From a virus, in the IMG/VR virus record IMGVR_UViG_3300043449_000557, positions 1 through 40,292 of that record: DNA of 40,292 nucleotides. The stretch is one strand, 5' to 3'. This document shows positions 1 through 40,292 of the stretch, piece by piece. Numbering within the stretch: position 1 is the stretch's first letter; the number at the start of each line of letters is the position of its first letter. Position numbers and translations under genes: made by a program. The notes below the pieces were generated by a model. The model saw only the letters and a program-made list of their open reading frames with translations, searched no databases and had not been told where the DNA came from.

Positions 1-112
1 ACACCCGCATCGCGGAACTTGACGCGCTTCTTAGCCAAACCAATGAGGGCTACGCAGAGTGCATCGCAACGCGGGAGGACTATCGCGCCCGCATCGCGGA
101 ACTTGAAGCGGC
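1..112. repeat. Left-end copy of the variable locus, first identical block
   Basis: These 112 bases are identical to 39546-39657. After them the two copies diverge and become identical again at 199-307 and 40184-40292. I read this as two alleles of one locus placed at the two ends of a circular assembly, not as a simple terminal repeat. Confidence 0.95.
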
Positions 113-251
113 GCTGAAACCGTTTGCTGACTTGGCCGAAAAATATGACGGTGACGTAGACGACCAACCATTATGGGACAGGGACTTTATGCCTGTTGTT
201 GGCGACCTCCGCGCCGCCCGCGCCGCTTATCTGGGAGAGAAAGATGACTGA
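1..251 (+). CDS. 3' part of a small coiled-coil protein, short allele
   Basis: This open frame enters from the left edge (first full codon at base 3) and ends at TGA 249-251. Its first residues match residues 17 onward of the 88-aa protein starting at 39497. It then continues with a module containing KPFADLAEKY and ends GDLRAARAAYLGEKDD. The same end closes the protein at 39760-40236. If joined to the start at 39497 it makes one fused protein of about 99 aa, with a coiled N-terminal half and an acidic middle. Function is unknown. The stop overlaps the ATG of the next gene at 244, which suggests translational coupling. Confidence 0.75.
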   Translation, partial: TRIAELDALLSQTNEGYAECIATREDYRARIAELEAALKPFADLAEKYDGDVDDQPLWDRDFMPVVGDLRAARAAYLGEKDD

Positions 252-307
252 CGCACCCATCGTCGATGTCATTATACGCCACAGGGCGCTTGCCATTACA
301 GAAGATG
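199..307. repeat. Left-end copy of the variable locus, second identical block
   Basis: These 109 bases are identical to 40184-40292, the right end of the window. They cover the end of one small gene and the start of the next. Confidence 0.95.
209..228. repeat. 20-bp GC-rich gene-end repeat, copy 1
   Basis: The 20-mer CCGCGCCGCCCGCGCCGCTT encodes the RAARAA tail of a small protein. It recurs exactly at 554-573 and 40194-40213. In all three places it lies shortly before an ATGACTGA stop/start overlap. Confidence 0.85.
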
Positions 308-450
308 GTCAGCGGCTTCCAATCACGAACTGGTTTGATAGCGATGGCGAGGAATGCCCGCCAGTGGCGGCGATGTCCTGTATCGCTGAATATGGCGACA
401 AGTATATCACGATAGATTTGCGGCATTTTTATACGTTTGCGGGGAATTGA
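244..450 (+). CDS. Small conserved hypothetical protein (68 aa)
   Basis: The likely start is ATG 244, preceded by GGGAGAGAAAG and overlapping the stop of the previous gene (ATGACTGA). An upstream in-frame ATG at 196 lies inside the previous gene and is less likely. The protein begins MTDAPIVDVIIRHRALAITE, is mildly acidic and has no membrane segment or recognised domain. Its first codons also appear at the right edge of the window (40229 onward), so this gene is the junction point of the circle. Confidence 0.7.
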   Translation: MTDAPIVDVIIRHRALAITEDGQRLPITNWFDSDGEECPPVAAMSCIAEYGDKYITIDLRHFYTFAGN

Positions 451-593
451 TGATGACACATCTTGAGTGGCCTCGTCATCCGTACAAGGTCATGCCGAAA
501 CACATGTGGCGATGGCGATGGACGCGAGACTTGCCGATGAAGTGGAGATTAACCCGCGCCGCCCGCGCCGCTTTGGAGAAGAAAGATGACTGA
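450..593 (+). CDS. Tiny basic protein with shared RAARAA tail (47 aa)
   Basis: The frame starts at ATG 450, which overlaps the TGA of the upstream gene, or at ATG 453. It is rich in Trp, Arg and Pro (for example HMWRWRWTR). It ends TRAARAALEKKDD, a close relative of the RAARAAYLGEKDD end of two other small proteins of this locus. The shared tail is encoded by the 20-bp repeat at 554-573. The unusual composition makes the N-terminal half look like a remnant joined to a mobile 3' end. It could be a decayed gene. Confidence 0.5.
   Translation: MMTHLEWPRHPYKVMPKHMWRWRWTRDLPMKWRLTRAARAALEKKDD
554..573. repeat. 20-bp GC-rich gene-end repeat, copy 2
   Basis: Exact copy of the 20-mer at 209-228, again followed within about 10 bases by GAAAGATGACTGA. 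Confidence 0.85.
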
Positions 594-765
594 ACTACTG
601 ACTGACACTGGCTTGTATCTTTTCTTCTATGGCTTCGGCCTAGCATCGGGAGTATTCGTATCATGGTTAGACTCATATGCTGCATCGCGCTCGTATCGTC
701 ATCAGCAGCAGCTCAAGAGATCTCAGTCTGGGGCGGACCAAACGGCCCCGTCGCAACCGAACTGA
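586..765 (+). CDS. Small membrane protein (59 aa)
   Basis: ATG 586 overlaps the previous stop in the ATGACTGA arrangement used throughout this locus. Residues about 8-28 form a hydrophobic segment (LYLFFYGFGLASGVFVSWL), followed by a basic, Gln-rich hydrophilic tail. It is probably a single-pass inner-membrane protein. The last 103 bases overlap the next gene in another frame. No family is recognised. Confidence 0.55.
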   Translation: MTELLTDTGLYLFFYGFGLASGVFVSWLDSYAASRSYRHQQQLKRSQSGADQTAPSQPN

Positions 766-896
766 GCTACCCGAACGAGAACTTTTATTACACGCCCTAC
801 GGCCAGATCAGTGCGCCAAAGGTCGGCAACATGACCGTCTATAACGGCCCGAACGGCGAATACCTTGGTTACCATTACGGGACAGAAGCCGAATGA
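663..896 (+). CDS. Small exported protein (77 aa)
   Basis: The protein starts MVRLICCIALVSSSAAAQEI, a short signal peptide with an Ala-x-Ala type cleavage site near residue 17. The mature part is Gly-, Asn-, Pro- and Tyr-rich, with two copies of a GPNG motif (GGPNGP and NGPNGE). No lipobox is present, so it is probably periplasmic or secreted, not a lipoprotein. It overlaps the membrane-protein gene upstream by 103 bases, and its stop overlaps the ATG of the DNA polymerase gene (893), so it is probably cotranslated with replication genes. Function unknown. Confidence 0.65.
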   Translation: MVRLICCIALVSSSAAAQEISVWGGPNGPVATELSYPNENFYYTPYGQISAPKVGNMTVYNGPNGEYLGYHYGTEAE

Positions 897-2785
897 TTTG
901 GCTTGATTTCGAAACAAGATCCGAATGCGATCTGCCGGTGAATGGCGTGTATAATTATGCACGTCATTCATCAACTGAAGTCATTTGCTTGTCTGGCGCA
1001 GAAGATGATGGCCCGGTTGTCACATGGCGACCGGGCGAACCTTTTCCGTGGAAGATAGACGGGCAACAGATTCGCGCCCATAATGCCGCTTTCGAGCGGC
1101 TTATCTTTTGGCATGTCCTGAAGATGGAGATACCTCTTGAGCAATTCTATTGCACGGCTGCGCAGGCGCGGGCGAATTGTGCGCCAGGTAGCCTTGAGGA
1201 TGTTGGAAGGTTCGCCGGCACGGATATGCGTAAGGATCATCGCGGGGCTGCTTTGGTGCGGGCTTGTTGCATTCCTCCTTTCAGAGATGATCTCATACCC
1301 GAATTGATTGAATACTGCGAGCAAGACGTGCGTACTATGCGCGCCGCCAGCAAAGCCATGCGGGAACTGACACCAGAAGAGTTGGAGGATTACCATGCTA
1401 ACGAGCGCATCAATGATCGTGGCGTTCTTATCGATCAGCGTCTTTGCCGCGCGGCGGTCAAATATGCGGCTGACGAATTACAGGAGATCGAAGCTACGGT
1501 TAAAGAAGTTACCGGCGGCGAAATTATCTCCGTCCGTTCTCCCAAAATGCGGCTATGGGTTCAAGAAAGACTCGGCCCAGAAGCGCGTAAACTTATGGAA
1601 CGTGACGACAAGTTCTCAATCGACAAAACCGTTCGGGCCAACCTACTGGCCATAGACGACCCTGAAGAGGTGCCTCCCGATGTCAGAGAAGTCATACAAT
1701 GCGCGGACGATCTTTGGGCGTCTTCTGTTGCTAAATTTAATCGCCTTGATAACCTTGCTTGTGCTGATGGTCGTGTTCGAGGTGCTTTTGTCTTTGCCGG
1801 CGGATCAGCCACAGGACGCGCTTCCTCGTATGGTGCGCAGGTCCACAACTTCACACGTAAGTGCGCCGATGACCCGGAAGCCGTGCGACATGCAATGGTT
1901 CGGGGTCATGCAATCGTGCCTAATTACGGACGAAGAGTCACGGACGTTCTGCGAGGTATGCTTCGGCCAGCCCTGATTCCTGCGCCTGGCAAGCAGTTCG
2001 TCGTCGCAGACTGGTCGGCCATCGAAGGGCGCGTAAACCCGTGGCTGTCCGGTAGAGGTGAGGATAAGTTACAGGCGTTCCGTGACAAGTTAGATCCTTA
2101 TATTGTAAACGCGGTGTCGACATTTCATGTCCCCTATGAACAGGTCGACAAGTCGCAACGCCAAGTCGGCAAGGTACAGGAGCTTGCGTGCGGATTCGGT
2201 GGCGGCGTTGGCGCGTTCGCGGCGATGGGCCGCGTTTATGGCCTGTCGTTACCTGAAGCTGAAGCGAAGCGCATGGTTGACGCCTGGCGTCAAGCTAATC
2301 CGTGGTCTGTGCCGTTTTGGTCTGATCTTGAGGTTGCTTACATTCGCGCGCTGCGCAATCCGGGTAAAATATTTGAGGCTGGCCGTGTAAAATACTTGGC
2401 CGACAAGCAGCACCTTTGGTATGCTCTGCCTTCTGGCCGGGTGCTTTGTTACCCGAACGCCCGGTTCGAAGAAGATGGTTCGATCACCTATTCAAAGGCG
2501 TCTTGGAAGCCTGCGGCGGATGCTAAAGAGTGGCCTCGGGGTCGGCTCTGGAGAGGGCTGGCTTGCGAGAACGTCACACAAGCGACCGCCCATGATCTTC
2601 TACGTGAGGCTCTGCGCCGTCTGCCTGACGTTGTGTTGCATGTTCACGATGAAATTGTTCTGGAGTCTGATCGGCCCGACGAGGCGAAGGCGCTCCTAGA
2701 AGAAGTTATGACAACGTCGCCCGTATGGGCGGAAGGACTACCGTTAGAAGTAGAAGCCACCATTATGGGAAGATACGGAAAATGA
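893..2785 (+). CDS. DNA polymerase, family A, with 3'-5' exonuclease
   Basis: This is a 630-aa Pol I-type replicative polymerase. The N-terminal exonuclease domain has DFE at residues 5-7 (Exo I), HNAAFE (Exo II) and YCEQD (Exo III), so proofreading looks intact. The polymerase domain has motif A DWSAIEGR (Asp373), motif B with Arg423 and Lys427, and motif C HDE at 585-587. In motif B, the position matching Klenow Phe762 is Leu431 and that matching Tyr766 is Phe435. Family members copy the phage genome with the primase-helicase. The gene overlaps its neighbours by ATGA-type junctions on both sides, so it belongs to a tightly packed operon. Confidence 0.96.
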   Translation: MIWLDFETRSECDLPVNGVYNYARHSSTEVICLSGAEDDGPVVTWRPGEPFPWKIDGQQIRAHNAAFERLIFWHVLKMEIPLEQFYCTAAQARANCAPGSLEDVGRFAGTDMRKDHRGAALVRACCIPPFRDDLIPELIEYCEQDVRTMRAASKAMRELTPEELEDYHANERINDRGVLIDQRLCRAAVKYAADELQEIEATVKEVTGGEIISVRSPKMRLWVQERLGPEARKLMERDDKFSIDKTVRANLLAIDDPEEVPPDVREVIQCADDLWASSVAKFNRLDNLACADGRVRGAFVFAGGSATGRASSYGAQVHNFTRKCADDPEAVRHAMVRGHAIVPNYGRRVTDVLRGMLRPALIPAPGKQFVVADWSAIEGRVNPWLSGRGEDKLQAFRDKLDPYIVNAVSTFHVPYEQVDKSQRQVGKVQELACGFGGGVGAFAAMGRVYGLSLPEAEAKRMVDAWRQANPWSVPFWSDLEVAYIRALRNPGKIFEAGRVKYLADKQHLWYALPSGRVLCYPNARFEEDGSITYSKASWKPAADAKEWPRGRLWRGLACENVTQATAHDLLREALRRLPDVVLHVHDEIVLESDRPDEAKALLEEVMTTSPVWAEGLPLEVEATIMGRYGK

Positions 2786-5058
2786 TTAACTATTTTATCG
2801 GCCTTGCGCCGGCTGGCGAAACAGCCCTCATTGTAAAACAGATCGACACTGGCAAGCTGCACAAAGACGGCTCGCCTAAATATACTTGGCCGGCGTATCT
2901 GCCGAAGCATAAGCGCAAGGAAGGCGAGTCTTGGTTCCTAAATACGGGATCATTCATCATGGATCGGATGCGCGACAAGCCGTCCGCATCCGTGGCGAAC
3001 TGCACGCATGTGCTGTTTATGATGCTAGACGACATTGGCACGAAGTCAGCCAAGCCGCCGTTGGAACCGACTGCCATCGTCGAGACAAGCCCTGGCAACT
3101 ATCAATATTGGTATGCCTACAGCGACCAGCCGACCGTCGAAGAACATTGTGCAGCTCTTACTGCTATTGCTGAAGCTGGCTACACCGATCCTGGTGCTAC
3201 TAACGCCGTGCGTAACTGTCGCTTGCCAGGCTCGGTTAACGTCAAGCCGGGCCGCGACGCGTTTGTCTGCCGACAAGTAGAGTTTCACCCAGAGCGTGAA
3301 TTTACGCTGGCGCAGATATGCGAAGCGCTTGGCGTTACGCCGGCTGAGACTGGCACTGCAAGACACGTCTCTTTTAGAGTAAAAGACACTGGCAATGACA
3401 CAGTGCTGGCGTGGCTGAGCGAGAACGGTCTTGTTACGTCCGGCGTAAACGCAGAGGGCTGGTGCGGCGTTGTCTGCCCGAATCATGAAGGACACACAGA
3501 TGGACAGATTGAAGCGCGATATAAGCCGCAGGATCGTTCATTCTGTTGCTATCACGCTCATTGCGAGCATCTTGATAGCAAGTTCTTTTGCGATTGGGTA
3601 TCGGAACAAGGTGGGCCGCGCGCTATCCCCGGCCTGCGAGACGATCTCATTGCCGACTACACCAGCAAGATTAGTTCGCTGACGCCGACCGAAGCGTTTC
3701 CTGACGAGGCGGCGGTTCGAATTGCTGAAGTGGAGCGCAAGCAAGCGGGGCGCGAAGAACGCGCCACATGGCATAAACGCTTCGCTTATGTCGTCGATGA
3801 TGACGGTTATTTTGACCATAAGACAGGTCAAGAGATCAGCCGCCGCGCGTTTAACGCGATCTTCCGGCATGTCGAATGTAAGTCTACGGGCGAAAAACCG
3901 CGTCGGCTTGAGGCGTCGGTTTGGTATGATGAAAACCGCGAGGCTCAAAAGGGTTATGTCTTGAAAGGCATGACCTACGCTGCCGGTGACGACTGGAAGG
4001 TTGCGCGCGATGGGCTCGTTTATGGCAACGTCTGGCGCGACGCCAGGCCGAAGGTTGAGAGCGCCGGTAATCCGCAGCTTTGGATTGACCATTGCCGGCG
4101 TCTCGTGCCGGACGAACGCGAACTTGAGCATATCTGGAACGTGATGGCCGTGAAGGCGCAGCAGCCGCGCACGAAGATCAATCACGCGATCCTGCACGGC
4201 GGCAACGGCGGTATCGGCAAGGACACCATGTGGTATCCGCTGCTCTGGGCCGTTGGCGGCGAGCACATGAGAAACGTCGCGGTGATCGACAGCAATAAGA
4301 TCAACAGCGATTTTGGCTACCATTATCAGACTGAGATCATGGTGTTAAACGAGCTGAAAGAGCCGGAAGCGAAAGAGCGCCGGGCGCTGGCGAACAAGCT
4401 CAAGCCGATCATCGCCGCGCCGCCGGAGATGCTGACGGTCAACCGCAAAGGTTTGCATCCGTTCGAAATGCCTAACCGCATTTTCATGCTGGCGTTCACG
4501 AACGAGTCTATGCCGATCACGCTCGACAGCGATGACCGGCGCTGGTTCTGCGTTTGGTCTGACGCGCCGAAGATGACGCCGGAAGAAACGACGCGGATCT
4601 GGGACTGGTATAAGGCCGGTGGATTTGAAGCCGTCGCGGGCTGGTTGCGTTCGCGTGACGTGTCGCAGTTTAATCCGAAAGCGATTCCGTTTGCGACCGA
4701 ATACAAGCAGCGTTTGATCTACACCGGCATGAGCAACGCGGAGAGCTACATTCATCACCTTATCGAAAAGCAAGAATCGCCGTTCAAGACCGACATCATC
4801 TCTGGCCCCTGGCACATCATCCTTAAAGAGTTGTCACAGGCCGCGCCGGACAATCTGCGGACAAGGATCGTTCAGCCGGCGCTGTTTCATGCTCTGAAAG
4901 AAGCCGGATGGGTTGACAAAGGGCTTTGTAGCTCGCCTGAATATAAATCGAAGCGGCACATATTCGTGCGGCCTGACCTAGCGGCGTTGCCTAAAGCCAA
5001 GCTACGCAACATGGTCGAACCGGACTGGAAAGACAATGTCGTCCCACTTAAAGGTTGA
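2782..5058 (+). CDS. Primase-helicase (RepB-like primase, SF3-type helicase)
   Basis: ATG 2782 overlaps the polymerase stop (ATGA), giving 758 aa and starting MINYFIGLAPAGETA. The N-terminal third resembles RepB-type primases (MLDDIGTKS, VETSPGNYQYW, NAVRNCRLPGS). A Cys/His-rich stretch follows (CPNHEGH, CCYHAHCEH), probably zinc-binding. The C-terminal half is a DUF5906/VirE-like SF3 ATPase with Walker A GGNGGIGKDT (Lys480), an NELKEPEAKERR stretch and a DDRRW sensor region. It would unwind the fork and prime lagging-strand synthesis for the polymerase encoded just upstream. Its 3' end overlaps the next small gene by 23 bases. Confidence 0.92.
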   Translation: MINYFIGLAPAGETALIVKQIDTGKLHKDGSPKYTWPAYLPKHKRKEGESWFLNTGSFIMDRMRDKPSASVANCTHVLFMMLDDIGTKSAKPPLEPTAIVETSPGNYQYWYAYSDQPTVEEHCAALTAIAEAGYTDPGATNAVRNCRLPGSVNVKPGRDAFVCRQVEFHPEREFTLAQICEALGVTPAETGTARHVSFRVKDTGNDTVLAWLSENGLVTSGVNAEGWCGVVCPNHEGHTDGQIEARYKPQDRSFCCYHAHCEHLDSKFFCDWVSEQGGPRAIPGLRDDLIADYTSKISSLTPTEAFPDEAAVRIAEVERKQAGREERATWHKRFAYVVDDDGYFDHKTGQEISRRAFNAIFRHVECKSTGEKPRRLEASVWYDENREAQKGYVLKGMTYAAGDDWKVARDGLVYGNVWRDARPKVESAGNPQLWIDHCRRLVPDERELEHIWNVMAVKAQQPRTKINHAILHGGNGGIGKDTMWYPLLWAVGGEHMRNVAVIDSNKINSDFGYHYQTEIMVLNELKEPEAKERRALANKLKPIIAAPPEMLTVNRKGLHPFEMPNRIFMLAFTNESMPITLDSDDRRWFCVWSDAPKMTPEETTRIWDWYKAGGFEAVAGWLRSRDVSQFNPKAIPFATEYKQRLIYTGMSNAESYIHHLIEKQESPFKTDIISGPWHIILKELSQAAPDNLRTRIVQPALFHALKEAGWVDKGLCSSPEYKSKRHIFVRPDLAALPKAKLRNMVEPDWKDNVVPLKG

Positions 5059-5242
5059 CGCCTATCCAGTCTTTATGAACGTCTTGGCTAATCTGACCGA
5101 CCAGCTTGATCTTTACCTTGACTGGGCGGCGACTCCGGGGGACGATGAGTGTCCGCCGGAGATCGTCGAGGGGCTATGTCAGGCCCATGAGACGGCCCGC
5201 GAGCTGCTGGAGGGCCTAGGCTATGGTCAGTCTCGTTCGTGA
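5036..5242 (+). CDS. Small acidic hypothetical protein (68 aa)
   Basis: ATG 5036 lies inside the 3' end of the primase-helicase gene; an internal ATG at 5075 is an alternative start. The protein is acidic and helical, with DQLDLYLDWAATPGDDECPP and a C-terminal helix HETARELLEGLGYG. No domain is recognised. It closes the rightward replication operon and converges with the minus-strand gene ending at 5227, overlapping it by 16 bases. Confidence 0.6.
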   Translation: MSSHLKVDAYPVFMNVLANLTDQLDLYLDWAATPGDDECPPEIVEGLCQAHETARELLEGLGYGQSRS

Positions 5243-5472
5243 TCTTTTGGTTGCCGTCTGTGCATTGCTGCTAGAATACGGACTCGGCGGTTTTCGTCCT
5301 GAACTTCGTCCAGCGCCCATTCGAGCGCGTTCCGTAGACGGGTGCTTTCATCGACGGCCGCCGCTATAGTCCACTGGGCGCGTTGCCTGGCCTCGTTATA
5401 TCCTTTAAGGTAGGACTCGGATATTTCCTGCTGGAGCGCCTTTAAGCGCCGCTCAAACTCGGACTCGGTCAT
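5227..5472 (-). CDS. Coiled-coil hypothetical protein (81 aa)
   Basis: The product starts MTESEFERRLKALQQEISES and is highly charged and helical over its whole length, consistent with a coiled coil; it ends HRRQPKDHERD. Its start codon shares the CATG palindrome at 5470-5473 with the start of the plus-strand gene at 5471, so the two genes are divergent with no intergenic space. A weak AAGG lies about 10 bases upstream on its own strand. No function is assigned. Confidence 0.6.
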   Translation of the reverse strand: MTESEFERRLKALQQEISESYLKGYNEARQRAQWTIAAAVDESTRLRNALEWALDEVQDENRRVRILAAMHRRQPKDHERD

Positions 5473-5965
5473 GGTTAAAAAACCTTCTGGCGATTATGTC
5501 TATGACTTTAGCGGCCCGATGTTCGATCTTTATAAAGCGCCTCGCGATGAAACGGCAGAAGAAAAAAGCCGCCGTTTGTTAAACCGACGGATGGCGCTTG
5601 ACGAAGCCGCAGGAACATTTACCCCGGACTATCCTACGGCTAACGATCCTTACCGCACGCAAAATTACATGGCTATAGCCGATACGGCAAGCGCTTTAGG
5701 CATTCCTATGCCAGCGCCAGTCGCAGGGCTTGGCGGTATGTATGGGCAGCAGCAGGCGGCCGATTTTGTGGCGGCCAATCCGGTGCCCAATCGGCTTGGC
5801 ATACAGGTCATGTCGCCGCAGGACGCGCTGGCGATGCGTCAGCGTCAGGCGCAGGCCATGCGGTCTATTCAGGGGTCAGCGCCTATCTTATCGCCGCGGG
5901 GATTTGAGCCAACGGTTGTAAGCGACGGGATATTCAATCGCTTGAAGGCGATGCTAGGCTACTAA
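5471..5965 (+). CDS. Hypothetical protein (164 aa), possible virion-associated
   Basis: The frame opens with MVKKPSGDYVYDFSGPMFDL, has a charged helix near residues 25-45 and then a Gln/Ala/Met-rich C-terminal half (GGMYGQQQAADF, ALAMRQRQAQAMRS). That composition resembles phage internal or structural proteins, but no domain is recognised. There is no clear ribosome binding site, and the start overlaps that of the divergent gene at 5472. It is an isolated plus-strand gene among minus-strand genes, and its stop abuts the U-tract of the minus-strand terminator at 5964-5990. Confidence 0.6.
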   Translation: MVKKPSGDYVYDFSGPMFDLYKAPRDETAEEKSRRLLNRRMALDEAAGTFTPDYPTANDPYRTQNYMAIADTASALGIPMPAPVAGLGGMYGQQQAADFVAANPVPNRLGIQVMSPQDALAMRQRQAQAMRSIQGSAPILSPRGFEPTVVSDGIFNRLKAMLGY

Positions 5966-5990
5966 AAAAGAAGGCCGGCTTGCGCCGGCC
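5964..5990 (-). terminator. Rho-independent terminator of the leftward operon
   Basis: Read on the minus strand, a perfect 7-bp stem GGCCGGC/GCCGGCC with a 4-base loop is followed by TTCTTTTTT. It lies 48 bases beyond the stop of the gene at 6038 and ends the leftward small-gene operon. On the plus strand the hairpin has no following T run. Confidence 0.85.
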
Positions 5991-6037
5991 AGTCACCATA
6001 GGGAGGAAACGACACAGAAAGCCGTGTCAAAACCTTT

Positions 6038-6238
6038 CTAGCAGACGCCTTGCCCCATGTAAAGCAAGTCTAGCCGCCGCACGATCTCCATTTCAGTAAA
6101 GACGGGGCTTTCTTGCGCCCATGGCTCTACCGTGCGCCAGAACGCCCACAAGGGCGGGTTCACCTGATAGGCCGGCACATCGCGCGGTAGGTCAGGTATT
6201 ACGGCCTGTATGGCCTGATATTGTTCTTCGAACGTCAT
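6038..6238 (-). CDS. Hypothetical protein (66 aa)
   Basis: The last gene of the leftward operon encodes MTFEEQYQAIQAVIPDLPRD followed by a Trp/Pro-rich region (PPLWAFWRTVEPWAQ) and ends MGQGVC. Its ATG overlaps the stop of the tiny membrane peptide upstream (ATGA), indicating translational coupling. No domain is recognised. A strong terminator follows. Confidence 0.7.
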   Translation of the reverse strand: MTFEEQYQAIQAVIPDLPRDVPAYQVNPPLWAFWRTVEPWAQESPVFTEMEIVRRLDLLYMGQGVC

Positions 6239-6303
6239 TTTAGCCCCAACACTATTTCGATTATTACCGCCAATAAGATTGCCATTGCTTCACCGATTTT
6301 CAT
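6235..6303 (-). CDS. Tiny membrane peptide (22 aa)
   Basis: The reading frame ATG 6303 to TGA 6235 encodes MKIGEAMAILLAVIIEIVLG plus LK. It is almost entirely one hydrophobic helix with a charged cap, long enough to cross the inner membrane once. Its start overlaps the end of the DnaA-like gene by 14 bases, and its stop overlaps the next ATG. It sits in a chain of overlapping genes with no spare room, which supports it being real. Confidence 0.55.
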   Translation of the reverse strand: MKIGEAMAILLAVIIEIVLGLK

Positions 6304-6535
6304 AGCGTTTGATCCCGTGCATGATGGTCGTGTGGTCGCGGCCCCCTAGCACTTGTCCGATTAGCTGGAGCGGCGCGTTCAGCTCGTGCCTGGCGCGCCA
6401 CATAATCTCGAACCGTGGCCAGATGACCCCTTTGCGGCGGTTGTGGCCGGTGAGAGCCGCGGTTGATATGTTATGATTCCGGGCTGTTTCCTCGATCAGC
6501 TCCCGAATCTCTTCGATCATCTCTTGCTTTTGCAT
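6290..6535 (-). CDS. Stand-alone DnaA domain IV-like DNA-binding protein (81 aa)
   Basis: Residues about 31-78 match the C-terminal DNA-binding domain (domain IV) of the bacterial initiator DnaA. A basic region RRKGVIWPRFEIMWRAR is followed by APLQLIGQVLGGRDHTTIMH, which includes the DnaA signature GRDHTT at 65-70. The first 30 residues are a charged helix. The AAA+ ATPase domain (domain III) and domains I-II are absent. Domain IV binds the DnaA box TTATCCACA. The operon leaders and the region at 8691-8699 carry such boxes, so this protein may bind them. It could act as an initiator helper, a competitor of host DnaA or a regulator. Confidence 0.85.
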   Translation of the reverse strand: MQKQEMIEEIRELIEETARNHNISTAALTGHNRRKGVIWPRFEIMWRARHELNAPLQLIGQVLGGRDHTTIMHGIKRYENR

Positions 6536-6719
6536 GTTTTAGACTCTTGAACATGAAATTGAGCGCGTGCGCCGCCGTGACGACAGAACGCTCGTCAGCG
6601 TAGGGCGCATGAATTTTCATTATGAGCGAGCCGTCGCGCCGATGCAGCGACAGCCCCTCCCCAACCTTCCAACGGGTCAAGACCCCTCCGGGTTGCGTGT
6701 CGAGATCAAGCCGGAGCAT
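6471..6719 (-). CDS. Hypothetical protein (82 aa)
   Basis: The product begins MLRLDLDTQPGGVLTRWKVG and continues with short beta-type segments (GLSLHRRDGSLIMKIH), a helix (AAHALNFMFKSLK) and a low-complexity, Asp/Arg-rich end. The last 65 bases overlap the DnaA-like gene in another frame, so the C-terminal tail is probably a read-through of noncoding frame. The start overlaps the previous gene by 14 bases. No family is recognised. Confidence 0.5.
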   Translation of the reverse strand: MLRLDLDTQPGGVLTRWKVGEGLSLHRRDGSLIMKIHAPYADERSVVTAAHALNFMFKSLKHAKARDDRRDSGADRGNSPES

Positions 6720-6858
6720 GACCGCGCTTCTCTAATTCGTTCTGGATGATCTTGGCGCGGTAATCGTCCTGCTCTGTCTCTAACAGGATGTTAAGCGCCT
6801 CATCTGACAGCCAATGCAAGAGCTGGCTAAATTCAAAATAATCTTTCATGCGTGACAT
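6706..6858 (-). CDS. Small acidic helical protein (50 aa)
   Basis: ATG 6858 to TGA 6706 encodes MSRMKDYFEFSQLLHWLSDE, followed by a second acidic helix and KRGHAPA. The start overlaps the stop of the upstream membrane peptide (TAATG). A GGGAGG ribosome binding site lies about 7 bases upstream, preceded by a degenerate copy of the TAACATATCCAC leader motif. Function unknown. Confidence 0.6.
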   Translation of the reverse strand: MSRMKDYFEFSQLLHWLSDEALNILLETEQDDYRAKIIQNELEKRGHAPA

Positions 6859-6953
6859 TATAGGCCTCCCAGTAGATATGTTACGAATAAGGCGAGCGCG
6901 GGGACGGCAAGCGCGGCCCCCAGCGCAAAGGCGATTAGGTCAGTTTTGTTCAT
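6858..6953 (-). CDS. Small membrane peptide (31 aa)
   Basis: ATG 6953 to TAA 6858 encodes MNKTDLIAFALGAALAVPAL and then ALFVTYLLGGL. Apart from the first five residues it is one long hydrophobic stretch, so it is probably a single-pass membrane peptide. It overlaps the end of the upstream gene by 14 bases and the next ATG by one. Function unknown; it is one of two such peptides in this operon. Confidence 0.6.
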   Translation of the reverse strand: MNKTDLIAFALGAALAVPALALFVTYLLGGL

Positions 6954-7248
6954 AGTCGTCTATGCAGGCTTGAATGACATGGTCATCGGATTGTATGGCC
7001 GCCTCAACCGCCAAGAATAGCGGATGCGTCTGTTCTATGCAGCGGTCAGGCTCTTTAGCCTTGTCGGCGCTTATCGTCAGATGCTCCAGCTCTATGTCGT
7101 ATGGGCCGGCGTCGTCGCCCGTGTCGCGGTCGCGCCCCTCCCATTTGTAAGAGATGGTCGCCACGCCATAGGCGTATATCGCCATCCCCGGCCACGGCTG
7201 GAACTCGTCTAGCTCATATTCAATATGGTAGGTCACGGGTTGCTCCAT
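6940..7248 (-). CDS. Hypothetical protein (102 aa)
   Basis: The acidic product starts MEQPVTYHIEYELDEFQPWP and has alternating hydrophobic segments suggesting beta strands (YAYGVATISYKWEG, YDIELEHLTIS), then a C-terminal helix ending DDYEQN. No membrane segment or catalytic motif is seen. It overlaps the gene upstream by 16 bases and the one downstream by 14. No family recognised. Confidence 0.7.
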   Translation of the reverse strand: MEQPVTYHIEYELDEFQPWPGMAIYAYGVATISYKWEGRDRDTGDDAGPYDIELEHLTISADKAKEPDRCIEQTHPLFLAVEAAIQSDDHVIQACIDDYEQN

Positions 7249-7397
7249 TGTTCGGTCCAGTATTCTTCGGCAGCGTTGTCGTAAACGTCGCGCAGCGTTA
7301 GCAGCGCGTCGCTTAGATAGATGGATTTATTTGGGAGGCGGGATAACAGCTCGATTAGCTCTTCTATCGCTTTGGCTTCCAGCTCTAATTCAATCAT
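7233..7397 (-). CDS. Small acidic helical protein (54 aa)
   Basis: ATG 7397 to TGA 7233 encodes MIELELEAKAIEELIELLSR and a second helix ending WTEQWSNP. It is acidic and probably forms a two-helix coiled structure. The start overlaps the TGA of the 153-aa gene upstream (ATGA). Function unknown. Confidence 0.65.
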   Translation of the reverse strand: MIELELEAKAIEELIELLSRLPNKSIYLSDALLTLRDVYDNAAEEYWTEQWSNP

Positions 7398-7855
7398 AGC
7401 GTAACCCTCAAAAACTGGCGTGCAATCATCTCGGCATTGTCCAGCGATGCGATGGACGCCGCTAGAGACAGCGACAAGCCAAAGCGCGCTAGGAACGTCG
7501 CCAACTCATCTTGCGGCACTTTGGCGATGATGGCCGCCGCTTGTTCTAGCTTTGCTTTGGGAACGCGTTTGCGCGGTATAGCCGGCGCTTGTTCTGTCTT
7601 GGCTGGTTTTTCGGTCTTTGGCCAGCGATACACGCCGTCTGTTTTGGTTGCTTCGGCCAAGATGACCGAACGTAGCTTGTCATTGTAAATGCCGAACCGT
7701 GCCTCATAGGCTTTTTGTTCTTTTGATTTGTAGTTGCGAGCGCTCCCGCCGCGCACACGAATGCTTGCGCCTTCTTGCGTGAACACGTTACCGTGACCGA
7801 TATTCAACATTGGGCCTTCCCATTTGCTTTCGCACCATGCTTTTAAGTTTGTCAT
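7394..7855 (-). CDS. Hypothetical protein with basic linker (153 aa)
   Basis: Residues 1-65 form a compact, probably folded part (MTNLKAWCESKWEGPMLNIG). A Lys/Pro-rich linker follows (KTEKPAKTEQAPAIPRKR), then a helical C-terminal domain (AIIAKVPQDELATFLARFGL). The gene follows a terminator directly and starts 11 bases after a TAACATATCCACA-type leader whose CACAAGGA also supplies the ribosome binding site. No domain is recognised. Confidence 0.7.
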   Translation of the reverse strand: MTNLKAWCESKWEGPMLNIGHGNVFTQEGASIRVRGGSARNYKSKEQKAYEARFGIYNDKLRSVILAEATKTDGVYRWPKTEKPAKTEQAPAIPRKRVPKAKLEQAAAIIAKVPQDELATFLARFGLSLSLAASIASLDNAEMIARQFLRVTL

Positions 7856-7866
7856 GTCGCTATTCC

Positions 7867-7879
7867 TTGTGGATATGTT
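7867..7879 (-). promoter_or_regulatory. DnaA-box-like leader motif, copy at 7.87 kb
   Basis: On the minus strand this reads CAACATATCCACA, one base from the shared TAACATATCCACA. Its ATATCCACA part is one base from the DnaA box TTATCCACA. It lies 11 bases before the ATG at 7855 and directly after a terminator. Confidence 0.55.
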
Positions 7880-7880
7880 G

Positions 7881-7914
7881 CAAAAGAAAAGGCGACGCCA
7901 TTGCTAGCGCCGCC
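7881..7914 (-). terminator. Rho-independent terminator within the leftward operon
   Basis: On the minus strand a stem AGGCGGCGC/GCGTCGCCT (one mismatch) with an 8-base loop is followed by TTTTCTTTT. It lies 6 bases beyond the stop of the DUF7249-like gene. Only about 25 bases then remain before the next ATG. Confidence 0.8.
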
Positions 7915-7919
7915 TGTTA

Positions 7920-8183
7920 TTATGCGTCTTCTAATGTTTGAATTAAATGGCCGGCGATTTCATACCAGTTGACATCGGCCATGAACGCCAGCGCATAGTC
8001 TGCCGCTAGCCCCTCGCCGACGTCACCAGTCACCAGTTCTTCGGCAAAGTCTTTTAGCTGTTTCGACATCTCATATTGGTCATCTGTCTTGAACCATTCG
8101 CGCGGTTCGATCCCGTCGAACATTTCCAGATTGACGCGCCACGTCGCGTAGTTTGTCCAGCCGTTATAAGTTGTATCAGTCAT
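7920..8183 (-). CDS. DUF7249-like phage protein (87 aa)
   Basis: The N-terminus contains NGWTNYATWRVNLEMFDG, the hallmark of a small protein family common in phages and annotated as DUF7249. The rest is acidic and helical and ends HLIQTLEDA. The biochemical role of the family is unknown. AGAGGAG lies before the start, with the shared TAACATATCCACA leader 18 bases upstream of the ATG. A terminator follows the gene. Confidence 0.8.
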   Translation of the reverse strand: MTDTTYNGWTNYATWRVNLEMFDGIEPREWFKTDDQYEMSKQLKDFAEELVTGDVGEGLAADYALAFMADVNWYEIAGHLIQTLEDA

Positions 8184-8201
8184 CGTCGTCTCCTCTTACG
8201 G

Positions 8202-8214
8202 TGTGGATATGTTA
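8202..8214 (-). promoter_or_regulatory. DnaA-box-like leader motif, copy at 8.20 kb
   Basis: On the minus strand this is TAACATATCCACA. Its TAA is also the stop codon of the 37-aa gene upstream. The ATG at 8183 follows after 18 bases. Confidence 0.6.
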
Positions 8215-8325
8215 CCACTTAAACCACGCCCATGCGTCATGGATTATGTCAGCCTCCGTGCCGTTCGGGCGGCCAAAGGCAGCGTAAAGCGCGGCGCTAT
8301 ATTCTTCGTCGGTCATGTCAGTCAT
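8212..8325 (-). CDS. Small hypothetical protein (37 aa)
   Basis: ATG 8325 to TAA 8212 encodes MTDMTDEEYSAALYAAFGRP and then an acidic, Trp-rich end (DAWAWFKW). An AAAGGGG ribosome binding site and the shared leader motif lie upstream. The frame fills the space between two repeats of the leader and ends inside one of them. No family recognised. Confidence 0.6.
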   Translation of the reverse strand: MTDMTDEEYSAALYAAFGRPNGTEADIIHDAWAWFKW

Positions 8326-8344
8326 CGTCTTGGCCCCTTTGTTG

Positions 8345-8357
8345 TGTGGATATGTTA
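8345..8357 (-). promoter_or_regulatory. DnaA-box-like leader motif, copy at 8.35 kb
   Basis: On the minus strand this is TAACATATCCACA; the TAA is the stop codon of the 96-aa gene upstream. The next ATG (8325) follows after 19 bases. Confidence 0.6.
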
Positions 8358-8645
8358 TATGTTGATTGTTACTTTGGCAAGAAAGCCGCTTTCGTCGACG
8401 GTGACGTTCGCGGGTATTTCATGCAGCTTGATATACTCTTTCACGCCCGCTTCCTTTAGCGCGCGCTTGATCATGCCGCCGAACATATCGCTGTTAGCGT
8501 ATGACCTATACTTGGCGTGGTTGCGGAATGCCGCCATGTCGCAGTGACGGCGCTCTATTGCCGGCACTTTGATCCAACGCCACGCGGGCGTTTCGTCGGC
8601 GTTGTATATTGTCTCTACTTTGGCTTTGAAGCTGATGGTTGGCAT
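8355..8645 (-). CDS. Hypothetical protein (96 aa)
   Basis: This is the first gene of the leftward operon. It encodes MPTISFKAKVETIYNADETP, a basic middle part (ERRHCDMAAFRNHAKYRSY) and a beta-type C-terminus ending KVTINI. The start has AAGGGG upstream and the shared leader motif 18 bases before the ATG. It lies immediately beside the candidate origin region. No domain is recognised. Confidence 0.7.
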   Translation of the reverse strand: MPTISFKAKVETIYNADETPAWRWIKVPAIERRHCDMAAFRNHAKYRSYANSDMFGGMIKRALKEAGVKEYIKLHEIPANVTVDESGFLAKVTINI

Positions 8646-8663
8646 TGTCTTTGCCCCTTACAT

Positions 8664-8676
8664 TGTGGATATGTTA
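8664..8676 (-). promoter_or_regulatory. DnaA-box-like leader motif, copy at 8.67 kb
   Basis: On the minus strand this is TAACATATCCACA, 18 bases before the ATG at 8645. It is the first copy in the transcript of the leftward operon. Confidence 0.6.
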
Positions 8677-8690
8677 TCTTTGCGCTGATT

Positions 8691-8699
8691 TGTGGATAA
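8691..8699 (-). promoter_or_regulatory. Perfect DnaA box
   Basis: The bases TGTGGATAA are the exact reverse complement of the consensus DnaA box TTATCCACA. The site lies at the edge of the iteron region, 15 bases from the leader motif at 8664-8676. The same phage encodes a DnaA domain IV protein. Confidence 0.65.
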
Positions 8700-8716
8700 C
8701 GTCAAGAAGTTTTTTG

Positions 8717-8728
8717 CGGATCGTCGAA
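8717..8728 (-). repeat. Inverted partial iteron
   Basis: CGGATCGTCGAA is the exact reverse complement of TTCGACGATCCG at 8889-8900, which overlaps the first iteron. Further inverted fragments are GAATCGTCGGACGAC at 8739-8753 and ATCGTCATGA at 8791-8800. Confidence 0.6.
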
Positions 8729-8805
8729 AATAGTTGTCGAATCGTCGGACGACATGGCGCTGAAGGCGAGGCGCTGCTTGAAAACGTCATATCGTCATGA
8801 GAGTT

Positions 8806-8834
8806 GTTATAAGGAGTTTTAGAATAAATGTAAA
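8806..8834 (-). promoter_or_regulatory. Sigma70-type promoter for the leftward operon
   Basis: On the minus strand TTTACA (8834-8829) and TATAAC (8811-8806) are separated by 17 bases, each five of six matches to consensus. Transcription would begin near 8799 and run through the inverted repeats and the DnaA box before reaching the gene at 8645. Proteins bound there could therefore control the operon. Confidence 0.55.
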
Positions 8835-8891
8835 CATAATAGTATAGGGACTGCAAAAAGATTTGAGCGACCAAAATCGCCATGGCGATTC

Positions 8892-8906
8892 GACGATCCG
8901 ACGTTT
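8892..8906 (+). repeat. Iteron 1
   Basis: GACGATCCGACGTTT, a 15-base direct repeat found three times without mismatch in this region. Confidence 0.8.
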
Positions 8907-8958
8907 TTTGCCCCGCGCCGTCCAGGCGCAAACATTCTGCATGAACCTGCGTCGTCAT

Positions 8959-8973
8959 GACGATCCGACGTTT
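8959..8973 (+). repeat. Iteron 2
   Basis: Second exact copy of the 15-mer; the preceding TCAT is close to the CAT before iteron 3. It starts 67 bases after iteron 1. Confidence 0.8.
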
Positions 8974-9005
8974 TGCTGGCGCTTGTCGCGACCTTCTCAT
9001 CGCAT

Positions 9006-9020
9006 GACGATCCGACGTTT
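9006..9020 (+). repeat. Iteron 3
   Basis: Third exact copy of the 15-mer, 47 bases after iteron 2. Confidence 0.8.
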
Positions 9021-9178
9021 GATTGTCAACTTAACGTAATGGTTTAAGTCTACATTCAATCTGCGTCTGAGCCGTTTACATATAGCTGGTTGACATTCAG
9101 AGGGAGGGGGACAGCGCCCTAGGATCTCCTTTAAGAAATACGCATGTGTCGTGAACAATTTTTAAAAAATTTTTTATG

Positions 9179-9207
9179 TTGACGGCCTCCCCCAATCCCC
9201 CTATACT
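9179..9207 (+). promoter_or_regulatory. Sigma70-type promoter giving a leaderless HNH transcript
   Basis: TTGACG (9179-9184) and TATACT (9202-9207) are spaced by exactly 17 bases, a near-consensus promoter. The expected start site, about 7 bases beyond the -10 box, falls at or next to the A of ATG 9214. No ribosome binding site is present, so the mRNA is probably leaderless. It is the best rightward promoter before the structural genes. Confidence 0.75.
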
Positions 9208-9213
9208 CAAAAC

Positions 9214-9693
9214 ATGAAACTAATAACTCAAGCCGAACTTAAAGAATGTTTACGCATTAACCCGGAAACAGGCGAATGCTTTAGCCTTAAAGGTCGTTTA
9301 TTAGGCTCAAAAACTTGGAACGGATATTTGCGCACTGTTGTAAAACGCCGCGAATACAAGCTGCATAGGCTTGTTTGGCTATGGGTTCATGGCGAACATG
9401 TGCCGGAGAACATGACTATTGACCACATAAACGGTGTCAAAACCGACAATCGAATCAGTAATCTGCGCGTAGTCACGCAGCTACAAAACACATATTTTCA
9501 CCACGGCGACAGCGACATGCGGAATATCTATAAAGAAGGCGATAGATATTGCGTGGAAATGCTGTATTTTGGCAAACGCATTCGAAGACGGGCAGCCACC
9601 CTAGAGCGAGCTAAACGTGTAAGAGACGAAATGTATTCGGTTTATCCGCCGTTACGCGACCGCGCAAATCTAGGCTCCGCCAATGACATTTGA
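9214..9693 (+). CDS. HNH endonuclease (159 aa)
   Basis: Residues 51-84 carry the HNH core: HRLVWLWVHG, then IDHINGVKTDNRISNLR with Asp70-His71, Asn74, Asn79 and Asn83. This is the phage HNH_3 type. The C-terminal part (RRRAATLERAKRVRDEMY) resembles the AP2-like DNA-binding end of such enzymes. It would nick or cut DNA, and related genes beside terminase can be homing elements or packaging helpers. The gene is visibly more AT-rich than the terminase genes after it, suggesting separate acquisition. It is probably read from a leaderless transcript. Its stop overlaps the start of the next gene. Confidence 0.88.
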   Translation: MKLITQAELKECLRINPETGECFSLKGRLLGSKTWNGYLRTVVKRREYKLHRLVWLWVHGEHVPENMTIDHINGVKTDNRISNLRVVTQLQNTYFHHGDSDMRNIYKEGDRYCVEMLYFGKRIRRRAATLERAKRVRDEMYSVYPPLRDRANLGSANDI

Positions 9694-10192
9694 GTCTCTT
9701 CCATACGAGCCGCGCAAAATCGAAGCGACCGAGGCGGTGCTGGAGCGCATCTATCTCGCCGCCCGCAAGGGCCTCAGAGGCGACACGCTCGCCTACGCCG
9801 CTGGCATGACGCCGACCGAATACCGCAGGCTCGTGCAGTTCGACCCCATCGCGGAGTATGCTGAGCAGAAGGGCCGCGCCGAGGGCGAGGCTGAAATGTC
9901 CGAGGTGCTGCACAACGCCGCGCGCGCTGGCGACACCAAGGCGGCGCTAGACATTCTCAAGCACGTCCATAAGTGGACAGCGCCGCAGTCGGTGCAGGTG
10001 CAGGTCGAGCAGCGCATATCCATCATAGCGGCGCTAGAAGAGGCGCAGCAGCGCGTGATCCAAGGGGAAATAATCGATGCAAGTGCCGATCTACTCAGCG
10101 GACGAAGAACAGAAGCTGATGGCGACGCTATGGTCGGCGCAGGTGAAGAACGACCCCGTAGCGTTCGTGAGGATGGCGTTCCCGTGGGGTAA
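9683..10192 (+). CDS. terS: Terminase small subunit (putative)
   Basis: The 169-aa product lies directly before the large terminase. An N-terminal helix-turn-helix region (ERIYLAARKGLRGDTLAYAA, MTPTEYRRLV) would recognise the packaging site. A helical middle (AEMSEVLHNAARAGDTKAAL) suits ring assembly, and a charged tail follows. Assignment rests mainly on position and helical pattern. ATG 9683 overlaps the HNH stop. The last 116 bases overlap the large subunit gene in another frame, and the tail encoded there is low-complexity. Confidence 0.75.
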   Translation: MTFESLPYEPRKIEATEAVLERIYLAARKGLRGDTLAYAAGMTPTEYRRLVQFDPIAEYAEQKGRAEGEAEMSEVLHNAARAGDTKAALDILKHVHKWTAPQSVQVQVEQRISIIAALEEAQQRVIQGEIIDASADLLSGRRTEADGDAMVGAGEERPRSVREDGVPVG

Positions 10193-11606
10193 GGCCGGCA
10201 CGCCGCTGGAACATTTTACCGGCCCGCGCAAGTGGCAGCTAGAGGTGTTGCAAGATCTCAAAGAACACATCCGTATAAACGGCGGCAAAATCGACTTCGA
10301 AACCTTTCGCATGGCCACGTCATCTGGGCGCGGTATTGGTAAGTCGGCGCTTGTTAGCTGGCTTGTGATCTGGATGCTGACCACAAGGATCGGCTCGACG
10401 ACCATTGTGTCGGCTAACAGTGAGGCGCAGCTCCGCAGCGTCACCTGGGCCGAGATCACCAAATGGCTATCAATGAGCCTTAACAGCCATTGGTTCGAGG
10501 TAAGCGCGACACGAGTGCTACCGGCCAAGTGGATCGCAGAGTTGGTCGAGCGGGATCTGAAGCTGGGCACACGCTACTGGGGCGTCGAGGGGCGGCTGTG
10601 GTCGGCCGAGAACCCTGACAGCTACGCGGGCGTTCACAACTTCGCGGGCGTCATGCTGGTCTTCGACGAGGCGAGCGGTATTGATGACAGTATATGGGCG
10701 GTGGCCAGTGGCTTCTTTACAGAGAACACTCCTAATCGTTTTTGGCTTGCTTTCAGCAACCCCCGCCGTAACAGCGGATATTTTTACGAGTGCTTCAACA
10801 GCAAGCGCGACTTCTGGCGAAACAAGGTTGTTGACGCCAGAAGCGTGGAGGGAACTGATAAGGCAGTCTATCAACAGATTATCGACGAATACGGACCCGA
10901 CTCTAGCCAAGCGCATGTTGAGGTCTACGGAGCCTTCCCGAACGCGAGCGACGATCAGTTCATACCGTCGTCACTGGTCATGGAGGCGCAGACACGCCCG
11001 CCATCACAGGATCAGACGGCTCCGATAATCGTAGGCGTCGACCCGGCGCGGTTCGGGGCGGACGCTACAGTGATAGCGATACGGCAGGGCCGTGACATCA
11101 TCGGCATACGCCGCTACCGGGGCGACGACACCATGGAGATCGTGGGGCGGGTCATCGACATCATAGAAGAGTTCCGGCCGGCGCTGGTCGTGATCGACGA
11201 GGGCGGGCTAGGCGCGGGCGTCGTCGATCGGCTGAAGGAGCAGCGGTATAAGATCCGTGGGGTTAACTTCGGCATGAGATCCGCCAAACCGATCATGTTC
11301 GGAAACAAGCGGGCTGAGATGTGGCACGCCATGCGGGAGTGGCTGAAGACCGCGAGCATACCAAACGACCGCTTCCTCAAGTCCGACCTGACAGGCCCGC
11401 TGACGAAGCCCGACAGTAAAGGGACTATATTCCTAGAGAGCAAGAAGGACATGAAGGCCAGAGGTCTAGCCTCACCTGACGCCGCCGACGCTATCGCCGT
11501 GACGTTCGCGTATCCGGTCGCGCACAGGGAGGCGAGGCCCGTAGACAACAGGCCGCGCATGTCCTATGGTGGGAACGCAGCCTCTTCAGGATGGATGGGT
11601 CACTAA
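10077..11606 (+). CDS. terL: Terminase large subunit
   Basis: This 509-aa packaging motor has Walker A SGRGIGKS (Lys89) and Walker B LVFDEASG (Asp197, Glu198). A C-terminal RNase H-like nuclease follows: VGVDPARFG (Asp322), VIDEGG (Asp374) and SPDAADA (Asp468). It pumps DNA through the portal and cuts the concatemer. AAGGGG before ATG 10077 supports this start despite the 116-base overlap with the small subunit gene. A later ATG at 10119 is less likely. P22-type virion genes and the permuted ends point to headful packaging, which is inference. Confidence 0.95.
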   Translation: MQVPIYSADEEQKLMATLWSAQVKNDPVAFVRMAFPWGKAGTPLEHFTGPRKWQLEVLQDLKEHIRINGGKIDFETFRMATSSGRGIGKSALVSWLVIWMLTTRIGSTTIVSANSEAQLRSVTWAEITKWLSMSLNSHWFEVSATRVLPAKWIAELVERDLKLGTRYWGVEGRLWSAENPDSYAGVHNFAGVMLVFDEASGIDDSIWAVASGFFTENTPNRFWLAFSNPRRNSGYFYECFNSKRDFWRNKVVDARSVEGTDKAVYQQIIDEYGPDSSQAHVEVYGAFPNASDDQFIPSSLVMEAQTRPPSQDQTAPIIVGVDPARFGADATVIAIRQGRDIIGIRRYRGDDTMEIVGRVIDIIEEFRPALVVIDEGGLGAGVVDRLKEQRYKIRGVNFGMRSAKPIMFGNKRAEMWHAMREWLKTASIPNDRFLKSDLTGPLTKPDSKGTIFLESKKDMKARGLASPDAADAIAVTFAYPVAHREARPVDNRPRMSYGGNAASSGWMGH

Positions 11607-11869
11607 TGGCGAAGAAGTCCGTATCGCTATCCGTTGGTCGCGGCGAGAAGCTGTCGACTAAGGCGGGCGCTGGGCTGACGGCCAAGGGCCGGGCTAAGTA
11701 TAACGCCGCCACGGGCAGCAAGCTGAAGCCGCCGGCTCCCAACCCTAAAACTAAGGCCGACGAAGGCCGTAAGGCCAGCTTCTGCGCCCGTATGGGGGGA
11801 GTGGTCGCTAAGTCTAAGAACGCGGAACGGGCAAAGGCGTCGATGCGGAGATGGAACTGTGGCAAGTAA
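11606..11869 (+). CDS. Small basic DUF6321-like protein (87 aa)
   Basis: ATG 11606 overlaps the terminase stop (TAATG). The protein is Lys/Arg-rich, with GLTAKGRAKYNAATGSKLKP, typical of a small conserved phage family annotated DUF6321, and C-terminal Cys residues (SFCARMGG, RRWNCGK). It is probably a DNA- or capsid-associated basic protein. The family role is unknown. It is first of three tiny basic genes between terminase and portal. Confidence 0.75.
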   Translation: MAKKSVSLSVGRGEKLSTKAGAGLTAKGRAKYNAATGSKLKPPAPNPKTKADEGRKASFCARMGGVVAKSKNAERAKASMRRWNCGK

Positions 11870-12008
11870 GCCGGGGCTATATGCCAACATTCACGCTAAG
11901 CGCGCGCGCATCAAAGCCGGGTCGGGCGAGAAGATGCGCAAGCCGGGCGCAGAGCGCGCGCCAACCGCTAAGGCGTTCAAGCAGTCTGCTAAGACAAGGA
12001 AGAAGTAA
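11859..12008 (+). CDS. Small basic protein, GTG start (49 aa)
   Basis: GTG 11859 to TAA 12006-12008 encodes KPGLYANIHAKRARIKAGSG followed by EKMRKPG and a basic tail. This is a very common small phage protein of unknown role. It overlaps the preceding gene by 11 bases and the next ATG by one base. Its strong positive charge suggests nucleic-acid binding. Confidence 0.75.
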   Translation: MASKPGLYANIHAKRARIKAGSGEKMRKPGAERAPTAKAFKQSAKTRKK

Positions 12009-12145
12009 TGCCGCTCGTTAAGTCCACATCCAAAAACGCCTTCCGTAAAAACATCAAAGCCGAAGTCGCCGCTGGTAAGCCGGTCAAGCAGGCCGTCGCC
12101 ATCGCCTATTCGACGAAGCGCGCAGCCGCAAAGAAGAAAAAATAA
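12008..12145 (+). CDS. Small basic DUF6496-like protein (45 aa)
   Basis: ATG 12008 overlaps the preceding stop. The product MPLVKSTSKNAFRKNIKAEV continues with AAGKPVKQAVAIAYSTKRAA and a poly-Lys end. The KP-KQAVAIAYS pattern is typical of a small conserved phage family (DUF6496-like). Role unknown; the stop overlaps the portal ATG. Confidence 0.75.
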   Translation: MPLVKSTSKNAFRKNIKAEVAAGKPVKQAVAIAYSTKRAAAKKKK

Positions 12146-14262
12146 TGGCCTCTGATGATGTCGTAGCGGCTGGCAAGGTCAGCGATAACCCGGACGATGA
12201 CCGTCTGGCCACCATGCGTCACCGCTTTACGGTGGCGATGGCAGCCTATTCGGACAGCCGCGAAGACGAGCTAGACGATCTGCGGTTCATGGCGGGCTCG
12301 CCGGACAACGCATGGCAGTGGCCGGCGGACGTGCTGGCGACACGCGGTGCGGTGCAGGGCCAGACGATCAACGCACGGCCGTGCCTGACAATCAACAAGC
12401 TGCCGCAGCACGTGCGTCTCGTGACCAACGAGCAACGCCAGAACCGCCCGACCGCCCGCGTCATTCCCGCCGACGAGAACGCGGATCCGGAGGTCGCGGA
12501 GATCTTCGACGGCATCGTGCGGCATATCGAGTATATGTCTGACGCCGACGTTGCCTACGACACGGCCTGCGACAACCAGGTCACATACGGCGAAGGCTAT
12601 ATTCGCATCCTGACTGAATACACGAAAGAAGACTCTTTCGAACAGGACATTCGCATCGCCCGCGTCCGTAGCAGTTTCAGCGTCTATATGGACCCGATGA
12701 TCCAAGACCCGTGCGGTCAGGACGCGAATTGGTGCTTTATTACGGAAGACATTCCGAAAGCTGAATATGAGCGCATGTACCCCGACGCCACGCCTGTCAC
12801 AGGTATGATGAGTCAGGGCGTGGGCGACCAGACGCTTAGCATGTGGGTCAGCCAAGAGACTGTTCGCATCGCAGAGTATTTTTACGTCGACACTAAGCGC
12901 GCCAAGCTCAATCTCTACCCAGACAATATTACGGCGTTCGATGGCACGCCGGAGGATCGTCGATTAAGAACCGCGTATGGCAAGCCGCTGCGCAGCCGCG
13001 AGAGCGACCGTCGTAAAGTCATGTGGATCAAAACCAACGGCTACGAGGTGCTGGAAGAACGCGAGTGGGCGGGTAAATACATCCCCGTCGTCCGCGTGAT
13101 CGGCAACGAGTTCGAGGTCGACGGTCAGATCTACATTAGCGGTCTAGTGCGTAACGCTAAAGACGCGCAGCGCATGTATAACTACTGGGTCAGCCAAGAA
13201 GCGGAAATGCTGGCGCTGGCCCCCAAAGCGCCGTTCATCGGCTATGGCGGCCAGTTCGAAGGCTACGAAACCAACTGGAAGACGGCCAATACGAACAACT
13301 GGCCGTATCTGGAGGTCAATCCCGATGTTACCGACGGAGCCGGCAACCCGCTACCGCTACCTGAACGCGCCCAGCCTCCGATGGCTCAAACGGGCCTTAT
13401 TCAAGCCAAGATGGGCGCTGGCGAAGACATCAAGTCGACCACTGGCCAGTACGATAGTAGCATTGGGGCGACTTCCAACGAGCGGACGGGTCGTGCGATC
13501 CTCGCTCGGGAGCGGCAAGGCGACACGAGTACTTATCATTATGTCGACAACCTCGCGCGCGCGGTAAAATACGTCGCGCGTCAGCTCGTCGACCTTATCC
13601 CGAAGATCTACGACACGCAGCGTGTCGCGCGTATCATCGGCGTTGATGGCGAAGTCGGCATGGCGCGCATCAATCCGGCTCAACCGGAGGCGGTGCGCAA
13701 GATTGTCAACGAAGAGGGTATTGAGATCGCCAAGATCTACAATCCGAACGTCGGCACTTACGACGTGCATGTGTCCTCTGGCCCCAGCTACATGACCCGT
13801 AAGCAGGAAGCTATGGACACGATGGGCCAGATCCTCCAGACGAATCCGGCGCTTTGGTCGGTTGCGGGCGATCTGTTCGTCAAAAACATGGACTGGCCAG
13901 GCTCTGAGACGATGGCCAAACGGTTTGAGAAAATGCTTGACCCAAAAGTGCTTCAGGACACCGACGAATCGCCGGAAGCGCAGGCCATGCGTATGCAGAT
14001 GGAGCAAATGGCGCAGGAAATGGAGGCCACAACGGCCCAGATCCAGCAGCTTATGCAGTCCTATGAGATGCAGAAGCTGGCGATTGACGAGCAAAACGCG
14101 CAGATTAAGGCTTATGACGCCGAAACCAAGCGTCTGTCGGCCATGCAGGCGGGCATGACGCCTGAACAGGTGCAGGACATTGTTCAAGGCACCATCGCGG
14201 CGGCGCTGGACATGGGCGACATCGTGCCGGGCAACACGCCAATGAGGGAAATGGGACAATGA
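12145..14262 (+). CDS. P22-like portal protein (705 aa)
   Basis: Length and sequence fit the P22 gp1 portal family: an acidic N-terminus, a stem/wing region starting RPCLTINKLPQHVRLVTNEQ, and VTYGEGYIRILTEY. The C-terminal end is a Met/Gln-rich helical barrel (QAMRMQMEQMAQEMEATTAQ), as in P22-type portals with a long crown. It forms the dodecameric DNA gate at the head vertex and binds terminase and the gp4-like adaptor. Its start overlaps the basic protein gene and its end overlaps the next gene (ATGA). Confidence 0.92.
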   Translation: MASDDVVAAGKVSDNPDDDRLATMRHRFTVAMAAYSDSREDELDDLRFMAGSPDNAWQWPADVLATRGAVQGQTINARPCLTINKLPQHVRLVTNEQRQNRPTARVIPADENADPEVAEIFDGIVRHIEYMSDADVAYDTACDNQVTYGEGYIRILTEYTKEDSFEQDIRIARVRSSFSVYMDPMIQDPCGQDANWCFITEDIPKAEYERMYPDATPVTGMMSQGVGDQTLSMWVSQETVRIAEYFYVDTKRAKLNLYPDNITAFDGTPEDRRLRTAYGKPLRSRESDRRKVMWIKTNGYEVLEEREWAGKYIPVVRVIGNEFEVDGQIYISGLVRNAKDAQRMYNYWVSQEAEMLALAPKAPFIGYGGQFEGYETNWKTANTNNWPYLEVNPDVTDGAGNPLPLPERAQPPMAQTGLIQAKMGAGEDIKSTTGQYDSSIGATSNERTGRAILARERQGDTSTYHYVDNLARAVKYVARQLVDLIPKIYDTQRVARIIGVDGEVGMARINPAQPEAVRKIVNEEGIEIAKIYNPNVGTYDVHVSSGPSYMTRKQEAMDTMGQILQTNPALWSVAGDLFVKNMDWPGSETMAKRFEKMLDPKVLQDTDESPEAQAMRMQMEQMAQEMEATTAQIQQLMQSYEMQKLAIDEQNAQIKAYDAETKRLSAMQAGMTPEQVQDIVQGTIAAALDMGDIVPGNTPMREMGQ

Positions 14263-14615
14263 GCTGCGCGGATCTGATTGGACATTTGTTTTTAGCCCGC
14301 GATGTGACCCATTCGGTGCATTTGAACACGCGCAGCTACGCCAAACACAAGGCTCTGGGCGGTTTTTATGAAAAAGTCATCGATTTGGCTGATGATTTGG
14401 CTGAAGCCTATCAAGGCCGATACGGTCTGATTGGACCGATCACGCTGCATTCTGCTAAAAAGACCAATAATGTCGTTGAATTTCTTGAGGATTCGCTAAA
14501 AGAAATTGAAGAAGCTCGGAAAGAGTATAAAGACGACAGCGCCATCCAGAACATCATCGACGGGATTGTGGACTTATATTTGTCCACGCTGTATAAATTG
14601 AAGTTCCTAGCTTAA
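14259..14615 (+). CDS. DUF5856-like protein (118 aa)
   Basis: The product is helical: DVTHSVHLNTRSYAKHKALG, FYEKVIDLADDLAEAYQGRY, then two acidic helices. The conserved His-Tyr pattern resembles DUF5856, a ferritin/Dps-like phage family of unknown role. It is translationally coupled to the portal gene through ATGA. The domain match is from memory of the pattern and needs a profile search. Confidence 0.7.
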   Translation: MSCADLIGHLFLARDVTHSVHLNTRSYAKHKALGGFYEKVIDLADDLAEAYQGRYGLIGPITLHSAKKTNNVVEFLEDSLKEIEEARKEYKDDSAIQNIIDGIVDLYLSTLYKLKFLA

Positions 14616-14630
14616 AAATCGGGGCGCATA

Positions 14631-16364
14631 ATGGCCGATGTAAAGATCTCTCAGTTACCGTCAGCTTTGCTTCCTTTGACGGGATCGGAGATATTTCCGC
14701 TCGTCCAAAGCGGCGTGACAAAACAGGCGGCTATTAGTTCTATTCCGACGACGACAGTGATAAATGTCAAGGATTATGGGGCTGTTGGCGACGGCGTAAC
14801 TGATGATACGGCGGCTATCCAGGCCGCGCTAGATTATGCTCGATCATTAGTGCTTCAAACGGCCGTTAATCTTTACGACCCAAATTTTCCCAATAAAGGC
14901 GGCGCGACAGTATATGTTCCGCACGGAAACTATCGCATAACGCAGATAAATGTCCCTGAAACCGTTTATTTTGTCGGGGAAGGTAAAACTTCGACGCTTT
15001 TTACCTCTTCATATAATGGCGCTATCATTAGAAACCAAGTAGTTCTTGGCCAAGGTGGCTATGATAAAGCTGGCATATACATGGCCAACTTTGCGGTGCA
15101 AGGCGACCGCACAAAAACAAATCAGATCGGCATAGATACTCTGCGTCTTTTTGACTGCAAGCTAGAGAACATCACAATTTATAAGTGCGGTTCGCATGGA
15201 CTTCGTATTCGTCAAGCGCTTACTACTTCATTTGATAATATTACCTGCTCTAATAATGTTGGAGCGGGGTTTGTTATTGATGGCGGCATAGAATCGTGGG
15301 ATAATCCCGTAGCCAACGTATATCCTTCTAACGCCAATCAGCTTTTAAATTGTCACGGTTTCTTTAACGACGGCGCGGGGCTTCTGATTCAAGGGCGCGC
15401 TAACGGTAATATGATTATAGGTGGCAGTTACGAAAGCAACTATCTCAGCAGTGGTAACAACGTCGGATATAACGTCGAAATTACCGCTCTTACGATTTCG
15501 CGTAATTTAATTAATGGTATTTGGACTGAAGGCGCGGTTCAAACGCATATCTACATGAACGCGGCTTCCGCTTCTAGTGGCGTAGATATAACTGACTGGA
15601 AGCATTTTGGTAATGGTGCAAGCGGATTTGTCGATAGAGCCTTGATCTGCGATATAGGCACTGTTGCTATCAGAAGCGCCTTTGGCCAATCAGATAGCTA
15701 CAAACTTATCGCCGGGTCTATTTTACCTTTCCGCGTCGATATTGCAGGCGGCGATTCAATTGTTACCGTATTTAACTGCGCCGGGTCTACTATTACAAAC
15801 GGCCAGTTTCTTGAAGACGGCGCAGGCGCTGTTGTATCTTCGCTATATCAGTCTAATTATGGGCTGCCAATTTCAGGCATAAACTTTACAAGCACGCCCG
15901 CCAGCACCAACCCCAATATTCTTGATGAATATCAAGAAGGTGTTTGGACGCCTACTTTAGCGACAGACGGCGTTAATTTTGCGTCTATAACGTATGATCC
16001 TATTACTGCGGGCCGCTATACGAAAATTGGCAACATAGTTTACGTGCAAGGCGTTGTGCGGACCGACGCGGTAGACACAACCGGGGCTACAGGGACCATC
16101 GTTATCGGCGGGTTGCCTTTCACCGCTGTCGGCAATACAGCAGGCACACAAGATGGATTGGCGGCGGTTACTATCGGAAATTCATCGGCGTTTACCACAA
16201 ACAATCCGTCTAGCGCGGTTATAAGCAATGGCGCAACGCAAATGAACCTATATTACCGCGCTACTGCTAACGGAGCGTCAGCGTTTTTGACCCCGGCGCA
16301 TATCTCTACTGGCGCAAACTCTAACTACGTTCAGTTTTCAGCTAGCTATACTGCGGCGGTCTGA
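14631..16364 (+). CDS. Tailspike-like protein with pectate-lyase-type beta-helix (577 aa)
   Basis: Residues 1-40 form a short anchor (VKISQLPSALLPLTGSEIFP) resembling the start of the fibre protein at 23144. Residues 45-70 carry NVKDYGAVGDGVTDDTAAIQ, the signature of the pectate lyase superfamily (Pectate_lyase_3). Beta-helix type sequence follows. The C-terminal domain begins YQEGVWTPTLATDG and continues GRYTKIGNIVYVQG, a common spike or fibre end domain. It probably binds, and may cleave, a host surface polysaccharide. Its place between portal and scaffold genes is unusual. Confidence 0.85.
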   Translation: MADVKISQLPSALLPLTGSEIFPLVQSGVTKQAAISSIPTTTVINVKDYGAVGDGVTDDTAAIQAALDYARSLVLQTAVNLYDPNFPNKGGATVYVPHGNYRITQINVPETVYFVGEGKTSTLFTSSYNGAIIRNQVVLGQGGYDKAGIYMANFAVQGDRTKTNQIGIDTLRLFDCKLENITIYKCGSHGLRIRQALTTSFDNITCSNNVGAGFVIDGGIESWDNPVANVYPSNANQLLNCHGFFNDGAGLLIQGRANGNMIIGGSYESNYLSSGNNVGYNVEITALTISRNLINGIWTEGAVQTHIYMNAASASSGVDITDWKHFGNGASGFVDRALICDIGTVAIRSAFGQSDSYKLIAGSILPFRVDIAGGDSIVTVFNCAGSTITNGQFLEDGAGAVVSSLYQSNYGLPISGINFTSTPASTNPNILDEYQEGVWTPTLATDGVNFASITYDPITAGRYTKIGNIVYVQGVVRTDAVDTTGATGTIVIGGLPFTAVGNTAGTQDGLAAVTIGNSSAFTTNNPSSAVISNGATQMNLYYRATANGASAFLTPAHISTGANSNYVQFSASYTAAV

Positions 16365-16366
16365 CA

Positions 16367-16591
16367 ATGGTTGATTTCACAACTTATGACGCTGTGATCT
16401 TAGCGGATAAGAATGTATCTATCGGTTTTTCTGCGACCGACGGCATTTTTGTCTTAAACGACGCCATCGTTGTGCGTCAGGCGCAATATGATGCGTTCAC
16501 GCCGGCGGACATCGTCGACGAAGAACAGCGTCGTTGGAATGAATGGATTGCTATTGTTAACCCGCCGGAAGAGGTTGTGATCGATGGCTGA
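16367..16591 (+). CDS. Small acidic protein between spike genes (74 aa)
   Basis: The product MVDFTTYDAVILADKNVSIG contains an acidic helix DEEQRRWNEWIAIVNPPEEV. It lies two bases after the tailspike stop and overlaps the next gene by 8 bases. Position suggests a tail-fibre assembly or chaperone role, but no family is recognised. Confidence 0.7.
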   Translation: MVDFTTYDAVILADKNVSIGFSATDGIFVLNDAIVVRQAQYDAFTPADIVDEEQRRWNEWIAIVNPPEEVVIDG

Positions 16592-18773
16592 TTTCTATTG
16601 GGTTGGCGGAAATGGCAATTGGTCCGATTATGCTGCGCATTGGGCGACGACCTCTGGCGGCGCGATATTCAGGACAAATGCGCCCACAAGCGCAGACAAT
16701 GTATTCTTTAACGACAGCTCTGCGGCCGGAACTTTTACAGTAACGATTGATACTGCCACCGCAGTATGCGCGAATTTTGACGCCAGCGGCATTACCAATG
16801 CCGCGCGCAAAATGACGCTGACTGGGACGACATCCGTTGGTCTATTGTCCGTGAATGGAAACTGGACAAATCCGTCTGCTACGTATTTTGCGTGGACTAC
16901 TTGGACTGGCAATACGGTAACTTTTGCCGCCACTGGAACGATCATAACGAACGCCGTTTCGTTTGTGCCAGCAATCATCATAAATGGCGCGTCAGCGACG
17001 GTGACTCTTGGCGGGGCATTAACGGCTTCAAGCACGATTACGTTGACTAACGGCACGTTTGATACATCGGTGTCAAATTATTCGTTGTCAGCGACTGGCA
17101 TAACGATCTCTGCCAACTCAAATACGCGCGCGCTGAATCTTAACGCTTCCGCAGTCACGCTTTCTGGCGCGTCGCCATATACGGATAGTTCAACGGGCGG
17201 CTATACACTATCCGCCGGAACATCGACTATCACATGTTCAAATGCTAATCCTACGTTTGCGGGCGCGGGTAAAACATTTTATAATATTTCATTCAGTAGC
17301 GCCGCGTCTGGGTTCCCCGTAATAAACGGCGCTAACACATTCAATGATTTTTCAGTCACAAGTCGTAGCGCGACCGGCACTAAGACCGTGACGTTTGGGG
17401 CTAATACTACTGTTAATGGCACATTGACGCTTGGCGCCGCTAATACCGCAATACGCCGAATTTTTATCGTATCGTCGACCATTGGCACTCAACGCACACT
17501 GACTGTCGCTACATTTGCCGCAACGACAGATGTTGATTTTAGAGACATACAAGCCGCTGGCGCGTCTGTTTCTGTGGCTAACTGGAACTCTGCTGGCACG
17601 GGGCGCTTTGGCAACGCTGGCGGCAACGGAAATAAGATTACATTTGACACGCCTAAAACTGTATATTGGAATTTAGCGGCTGGCGGAAACTGGTCAGCTA
17701 CCGCATGGGCTACGGCTACCGGAAGCGGCGCGGCCGTTAACGTCAATAATTTCCCGCTCGCGCAAGACACCGCCGTATTCCAGGGTGATACCGCAACGCT
17801 TGCGGATGGCAATACTATAACTTTAGATAATAGCTGGCTTTTTGGCACGATAGATCTTTCAGCCAGAACTACCCCGACCTATGATGTAGTGCTTTCCACG
17901 ACAACGCTAAGCCCGATAAATATATCGGGTGATTTTAAATTGGGTACTGGCTCCACCGTCACCGGCACATCGGGCACGATTAATTTTTACAATGGAAATA
18001 GCGCTCTTCAGACAATAACGTCTAACGGCATAACGATAAACAAAAGTATAGCGTCATATGTGGGGTCGCAAAAAATAGCTGATAATCTTACGTTAGCAGC
18101 TACTTTTTCATTTTCACTTATTTCTGGCGCTTTTGACCTAAACGGAAAAACTTTATCCTGCCCGACATTTACTAATACAGGCTCCGCAACGCGATCTATC
18201 GCGTTTAACGGCGGGACGATTAGTCTTTCCGGTTCGGGCGCAACCGTCTGGAATGCAACTGGTTCTGGATTTACCACATCCGCTGGAACGGGTAACGGAA
18301 CAATTTCTCTTACGTCAGCAAGCGCCAAAACATTTGTTGGGGGTGGATATACTTACGCTGCCGCTTTGAACCAAGGAGGCGCGGGGGCGTTGACTATTAC
18401 CGGAAATAATACTTTTTCAGACATAACAAATACTTATGGAGCTACAGGGGCTACAACAATCAACTTTACTGCGGGCACAACTCAAACGGTATCGCAGTTT
18501 ACGGCTTCTGGAACATCCGGAAATCTTCTGTCTCTCAGAAGCACTGTAGCGGGGTCGCAGTTCATATTGTCGGACGCCAGCGGCACTAATAGCGTAAGCT
18601 ATTGCGACATAAAAGACTCTAGGGCTATCGGCGGCGCTACCTGGCTGGCATATACGACAAACGGAAATGTAAACAGCGGCAATAATTCTTATTGGCAGTT
18701 TGCTACGCCGGTTGTTTACAGTTATTCTACGGACGTAAAATTGCGTTCGTTAGCGCAACGCGGGAGAGTATAA
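16584..18773 (+). CDS. Large beta-rich adhesin or fibre-like protein (729 aa)
   Basis: The protein is Thr/Ser/Gly/Asn-rich with few charges, typical of secreted or virion beta-solenoid proteins. It starts with FYWVGGNGNWSDYAAHWATT and SADNVFF, a module widespread in phage and bacterial surface proteins. A related module, TVYWNLAAGGNWSATAWATA, begins near residue 353, so the protein looks like a tandem duplication. Many segments of the form GNTFSDIT or ITLTNGTF suggest repeated beta coils. It is probably a virion fibre or decoration. No enzymatic motif is seen. Confidence 0.7.
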   Translation: MADFYWVGGNGNWSDYAAHWATTSGGAIFRTNAPTSADNVFFNDSSAAGTFTVTIDTATAVCANFDASGITNAARKMTLTGTTSVGLLSVNGNWTNPSATYFAWTTWTGNTVTFAATGTIITNAVSFVPAIIINGASATVTLGGALTASSTITLTNGTFDTSVSNYSLSATGITISANSNTRALNLNASAVTLSGASPYTDSSTGGYTLSAGTSTITCSNANPTFAGAGKTFYNISFSSAASGFPVINGANTFNDFSVTSRSATGTKTVTFGANTTVNGTLTLGAANTAIRRIFIVSSTIGTQRTLTVATFAATTDVDFRDIQAAGASVSVANWNSAGTGRFGNAGGNGNKITFDTPKTVYWNLAAGGNWSATAWATATGSGAAVNVNNFPLAQDTAVFQGDTATLADGNTITLDNSWLFGTIDLSARTTPTYDVVLSTTTLSPINISGDFKLGTGSTVTGTSGTINFYNGNSALQTITSNGITINKSIASYVGSQKIADNLTLAATFSFSLISGAFDLNGKTLSCPTFTNTGSATRSIAFNGGTISLSGSGATVWNATGSGFTTSAGTGNGTISLTSASAKTFVGGGYTYAAALNQGGAGALTITGNNTFSDITNTYGATGATTINFTAGTTQTVSQFTASGTSGNLLSLRSTVAGSQFILSDASGTNSVSYCDIKDSRAIGGATWLAYTTNGNVNSGNNSYWQFATPVVYSYSTDVKLRSLAQRGRV

Positions 18774-19079
18774 ATGACTGCAAATGTTAAGGCTATCACG
18801 ACTTGTATGGGTTATCAGCCGATTACTGATCTGTCTTCGGCGGTCGGTCTTACTGTCCCGGTTAGAACCCCAGACGGCATGTCCACCAAAGCCAATTTCG
18901 CGCTTATTGTTGCTGAAACGCAGAATGTTCGGTGGCGCGATGATGGCACGGATCCAACAGCTTCTGTAGGCATGCTTTTGGTGGCCGGCGTTCCTTTTCA
19001 ATATGACGGCGATCTGTCGCGGATCAAATTTATTGAGACTACCGCCAGCGCCAAATTAAACATTAGCTACTACGTTTGA
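18774..19079 (+). CDS. Small virion-associated protein (101 aa)
   Basis: The product starts MTANVKAITTCMGYQPITDL and ends with FQYDGDLSRIKFIETTASAK. It is beta-rich with a regular pattern and belongs to a small protein type often found next to phage structural genes. The role is unknown; decoration or fibre attachment is possible. It starts directly after the stop of the adhesin gene, with GGGAGAG upstream. Confidence 0.65.
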   Translation: MTANVKAITTCMGYQPITDLSSAVGLTVPVRTPDGMSTKANFALIVAETQNVRWRDDGTDPTASVGMLLVAGVPFQYDGDLSRIKFIETTASAKLNISYYV

Positions 19080-19090
19080 CGCGGTAGCTA
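19064..19090 (+). terminator. Weak hairpin before the scaffold gene
   Basis: TAGCTAC and GTAGCTA form a 7-bp stem with a 13-base loop across the stop of the upstream gene, followed by TTTG. It may attenuate transcription or mark an RNA processing point before scaffold and coat. The T run is poor. Confidence 0.3.
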
Positions 19091-19144
19091 TTTGTATGTA
19101 AATATAAACGACCGACTAGCCGGATAGCTAGGACAGGAGACGTA

Positions 19145-19924
19145 ATGTCTGACGAAGAACAGGCTGTAGCGGAGATCAGCCCCGCGCCGGAACCGGAAGC
19201 CACGGCAGCGCCGGAATCTGCTGATACGACGCCGGAGGAACAGCAGCATACAAAATCGTTCTCTCAAGAAGAGCTGGACGCGATTGTAAGCAAGCGCCTT
19301 GCAAGAGAACAGCGGAAATGGGAACGTGAGCAGGCCCAGCGGCTTGCGGAGCAACAGGTTAAACAACCTGTCGCACCTCCTGCGGACCCCAACGATTTCG
19401 AGTCGGCTCAGCAATACGCGGAAGCGTTGGCGGAGCAGAAAGCTCGGGAAATGTTGGCTCAGCGCGAGGCCGCAAGGCAACAGGCCGAGTTCGTCGAGGC
19501 CTATAGAGATCGTGAGGAAGAGGCGCGGGATAAATACGAGGACTTTGAACAGGTCGCGTATAACCCCAGTCTCCCCGTCACGGACTATATGGCGCAGGCG
19601 ATTCAGGCTTCTGATATTGGCCCCGAGGTCATCTACTTCCTCGGATCCAACCCGAAAGAAGCCGCGCGTATTTCCCGGTTGCCGCCTGTCTTGCAGGCAA
19701 AAGAGATCGGCAGGATTGAAGCCAAACTGGTTGATAATCCGCCGGTCAAGAAGACATCAACCGCGCCAGCGCCTCTTGCGCCTGTCACGGCAACCCGGTC
19801 GAACTCTGGCCCGAGACGAGACACAACGGACCCCCGGTCCATAAAGGAAATGTCAACGTCGGAATGGATTGAAGCGGAACGTCAGAGACAGATCAAGAAG
19901 TGGGAAGCGCAGAATCGGAGATAA
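19145..19924 (+). CDS. Scaffolding protein (259 aa)
   Basis: An acidic Pro/Glu/Ala-rich N-terminus (AEISPAPEPEATAAPESA) is followed by a long, highly charged coiled coil (residues about 40-135, for example LAREQRKWEREQAQRLAEQQ), then a basic C-terminus. This is the usual plan of a P22-like scaffold, which shapes the procapsid and then exits. The gene has a strong AGGAG site and lies 3 bases before the coat gene. Assignment is by composition and position. Confidence 0.85.
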   Translation: MSDEEQAVAEISPAPEPEATAAPESADTTPEEQQHTKSFSQEELDAIVSKRLAREQRKWEREQAQRLAEQQVKQPVAPPADPNDFESAQQYAEALAEQKAREMLAQREAARQQAEFVEAYRDREEEARDKYEDFEQVAYNPSLPVTDYMAQAIQASDIGPEVIYFLGSNPKEAARISRLPPVLQAKEIGRIEAKLVDNPPVKKTSTAPAPLAPVTATRSNSGPRRDTTDPRSIKEMSTSEWIEAERQRQIKKWEAQNRR

Positions 19925-19927
19925 GGA

Positions 19928-21124
19928 ATGTCTAATTCGCTTCTTACCATTGACATGATTACTCGCAAGGCTTTGGAAATCCTTGAGAATAATCTTGTCC
20001 TGACCCGCACCGTTAACCGTCAGTATGACGATTCTTTCGCCGTTGAAGGCGCTAAGATCGGCTCGACCCTGCGTATCCGCCTGCCCGACCGCGCGCTGGT
20101 CACGGACGGCGCTGCGCTTCAGGTTCAGGACGACAACGAGCAGTACACCACGCTCGCGGTCTCCAGCCAGAAGCACATCGGCGTTAACTTTACGACCGCC
20201 GAACTGACGTTGCAGTTGGACGACTTTGCGGAACGTGTGCTGAAGCCGCGTATTTCGCAGCTTGCGTCTTCCATCGACGCCGACGTTGCGAACAGCTTCA
20301 AATACATCGGCAACTCGGTCGGCACGCCCGGCACGACCCCGGCCACTTCGCTGGTCCTGTTGCAGGCGCAGCAGAAGCTGAACGAGAACGCCGCTGTCAT
20401 GTCGCCGCGCTATGCGACGGTCAACCCGGCTGCGAACGCCGCGCTGATCGAAGGCATGAAGGGTCTCTTCAACCCGGTCTCGGCGATCTCGAAGCAGTTC
20501 AAGAACGGCATGTTCGGCGAAGGCATTCTCGGCTATGACGAGCTGAATATGTCGCAGTCGATCAAGCAGTTCACGACTGGCTCCCGCGCCGGCACGGTCA
20601 CGGTTAACGCCTCGGTTACTACTGAGGGTTCAACGACCGTTGTTCTGACGGGTCTGACGACTACGACCATCAAGGCCGGCGACGTGTTCACCATCGCCAA
20701 TGTCTATGCCGTAAACCCGCAGACTCGTGAGTCTACTGGTTCGCTTTATCAGTTTGTGGCTTTGGCTGACGTTACGGCGTCTACCACGGCTTCGGTCACT
20801 GTCCCGGCGATGTATTCGGCCACGCATGCTCTGGCCACGGTTGACGCTCTTCCGGTTAGCGGCGCGGCGGTTACGTTCCTCGGCGCTGCTTCGACGCAGT
20901 ATCCGCAGAACCTGATCTACCACAAGGACGCCATCGCGTTCGCCACGGCCGACCTCTTGCTCCCGCAGGGCGTCGACATGGCTTCGCGCCAGGTTCACAA
21001 CGGTATCTCGCTCCGTGTTGTCCGTCAGTATGACATCAACAACGACCGACTGCCCTGCCGTATTGACGTTCTGTATGGTTACAGCGTCATTCGTCCGCAG
21101 ATGGCGGTTCGCCTTTGGGGCTAA
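19928..21124 (+). CDS. Major capsid protein, P22 coat-like (398 aa)
   Basis: The N-terminus MSNSLLTIDMITRKALEILE and the segment TVNRQYDDSFAVEGAKIGST, RIRLP fit the P22 coat family (HK97 fold). A Thr/Val-rich insert at about 220-310 could correspond to a beta-barrel domain of the P22 I-domain kind. Length is near that of P22 coat (430 aa). Codon use is more regular and GC-rich than in the flanking fibre genes, as expected for a highly expressed gene. A hairpin terminator follows. Confidence 0.93.
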   Translation: MSNSLLTIDMITRKALEILENNLVLTRTVNRQYDDSFAVEGAKIGSTLRIRLPDRALVTDGAALQVQDDNEQYTTLAVSSQKHIGVNFTTAELTLQLDDFAERVLKPRISQLASSIDADVANSFKYIGNSVGTPGTTPATSLVLLQAQQKLNENAAVMSPRYATVNPAANAALIEGMKGLFNPVSAISKQFKNGMFGEGILGYDELNMSQSIKQFTTGSRAGTVTVNASVTTEGSTTVVLTGLTTTTIKAGDVFTIANVYAVNPQTRESTGSLYQFVALADVTASTTASVTVPAMYSATHALATVDALPVSGAAVTFLGAASTQYPQNLIYHKDAIAFATADLLLPQGVDMASRQVHNGISLRVVRQYDINNDRLPCRIDVLYGYSVIRPQMAVRLWG

Positions 21125-21127
21125 TAG

Positions 21128-21150
21128 AGGGGGCTTCGGCCCCTTCTTCC
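21128..21150 (+). terminator. Hairpin terminator after the coat gene
   Basis: GGGGC-TTCG-GCCCC is a stable stem with a UUCG-type loop, followed by TTCTTCCTCT. It lies 4 bases after the coat stop. The interrupted T run suggests partial termination, which would favour coat over downstream products. Confidence 0.6.
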
Positions 21151-21174
21151 TCTCTAATTTAGGAGCAACGTAAT

Positions 21175-21654
21175 ATGCCTACCAATAACCCCCCGACTCA
21201 GAGCGCGGTCTATCCGCTTGCCTCGTTTGGCCCTAACCCGACCCTTTCCACGGGCACGGGCGGCTACCAGTACACGGCTGGCGACATCAACGAAGCCGTT
21301 ATGGGCGTGCAGATCGCTCCGATTGCCAAGACTGCGGCGGCTACGCTGACTTCGCAGGAATTGGTGCAGGGTATCCTGACGACCAGCCTGTCCGGCGCGG
21401 TCGACATTACGCTTCCGATTGTTGTCACGGCCAATAATGTTACCGGCCTCAACGACATTGTGCCCAGCGCCAAGATTAATAGCTCGTTTGATTGGAACGT
21501 CATAAACCTGACGGCTTCCACTCATGCGGCTACGGTTGTTGTCGGCACGGGCTGGACGATTGTTGGCTCGGCGGCGGTTTCGGCGGCTACTTCGGCCGCT
21601 TTCCGCGCGCGCAAGACCAGCGACACGACTTGGTCGCTTTATCGCATCGCTTAA
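21175..21654 (+). CDS. Probable head decoration protein (159 aa)
   Basis: The product is Thr/Ala/Val-rich and probably all beta (STGTGGYQYTAGDINEAVMG, AATVVVGTGWTIVGSAAVSA), ending TTWSLYRIA. It has its own GGAGC site and follows the coat gene after a hairpin. Decoration or capsid-stabilising proteins commonly occupy this place. It ends in the same style as the next protein (TWYSVPL), so the two may be related. Confidence 0.6.
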   Translation: MPTNNPPTQSAVYPLASFGPNPTLSTGTGGYQYTAGDINEAVMGVQIAPIAKTAAATLTSQELVQGILTTSLSGAVDITLPIVVTANNVTGLNDIVPSAKINSSFDWNVINLTASTHAATVVVGTGWTIVGSAAVSAATSAAFRARKTSDTTWSLYRIA

Positions 21655-21669
21655 CACTAGGAGAAGGCA

Positions 21670-22125
21670 ATGCCTAACACTAAACCTGTCGGTGTTGCCT
21701 TCTCTGATCCCGAACTCGTGAGTGGAACGACCATCACGGGCGCGGCGATCAGTGGAGGCACTGTTTCCGGCGCTACTTCCGTAAGCGCAAGCGACATCAC
21801 CACGACTGGTGGTCTGTATCTTAAATCGGCTACCGTCGCGGCGGCCGGTTCGACACAGGCCAACGCGGCGGCTGTTTCGGACGGATTCACGCTTGTGTCC
21901 GCTGCGGACGGCACTAAGGGGGTTGTTCTGCCGGCGGCTATCGCTGGCCGCACGGTCATTCTTAAGAATAACGTTGCGGCGGTTTTGAAAGTTTGGCCGG
22001 CCTCGGGCGATGCTATTAACGCCATCGCTGTCGACTCAAACTTTACAATGACCAACCTAACGGCTTGTATGTATGTCGCGTATGATTCGACGACGTGGTA
22101 TTCAGTCCCGCTGGTTGCGTCTTAA
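21670..22125 (+). CDS. Probable head decoration or head-fibre protein (151 aa)
   Basis: The product starts MPNTKPVGVAFSDPELVSGT and has Gly/Ser/Thr-rich beta repeats (TITGAAISGGTVSGATSVSA) followed by a compact C-terminal domain (VILKNNVAAVLKVWPASGDA, TTWYSVPLVAS). The strong AGGAGAAGG site suggests high expression. It probably decorates the capsid with the protein encoded upstream. Confidence 0.6.
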   Translation: MPNTKPVGVAFSDPELVSGTTITGAAISGGTVSGATSVSASDITTTGGLYLKSATVAAAGSTQANAAAVSDGFTLVSAADGTKGVVLPAAIAGRTVILKNNVAAVLKVWPASGDAINAIAVDSNFTMTNLTACMYVAYDSTTWYSVPLVAS

Positions 22126-22136
22126 TTCAATCTTAC

Positions 22137-22156
22137 GGGCGGGCTACGGCCCGCCT
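22137..22156 (+). terminator. Strong hairpin, possible attenuator
   Basis: GGCGGGC-TACG-GCCCGCC forms a perfect 7-bp GC stem 12 bases after the stop of the decoration gene. No T run follows, so it may be an RNA stabiliser or pause site in place of a true terminator. Confidence 0.4.
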
Positions 22157-22177
22157 GGCCCTTACCATAGGTGAAAA

Positions 22178-22489
22178 ATGGCCGTTATTTATTTGCGCCA
22201 TCCCGTCCACGGGATGAAAGTCGCTACTATGGATCTGGAAGCAAATGCTGACATCGAAAACGGATGGGAGCGTTTCGATCCTAATGAGGTGACGGCAGAC
22301 GCTGAACCTGATACTGTTCGCAGACGCGGGCGCAGGCCAAAGGTGGATAATGACGACGACAGCGGGCGATCAGATCAACGGGGCGTTGAGGCTTCTGGGG
22401 GTTTTAGCGGAGGGCGAAACGCCTTCAGCAGAGACATCGCAGGACGCGTTGACCGCTCTGAATCAGATGATCGACTCGTGGAATACTGA
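22178..22489 (+). CDS. Small protein overprinted on the adaptor gene (103 aa)
   Basis: Residues 1-60 look like a normal small head protein: MAVIYLRHPVHGMKVATMDL, acidic middle, then TVRRRGRRPKVDNDDDSG. Such short proteins with a basic end are common before neck genes. From about residue 58 the frame overlaps the gp4-like adaptor gene for 140 bases, and the protein becomes Gly/Ser/Arg/Asp low-complexity. AGGTG before the ATG supports translation. The C-terminal tail probably arose by loss of an earlier stop. Confidence 0.65.
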   Translation: MAVIYLRHPVHGMKVATMDLEANADIENGWERFDPNEVTADAEPDTVRRRGRRPKVDNDDDSGRSDQRGVEASGGFSGGRNAFSRDIAGRVDRSESDDRLVEY

Positions 22490-23144
22490 GCGTTTATCTG
22501 TATTTGCCACACAAGATCAAATATTTACGTGGCCATCTGGCGTGCGTGAGCTGGACATTGGTCCTACCGGCGACATCATCTTAAACAATGCGCTTTTGTC
22601 TACGCAAGAATCTGTGCCACTTACAACGCAAAGTTCGCTTGAGATCTTAGCGACCATTAAGGGTGGTCGCCCTATTTTAGTGGACGACGCCACATATTTT
22701 CGCGACCCGCAGACCAATGTGTCTTACGGCATTAAGCTGATTAATCAACAGCAATACGATGGTATCGCGGTCAAGACCGTCACTAGCACTTACCCACAAG
22801 TCATGTGGGTAAATATGTCTTTTCCAAATATGACAATGACGGTGTATCCAGTTCCCCTTAGGGCGCTTGAATTTCATCTCATATCAGTAACGCCGCTTGA
22901 TACGGCGGCTACTCTAGCGACGCCGTTGTCCTTCCCACCAGGCTATTTGCGCGCGTTTAGATATAATCTGGCGTGCGAAATGGCTCCTGAGTTTGGTGTA
23001 GAGCCGTCAGCACAAGTTCAGCGAATTGCTATGTATAGCAAGCGCAATCTGAAGAGAATCAATAACCCCGATGATATTATGGCGCTGCCATATAGCATTG
23101 TTGGGACACGTCAACGCTATAACATTTATGCGGGGAACTACTAA
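22350..23144 (+). CDS. Head-tail adaptor, P22 gp4-like tail accessory factor (264 aa)
   Basis: The N-terminus MTTTAGDQINGALRLLGVLA, with TALNQMIDSWNTERLSVFAT, is the typical start of P22 gp4-type tail accessory factors. It ends with the helical RIAMYSKRNLKRINNPDDIM. The protein binds under the portal ring after packaging and forms the upper neck. Family gp4 can also have muralytic activity, but no such motif is recognised here. AAAGGTGG precedes ATG 22350. Confidence 0.88.
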   Translation: MTTTAGDQINGALRLLGVLAEGETPSAETSQDALTALNQMIDSWNTERLSVFATQDQIFTWPSGVRELDIGPTGDIILNNALLSTQESVPLTTQSSLEILATIKGGRPILVDDATYFRDPQTNVSYGIKLINQQQYDGIAVKTVTSTYPQVMWVNMSFPNMTMTVYPVPLRALEFHLISVTPLDTAATLATPLSFPPGYLRAFRYNLACEMAPEFGVEPSAQVQRIAMYSKRNLKRINNPDDIMALPYSIVGTRQRYNIYAGNY

Positions 23145-24103
23145 TGTCTACCGTTAAAATTGCTGATCTTCCTGTCGCTACCAGCGTAGCTGACATAGCT
23201 GTTTTGCCGGTTGTTCAGGGCGACATAACGCAGCAGGCGACCAAAACTACATTTCTTACCGGTGTGACGCTGACAAACCCCAATATCGGCACGCCATCAG
23301 CAGGCACGTTGACCAACTGTACAGGTCTGCCCATTAATACTGGGACGGTAGACACTTTAGCCGCTAATCGTGGCGGCACGGGTCTTACATCTCTAGGATC
23401 TAATATACCGACATTTCTTCAAACGCCGACTTCGGCTAATTTGGCCGCTGCGTTAACCGATGAAACTGGCTCGGGCAGCGCGGTGTTTGCCACATCGCCT
23501 ACGTTAACGTCGCCTACGTTGACGACACCTGTTCTTGGCGTGGCTACAGCCACGAGCATTAATAAAGTAACTATAACTGCGCCAGCTACATCGGCAACGC
23601 TTACTATTGCCAATGGTAAAACCATTACGGCGAACAGTTCTCTCACGCTGGCGGGCGTGGACGCCAAGACGCTCACCGTCAACAACTCGCTCACGCTGGC
23701 GGGCACCGACGCGACGGTGATAACGTTCCCCGCGACGAACGCCACGATTGCGCGGACAGACGCCGCGCAAACGTTCACGGGCGCGCAGACCTTCTCCGGC
23801 CCTATCGTCGGCGGGGTGCAGGCGCTCAGCGGGCCGGGCGCTGTTGATGTCGTGTCGTTCACGACAGCGTTCACGTCCACCGCCACCGGTGACGCGCTCA
23901 CGCTCGCGAACGGCGTCGCGGGGCAGATCAAGACCGTAGTGTATGTGGCCGAAGCCGCAGGCGCGGACACTGGCGTTTTGACGCCTACCACGCCTCTGGG
24001 TTACGCCACCATCACGTTCACCGCCGTTGGCGATTCAGTGACGCTGCAATACCTCACGCAAGGATGGGCCGTTATCGGCGTTCGTGGCGCGACGGTGGCC
24101 TAA
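23144..24103 (+). CDS. Fibre-type protein with mosaic composition (319 aa)
   Basis: An anchor-like start (VKIADLPVATSVADIAVLPV, VVQGDITQQA) resembles the tailspike start at 14631. Typical fibre repeats follow (GTPSAGTLTNCTGLP, ANRGGTGLTSLGSN). The region around residues 165-200 repeats SSLTLAGVDAKTLTVNNSLT, LAGTDATV. From about base 23640 the DNA becomes clearly more GC-rich, so the C-terminal half may come from another source. It starts at the adaptor stop (TAATG). Confidence 0.75.
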   Translation: MSTVKIADLPVATSVADIAVLPVVQGDITQQATKTTFLTGVTLTNPNIGTPSAGTLTNCTGLPINTGTVDTLAANRGGTGLTSLGSNIPTFLQTPTSANLAAALTDETGSGSAVFATSPTLTSPTLTTPVLGVATATSINKVTITAPATSATLTIANGKTITANSSLTLAGVDAKTLTVNNSLTLAGTDATVITFPATNATIARTDAAQTFTGAQTFSGPIVGGVQALSGPGAVDVVSFTTAFTSTATGDALTLANGVAGQIKTVVYVAEAAGADTGVLTPTTPLGYATITFTAVGDSVTLQYLTQGWAVIGVRGATVA

Positions 24104-24106
24104 AGC

Positions 24107-25636
24107 ATGAAGACGCCCATTCTAGGCTCGTCATACGTTGCTCGCAGCATCAATGCCGCCGACAACAGAATGGTGAACCTTTATCCCGAGATTGTGCCCG
24201 AAGGCGGTAAAGAGCCGGCGTATCTTATGCGCGCGCCGGGCCTGCGGCTTTTACAGACTGTTGGCGACGGTCCTATTCGTGGGCTGTGGACATACGGCGG
24301 GTATGGATTTGTTGTTTCCGGGGAAAAACTTTACCGTATTGATTCGTCTTGGAATGCGACGCTGAAAGGCACCGTTTCTGGGATGGGCCCGGTCAGCATG
24401 GCCGATAATGGCACGCAGCTATTTATCGCCTGCAATGGCCCTAGCTACATTTATAATTTGACCACGGATGTTTTTGCTCCGATAGCAGATCCCGATTTTC
24501 CTGGCGCGGTCACTGTCGGTTATATTGACGGCTATTTTGTTTTTAACGAGCCCAACAGTCAGCGGTTTTGGGTTACGTCTTTATTAGACGGTCTGTCTGT
24601 TGACCCACTGGATTTTGCCAGCGCGGAAGGTTCGCCGGACGGGCTCGTGTCGCTCATCGTCGATCACCGGGAAATTTGGCTTTTCGGCACCAATTCTGTC
24701 GAGGTTTGGTATGACGCCGGACTTCAAGATTTTCCGCTTGCGCGTATTCAAGGCGCGTTCAATGAAATAGGCTGCGCAGCGGCTTATTCCGTTGCGAAGC
24801 TAGATAATGGGCTATTTTGGCTGGGAGCGGACGCTCGCGGTAAAGGCATCGTTTATCGGTCGCAAGGTTATACCGGCCAGCGCATAAGCACACATGCCGT
24901 TGAATGGCAGATCCAGCAATATTCAGACATCTCGGACGCTATTGGCTATACATATCAACAGGACGGCCATTCTTTCTACGTCTTGATTTTCCCTACCGCC
25001 AATACAACTTGGGTCTATGACGTTGCAACTGGCTCATGGCATGAACGCGCTGGATGGGCGTATGATCAATTTACGCGTCATCGCAGCAACTGCCAGATGG
25101 CGTTCAGTAATGAAATCGTCGTCGGGGATTATCAAAACGGCAATATCTATGCCTTTGATATGACTAAATATACCGACAACGGCGATATTCAAAAATGGCT
25201 TCGTCGTTGGCGAGCGCTTCCAACGGGTCAAAATGATTTAAAACGAACAACGCAGCATAGTCTTCAGTTAGATTGTGAAACGGGCGTTGGTTTGGACGGA
25301 TATGATCCGTTTACCGTCATAATAAATCTGTTAGCTTCTGAATATGATCAATTAATTACGACCGAGTCAGGCAATAATATATTGTTGGATTTTGAAACGA
25401 CACAAGGCGCTAACCCACAAGTCATGCTTCGTTGGTCTGACGATGGTGGTCATACTTGGTCCAGTGAACATTGGAAATCTATGGGTAAAATTGGCCGGTA
25501 TGGATTCAGAACGATCTGGCGGCGGCTTGGCATGACCTTGAAAATCCGCGACCGTGTGTATGAAGTGTCGGGAACAGACCCAGTGAAGATCGCCATTATG
25601 GGTGCGGAACTTATTTTGAGCCCGACAAATGCCTAA
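24107..25636 (+). CDS. Packaged DNA stabilization protein, P22 gp10-like (509 aa)
   Basis: The sequence MKTPILGSSYVARSINAADN RMVNLYPE, the beta-propeller-type repeats (GLWTYGGYGFVVSGEKLYRI, STWVYDVATGSWHERAGW-like segments) and the length fit P22 gp10 (Phage_stabilise), about 472 aa. It closes the neck below gp4 so that packaged DNA stays in, and later holds the tail needle and spikes. The gene begins 4 bases after the fibre gene and overlaps the next gene by 8. Confidence 0.88.
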   Translation: MKTPILGSSYVARSINAADNRMVNLYPEIVPEGGKEPAYLMRAPGLRLLQTVGDGPIRGLWTYGGYGFVVSGEKLYRIDSSWNATLKGTVSGMGPVSMADNGTQLFIACNGPSYIYNLTTDVFAPIADPDFPGAVTVGYIDGYFVFNEPNSQRFWVTSLLDGLSVDPLDFASAEGSPDGLVSLIVDHREIWLFGTNSVEVWYDAGLQDFPLARIQGAFNEIGCAAAYSVAKLDNGLFWLGADARGKGIVYRSQGYTGQRISTHAVEWQIQQYSDISDAIGYTYQQDGHSFYVLIFPTANTTWVYDVATGSWHERAGWAYDQFTRHRSNCQMAFSNEIVVGDYQNGNIYAFDMTKYTDNGDIQKWLRRWRALPTGQNDLKRTTQHSLQLDCETGVGLDGYDPFTVIINLLASEYDQLITTESGNNILLDFETTQGANPQVMLRWSDDGGHTWSSEHWKSMGKIGRYGFRTIWRRLGMTLKIRDRVYEVSGTDPVKIAIMGAELILSPTNA

Positions 25637-26489
25637 TAGTCCGCTAAATATAACGCAGATCCCAGCGCTCCGCGTCCCTATTATCGATCCTCGAACGGGA
25701 CTGATGGCGCGTGAATGGTATTTGTTCTTTTTTAGCCTGTTTAATTTATCCGGAGCAGGGTCAAATACTTTAACTTTAACGGATCTTCAGGTCGGCCCCG
25801 CCGACTCTATAGTTGCGACAGAACAAGACGTTGTTAATAAAGCGCTTCAGGCCCTTGGCGTAACGCCGGACGAGCCTGGCTGGTCGTCATCGCAAGGGCC
25901 TATCGAAACTGCGCTTCAGGGTTTTGGCGTTACGCCGACCGATGCCGAATGGATGGCGCAGCAGTTATCGGTATTTAATGGACTTGACGCCCTTGCCGTA
26001 GCGCCAGTTTATACCCCGCAAGTTCCTGACACGCGGTATGGCGTGTTTTCGGACACGACCACGCAGACGGCGGCGGCAATAAACACGGCTTATGCGGTCA
26101 CGTTTAACACGACTGATCTATCTAACGGTGTTTACATAGGCGCAACAACATCACAGGTGTTTGTAGACAGACTCGGTATATACAACTTTCAGTTTTCGGC
26201 TCAGCTAGATAAGGCCGGCGCGGCCGCGCGCGATGTTTATATTTGGGCGGACATTAACGGCACGACGCAGCCAAATACAGGCACCAAGATTACTCTTGTC
26301 GGCAATAATGCTGCGGCCGTAGCGGCATGGAACTTTGTGTTTCGGCTTAACGCAGGTGACTATTTTAGGCTTATGTGGTCTACTAACGACACGGCATGTC
26401 AAATATCAGCCGTCGCTGCGGCGGCTCCTGTCCCCGCTATCCCGTCTGTCATTCTGACCGTGACCGATAACATAGGAATTACACGCTAA
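25629..26489 (+). CDS. Tail fibre or needle-type protein, C-terminal jelly-roll-like domain (286 aa)
   Basis: Residues 1-40 (LNITQIPALRVPIIDPRTGL, MAREWYLFFFSLFN) are a common phage virion anchor. An internal duplication LQALGVTPDEPGW / LQGFGVTPTDAEW follows near 75 and 96. The C-terminal 140 residues (FSDTTTQTAAAINTAYAVTF, GIYNFQFSAQLDK) look like a C1q/TNF-like trimeric knob. Position after the gp10-like gene suits a tail needle or fibre. It overlaps the next gene by one base. Confidence 0.7.
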   Translation: MPNSPLNITQIPALRVPIIDPRTGLMAREWYLFFFSLFNLSGAGSNTLTLTDLQVGPADSIVATEQDVVNKALQALGVTPDEPGWSSSQGPIETALQGFGVTPTDAEWMAQQLSVFNGLDALAVAPVYTPQVPDTRYGVFSDTTTQTAAAINTAYAVTFNTTDLSNGVYIGATTSQVFVDRLGIYNFQFSAQLDKAGAAARDVYIWADINGTTQPNTGTKITLVGNNAAAVAAWNFVFRLNAGDYFRLMWSTNDTACQISAVAAAAPVPAIPSVILTVTDNIGITR

Positions 26490-27334
26490 TGGCTAGTCTC
26501 GGCCCCGCACCTAAAGCGCAATTTTTTACCGCTGATGGCCAGCCGCTCGTAGGCGGTAAGGTCTATACTTATGCAGCCGGGACAACAACGCCGTTGGCCA
26601 CCTACACAAGTTCGTCCGGCGCAACCACTAATCCTAACCCAATAATTCTGGACGGGCGCGGCGAGTGCAATCTTTGGTTTTCACCTTCAGTAACATACAA
26701 AATTAAATTAACCGATAGTAATGACGTTGAGATATATGTCGTTGATAACATTATCAGTAGCGGTTATGTTTCTAGTGGCGTCATAGTAAACAGTTCTATT
26801 GTTAACGGAACTATATCTAACGCAACTATATCAGGCGCGACTATATCTGACAGCACTGTTGACAATACTATTATAGGCGCAACGTCGCCAACGACGGCTA
26901 CGTTCACTACTTTTTCTGGCACATGGGCGTCATTGCCGGCCGGGACAAAGATGCTGTTTGTTCAGACGGCAGCACCTACCGGATGGACTAAGCTGACGAC
27001 TGACGACAATAAAGCGCTACGCATCGTATCCGGCACGGCTGGAACGGGCGGTTCCGTAGCGTTTACAACGGCTTTCAGTTCTCAGGCCATCACCGGCACC
27101 GTTGGCGACACTACGCTTGATATAACTCAAATTCCATCTCATACGCATTCTTACACGGCTGCAGGCGGCGTTACTCTTGTTAATGGCGGCGCTACTTTCT
27201 CGTCATTGATAAATGCGTCAGGGCTTACTACAGGTGCGACGGGCGGTGGTTTGCCGCATACGCATAGTCTTACTGCCACGGCTCTTAACCTAGCCGTTCA
27301 GTATGTAGACGCCATCATAGCGGTGAAGAACTGA
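26489..27334 (+). CDS. Tail fibre protein with collar-type domain (281 aa)
   Basis: Residues 8-85 (PKAQFFTADGQPLVGGKVYT, LDGRGECNLWFSPSVTYKIK) are a frequent phage fibre N-terminal domain. A Ser/Thr/Ile repeat (IVNGTISNATISGATISDST) forms a shaft. The end carries a collar-like head (VQTAAPTGWTKLT, ITQIPSHTHSYTA, GGGLPHTHSLTA) with the paired HTH motif seen in metal-binding fibre tips. It probably contacts the host surface. Confidence 0.78.
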   Translation: MASLGPAPKAQFFTADGQPLVGGKVYTYAAGTTTPLATYTSSSGATTNPNPIILDGRGECNLWFSPSVTYKIKLTDSNDVEIYVVDNIISSGYVSSGVIVNSSIVNGTISNATISGATISDSTVDNTIIGATSPTTATFTTFSGTWASLPAGTKMLFVQTAAPTGWTKLTTDDNKALRIVSGTAGTGGSVAFTTAFSSQAITGTVGDTTLDITQIPSHTHSYTAAGGVTLVNGGATFSSLINASGLTTGATGGGLPHTHSLTATALNLAVQYVDAIIAVKN

Positions 27335-27591
27335 TGGAACTGAAAAACGGGAATTTTTGTCCGCTCATTAAAAAAGACTGCGTGCAACTTAAATGCGCGT
27401 GGTTTACGCTTTTGCGCGGGACAAACCCTAATACTGGCAAAGAGATCGACGAATGGATGTGCGCCATATCGGCAATGCCAATGCTTCAGATTGAAGTCGC
27501 CAAAGAAGCGCGACAAGGGGCAGCGGCCACAGAATCATTCCGAAATGAAGTTGTTGCCTTTAATCAAGACCCTATTCGTCGCTTATCATAA
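27334..27591 (+). CDS. Small Cys-rich conserved phage protein (85 aa)
   Basis: The N-terminal half has CPLIKKDCVQLKCAWF and, further on, a fourth Cys in DEWMCAIS, a spacing that could hold a metal or Fe-S cluster. The rest is a helix rich in Glu, Ala and Arg. The same small protein occurs in many phages beside tail genes; its function is unknown. Start and upstream stop overlap (TGATGG). Confidence 0.7.
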   Translation: MELKNGNFCPLIKKDCVQLKCAWFTLLRGTNPNTGKEIDEWMCAISAMPMLQIEVAKEARQGAAATESFRNEVVAFNQDPIRRLS

Positions 27592-27599
27592 GGTGATCC

Positions 27600-27935
27600 A
27601 TGACCGTTACACCCACAAATATTATCCCGTCTAAAACGGCCGAAAACGCGCAGACCACACAATACACGTCGACTGGCGTTACGACCATTATAGATAAGTT
27701 CACAGCGACTAATTACGGCGCTACGGCTGCAACGATCAGTGTCAATCTCGTGACCGTGCTAGACATAGCCGGCAACCAGAACTTGATCGTCAAGACTAAA
27801 ACGCTCCAGCCAAGCGAATGCTATACGTTTCCAGAGATCGTCGGGCATATCCTGTCTAATGGTAGCTTCATCTCAACTATTGCCAGTGCGGCTACGACCA
27901 TCAATATCCGCGCCAGTGGGCGCGTGGTTACGTAA
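27600..27935 (+). CDS. Small beta-rich virion protein (111 aa)
   Basis: The product is Thr/Ile-rich with regular beta pattern (TGVTTIIDKFTATNYGATAA, TINIRASGRVVT). It resembles small accessory proteins of phage tails or heads. A good AAGGTG site lies upstream and its stop overlaps the next ATG. No precise family is recognised. Confidence 0.65.
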   Translation: MTVTPTNIIPSKTAENAQTTQYTSTGVTTIIDKFTATNYGATAATISVNLVTVLDIAGNQNLIVKTKTLQPSECYTFPEIVGHILSNGSFISTIASAATTINIRASGRVVT

Positions 27936-28291
27936 TGACGACGCGGCTAATCGATGACCGCAAATCCGCGCTATTGATCGGATTTAAGGCAACGCATTGG
28001 CATGTCGAGACATCATACGACGATTACGTGCGGGTCGCTGCCGATTGGGATGTTAAGGCGATAGAACGAGACGGTCACGTGATCGGAGCGGTCTATTCCA
28101 AAAATGGCGAAACTCATGTATCTATATTACCTGAGTTTAGACGGCGTTGGCTAACAAAAGGGCTCTTGAAGGATATTTTGGCGGATATGACATTTACACG
28201 CATAACGCCAGGACATGACTTCATGTATAACATCTTGAATAGACTAGGTTTTGTCCCGCAAGCGGACGGAACGCTGATAAGAGAGAACTGA
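27935..28291 (+). CDS. GNAT-fold-like protein, possible P22 gp14-type head assembly factor (118 aa)
   Basis: The order IERDGHVIGAVYSKNGETHV, SILPEFRRRWLTKGLLKDIL, NILNRLGFVPQADG resembles a reduced acetyltransferase fold, as in DUF2824/P22 gp14-type proteins that precede the ejection genes. No clear acetyl-CoA loop is visible, so enzymatic activity is doubtful. Position directly before the gp7-like gene agrees with a role in head or ejection-protein assembly. Confidence 0.65.
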   Translation: MTTRLIDDRKSALLIGFKATHWHVETSYDDYVRVAADWDVKAIERDGHVIGAVYSKNGETHVSILPEFRRRWLTKGLLKDILADMTFTRITPGHDFMYNILNRLGFVPQADGTLIREN

Positions 28292-28292
28292 C

Positions 28293-28988
28293 ATGGGTTT
28301 TTCAGCCGCCGCTAATGCTCAGAACCAAGGCACTCAGCAGGCCATGATGATGCAGGCCTTGCAGGCCCAGCAGGCCCAGCAGGCGCTTGAACGAGGTCAG
28401 CAACAGGCTACGGCGGCCTATCAGCCCTACTCGCAGTTTGGACAGGAAGCCACGAATAGGCTGGCCGTCCTCATGGGTCTACGCCCCGGCGTTGACTCCG
28501 GCAGTCTTATGCAGCAGCCCACGGCGGCGCAGCTTGAGATGGACCCCGGCTATGCGTTCCGCGAACAGCAGGGGATGCAGGCGGTCAACCGTTCGGCGGC
28601 GGCGCAGGCGGGCCTTCAGTCCGGCGCAGCGCTGAAAGCGGCGCAGCGATTCGGGCAGGATCTGGCCAGTCAGGAATATGGCAACGCCTATAACCGATTT
28701 ATGGCTAACCGCGCCAATCAGATCGGATTGCTTCAGGGCGGCACGCAGACCGGCTTTGGCGCGGCGCAGGGCATTGGCAACGCGGCGCTTCAGACTGGCA
28801 CTAATCTAGCACAGAATTATCAGAATCTCGGGCAGGCTATGGGTCAAGGTTACGCTAATATCGGCGCGAACAACGCCAGCGCCTATATGGGGCCGACAAA
28901 CGCGATGACTTCATTGCTTGGCCAAGCTCTTCAGGCTGGTGGCGCATACGCCGGTTATAAGGCTGGTCTGGATAAACCTCTTTTTTAA
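28293..28988 (+). CDS. Ejection protein, P22 gp7-like (231 aa)
   Basis: The protein is very rich in Gln, Ala and Gly with almost no charge clusters (QALQAQQAQQALERGQQQAT, GTQTGFGAAQGIGNAALQ). It has the conserved phage stretch DPGYAFREQQGMQAVNRSAA. This is typical of the smallest internal virion protein released into the cell envelope at infection. It begins the three-gene ejection block. Confidence 0.78.
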   Translation: MGFSAAANAQNQGTQQAMMMQALQAQQAQQALERGQQQATAAYQPYSQFGQEATNRLAVLMGLRPGVDSGSLMQQPTAAQLEMDPGYAFREQQGMQAVNRSAAAQAGLQSGAALKAAQRFGQDLASQEYGNAYNRFMANRANQIGLLQGGTQTGFGAAQGIGNAALQTGTNLAQNYQNLGQAMGQGYANIGANNASAYMGPTNAMTSLLGQALQAGGAYAGYKAGLDKPLF

Positions 28989-28999
28989 GGTAGAGCAGA

Positions 29000-30718
29000 A
29001 TGCCTGTTCAGTATCGCCCCATTCCTGAGTTTGAAATGCCAAACTTGAACCTTATGGGCTCGTTTGCGCAGGGGCAGGCGCTTGCGTCTAATGCTCTCGT
29101 GGCTCAAGAACGGGAACGTAAGTTAGCGGACATCGCGCGCACAAATGCGTTTTTGACTCAGAATCCAGATCTTACAAAACCGGGTTTGGCTCAATCTGCT
29201 ATTGAGCAAGGCATTGATCCGACCAACATTCTTGGCCTTCAAAAAGGTGCGCTTGAAGTAGAAAGCGAACGTGCGCAATTGCATGGGCGTCAGTTCGACA
29301 ATCTTGCTAAACTGCGCGACAGACTTCAGCAGGACATTATGGGCGTTAATAGCCAAGCCGACGCTGACGCATTGTTCGCGCGATATGGTAAAATTGCGCC
29401 GGATCTCCTTCCGCCCAACCGCATGTTTACACCTGAAAATAAGCGTCAGTGGATGATGAACACGGCGCAGTTTTTAGAGGCGTCTAAGCCTTACGAGCGC
29501 ACATATGCCGGGCCGGATGGACAGCCTGTTACGGGACGTTTTTATCTCAATCCCATAACTCAGCAGGAAGTTCCTGTTGGTGGGGCAGAACGTAAACAAG
29601 CTGAAGAATGGTCGCCGCTCAAAGATTCGGCAGGCAATATCACTGGCTATCAGTCTAAATACGGCACTAATGTCATATCGCCGGAAGATTTTCAGCAGCG
29701 TCAATACACTGACGCGCGCGAAGGCCGCGGTAAGAATCCGCGCTCTTCGGCGGAAGGTCTCGGTCAATTCATTGACAGCACGTTTGTCGACACTTATCGC
29801 AAGACTTTTCCTGATCGCGCTAAAGGTATGTCAAAAGAAGCAATTCTGGCGCAGCGCGGCACTATGGTTGATGGCGCGCCAGTTGAAGAGCCTATGCTTC
29901 AAGCGTTTACGGCGGCTAATCAACAGCGGCTGCGTGACGCAGGTTTTCAACCCTCTAAAGGTAATACCTATCTGGCGCATTTTCTTGGCGCTGATGGCGC
30001 GCTTGACGTGCTTGGCGCGTCACCAGATACGCCGGTGTCAGAACTGTTATCGCCTAAAGCGATCAAAGCTAACCCAGAAGTGTTCGCCAAAGCTAAAACG
30101 GCCGGCGATCTTATCCGTTGGGCTGGCGGCGGCGGCGGAGCGGGTGAAAGCGCGGCGCGGACTTTTGAGCCGGCCAGCATGAAGCCAATCGGCACCGTTA
30201 AACGAGCGTCTCAAGAAGCGTCGCTTAATATTTTGAACGACCTCGACATAGATCCTTCAGGTCAAGATCGCGTGTCAAAGATGATTGCCGCGTCTACGAG
30301 CGGTCTTATCGAAACCGCTGGGTCGCAGATCCCCCGCGTTTTTGGGTCTACGACATCAGGCCGTGAAGCTATTGCTGGTCTCGAAGTTTTGGCCGGCGAG
30401 TACACGCTTGAAAAAATTGGTGGGAAACTGGGCGCGGGTATATCTAACGAAGACCGCGAGTTCATCGCCAAGACTATGGGTGATATAGCCAATTCATTGA
30501 TTCCGGCGCCTGAACGTCTTCGCGCTTGGCAAGAAGTCAAACGTCGACTTGCCAAATACGCCGATGTTGAACTGCCTAAAGTCGCTGCTGGCGGACGCGG
30601 CAAAGCTGGCGGCGAAGATATGGTCACTATAGACATCCCCGGTCAGGGACCGCATAAGTTCCCGGCAAGTGTTGCGGATAAAGTTCGCGCAGCTATTGCG
30701 GCGCGGGGAGGTCGTTAA
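29000..30718 (+). CDS. Ejection protein with lytic transglycosylase-like domain (572 aa)
   Basis: Residues about 235-360 resemble a phage-type lytic transglycosylase: REGRGKNPRSSAEGLGQFID with candidate catalytic Glu241, then NTYLAHFLGADGALDVL. The N-terminal part is helical. The C-terminal part contains a region like other P22-type internal proteins. It would travel with the DNA and open the peptidoglycan locally. An AAGGTAGAG site lies upstream and the stop overlaps the next ATG. Confidence 0.8.
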   Translation: MPVQYRPIPEFEMPNLNLMGSFAQGQALASNALVAQERERKLADIARTNAFLTQNPDLTKPGLAQSAIEQGIDPTNILGLQKGALEVESERAQLHGRQFDNLAKLRDRLQQDIMGVNSQADADALFARYGKIAPDLLPPNRMFTPENKRQWMMNTAQFLEASKPYERTYAGPDGQPVTGRFYLNPITQQEVPVGGAERKQAEEWSPLKDSAGNITGYQSKYGTNVISPEDFQQRQYTDAREGRGKNPRSSAEGLGQFIDSTFVDTYRKTFPDRAKGMSKEAILAQRGTMVDGAPVEEPMLQAFTAANQQRLRDAGFQPSKGNTYLAHFLGADGALDVLGASPDTPVSELLSPKAIKANPEVFAKAKTAGDLIRWAGGGGGAGESAARTFEPASMKPIGTVKRASQEASLNILNDLDIDPSGQDRVSKMIAASTSGLIETAGSQIPRVFGSTTSGREAIAGLEVLAGEYTLEKIGGKLGAGISNEDREFIAKTMGDIANSLIPAPERLRAWQEVKRRLAKYADVELPKVAAGGRGKAGGEDMVTIDIPGQGPHKFPASVADKVRAAIAARGGR

Positions 30719-33399
30719 TGGCCGATTATTCAGACATTATCTCGCAATACGGCGGCGCACCGGCGGGCGATTACTCTGACATCATCTCTCAATACGGCGG
30801 TGTTCCTGAACGGAAGGCTGTTTCGCCGGTATTTGAAAAGCCATTTTTCGGCACTGCGCCCAAGACAGGTGAAGAAGCGGTTAGCAACCTCCTTGACATT
30901 GGCACGCTATTAGGCGGCGGCGCGGCTATCGCCGGTATGAATATCGCCCGCGAGCCCATGAAACCCGCCGTAGAAATGGCAAAGGGTGTTGTTGGTCTGC
31001 CTCTTATGGCTGGCCAAGCCGCTATGGGTGATGTCGCTGCGAGAGAACAGCTACGGTCACTTCCGGCTAATGTCTTAGCCGATTATGCTCGCGCGTATGG
31101 CTCTCCGCAGGCAGCGTATATGACCGCTGTTACTGAGCCCTCACGCTTTGCTATGGATGTTTCGACGCTGCCGGCGCTCGGCAGCACGGCGGCGCGGGTC
31201 GCTGGGCGCGTTATTGGTACGGGCGCGGAAGCAGCGCAAGTCGGCGCACGTAATATGATCGGGCGCGTTTTGCCGATTTCGAGCGACGAAGCTGCGATTC
31301 AGAACCGGCTCGCAGCTTTGACTGGCCCCGCCACTCCGACAGAAATTCGCGCAGCCTATGAGCGAGGCGTTCAGATCCCGCGCACGCCTGGTATGCCCGC
31401 GCCTACTCTTGCAGAAGCGGCGGCGGCTGGCGGCGTCGAACTGCCTGGGTTGGCGGCGCTTGAGAAAAGCTATGCTGGCGTTGAAACACCGGAAGCTCGC
31501 GCGCTTGCAGCGCGGCCGGCTCAACAGGCGGCAGCTATCCGCGACCAGTTGGCGCGTGTTGACGCGACAATCCAAGAGCGCGCTGGCGCATTGTCGCCAG
31601 AAGAAAGGGCTAATCCGCGCATCATCCGCGATGTGCCTTTGCGCAATTTGGCTGAAGAACGCAAAGCGCTTGAGTCTAAACTTGGCGCGCTTCAAAAGCA
31701 GCTTCCGGCGACGGATCTGTTTGAGCGTGGCGTAGGCATTCAAGCGGCGGCAAAAGAAGGCGAAGAACTCGCCAGCCAGGAAGTCAGCGAAGCATTCAAA
31801 AAACCGTTTGCTGGCAAATGGGGTGCCGCAAAAGAAGATATCGCCCCTGTTGTGAAGCAAGCTGAACGCATTCTTGCTGACCCGACGGCAGAGTTTTCGC
31901 CGGCTACTGTTCCAGAATCTTTGGCCGAATCCATATCTAAATTGCGCCCGCAGGCAAAAGGTGATTGGGTTTCGCTGGGTGAAGGCGCGGGGTATTTTGC
32001 CGAACCTACTGAAGCCGCGCCGGTTATGGCATCATTCCGCTCAATCGGCAAACTTAACAAAGCCATAAACGCTGAATTGTCCTCCGTTTTTAGGGCTTCT
32101 CCTAACGATGTTAAGGCCAATACGCGTAAAGCGCATTTGCTTGGGCTTAAAAAAAGACTGACCGATATTGTTGAGTCCAGCGAAACTATACCCGAAGAAG
32201 CGCGTGCAGCATGGAAAGATGCTAATAAAGCTTTTGTCGATAAAATAGTAAAGCCTTACCGGACGGGCGTGTCTGGCGATTTATTTCGGACAAATATCAA
32301 GAATGAAACGGTTCTACCGCCCGATACGACTGTAGCTAAATTCTTATCCGATGGCCGCAACGCACGGCAATTTGTGACAACTTTCGGCGATAATCCGGCG
32401 GTCATGTCGGATGTAAATGATGCGATTCTGGCCATGGCGCGCAAAGAAGCCGTTACGGATGGCATAGTCGACCCAAAAGCCCTAGCGTCTTTTGTCGAAA
32501 AATATCGGGAGCCTTTAGATATAATAGGCTCCGATGTTAACGACATCATTAGTCAAGTTCAGCGCAGCGCTACTAGAATGCAAACTGGTATTGCAAAACT
32601 CACCGAACAAGCGAAAGCGCTTAAAGAGACTGATTGGCGCGCTCTTGTGGATAGGGCTGAGAAATCATCGCAAGAGATGAGTTTTCTTAAAGAGCGTTTG
32701 CGCAAATCGCCTGAAGCGTTAGAAGCGCTGGCCAAAGAAGTATCAGATCGTGTGCTAGAAAATGTCACGGCTGGCGAACCTAAAGCCGCGCTTAAAAAGC
32801 TATCCGATCAGCGTCGCGCCATTATTGGCGCAGTCGGCAAGGAGCAATACGACGCTCTGCGCGCTTTGGCTGAAGATCAGCTTCAACTTAAAGAAGTCTC
32901 CAAAACCGCGCCTAGCACCGATGCGCAGTTGCGCGCGGATATTAGTGGCTATACTGCGGCGCAGAAAAACGACATCAAGCTGGCTATCGACGATCTGGCG
33001 CGCATGAAGCAGATGGAACGCCTATCAGCTAAAGCTCCCGCTAACTTAGCTGAAAAAGCAACCGAAGAAGTCGCGTTTCAGTGGTATAATCCGCTGTCAT
33101 ACCCATACAATCTCATTCACGCAACGCAGCGGTTTCTCCAAAAACGTCAGAACGCGCGGGTGTCTGCGCGGCTTGCGCGCGACTTATACGAAAACCCAGA
33201 GCGTGTGCTAGATATTCTTGAGTTTGGTAGATCGCAGCCAACGCAGCAAAAAACAACGCGGCCTAGTAGATTGGAAGACACTTTGCGCGTCATAGGAAGC
33301 GTTGCGCCTAGTGTAGACACACAGGGGCGGCTTGGCCGCGCGGGCGCGATCAATGTCCTTAGCCGTGGTCAAAACCAAAACGCGATGACGAGGCAATGA
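30718..33399 (+). CDS. Large internal ejection protein (893 aa)
   Basis: The N-terminus contains two copies of DYSDIISQYGG (residues 3-13 and 18-28), a short repeat found at the start of many phage internal proteins. A hydrophobic Gly/Ala-rich stretch follows near residues 60-85 (LLDIGTLLGGGAAIAGMNIA). The rest is long, charged and helical, with coiled-coil segments. Size and place match the last P22-like ejection protein (gp16/gp20), which helps DNA cross the envelope. No enzyme motif is seen. Confidence 0.75.
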   Translation: MADYSDIISQYGGAPAGDYSDIISQYGGVPERKAVSPVFEKPFFGTAPKTGEEAVSNLLDIGTLLGGGAAIAGMNIAREPMKPAVEMAKGVVGLPLMAGQAAMGDVAAREQLRSLPANVLADYARAYGSPQAAYMTAVTEPSRFAMDVSTLPALGSTAARVAGRVIGTGAEAAQVGARNMIGRVLPISSDEAAIQNRLAALTGPATPTEIRAAYERGVQIPRTPGMPAPTLAEAAAAGGVELPGLAALEKSYAGVETPEARALAARPAQQAAAIRDQLARVDATIQERAGALSPEERANPRIIRDVPLRNLAEERKALESKLGALQKQLPATDLFERGVGIQAAAKEGEELASQEVSEAFKKPFAGKWGAAKEDIAPVVKQAERILADPTAEFSPATVPESLAESISKLRPQAKGDWVSLGEGAGYFAEPTEAAPVMASFRSIGKLNKAINAELSSVFRASPNDVKANTRKAHLLGLKKRLTDIVESSETIPEEARAAWKDANKAFVDKIVKPYRTGVSGDLFRTNIKNETVLPPDTTVAKFLSDGRNARQFVTTFGDNPAVMSDVNDAILAMARKEAVTDGIVDPKALASFVEKYREPLDIIGSDVNDIISQVQRSATRMQTGIAKLTEQAKALKETDWRALVDRAEKSSQEMSFLKERLRKSPEALEALAKEVSDRVLENVTAGEPKAALKKLSDQRRAIIGAVGKEQYDALRALAEDQLQLKEVSKTAPSTDAQLRADISGYTAAQKNDIKLAIDDLARMKQMERLSAKAPANLAEKATEEVAFQWYNPLSYPYNLIHATQRFLQKRQNARVSARLARDLYENPERVLDILEFGRSQPTQQKTTRPSRLEDTLRVIGSVAPSVDTQGRLGRAGAINVLSRGQNQNAMTRQ

Positions 33400-33656
33400 T
33401 GGTCGAATATCAAGTTCTTTTTGACATTGCCATTGGTGTGATCGGCGTGCTGGGCGGATGGACGCTCAACACCGTCTGGGCGGCGGTTAAGGATCTTCAG
33501 GAAGCCGATAAAGAGCTGGCGGAAAAGGTAGGCAACATCGAGGTGCTGGTTGCTGGGCGCTACATCACCCGCGAAGAGTTTAACATTACGCTGAACCAAG
33601 TATTTGAACGGCTTGACCGTATCCGTGATCTTCTCAGCATGAAGGCTGATCGATGA
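33396..33656 (+). CDS. Small membrane protein of the lysis cassette, holin- or spanin-like (86 aa)
   Basis: Residues 8-30 form one membrane segment (VLFDIAIGVIGVLGGWTLNT), followed by a charged coiled coil ending LDRIRDLLSMKADR. One N-terminal segment with a coiled tail would suit an inner-membrane spanin, but proteins of this type directly before an endolysin are often called holin-like. It overlaps the genes on both sides by ATGA junctions. The exact lysis role is open. Confidence 0.65.
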   Translation: MMVEYQVLFDIAIGVIGVLGGWTLNTVWAAVKDLQEADKELAEKVGNIEVLVAGRYITREEFNITLNQVFERLDRIRDLLSMKADR

Positions 33657-34159
33657 AAGAGAACTACGACGCCGCGCTGAAGGCGACGCTTCGCTACGAG
33701 GGCGGCAAGGTCGACGATCCGCGTGATCCTGGTGGACGAACTGCCTACGGCATCACGCAGAATACTTACAATGCGTGGCGATATAAGCAGGGGCTAGATC
33801 GTAAGGACGTGTTTACGATCAGCCAAGACGATGTGGCGGCGATCTATCGGCAAGAATATTGGGACAAGATCCGGGGCGACGATCTGCCAGACGGGCTGGA
33901 CTTTGCCGTGTTTGATTTTGCCGTGAACAGCGGCGTCAGCCGCGCGTCTAAGTATCTTCAGTCTATGGTCGGCGTCACACAGGACGGCCAGATCGGGCCA
34001 AAGACTATCGCCGCCGCTAAAGCCTATCTTGGCGTTCGCCTGACCGACATGCGGCTGGGCTTCTTAAAAGGACTACCGACATGGGCTACCTTTGGGCGTG
34101 GCTGGGCCAATCGAATAAACGACGTTTATGCTGTTGTGCGGGACTTATGCTCGCGTTAA
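33653..34159 (+). CDS. Endolysin, glycoside hydrolase family 108 (168 aa)
   Basis: The N-terminus has LRYEGGKVDDPRDPGGRTAY followed by GIT, the hallmark of GH108 muramidases, with Glu16 as catalytic acid. The C-terminal half (SVGVTQDGQIGPKTIAA-like region) matches the peptidoglycan-binding domain usually joined to it. No signal peptide is seen, so export to the wall needs a holin. A small lipoprotein frame overlaps its 3' end. Confidence 0.92.
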   Translation: MKENYDAALKATLRYEGGKVDDPRDPGGRTAYGITQNTYNAWRYKQGLDRKDVFTISQDDVAAIYRQEYWDKIRGDDLPDGLDFAVFDFAVNSGVSRASKYLQSMVGVTQDGQIGPKTIAAAKAYLGVRLTDMRLGFLKGLPTWATFGRGWANRINDVYAVVRDLCSR

Positions 34160-34227
34160 CAGGCTGCGCCGACCTTAAGTATTACGAATGTATCGCCCGT
34201 GATAGCACGTCGCGGCCGTGTAATTAA
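34081..34227 (+). CDS. Tiny lipoprotein overlapping the endolysin gene (48 aa)
   Basis: ATG 34081 to TAA 34227 encodes MGYLWAWLGQSNKRRLCCCA followed by GLMLALTGCADL. The KRR, hydrophobic stretch and LTGC lipobox form a lipoprotein signal; the mature part would be only about 20 residues with two further Cys. It overlaps the endolysin gene by 79 bases in another frame. A shorter start at 34147 would leave too short a signal. It may be a small outer-membrane spanin or an immunity-type lipoprotein. Confidence 0.55.
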   Translation: MGYLWAWLGQSNKRRLCCCAGLMLALTGCADLKYYECIARDSTSRPCN

Positions 34228-34238
34228 AGGAGACTAAA

Positions 34239-34415
34239 ATGTTAGTTAACTGGATGACCACGATCCCTGGCGTTCTGACGCTGTTGTCCGTGTTGTTTCA
34301 CGCTTGGCAGACCAAAGACGTGAACTGGGCGGATCTTCAGAATGCGCTGGTCGCGCTGGGCCTCGTCGCGGCTAAAGACTGGAACGTCACCGGCGGTAGC
34401 AAGCCGAATGATTGA
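34239..34415 (+). CDS. Small conserved phage protein of the lysis region (58 aa)
   Basis: AAAGGAGAC precedes ATG 34239. The product MLVNWMTTIPGVLTLLSVLF continues with HAWQTKDVNWADLQNALVAL and ends GGSKPND. One moderately hydrophobic helix at residues 8-22 and a second amphipathic helix could insert into the membrane. Similar proteins are common near phage endolysins and are sometimes proposed as holins. The role is uncertain. Confidence 0.7.
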   Translation: MLVNWMTTIPGVLTLLSVLFHAWQTKDVNWADLQNALVALGLVAAKDWNVTGGSKPND

Positions 34416-34641
34416 AGGGGTCAGGTCGCAGCGCCAAAGACTGTTGACGAAACTGCCGCTGATCTTGATGCTGGCAAGTTTTAGCGGCTGCGCCAGCGGA
34501 GGATCTTGTCCCCCGCTGGTCGATTACTCGGCGGAACGCCAAACCAAAGCCGCCAAGGAATTACGCGCTCTCCCCAAGGACAGCGAGCTTGCTAAGTTCA
34601 TCAGCGATTACGGGCAGCTCCGGCGCACTTGCCGTCTTTAA
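34408..34641 (+). CDS. Rz1-like spanin lipoprotein (77 aa)
   Basis: ATG 34408 overlaps the end of the previous gene. A basic start is followed by a hydrophobic stretch and lipobox (LPLILMLASFSGCASGG). The mature part CPPLVDYSAERQTKAAKELR and the ending YGQLRRTCRL resemble outer-membrane spanins of the Rz1-like type. It would disrupt the outer membrane at the last step of lysis. An in-frame ATG at 34342 lies inside the previous gene and would spoil the signal peptide. Its 3' end overlaps the minus-strand gene by 81 bases. Confidence 0.78.
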   Translation: MIEGVRSQRQRLLTKLPLILMLASFSGCASGGSCPPLVDYSAERQTKAAKELRALPKDSELAKFISDYGQLRRTCRL

Positions 34642-34980
34642 GTTCTTAGCCACTCGCGCAACTTTCAGATCGTCTTTGCGCTTGTAAACAGCGTCAGGTC
34701 TTCCAACGCTTGACCGGGCATAATCTTCCGCAAACGTAGCCGCAAACAGCTCATAATTTACAGCATCAACATGGCTATCCAGATGAGTAGGTGAGTTAAA
34801 AGCGCGCGCGTTCTTGACGCAAGCTAAGATGACGGCGATTTCATAGGGGTGAAAATCACGGCCTAACCGCAGCGACGCCAGATCGGCGGTAAGCTGAAAA
34901 TTATTTTCAATACCGCCGTAACCTTCACCGCGCTGGCTAATAATATCAGATGCTTGCGCTAGTAGATCTTGAGGATTCAT
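34561..34980 (-). CDS. DUF6378-like phage protein (139 aa)
   Basis: The product begins MNPQDLLAQASDIISQRGEG YGG-IENNF, then YEIAVILACVKNARAFNSPT and DSHVDAVNYELFAA, a pattern typical of DUF6378 proteins found in many phages. The fold is helical; the role is unknown. The C-terminal tail is encoded opposite the 3' end of the spanin gene (81-base convergent overlap). The start overlaps the next upstream minus-strand gene. Confidence 0.75.
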   Translation of the reverse strand: MNPQDLLAQASDIISQRGEGYGGIENNFQLTADLASLRLGRDFHPYEIAVILACVKNARAFNSPTHLDSHVDAVNYELFAATFAEDYARSSVGRPDAVYKRKDDLKVARVAKNLKTASAPELPVIADELSKLAVLGESA

Positions 34981-35164
34981 TAATCATCTCCATGATGGCC
35001 GCCCTTTCTCGCAACATTCTCAGCACTGTATAACGCTGATGTAGTCGCACTAGGATCGTAGAGCGCCGGGCGTGACGCATCTCTTCCTCCAGAAGCTCTT
35101 GCACTTCTGTCTCGGTGAGATCAGCAAGCTGATCGTTAAGGGTTTTCCAGGTTAAGTTCTGCAA
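34946..35164 (-). CDS. Small coiled helical protein (72 aa)
   Basis: The product starts MQNLTWKTLNDQLADLTETE and continues with VQELLEEEMRHARRST, then a basic helix and a Ser-rich end. It is probably a helical hairpin. It overlaps the helicase gene by 29 bases and the next gene by 35, so it is part of the leftward four-gene operon. Function unknown. Confidence 0.65.
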   Translation of the reverse strand: MQNLTWKTLNDQLADLTETEVQELLEEEMRHARRSTILVRLHQRYTVLRMLRERAAIMEMINESSRSTSASI

Positions 35165-36422
35165 GGGCGATTTCCGCTAAAGATTTCTTGTCTTGTAAGC
35201 TAGACAAGATACGTTCGTCAATAGTTTTATTACACATGATGAGATAACACCAGACCTCTCGCGTCTGGCCGCTGCGGTGCAGCCGGCCCACTGTCTGCTC
35301 GAACAGTTCCAGCGACCACGGGAGTGAGAGGAAGACGATCTTGTTACCGCCAAACTGGAGGTTCAGCCCGTGGCCGGCGCTCTTGGGATGGATCGCCAGC
35401 AACTCGATCTTGCCAGCGTTCCAGCGCTCGATGGCGTCGGGCGCATCTATTGTAGTAACATTAAATGACCGTTGAAGCTCGGCTAGTTCTTCTTTGTAAT
35501 TGTAGACGACGATGGTGTTGTCGCGTTGGTTTTCGTCGAGGATGTCTCGGAGAGATTCAAACTTTTGGCGTCCAAACCACTGAGCAACGCCTTGGCTATC
35601 ATAAGCGAAGCCGGACGTGAGCTGCTGAAGTTTGTTTGTGACAGCAGCCGCTGTTGGAGCCGTGATCTCTTCATGCACATAATCCTTCTTCATGTTTTCG
35701 TATGGCTCGCGGTCGTCCAGATCGCATCGCATTTCGACGACATGGAGCGGCGGTAACTTGTCCTTATACTCGCCAGGCTCCAGCACATAGGTCGCCGGCT
35801 TGATTGTTTCCATGACCTTAGGCAGCGATTGTGGCAACGGCTCCCATTGGCCGTAGTCGCGATTCACGCAATAAAAGTATTGCTGCAAGAACGCGCCTTT
35901 GCTACGGCCTAGTAGCGTCTGATCGACGACCTTGCATTGCCCGAACACGTCCTCTAGGCCGTTTGATGTAAACGAGCCGGTCAGACCCCATCGGATTTTG
36001 AACTTGTCGAGGATCTTGAGAAGATATTTGAACCGTTTGCGGGATGGGTCTTTCAGCCGTGTCAGCTCGTCAAATACAATGCCGTCGAAGTCTTTAGGGT
36101 CAATCGACAAGATGTTGTCGTAGTTGGTTACAACAATGTCGGTATCGGCTTCGAACGCTTTTTTACGTTGAGCGGGAGTGCCGACAGCAACAGCCATGCT
36201 CATGTGTTCAGCCCACTTTGGCCGCTCGACAGGCCATACGTCGGTGCAAACGCGCTTCGGCGCTAACACAAGCCAACGGTCGCAATGACCTTTAGCCGTC
36301 ATGTCCGACATCGCCGTTAATGTAATCGCTGTTTTTCCGGCCCCCACAGGGGCCAGTATCATTGCCCGATCATGGGCGAAGAGGAAATCGGCGGCGTCGT
36401 GTTGATACGGTCGTAAGTCCAT
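35136..36422 (-). CDS. SNF2-type DEAD-like helicase (428 aa)
   Basis: The N-terminus has LRPYQHDAADFLF (Q-like motif), Walker A APVGAGKT (Lys30), motif Ia LAPKRV and motif II FDEL (Asp118, Glu119). The C-terminal helicase lobe has the SNF2 motif VI-type sequence FEQTVGRLHRSGQTREV. Phage proteins of this type move on double-stranded DNA and often sit beside a VRR-NUC nuclease, as here (overlap 64 bases). Recombination, replication restart or host DNA remodelling are possible roles. Confidence 0.92.
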   Translation of the reverse strand: MDLRPYQHDAADFLFAHDRAMILAPVGAGKTAITLTAMSDMTAKGHCDRWLVLAPKRVCTDVWPVERPKWAEHMSMAVAVGTPAQRKKAFEADTDIVVTNYDNILSIDPKDFDGIVFDELTRLKDPSRKRFKYLLKILDKFKIRWGLTGSFTSNGLEDVFGQCKVVDQTLLGRSKGAFLQQYFYCVNRDYGQWEPLPQSLPKVMETIKPATYVLEPGEYKDKLPPLHVVEMRCDLDDREPYENMKKDYVHEEITAPTAAAVTNKLQQLTSGFAYDSQGVAQWFGRQKFESLRDILDENQRDNTIVVYNYKEELAELQRSFNVTTIDAPDAIERWNAGKIELLAIHPKSAGHGLNLQFGGNKIVFLSLPWSLELFEQTVGRLHRSGQTREVWCYLIMCNKTIDERILSSLQDKKSLAEIALAELNLENP

Positions 36423-36676
36423 TGGTCAACATCCTCTTTGGACCATAGGCAGGCATAGTTCTGGTTTAACGCGCGCATATCAGACGCAAATATTTGTTGT
36501 AATGGCGATAGTTTACCGCCATGACGTTTCAATTCGACAAAATGTGTGGACCCGTCAGCAAAGCAAACCACGCGATCACTGACGCCGCGATTTGATGGCG
36601 AGACAAATTTATATGCTTTGCCGCCAACGGCTTGCACACATTTTACGAAATATTTTTCGATTTCACGTTCAAGCAT
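36359..36676 (-). CDS. VRR-NUC domain nuclease (105 aa)
   Basis: The compact product has the VRR-NUC pattern: an N-terminal Glu (EREIEKYF), KFVSPSNRGVSDRVV with Asp34, HFVELKRHGG with Glu48-x-Lys50, and Gln60 in the following helix. All catalytic positions of the PD-(D/E)xK fold are present. Family members act as junction or flap nucleases. It is first in the leftward operon and presumably works with the helicase downstream. The last 20 residues are encoded in the overlap. Confidence 0.9.
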   Translation of the reverse strand: MLEREIEKYFVKCVQAVGGKAYKFVSPSNRGVSDRVVCFADGSTHFVELKRHGGKLSPLQQIFASDMRALNQNYACLWSKEDVDQWTYDRINTTPPISSSPMIGQ

Positions 36677-36687
36677 AAAGAAATCTC

Positions 36688-36716
36688 TTGCACGAAAATA
36701 AAAAGATGTCTAGTGT
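36688..36716 (+). promoter_or_regulatory. Weak sigma70-like promoter for the rightward early operon
   Basis: TTGCAC (36688-36693) and TAGTGT (36711-36716) are 17 bases apart. The -35 is good and the -10 poor. It lies in the divergent gap between the VRR-NUC gene and the nuclease gene at 36739, where a promoter is expected. Confidence 0.35.
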
Positions 36717-36725
36717 CGAATCACT

Positions 36726-36741
36726 GAAAGGTAAGGTAATG
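36726..36741 (+). repeat. Shared translation leader, copy 1
   Basis: GAAAGGTAAGGTAATG, including the start codon, is identical at 38073-38088. It supplies the ribosome binding site and fixes the start of the nuclease gene. Confidence 0.75.
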
Positions 36742-37833
36742 GCACATAGCAATATCGTCGGCGGTTCGACCGCCAAGCGTCTTATTAAATGCCCCGCTTC
36801 GCGGGCGCTTGTTAATACAGTTCCACCAAAACCAACAAGCAGTTACGCCGAAGAAGGCTCGCGTCTGCATGACGCCATGCACATGATTTTGTCGCATGGC
36901 GGCAGCGTTGAAGATTATCCTGACAATGAGAAGTTAATCCTTGCTCTTGACGCGTTAAATGAAATCGACCCTAATAATGAGCTTGAGTTCGCCACGGAGG
37001 TGAATGTCCATTTTAACGACTTTCTTGCCGGAGTTTACGGTTCTTGCGATCTCGCTGGCCGTATTCGCAATCGTGCGATAGTCCTCGATTGGAAGTTTGG
37101 GGATGGCGTTGCGGTAGACGCCGAAGAAAACGAACAGCTTATGTTCTACACCGCCGCAGGGATGCGGACGGAAGCACTGCGCTGGGTCTTTGAAGGCGTT
37201 GATGAGATCGAACTTATCATCGTGCAGCCGCCCTACGTTAAGCGTTGGGTGACGACGCCCGGTCGCATTAAGGCGTTCGAACGCACGCTGTATGACGCCG
37301 TGCAAGCGTCGTTCAAGCCTAATCCTAAGTATGAAGCTGGCGATCATTGCCGTTGGTGCGCGGGTAAGCCTGTCTGCCCTTTGCTTACAGGTCAGCTTGA
37401 GCGCGCTGTTGCGACGAAAGTTAAAGCTATTGATGTGGAGAAAGTTGGCAATGCTCTGGCGTTTGCGATCCTTGCGGAAGAGTGGGCTAAAAGCGTCCGT
37501 GAACTGGCCCAGACGATGCTGGAGAACAACGCGCCAGTGCCGGGATGGAAGCTCGTCCCCAAGCGCGCCACTCGTCAATGGGCTGATGCTGAAGGAGCGC
37601 GCGAAGCTCTTGAGCAAATGGGACTTGATTCCGAAGAATTGATTGTGACCGAACTGAAGTCGCCGGCGCAAGTCGAGAAGGTGCTTAAGAAGCACAAGCT
37701 CGAACTGCCGAAAGATCTGGTCGTCGCAGTCTCAACAGGTAACACAATCGCGCCGGAGAGCGATCCCCGGCCGGCGGTGCTTACAATAGGTTCCGATATT
37801 CGTCGGGCCTTCTCTAAACTTGAGGTAAAGTAA
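36739..37833 (+). CDS. Cas4/AddB-like PD-(D/E)xK nuclease, DUF2800 type (364 aa)
   Basis: The start at ATG 36739 is chosen because GAAAGGTAAGGT precedes it, as at 38086; the open frame extends upstream to 36688. Motifs: GSRLHD (His44), GSCDLAG (Asp104), VLDWKFG (Asp117-x-Lys119) and QLMFY (Gln133, Tyr137), the RecB/Cas4 nuclease set. One Cys near the start (KCPAS, Cys18) and CRWCAGKPVC further on match the four-Cys Fe-S cluster layout of Cas4 and AddB. It is probably a recombination or replication exonuclease. Followed by two small operon members. Confidence 0.88.
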   Translation: MAHSNIVGGSTAKRLIKCPASRALVNTVPPKPTSSYAEEGSRLHDAMHMILSHGGSVEDYPDNEKLILALDALNEIDPNNELEFATEVNVHFNDFLAGVYGSCDLAGRIRNRAIVLDWKFGDGVAVDAEENEQLMFYTAAGMRTEALRWVFEGVDEIELIIVQPPYVKRWVTTPGRIKAFERTLYDAVQASFKPNPKYEAGDHCRWCAGKPVCPLLTGQLERAVATKVKAIDVEKVGNALAFAILAEEWAKSVRELAQTMLENNAPVPGWKLVPKRATRQWADAEGAREALEQMGLDSEELIVTELKSPAQVEKVLKKHKLELPKDLVVAVSTGNTIAPESDPRPAVLTIGSDIRRAFSKLEVK

Positions 37834-37834
37834 A

Positions 37835-38068
37835 GTGAACAAACACATAGAGGCTACAAAATACCTGAAGGAAACATTTAGTAACGACGAGTTAGAATCT
37901 TTCTTTCTTGCCGGCGCAAAAGATTTCCTTATGGATAAGCTGGCGGATAATCTGAAAGCTGTCGATACGCAAAAGCCGTTCAAATATGAGCCGCTTGACC
38001 ATTATCGGTATCTTTTGCTCGCAAGAGCGGCGCTAACTTATCTTCAGGGCAAAGCATACAGATCTTAA
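37835..38068 (+). CDS. Small hypothetical protein, GTG start (77 aa)
   Basis: GTG 37835 lies one base after the nuclease stop, with GAGGTAAAG upstream. The product (NKHIEATKYLKETFSNDELE, then LDHYRYLLLARAALTYLQGK) is helical. No domain is recognised; it sits between the nuclease and the 207-aa protein in one operon. Confidence 0.65.
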   Translation: MNKHIEATKYLKETFSNDELESFFLAGAKDFLMDKLADNLKAVDTQKPFKYEPLDHYRYLLLARAALTYLQGKAYRS

Positions 38069-38072
38069 AATC

Positions 38073-38088
38073 GAAAGGTAAGGTAATG
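38073..38088 (+). repeat. Shared translation leader, copy 2
   Basis: Exact second copy of GAAAGGTAAGGTAATG, again ending in the start codon. Confidence 0.75.
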
Positions 38089-38709
38089 TCAAATCTCGTA
38101 AAATTTGGTAGCGCAAATCTTCCTACGGCTGCGTCTCTTGCTGAGTCGCTTCGCGGGCTTGAGTCGGGTGCGCTCAGCATGGTCATCCTCAAGATGGACC
38201 GGACGGGCCACTGGGTCTACGGCGCAGACATGACTGAGGTTGATAAGGATGGTCTTTGGGCCGTCAATCCTTTCAGCTTTGTTCATGGCTATATCGCTTG
38301 GGGTGAAGGCTGCATTGCTGGCGAAAAGATGGTCGGCATCACTGAGCCGCTGCCGGTCATGGACGCGCCGCCGCCTGGCGCTCCGCTTGGCTGGCAAGCG
38401 CAGGTTGGTATGAGCCTTAAGTGCCTTAGCGGCGAAGACAAAGGGCTTGAAGCGCGTTTTGCTACAACGTCAATCGGCGGCAAGCGCGCCATGCACCAGC
38501 TCGCCATGAAGGTTGCCGATCAGGTCGAGGCGAATCAGGAAAAACCTGTCGCCGTCGTCAAACTTGGCGTTGACCACTATGCGCACAAAACCTATGGCCG
38601 CACATTCGTGCCGGTTTTAGACATTGTCGATTGGATCTCGCTAAACGGCGAAGGCGCTGAATCGGTCGATGGCTCCGCTGGTGACACCGGTCGTCGTCGT
38701 CGCGGCTGA
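38086..38709 (+). CDS. Conserved phage protein, possible ssDNA-binding or recombination partner (207 aa)
   Basis: The product begins MSNLVKFGSANLPTAASLAE and has beta-type segments (SMVILKMDRTGHWVYGADMT, FVPVLDIVDWISLNGEG) with a Gly/Arg-rich end GDTGRRRRG. Its partner genes (nuclease, polymerase, primase) and its mixed beta pattern would suit a single-strand binding protein, but no conserved motif proves this. It shares its translation leader with the nuclease gene, suggesting similar expression. A strong terminator follows. Confidence 0.65.
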   Translation: MSNLVKFGSANLPTAASLAESLRGLESGALSMVILKMDRTGHWVYGADMTEVDKDGLWAVNPFSFVHGYIAWGEGCIAGEKMVGITEPLPVMDAPPPGAPLGWQAQVGMSLKCLSGEDKGLEARFATTSIGGKRAMHQLAMKVADQVEANQEKPVAVVKLGVDHYAHKTYGRTFVPVLDIVDWISLNGEGAESVDGSAGDTGRRRRG

Positions 38710-38721
38710 TAATAGGGAGGG

Positions 38722-38750
38722 CGGGGGGCTAATAACCCCCGTCTTTTTTT
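38722..38750 (+). terminator. Rho-independent terminator
   Basis: CGGGGG and CCCCCG form a 6-bp stem with an 8-base loop, followed by TCTTTTTTT. It lies 12 bases after the stop of the 207-aa gene and ends one base before the next start codon. Confidence 0.85.
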
Positions 38751-38751
38751 C

Positions 38752-39300
38752 ATGGCATTCGATAAGAAAGCATGGCGCGACGCCAACAGAGACAAGTGCA
38801 AACTTTACTCGGTGCGTTACAGGCTGAAGCAGAAGGGTTTGTTATCGCCGGAAACGACCGAACAAATGATGGCGGAACGCGAAGCCAAGAAAATCGCGTC
38901 CGCCGAACGGGCCAGACAGCGCAAGCGTGAGTGGGCGGCGGCTAATAAGCACCGCAAAAACGAGCGTTATCGGGAGCGTTACCATAGCGATCCTGAGTTT
39001 AGACGGCGCGAGATAGACAAGCGTATCAAAGCGTTTGGGCCAAAGCTGACGCCAGAAGAGCGCGAAGCGATCCGGGCCAAAAAGCTGGCTGAAAAGATGG
39101 CGCTAAAGCAAGCCCAGCTTGAGAGCAGAGTGCATGAAAGAGAGCAAGAAAAGTTAAAAAAGAAAAAACTAGAAAACGCCAGACGACATGCGCTGGCGAT
39201 GGAAAAGGCGGAAAAGATACCGCCGAAGAAGCCGAAAGTAACCATGAAAGTAAGAAAGCCTGGACGGCTTGTAGCATTATCGGGATGGATGGGATGGTAG
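38752..39300 (+). CDS. Highly charged basic helical protein (182 aa)
   Basis: The N-terminus KKAWRDANRDKCKLYSVRYR and the related RKREWAAANKHRKNERYRER, YHSDPEFRRR repeat a phage motif often found beside HNH nucleases. Residues 85-165 are a Lys/Glu/Arg-rich helix. It probably binds nucleic acid. No HNH core is present. Its ATG directly follows the T run of a terminator and no ribosome binding site is visible, so its expression is unexplained. Confidence 0.65.
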   Translation: MAFDKKAWRDANRDKCKLYSVRYRLKQKGLLSPETTEQMMAEREAKKIASAERARQRKREWAAANKHRKNERYRERYHSDPEFRRREIDKRIKAFGPKLTPEEREAIRAKKLAEKMALKQAQLESRVHEREQEKLKKKKLENARRHALAMEKAEKIPPKKPKVTMKVRKPGRLVALSGWMGW

Positions 39301-39500
39301 GAAAACCGCTAAACAATACACGACGCATCAGAGATATATCTGCATTGACGCCATACGAGGAAAAGATCCTTAGCCTACGTCGGCAGGGGCTACCGTGGAA
39401 GAAAATAGCCGAACAGATCGGCAATATCAGTGAGCGTTCTGCTAGCGTTAAGTATATCACGATTAAAGAAAAGTTAGCTGCTAGGGGAGAGACGCCGTGA
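39285..39500 (+). CDS. Helix-turn-helix protein (71 aa)
   Basis: Residues about 20-60 form a helix-turn-helix of the sigma region 4 or GcrA type: LTPYEEKILSLRRQGLPWKK, then IAEQIGNISERSASVKY. It is a candidate small transcription regulator. The start may be ATG 39285 or 39294; both lie in the 3' end of the previous gene. The stop overlaps the next start (GTGA). Confidence 0.7.
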   Translation: MDGMVGKPLNNTRRIRDISALTPYEEKILSLRRQGLPWKKIAEQIGNISERSASVKYITIKEKLAARGETP

Positions 39501-39763
39501 CCGATAGATTGCTCGACGAGATCGAAGCGGCATTGGCAGAAAAAGACACCCGCATCGCGGAACTTGACGCGCTTCTTAGCCAAACCAATGAGGGCTACGC
39601 AGAGTGCATCGCAACGCGGGAGGACTATCGCGCCCGCATCGCGGAACTTGAAGCGGCTGGAAACCTTGTCGTCGAATGGTGGCTGTCAGAAGGCATGAAA
39701 CTTATGGACGGCGCACCTTACGCAATGTTCAGGCTGCGCTCCGCTTTGGGAGAAAAGGAATGA
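39497..39763 (+). CDS. Small coiled-coil protein, long-allele version (88 aa)
   Basis: GTG 39497 overlaps the previous stop and has AGGGGAG upstream. Residues 1-53 are a charged coiled coil (LLDEIEAALAEKDTRIAELD) containing two copies of RIAELDA/RIAELEA. The C-terminal part (LVVEWWLSEGMKLMDGAPYA) differs from the version at the left end, which has KPFADLAEKY instead. It ends FRLRSALGEKE, a weak form of the RAARAAYLGEKDD tail. The stop overlaps the next ATG (ATGA). Confidence 0.75.
   Translation: MTDRLLDEIEAALAEKDTRIAELDALLSQTNEGYAECIATREDYRARIAELEAAGNLVVEWWLSEGMKLMDGAPYAMFRLRSALGEKE
39546..39657. repeat. Right-end copy of the variable locus, first identical block
   Basis: These bases equal 1-112. 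The long allele continues for 526 bases before rejoining at 40184. Confidence 0.95.
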
Positions 39764-40236
39764 CTGACGAGCCTACTATACGGATACGCGACGGGTCTAT
39801 GGTCACGCGGGAAGAATACGACATGATGGAAGCGCACGCTAAACGCGTCAGGGATGCGGCGGCCAACCGTCAAGTAATGTCTGACAGTTCGCTGGACTAC
39901 ACAGGACTTGTGAATTGGCTGCGAGATAATGCCGTTGGTGTTGTCTCATTTCGCCCAAAGTTTATCGAAGCCGCAAACGCCATTGAAGCATTGATGGCCC
40001 GCATTGATGACATCGCAGAGAAATACAACAACGCTCTATTGTCGCCTGTTACAGAGAAGATGCTGAAAAACGCGGTTGAAGAGATTGTTCAGTTAAAGGC
40101 GGCGATAAAGCCATTTGCTTTGGCTGCGGATGACTATTTTGACGACGATGACGACGAACCTGCTTATTTGAAGCATTTTCGCATTGGCGACCTCCGCGCC
40201 GCCCGCGCCGCTTATCTGGGAGAGAAAGATGACTGA
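39760..40236 (+). CDS. Acidic hypothetical protein of the long allele (158 aa)
   Basis: ATG 39760 overlaps the previous stop. The N-terminus MTDEPTIRIRDGSMVTREEY is followed by helical segments (LVNWLRDNAVGVVSFRPKFI). Near residues 115-158 comes the module shared with the left-end allele: KAAIKPFALAADDY, an Asp-rich stretch and GDLRAARAAYLGEKDD. It is absent from the short allele except for this module. Function unknown. Confidence 0.7.
   Translation: MTDEPTIRIRDGSMVTREEYDMMEAHAKRVRDAAANRQVMSDSSLDYTGLVNWLRDNAVGVVSFRPKFIEAANAIEALMARIDDIAEKYNNALLSPVTEKMLKNAVEEIVQLKAAIKPFALAADDYFDDDDDEPAYLKHFRIGDLRAARAAYLGEKDD
40194..40213. repeat. 20-bp GC-rich gene-end repeat, copy 3
   Basis: Exact copy of the 20-mer at 209-228 and 554-573; this copy is part of the allelic duplicate. 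Confidence 0.85.
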
Positions 40237-40292
40237 CGCACCCATCGTCGATGTCATTATACGCCACAGGGCGCTTGCCATTACAGAAGATG
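40229..40292 (+). CDS. 5' part of the gene at 244-450, second copy
   Basis: ATG 40229 starts the same protein as ATG 244 (MTDAPIVDVIIRHRALAITE) and runs off the right edge. It is not a second gene but the same one met again by going round the circle. Confidence 0.85.
   Translation, partial: MTDAPIVDVIIRHRALAITED

Follow-up and report, generated by a model that had tools for sequence, protein, structure and literature searches.

Cluster A mycobacteriophages (L5, TipsytheTRex) encode a repressor with asymmetric 13-mer operators and stoperators that lie in promoters and short intergenic gaps and are oriented with transcription (PMC9283540). Separately, single-domain phage proteins corresponding to DnaA domain IV have already been annotated by the dozen, typically as “DnaA C-terminal” (for example, A0A6J5KNY4 in BFVD and proteins of Rhizobium and Aurantimonas phages), and a functional study of any of these was not found among the papers searched on phage-encoded DnaA or domain IV proteins. 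The protein described here has the same single-domain architecture as these annotated proteins, with about 20-40% identity, and matching DnaA-box operators were not found in the distant loci tested. Thus, a stand-alone DnaA domain IV in a phage is not new, and the new part is its DNA partner sites; as far as we can judge from the searches made, the combination of such a protein with transcription-oriented box sites is apparently undescribed.

The window analyzed here (40,292 nt) is the complete record of one IMG/VR virus. The contig ends overlap exactly (1-112 is identical to 39546-39657, and 199-307 to 40184-40292), so that the record probably represents a nearly complete genome that is circularly permuted and contains an assembly joint. 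The gene content includes DNA polymerase A, a RepB-primase/DUF5906 protein, an SNF2 helicase, portal, capsid, terminase and a GH108 endolysin. Among annotated phages, the closest is Podoviridae ctNMl277 (MW202483; terminase 84%, primase 53%), which also has a DnaA domain IV gene in the equivalent position across from the primase; that protein is, however, only about 30% identical to the one in the window, and the ctNMl277 locus carries repeats of GTTTATGTAAAC and lacks the TAACATATCCACA repeats described below. A leftward operon of small genes, which converges on the primase gene, extends from about 8.7 to 5.2 kb, and the DnaA domain IV gene is located late in this operon:

2725..5058, plus strand: RepB-primase/DUF5906 primase-helicase, convergent neighbor and synteny anchor
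6290..6535, minus strand: DnaA-domain-IV-only protein, 81 aa (Pfam, AlphaFold2 model, structure match)
6706-6858, minus strand: operon gene preceded by the variant site TAACATATCTACT
7394..7855, minus strand: operon gene, 153 aa, kept beside the motif in relatives
7920..8183, minus strand: operon gene, 87 aa, DUF7249 (Pfam)
8212-8325, minus strand: operon ORF between the 8355-8645 and 7920-8183 genes
8355..8645, minus strand: first operon gene, 96 aa

The product of ORF 6290-6535, which begins with ATG and contains the GRDHTT signature, comprises an entire DnaA domain IV without any further domain, in agreement with the original prediction of an isolated DNA-binding domain lacking the ATPase. 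The profile search proposed with that prediction matched Pfam PF08299 (Bac_DnaA_C) at 58.5 bits against a curated cut-off of 31.5 bits, with residues 12-77 aligned to positions 3-68 of the 69-position profile, and this was the single PF08299 match in the whole record. The Pfam scan gave no further domain for this protein, and the AAA+ ATPase domain III of the full-length initiator DnaA was not found in it; a PHROG search returned no match. The structure prediction concurs: the AlphaFold2 model built with 35 relatives as input (pLDDT 94.9, pTM 0.84) has the DnaA domain IV fold, its top matches among solved structures are DnaA without exception, and the closest is E. coli DnaA domain IV in complex with a DnaA box (1J1V; Z 13.2, rmsd 1.1 Å over 74 residues). 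The modeled helices span residues 3-20, 25-29, 35-52 and 56-62, followed by the recognition helix at 68-79, which closes the model. Close relatives at 35 IMG/VR loci are 75-98% identical, the gene is under purifying selection (dN/dS 0.03-0.17 against 11 relatives), and its placement opposite and 3' of the primase gene is kept among relatives, all of which identifies it as a gene rather than a chance ORF.

Using the E. coli DnaA base-contact positions from PMC5043019 and PMC5742627, the alignment to 1J1V places the minor-groove arginine R399 at R33 of the phage protein, and R432, D433, H434, T435, T436 and H439 at R66, D67, H68, T69, T70 and H73, respectively; P423 is replaced by Q57 and L438 by M72. 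The phage protein thus shares with DnaA domain IV (PF08299; 1J1V, 3PVP, 8BTG) the fold, the GRDHTT recognition helix and the minor-groove arginine, and its predicted target contains TATCCACA, but it lacks the last helix of the E. coli domain, and its target differs in the strict TAAC at the 5' flank and in the free first position. Compared with full DnaA, it is missing domains I-III and, with them, ATP binding, oligomerization and strand opening. Because the AAA+ domain is absent, a replication-type DnaA function is ruled out, and, because the base-contact residues are kept, it is plausible that the protein binds DnaA-type boxes without melting DNA. These same features, conserved contact residues combined with the loss of the ATPase and oligomerization domains, would also suit a dominant-negative domain IV that covers the DnaA boxes of the host oriC and blocks initiation. 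We regard such an action on the host as very improbable given that the contact conservation is already explained by the boxes of the phage itself, and that no host sequence could be linked to the phage (in 84,980 genomes, the matches reached no more than about 35-55% identity in their best segment, and no close relative turned up).

In many relatives, a second DnaA domain IV gene is present 5' of the polymerase and primase genes (L195:4392-5087, L220:3765-4247, L209:3491-4183 and others), in some cases followed by a LuxR-like HTH gene; at the corresponding place, the window has a LuxR/GerE-like HTH ORF alone (39285-39500).

The window is rich in DnaA boxes of the two forms suggested in the original prediction, TTATCCACA and ATATCCACA. 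With up to one mismatch allowed, there were 17 matches, compared to 6.1 +/- 2.5 expected, a count that none of 100 shuffles reached. Five of the 17 fall between 7.8 and 8.7 kb, each of them on the minus strand. The repeated site TAACATATCCACA contains a DnaA box that matches at 8 of 9 positions. The sites and the associated elements, from the operon promoter downstream, are:

8700..8705, minus strand: TTGACG, resembling a -35 hexamer, in the promoter of the leftward operon; conserved as TTG[AC][CA][AG] beside the spacer box across 27 distinct promoter contexts
8691..8699, minus strand: spacer box TTATCCACA, a DnaA box without mismatch that separates the -35 from the -10 and precedes the expected transcription start
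8664..8676, minus strand: candidate operator TAACATATCCACA at -10/+1, exact repeat; gene 8355-8645 starts 18 nt further on
8345..8357, minus strand: candidate operator TAACATATCCACA, 19 nt before the start of ORF 8212-8325; gene 8355-8645 uses the TAA of this site as its stop codon
8202..8214, minus strand: candidate operator TAACATATCCACA before gene 7920-8183; ORF 8212-8325 uses the TAA of this site as its stop codon
7890..7915, minus strand: intrinsic terminator with an 11 bp stem and a T run; about 10 nt separate its end from the 7868-7880 site
7868..7880, minus strand: candidate operator CAACATATCCACA before gene 7394-7855, directly after the intrinsic terminator
6871..6883, minus strand: variant site TAACATATCTACT before gene 6706-6858; the variant is kept in many relatives

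The five site copies (four near-identical and one variant) are all on the operon strand, point the same way as transcription and precede a start codon by 13-19 nt; no clear -35 was seen at the internal copies. The 12-mer AACATATCCACA occurs in four exact copies in the window, each on the strand of the gene, whereas no 12-mer reached four copies in any of 100 first-order Markov copies of the window; the remaining four-copy 12-mers derive from the overlapping contig ends. This 12-mer contains ATATCCACA, one mismatch away from a DnaA box, and a random 12-mer would be this box-like with P = 0.0025. An unsupervised motif search before start codons ranked the site motif first, both in the window and in the related locus L143. 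Two candidates were discarded: an apparent fourfold repeat of CCCGCATCGCGGAACTTGA consists of two copies doubled by the overlapping contig ends, and a match at 6462-6473, inside the DnaA domain IV gene, corresponds to the codons for the conserved N-I-(S/P)-T residues and shows codon-wise drift.

The clustering of DnaA boxes at 8.2-8.7 kb, beside AT-rich DNA and a divergent intergenic region with repeats (8717-9020), is also what might be seen at a phage replication origin marked by the 81-aa protein or by the host DnaA. This interpretation appears highly unlikely because the sites are spread over 1.8 kb in a single orientation, each beside a start codon, the TAA of two of them doubles as a stop codon, and the promoter hexamers are at a fixed spacing. 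The repeats in the divergent region itself are direct and inverted copies of ACGATCCGACGTTT, possibly an origin or a second operator set.

The first site copy forms part of a specific promoter arrangement. In 27 distinct promoter contexts (90 nt) of this clade, which include 8664-8705 of the window, a spacer box is combined with a -10/+1 box, such that the first site copy overlaps the -10/+1 region of a sigma70-like promoter and the second box fills the spacer between -35 and -10. The layout common to many relatives is cTTGACR-[NTATCCACA]-N13/14-TAAC[A/G]TATCCACA; in the clearest relatives, TATAAA or a similar hexamer directly precedes TAAC (in L206, TTGACA, 16 bp, TATAAA). The -10 of the window itself is weak, and a generic promoter scan of the window did not report the leftward operon promoter. 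The pairing of a spacer box with a box across -10/+1 is a standard arrangement for repressors, and the position of the spacer box upstream of the expected transcription start argues for binding at the DNA level. Only the TTGACR layout is specific: a relaxed two-box scan also yields coding matches and unrelated phages with TTATCCACA arrays, and, among the matches listed for an exact GTAACATATCCACA scan, there are many chance contigs. Dense arrays of perfect TTATCCACA were observed in the unrelated viral contigs L363, L369, L388 and L410, where a DnaA domain IV gene was not found on the stretch examined.

Relatives of the 81-aa protein are encoded in 71 viral loci, of which 35 are close. In the close loci, the motif (up to two mismatches) had 142 occurrences on the gene strand against 14 on the opposite strand, a ratio that should not be over-read because the counts include redundant contigs and the discounted coding match inside the gene. 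The matrix derived from 61 distinct contexts is RTAACNTATCCACA, in which TAAC, TATC and ACA are nearly invariant and box position 1 is free. In the clade with 69-72% identical primases, the motif drifts to AACCTATCCACA, AACTTATCAACA or AACTTATCCACA, with its place before the ribosome-binding site kept.

The composition of the motif bears on the identity of the binder. Host DnaA could recognize these sites, sense the replication state, and repress or activate the operon, with the phage protein competing at the same boxes: the site core is NTATCCACA, several perfect copies of TTATCCACA are present (window 8691-8699, L222, L017), and, to our knowledge, DnaA is found in essentially every bacterial host. 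However, position 1 of the site is A in 75% and T in only 8%, and position 1 of the spacer box is mostly C (15 of 27), which is not the pattern expected from selection for host DnaA binding, whereas the host-like arrays of unrelated phages without DnaA domain IV use T at this position (TTATCCACA). Together with the strict TAAC flank, which is foreign to the host box, this makes host DnaA an unlikely binder. The DnaA box does not include the invariant TAAC, for which the domain IV contacts do not account. Given that its opposite strand, GTTA, is the 5' half of an inverted box, it might be read by a second monomer.

The motif co-occurs with the gene. Among primase-anchored loci with more than 4 kb of downstream sequence, the motif is present on the gene strand in 34 of the 34 with a strong DnaA domain IV match (98 bits or more), with none on the other strand; the two DnaA domain IV carriers without the motif have just 1.8 and 2.3 kb of sequence. 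In the primase-anchored loci that lack the protein, the motif is absent from the gene strand. Conversely, the promoter pattern is followed by a DnaA domain IV gene on the same strand in all 13 distinct contexts for which 3.3 kb or more of downstream sequence was available. Searches in L224 and L229, where the recognition helix reads RRTHPAV instead of GRDHTT, did not find matching sites before gene starts; in L230, with the divergent recognition helix NHTAV, the motif is still present at two genes, a reason for caution. In the distant DnaA domain IV loci L037-L072, neither box enrichment nor box-like spaced repeats were found, so we do not claim the coupling of gene and motif for phage DnaA domain IV proteins in general. 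Near one distant DnaA domain IV gene (L064, 7093-10205), there are five copies of a TAAGTTGATACA repeat that is not DnaA-box-like. Phage DSL-LC05 (L074, 33990-34730) has three CCCGTAACCGTAAAGGAACC copies before start codons of the equivalent operon, the same layout with a different motif, and a DnaA domain IV gene was not seen in this phage.

All carriers belong to one clade and many of the loci are nearly identical, so shared ancestry is a confounder, and the co-occurrence could reflect it. The motif might then be a promoter or RNA leader element that is unrelated to the protein and travels with it by common descent, all the more as, in some relatives such as L222 and L227, TAACNT could itself pass for a -10 (TAnnnT). 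We consider this improbable: the DnaA-box resemblance would have to be fortuitous (P = 0.0025), and the spacer copies cannot be an RNA element because they lie upstream of the expected transcription start.

Most likely, the 81-aa protein works as a gene switch and not as a replication factor, because repeated, one-way DnaA-box-like sites are located over the promoter and the gene starts of its own operon. We favor, with somewhat better than even confidence, a small autoregulatory repressor that uses DnaA-box-derived operators in its own leftward operon; that this protein is the binder, that binding is repressive, and the timing are all inferred. The protein would bind RTAACNTATCCACA, a phage-specific extended DnaA box, within the operon that encodes it. 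Occupying the spacer box and the -10/+1 box, it would exclude RNA polymerase from the operon promoter, and the further copies before internal start codons would serve as extra operators or elongation road-blocks, such that the operon would be shut off by negative feedback as the protein accumulates. The suggestion, made together with the original prediction, that the protein regulates phage genes is thus supported by the single orientation of the boxes, their position on promoters and gene starts of its own operon, and their co-occurrence with the gene. The two other suggestions, that the protein blocks host DnaA or recruits it to phage DNA, gained no positive support from the analysis. More tentatively, how strongly the operon is expressed might depend on how host DnaA and the phage protein balance each other at boxes used by both, which would tie phage timing to the replication state of the host.

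In its working, the 81-aa protein would resemble the stoperator system without being a member of that family. Asymmetric, transcription-oriented sites in a promoter and intergenic gaps are shared with cluster A, but the cluster A repressor is unrelated and has two DNA-binding domains (HTH and Stoperator domain) in contrast to the single DnaA domain IV. Cluster A phages carry more than 20 sites genome-wide, whereas here there are five in one operon, and the cluster A system serves lysogeny, whereas no integrase was found among the ORFs scanned in the window.

Many phage genes labeled “DnaA C-terminal” are easily mistaken for replication genes. The predicted cognate sites, the promoter geometry and the natural variants described here suggest a transcriptional role and make the function directly testable. 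If this interpretation is correct, the DNA-binding domain of a replication initiator would have been reused as a phage gene switch.

What the first reader, a model, noticed from the sequence alone, without database searches (positions are those of the whole stretch)
6290..8699. Possible autoregulatory circuit: mini-DnaA protein and DnaA-like boxes
The leader motif contains ATATCCACA, one base from the DnaA box TTATCCACA. A perfect box is at 8691-8699, between the operon's promoter and its first gene. The operon itself encodes the DnaA domain IV protein. A protein that binds these sites could control its own operon and the origin at once. I do not know of a described phage system of this exact form.
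Basis: inference. Interest (0 to 1): 0.75.

Follow-up and report, generated by a model that had tools for sequence, protein, structure and literature searches.

The report
Phage mini-DnaA with matching leader operators
A freshwater-type phage family carries a stand-alone copy of the DNA-gripping end of the bacterial replication starter DnaA, and the operon that makes it has DnaA-box-like sites in its promoter and in front of several of its genes, which change along with the protein; this looks like a self-regulating gene switch built from a replication protein.

Summary
The sites are real and far beyond chance: four exact ATATCCACA copies (0.19 expected), all inside the 13-mer TAACATATCCACA, on the operon strand just before ribosome sites. 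The box 8691-8699 is one chance-level hit alone, but in relatives TATCCACA recurs directly after the -35 hexamer, so it lies inside the promoter rather than after it. The 81-aa protein is a DnaA domain IV and retains the residues I hold to contact DnaA-box bases. In related phages site and protein type change together (A TAACATATCCACA, B TAACAAATC[CA]ACA, D TAACRTATWCACA, E TAACYTATCMACA). Thirty terminase relatives lacking a mini-DnaA have no site. All 29 contigs with the two-box promoter belong to this family, and all 14 long enough to check carry a mini-DnaA. This supports an autoregulatory operator circuit run by the phage protein. Control of the origin is not supported: the repeats presumed to mark the origin contain no boxes and change while the boxes stay constant. 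Binding, the sign of regulation (repression most likely) and the role of the internal sites are inferred. Closest analogues: DnaA autorepression, GafY/GafA, mycobacteriophage stoperators and start-associated sequences. New variant of a known kind.

The parts
6290..6535 (-). mini-DnaA, 81 aa, stand-alone DnaA domain IV (proposed regulator), last gene of the operon
   Evidence: Pfam Bac_DnaA_C 7e-16; AlphaFold model pLDDT 94.6, Foldseek match to 1j1v (DnaA domain IV on DnaA-box DNA) rmsd 0.8 A over 71 columns; R33, D67, H68, T69, H73 align with E. coli R399, D433, H434, T435, H439
8700..8705 (-). -35 hexamer TTGACG of the operon promoter
   Evidence: sequence; same position in relatives as TTGACR
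8691..8699 (-). promoter box (box 1), TTATCCACA, in the spacer directly after -35
   Evidence: conserved core TATCCACA in 13 of 19 distinct A-type leaders
8676..8682 (-). weak -10 region (CAAAGAT in the window; TATAAC, TATAAA, TAATGT in relatives)
   Evidence: sequence, spacing 16-18 nt from -35; inference
8664..8676 (-). leader box 2, TAACATATCCACA, immediately downstream of -10, before gene 8355-8645
   Evidence: 26-27 bp from box 1 in relatives
8355..8645 (-). first gene of the operon, 96 aa, no family match; its stop TAA is the TAA of the next box
8345..8357 (-). leader box, TAACATATCCACA
8212..8326 (-). 37-aa ORF between two leader boxes; its stop TAA is the TAA of the next box
   Evidence: sequence; in-frame stop counted
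8202..8214 (-). leader box, TAACATATCCACA
7920..8183 (-). 87-aa gene, DUF7249
7890..7915 (-). intrinsic-terminator-like hairpin (11 pairs) with T-rich tail, directly before the next leader box
   Evidence: similar hairpins before boxes in relatives
7868..7880 (-). leader box, CAACATATCCACA
7394..7855 (-). 153-aa operon gene
6871..6883 (-). diverged leader box TAACATATCTACT at the end of a 31-aa membrane ORF, before the 50-aa gene 6706-6858
   Evidence: conserved in relatives
6706..6858 (-). 50-aa protein found in every subfamily along with the mini-DnaA; no family match
6461..6473 (-). near-match TAACATATCAACC inside the mini-DnaA gene (possible weak intragenic site)
   Evidence: coding constraint not excluded

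Best explanation
The mini-DnaA is a phage transcription regulator made from a DnaA DNA-binding domain. It binds, probably as a monomer, a directional 13-bp site (TAAC + DnaA-box-like ATATCCACA). One box in the -35/-10 spacer and one at the presumed start of transcription would let it shut off the leftward operon that encodes it: negative autoregulation, probably turning off early genes as the protein accumulates. The same site in front of internal genes probably lets it damp transcription (or translation) gene by gene. Shown here: the sites, their positions and orientation, the predicted fold, and the co-change of site and protein type. Inferred: binding, repression rather than activation, and the action at internal sites.
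For: Exact sites far beyond chance. In 16 long A-type loci 36 sites lie in the operon, sense strand, with 0 antisense and 0 in 206 kb elsewhere; across loci 83 sense, 0 antisense. Promoter: TTGACR-N-TATCCACA-...-10-TAACATATCCACA layout in 13 of 19 distinct A-type first-gene leaders. The promoter box, which should not be transcribed, shares the octamer TATCCACA with the leaders, so recognition is probably of DNA. Site sequence follows mini-DnaA subtype: the motif label needs 4 changes on the mini-DnaA tree (the minimum for five labels) and 5 on the terminase tree. L017, with terminase only 74% like the window's but mini-DnaA 90%, keeps the A site; L197, whose terminase groups with B phages, has another mini-DnaA and no B site. 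No site in 30 terminase relatives without a mini-DnaA. All 29 contigs with the two-box promoter are of this family and 14 of 14 with enough sequence encode the mini-DnaA. Base-contact positions retained and fold matches DnaA domain IV on DNA. The mini-DnaA is the only operon protein with a DNA-binding-domain match that occurs in all subfamilies.
Against: No binding, expression or infection data. Site and protein sit in one linked module, so co-change could reflect another module gene, such as the 50-aa protein also present everywhere. The -10 of the window promoter is weak, so activation is not excluded. Six of 19 distinct A-type leaders lack box 1. In B phages the promoter box (TTATCCCCA) differs from the leader site. 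C-type phages lack a clear repeated leader site, and L197, L199 and L203 have none that I found. Many contigs are near-copies, so counts are not independent.
Confidence: 0.68

Rival explanations
1. Host DnaA, not the phage protein, binds the boxes and ties the operon to the host replication cycle.
For: Box 1 in the window is an exact DnaA consensus; DnaA is a known autorepressor and transcription factor (PMC8203912).
Against: Leader boxes prefer A at the first position (ATATCCACA), not the consensus T; B-type sites AAATC[CA]ACA depart from the DnaA box; site type follows the phage protein; relatives without the mini-DnaA have no sites.
Confidence: 0.1
2. Internal leader sites act on mRNA: a translational operator or enhancer next to the Shine-Dalgarno sequence.
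For: Sites are only on the sense strand and sit 0-1 nt from the SD in 31 of 33 B-type leaders with an assigned start, 0-12 nt in most A-type.
Against: The same octamer lies in the promoter spacer, which should not be transcribed, in A-type phages; the best candidate binder is a DNA-binding domain; compact intergenic space alone would place sites next to the SD.
Confidence: 0.15
3. The leader sites are recombination or module junctions that let operon genes be shuffled, with little regulatory role.
For: Operon gene content varies between close relatives; the site often contains the stop codon of an upstream ORF (8 of 39 A, 16 of 35 B), making gene-box cassettes.
Against: Does not explain box 1 in the promoter spacer, the box at the presumed transcription start, or the co-change with the mini-DnaA.
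Confidence: 0.05
4. The mini-DnaA mainly blocks host replication by competing with DnaA at oriC; operon sites only keep its level in check.
For: It keeps the residues I hold to contact DnaA-box bases and lacks the AAA+ and helicase-loading domains, so it could act as a dominant negative at TTATCCACA boxes (inference).
Against: Subfamilies B, D and E changed contact residues and sites, unlikely if the fixed host oriC were the main target; no host data.
Confidence: 0.12
5. The mini-DnaA is the phage replication initiator acting at the adjacent repeats.
For: Iteron-like repeats lie beside the promoter.
Against: The repeats hold no boxes and differ completely among phages with the same mini-DnaA type and boxes; the protein lacks an ATPase domain; the phage has its own primase-like protein and polymerase.
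Confidence: 0.05

Closest known systems
DnaA autoregulation of the dnaA promoter (E. coli and others; PMC8203912)
   Same: DnaA box in the promoter region of the gene for the binding protein; DNA recognition by domain IV
   Different: Here only domain IV, no ATPase; sites also in front of internal genes; site sequence has diverged with the protein
GafY / GafA, regulators of gene transfer agents (PMC9632790, PMC9638019)
   Same: DnaA-domain-IV-like DNA-binding protein used as a transcription factor in a phage-derived system; stand-alone version (GafY) exists
   Different: GafY/GafA are activators working with GafZ or RNA polymerase omega; no start-associated array of DnaA-like boxes is described in the passages read
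Cluster A mycobacteriophage repressor with operators and stoperators (L5, TipsytheTRex; PMC9283540)
   Same: Asymmetric 13-bp site, in promoters and short intergenic spaces, orientation matching transcription, bound by a monomer
   Different: Unrelated two-domain repressor maintaining lysogeny with more than twenty sites over the genome; here sites are confined to one operon and no integrase was found among the proteins scanned
Start-associated sequences of cluster K mycobacteriophages (PMC3203893)
   Same: Asymmetric 13-bp sequence, mostly in one orientation, immediately upstream of gene starts
   Different: Different sequence, includes the ribosome site, binder unknown; here a candidate binder and a promoter copy exist

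Membership tests
DnaA domain IV (Bac_DnaA_C, PF08299) | Sequence match above the curated cut-off | tested here: met
   58.5 bits against 31.5
DnaA domain IV (Bac_DnaA_C, PF08299) | Fold of domain IV | tested here: met
   AlphaFold model pLDDT 94.6; 1j1v rmsd 0.8 A
DnaA domain IV (Bac_DnaA_C, PF08299) | Base-contact residues R399, D433, H434, T435, H439 | tested here: met
   All five aligned and identical in the window protein; the contact list is partly from own knowledge, R399 and T435 also in PMC9638019
DnaA replication initiator (full protein) | AAA+ ATPase domain and N-terminal domain | tested here: not met
   81 aa, domain IV only
Stoperator-type repressor system | Asymmetric sites, single orientation with transcription, in promoter and intergenic spaces | tested here: met
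Stoperator-type repressor system | Sites distributed across the genome | tested here: not met
   36 in operon, 0 elsewhere in 206 kb
Stoperator-type repressor system | Repressor of the L5/TipsytheTRex family | tested here: not met
   Sequence and fold searches give DnaA domain IV only
Stoperator-type repressor system | Bound repressor halts RNA polymerase elongation | not testable with these tools
   Needs in vitro transcription
GafY/GafA regulators | DnaA-like HTH in a phage-derived transcription factor | tested here: inconclusive
   DnaA-like HTH met (PMC9632790); that the phage protein is a transcription factor is inferred only
GafY/GafA regulators | Partner or C-terminal sigma-like region (GafZ, DUF6456) | tested here: not met
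   Mini-DnaA has no further domain; a larger DnaA_C protein with extra C-terminal sequence exists in some relatives but was not found in the window
Self-repressing operator circuit | Regulator binds the promoter of its own operon | tested here: inconclusive
   Boxes in promoter shown; binding not testable here

The most novel reading that the evidence does not exclude
A replication-initiator DNA-binding domain has been turned into a monomeric phage repressor that reads a directional 13-bp site at its own promoter and at the start of single genes along its operon, with protein and site having diverged together into several specificities within one phage family: a stoperator-like regulon of independent origin.
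Probability: 0.4. Interest if true: 0.75.

Novelty: new variant of a known kind. Interest (0 to 1): 0.62.

Why it matters
If true, it shows how one of the most conserved bacterial DNA-binding domains, whose box varies little across bacteria, can change specificity once freed from chromosome replication, and gives matched natural protein-site pairs to study that. It would also suggest what start-associated sites in phages can be for, and offer an independent case of orientation-dependent, gene-by-gene repression.

Tried and rejected
Motif as -10 element or internal promoter: TAACAT resembles a -10, but in B phages it is TAACAA, losing the most conserved T, and no -35 lies at the right distance in most internal leaders. 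Rfam element in the leaders: none; one weak sub-threshold mmgR hit elsewhere. Distant stand-alone DnaA_C proteins in other phages (L037-L072): a count of DnaA-box-like words around them showed no clear excess, so no extension beyond this family. A residue-base link within B phages (base 9 A with H439/T435, C with Y439/S435; 17:3 against 5:11, Fisher p 0.0017) is suggestive but not corrected for descent.

Full report
Observation. The window is a 40.3-kb virus record with P22-like portal, coat and head-closure proteins and its own family A polymerase and primase-like protein. No integrase turned up among the roughly 30 proteins scanned. A leftward operon of small genes runs from about 8645 to 6290. 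ATATCCACA occurs four times, always within (T/C)AACATATCCACA, on the operon strand, 12-19 nt before start codons in the window; chance predicts 0.19. The exact DnaA box at 8691-8699 would not be significant alone.

The protein. ORF 6290-6535 is an 81-residue DnaA domain IV. The best solved relative is E. coli domain IV on DnaA-box DNA, and the predicted model overlays it at 0.8 A. Positions equivalent to R399, D433, H434, T435 and H439, which I hold from knowledge of that structure to contact bases, are all kept; R399 and T435 are also named as DNA contacts in PMC9638019.

Relatives. Thirty-five IMG/VR contigs encode the same protein at 75-98% identity. In nearly all, the 13-mer recurs before genes that themselves differ. 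The column profile over 49 distinct sites is close to invariant for TAAC.TATC.AC (sites were chosen as at most 2 mismatches from the consensus, so this profile is partly by construction). Sites are in the sense orientation only (83 to 0) and confined to the operon (36 to 0 in 206 kb).

Promoter anatomy. In front of the first gene most distinct A-type leaders show TTGACR, one base, TATCCACA, then a variable stretch, a -10-like hexamer and TAACATATCCACA, with the two octamers 26-27 bp apart. Sequences between the elements differ, so the elements are what is kept. B and C subfamilies keep the layout with changed boxes.

Co-change of site and protein. Terminase relatives fall into mini-DnaA subtypes. 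A: TAACATATCCACA. B (about 30% identical to the window protein): TAACAAATC[CA]ACA. D (recognition helix RDHTGIMHG): TAACRTATWCACA. E (RDHTT[VI]MYG): TAACYTATCMACA. The label fits the mini-DnaA tree with the minimum of 4 changes and the terminase tree with 5, a modest difference driven by L017 and the B/C phages. Thirty relatives with no mini-DnaA of this family and at least 5 kb of flank have no site. A scan of all viral contigs for the two-box promoter gave 29, all of this family, and all 14 with enough sequence encode the protein. Only the mini-DnaA and a 50-aa protein recur in every subfamily's operon upstream of and including the regulator, and only the first has a DNA-binding-domain match.

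Mechanism. Boxes flanking the -10 would block RNA polymerase, so negative autoregulation is the simplest reading; the sign is inferred. Internal boxes sit between the stop codon of one gene and the ribosome site of the next, sometimes overlapping the stop, and in A phages some follow a terminator-like hairpin. That fits a roadblock that works in one direction, as stoperators do (PMC9283540), or a translational effect; I cannot separate these. DNA recognition is favoured because the shared octamer also lies in the promoter spacer, which should not be transcribed.

Origin. The 8720-9020 region has iteron-like repeats, but relatives with the same mini-DnaA type carry quite different repeats there, and the boxes stay only in the promoter. 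Joint control of operon and origin is therefore not supported.

Known systems. DnaA represses its own gene through a box (PMC8203912). GafY, a domain IV homologue, and GafA are transcription factors of gene transfer agents (PMC9632790, PMC9638019). Stoperators and start-associated sequences share the site geometry (PMC9283540, PMC3203893). I found no paper in the library on a phage domain-IV-only autoregulator with start-associated boxes; the library lacks most subscription journals. Verdict: real, well supported as a protein-site system, mechanism inferred; a new variant assembled from known kinds.

Noticed in passing
L002, L007, L008, L012, L015, L019, L020, L029, L036 (opposite strand to the mini-DnaA): A second, about 195-230-aa protein with a DnaA_C domain in the middle and further C-terminal sequence, layout reminiscent of GafA; not found in the window.
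   Followed up: partly
window 8720-9020 and the same place in relatives: Iteron-like repeats (GACGATCCGACGTTTT in the window; ATAGTCATA, GCATAAACCG, TTAGGGCAA, GTTTATGTAAAC types in relatives) that change independently of the boxes; the binder is unknown.
   Followed up: partly
window 7890-7915: Terminator-like hairpin directly before a leader box; similar hairpins precede boxes in many A-type relatives, raising the question how downstream genes are expressed.
   Followed up: partly
window 6461-6473: Near-match to the leader site inside the mini-DnaA gene; the codons CAT AAC are used in 22 of 22 relatives, more uniform than most codons, but the middle codons vary.
   Followed up: partly
window 6706-6858: 50-aa protein of unknown function conserved in the operons of all subfamilies together with the mini-DnaA; possible partner.
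   Followed up: no
window 9214-9693: HNH homing-type endonuclease gene between the repeat region and the small-terminase-like gene.
   Followed up: no
window 5958-6029: Weak sub-threshold Rfam match to mmgR/suhB overlapping a terminator-like hairpin; probably chance.
   Followed up: no

Follow-up and report, generated by a model that had tools for sequence, protein, structure and literature searches.

The two ends of the contig described here most likely carry two versions of one gene locus from the same phage population. The window, by which is meant the whole stretch of DNA that was analysed, is a virus contig of 40,292 bp from an uncultured podovirus-like phage. Taken as a whole, the evidence makes it probable that a circular-mapping phage population is polymorphic at a locus of small genes, where the alleles differ by the exchange of cassettes. 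The polymorphic locus would be placed between the exonuclease and 38086 genes and the DNA polymerase gene, and the assembler would have circled the genome, entered the locus via one allele, and left it via the other. Phage mosaicism is usually inferred from old comparisons. The present locus represents a recent exchange that is probably still polymorphic in one population; both edges of the exchange are located to the base, and the edge sequences recur in dozens of other phages.

When the window is compared with itself, bases 1-112 are identical to 39546-39657 (112 bases, 100%) and bases 199-307 are identical to 40184-40292 (109 bases, 100%). These end matches have an E-value of about 1e-52 and are not due to chance. 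Between the shared flanks, the middle measures 86 bp in one copy (113-198) and 526 bp in the other (39658-40183). Recomputation returned exactly the coordinates of the end identities and of the 86/526 bp replacement that a sequence-only reading of the window had proposed. Shared flanks on either side of a differing middle are the arrangement expected of two structural alleles, and these flanks of 112 and 109 bp, with no further sequence, tie each allele to the same locus. The remaining significant self-similarity of the window is one 43-bp copy of the 3' anchor (described below) at 554-593, with 86% identity. The circle implied by these ends is 39,985 bp with the long allele and 39,545 bp with the short allele. 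We infer that one sample contains both alleles, each in a genome of its own.

Read across the joined ends, the short allele encodes one protein of 99 aa. The long allele encodes an 88-aa protein, whose first 54 residues are those of the short-allele protein and whose tail is different, as well as a complete second gene of 158 aa (39760..40236, plus strand; its start codon overlaps the preceding stop). The shared head of the first gene (39497..39657, plus strand, GTG start) includes in translation two copies of a RIAEL[DE]A hinge and an inner module, DALLSQTNEGYAECIATREDYRA. At the left end of the contig, the 5' flank of the short allele (1..112, plus strand) begins inside this head. The flank closes with the 5' hinge CGCATCGCGGAACTTGAAGCGGC (90..112, plus strand), which encodes RIAELEAA, is repeated at 6, 39551, and 39635, and abuts the allele breakpoint 112|113. 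Beyond the breakpoint, the short allele continues into the tail cassette S, ALKPFADLAEKYDGDVDDQPLWDRDFMPVV (113..198, plus strand), and the long allele into the tail of its first gene, GNLVVEWWLSEGMKLMDGAPYAMFRLRSALGEKE (39658..39763, plus strand), for which no match was found elsewhere except for its last 27 bp. The second gene of the long allele has a tail cassette of its own, AIKPFALAADDYFDDDDDEPAYLKHFRI (40101..40183, plus strand), which recurs behind other heads in gene 2 of locus L100 (92.5% DNA identity) and in L013 (82%).

Both alleles end in the same 3' anchor, GDLRAARAAYLGEKDD-stop, present as a short-allele copy (199..251, plus strand) and an identical long-allele copy (40184..40236, plus strand). 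The anchor encodes GDLRAARAAYLGEK and holds the ribosome site and the overlapping ATG start (244) of the next gene. That next gene, a small gene of 68 aa (244..450, plus strand), has its first 64 bp also at 40229-40292, and no relative of it was found among the loci examined. A third anchor copy (554..593, plus strand), the 86% self-match noted above, closes a small gene at 450-593 and has close matches over 23-44 bp in many loci. The two allele breakpoints, 112|113 and 198|199, therefore fall on the hinge and on the 3' anchor.

Two features of the sequence-only reading do not survive this dissection. It had described the short-allele product as a fusion of the two long-allele proteins, but the short-allele protein lacks the second-gene body (39760-40100); the head is shared and the tails are swapped. 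It had also put the difference down to about 440 bp gained or lost at one point, but the 86-bp piece did not remain behind from the 526-bp piece. It is a separate cassette, 98-99% identical in other phages, and in alignment it is related to the second-gene tail only as a diverged homologue.

The locus is bounded by two landmarks. On its left is an exonuclease gene (36688..37833, plus strand; DUF2800, PD-(D/E)XK-like; phrog_69, E=8e-62; PF10926, E=3e-49), adjoined by a conserved gene (38086..38709, plus strand) that is assigned to phrog_9528 (“nucleotidyltransferase”) and whose product has no Pfam match; its position suggests a DUF2815/ssDNA-binding-like product. On its right is the gene for DNA polymerase A (893..2785, plus strand; phrog_17, E=3.9e-94). 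This placement, between the exonuclease at 36688 and the polymerase at 893, bears out the earlier statement that the locus lies beside replication genes. Elsewhere the window encodes a primase (2725-5058), an HNH endonuclease (9214-9693; phrog_99) directly 5' of the terminase gene (10077-11606), a portal (12145-14262), a scaffold (19145-19924), and, on the minus strand, a helicase (35136-36422). Among named records, the closest are phage DSL-LC05 and the uncultured Manatee Spring podovirus MW202483, whose gene matching the contig carries the annotation of a P22-like portal. Among the GenBank phages searched, the only matches were anchor-sized matches to two Manatee Spring records of equal length and a distant match to a podovirus polymerase. 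The 3' anchor is present in part in two Manatee Spring records, at least one of which is annotated as a myovirus with an integrase.

In relatives of the window, collected via the polymerase, the exonuclease is followed without interruption by a gene like that at 38086, by a variable set of small genes, and by the polymerase. The window has this gene order too, beginning near its right end and continuing at its left end. Both ends of 40 near-complete or family contigs were also compared, with an overlap cut-off of at least 60 bp. Such an overlap is present in 21 of the 40, of which 11 are exact (mostly 127 bp) and 10 are inexact (91.7 to 99.96%). The ends of these contigs are scattered over many places in the gene order, so that a circular map, rather than fixed virion ends, is the general rule. 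The circular map of the sequence-only reading is upheld by both observations, the contiguity of the 36688-38709 genes with the polymerase in relatives and the self-wrapping of about half of the 40 contigs, and the window is most likely a circle broken at this locus. An ordinary linear phage whose terminal repeats have differing copies would also place a repeat at both contig ends; this explanation is very improbable, however, as relatives read through the locus continuously, their contigs end at many different places, and the terminal repeats of one virion are normally identical.

As the inexact overlaps show, assemblies in this group commonly continue into the version of a second strain. In one close relative (G024; L212 and L213), the ends share 281 bp, then differ by 542 versus 6 bp, then share 170 bp; this difference lies between primase and terminase and marks a second variable place. 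The two flanks of the window are unequal (112 and 109 bp), and neither has the 127-bp length that is typical of overlaps in relatives, which leaves the assembler step partly unexplained. Overlaps of these lengths are compatible with an assembly break at a bubble or at the read length, rather than with a single k-mer length. Contig ends are enriched upstream of the polymerase (24 versus 10 within 3 kb, p=0.02), and anchors were found within the last 250 bp of 0 of the 40 captured contig ends. The enrichment on the polymerase side was considered as evidence that anchors break assemblies in that group and was dropped, given the absence of anchors from those 40 ends.

A different way to obtain the same contig is a tandem duplication, in which one genome holds the long and then the short version side by side and the contig breaks in the repeat. 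Genes of the same family do stand in tandem in L100, L097, L108, and other loci, and internal repeats longer than 100 bp occur in two of 48 family loci (a perfect 274-bp repeat in L154 and a 123-bp repeat in L136). In the other 46 of the 48 loci, however, the longest within-locus repeat (at least 95% identity) is at most 51 bp, whereas the repeats of the window measure 112 and 109 bp at 100%; both outer ends of these repeats fall at the ends of the contig; and near-complete contigs of the group commonly wrap into a second version. Tandem copies are accordingly considered unlikely, and two alleles remain the best reading. Two versions of one locus, as originally proposed, is retained as the most parsimonious reading. 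In L154, a head-hinge-tail cassette is perfectly duplicated over 274 bp (5235-5508 and 5882-6155).

About 80 distinct environmental-phage ORFs, collected from loci for which the search patterns (peptide or DNA) themselves contained the conserved motifs, share the plan of head, hinge, tail, and anchor, with heads and tails recombined. The S cassette recurs with unrelated heads in L100, L102, L103, and L092 (98.8%, 97.7%, 98.7%, and 82.7% DNA identity, respectively), and the heads of L100, L102, and L103 have 21-25% protein identity to the window head. The reverse combination is also found. The second-gene body (39760-40100) is conserved in L013 and L096-L099 with another tail, and the inner head module DALLSQTNEGYAECIATREDYRA has 95.7% DNA identity in L105, with a different start before it and a different tail after it. 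Among protein pairs, which are not independent of one another in these counts, 44 have tails at least 70% identical and heads below 35%, 16 show the reverse, and 21 are similar in both parts. The family is thus a domain mosaic in both directions, with the same tail on unrelated heads and the same head on unrelated tails. Exchange points are concentrated at the conserved joint sequences: in DNA tail-swap pairs (tails at least 85%, heads below 50%), which again are not mutually independent, identity ends 0-40 nt upstream of the KPF codons in 40 of 40 pairs, a position at the hinge or adjoining it, and both allele breakpoints of the window fall at such joints. Both tail types of the window occur in L100 on two adjacent genes directly after the polymerase. 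These cassette genes of a close relative (L100, 321-882) lie directly downstream of the polymerase, which indicates insertion places on both of its sides.

The mobility of these modules also bears on whether the assembler joined sequences from two different phages, with the short version contributed by a phage that has the anchor and head module in common with this one. Most of the 112-bp flank consists of a shuffled module, as its close counterpart in L105 illustrates, and in contig G032 the alternative upstream sequence differs in gene content, both of which are compatible with a chimera. The 109-bp right flank, however, includes the unique start of the gene at 244-450, which is in no other locus; the remainder of that gene and the polymerase follow this flank; and both flanks would have to be shared in the right order. 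A chimeric assembly is therefore improbable, slightly more so than tandem copies, and the two ends are better read as alleles of one population. The G032 contig (62,412 bp; L138 is 52063-62412 and L139 is 1-8455) has a 4635-bp end overlap of 99.96% identity, in which its last 4635 bp repeat 1970-6604. The overlap stops at the RI[AN]ELE hinge of a gene of the same family, upstream of which the genes differ; the exonuclease and 38086-like gene of the window's group lie at one end, and other genes at the other. G032 arose either by recombination between phages or by chimeric assembly at the cassette locus.

The joints are conserved as DNA to differing degrees. The RAARAA codons of the anchor are CGC GCC GCC CGC GCC GCT in 29-32 of 32 occurrences from 24 loci that were chosen without reference to anchor DNA (a first count had included loci partly chosen by it), and several codons for Ala and Arg are in use elsewhere in these ORFs. 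Hinge DNA is more loosely conserved than the 3' anchor. An ATG is present at the stop in 73 of 79 ORFs and a ribosome-site-like motif inside the anchor in 74 of 79. The translation start of the next gene could by itself keep part of the anchor DNA conserved, and recent spread of cassettes could be another source of this conservation. Folding of the anchors as RNA is no better than that of shuffled sequence. An exact 29-mer of the 3' anchor occurs in 23 stretches of viral contigs, a 27-mer of it in 0 bacterial genome contigs, and an exact 30-mer of the head has no match in viral contigs. Neither the protein nor the anchor has a match in bacterial genomes, and the searches therefore yield neither a host nor a prophage copy.

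Genes at this locus are built from a head, a RIAELEA hinge, a tail, and a 3' anchor in which the following gene has its ribosome site and start codon. In the proposed mechanism, recombination at the hinge and anchor DNA would replace a tail, or a tail together with whole genes, in frame and with translation coupling kept. Such exchange may proceed by homologous recombination or by annealing of single strands. The most likely route is homologous exchange between hinges and between anchors when phages infect the same cell, and the adjacent exonuclease and its neighbour could aid it. Relaxed homologous recombination is carried out by phage Rad52-like recombinases, and the reported minimum identity for Red-beta is 23-27 bp, that for RecA 31-34 bp (De Paepe et al. 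2014, PMC3945230). Identity runs in the anchors span about 19-50 bp, near these minimum lengths, and the likeness to that system lies in exchange at short or diverged identities within the size range of the anchors. In contrast to that system, no Red-beta, RecT, or Erf homologue was identified here: a family search of the genes scanned identified no annealing recombinase. An integron- or shufflon-like site-specific cassette system would have a recombinase and recombination sites of its own; the window genes that were scanned included no tyrosine or serine recombinase. A more speculative proposal, to which we give little credence, is that selection maintains the hinge and 3' anchor as joints for recombination and that they form a standard “plug” format for the small early genes of environmental phages. 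If true, heads, tails, and whole genes would be exchangeable in frame with translation kept, from podoviruses to a myovirus, and the format would be the phage equivalent of a cassette system that lacks a dedicated integrase. The locus makes it possible to test whether gene shuffling uses short coding sequences as standard joints, and it shows how loci of this kind can break metagenomic phage assemblies.

The locus is a new variant of known phage protein mosaicism, and by analogy its mosaicism seems most like that of lambda Ea22. In lambda and related phages, Ea22 is a small, mosaic early gene near exo, and its product consists of an N-terminal part, a coiled-coil middle, and an exchangeable C-terminal domain (PMC10834534). 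The likeness lies in replication-region position, small size, coiled-coil-like composition, and exchangeable ends, and the window locus does adjoin an exonuclease in the replication region, as is expected of the Ead/Ea22 family (PF13935). The short-allele protein does not reach the gathering score of Pfam Ead_Ea22 (E=0.037; 15 bits against a cut-off of 27), and the top 25 family matches for a set of 57 members do not include Ead_Ea22. Unlike Ea22, the window family varies both heads and tails, and its joint sequences are conserved at the DNA level. Recent shuffling of fragments between otherwise unrelated phage proteins has been described mainly for receptor-binding, lysis, and replication proteins, with more expected in proteins of unknown function (Smug et al. 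2023, PMC10684548); here, in contrast, the proteins are tiny, belong to no known family, and share one common hinge and 3' anchor. Searches of Pfam, PHROGs, PADLOC, and PDB gave weak, mostly coiled-coil-type matches, with the exception of phrog_1273 (no annotation) for two members. The proteins are probably accessory early proteins, which may be loosely coiled-coil, and their diversity, perhaps favoured by host interaction, suggests a role in adjusting host or counter-defence interactions.

A further arrangement beside the polymerase is seen in L010 (7880-8500), where an HNH-endonuclease-like ORF directly follows the polymerase gene. Behind this ORF, the last 26 polymerase codons are present a second time in diverged form. 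The arrangement resembles a homing endonuclease that brings along a copy of the gene end.
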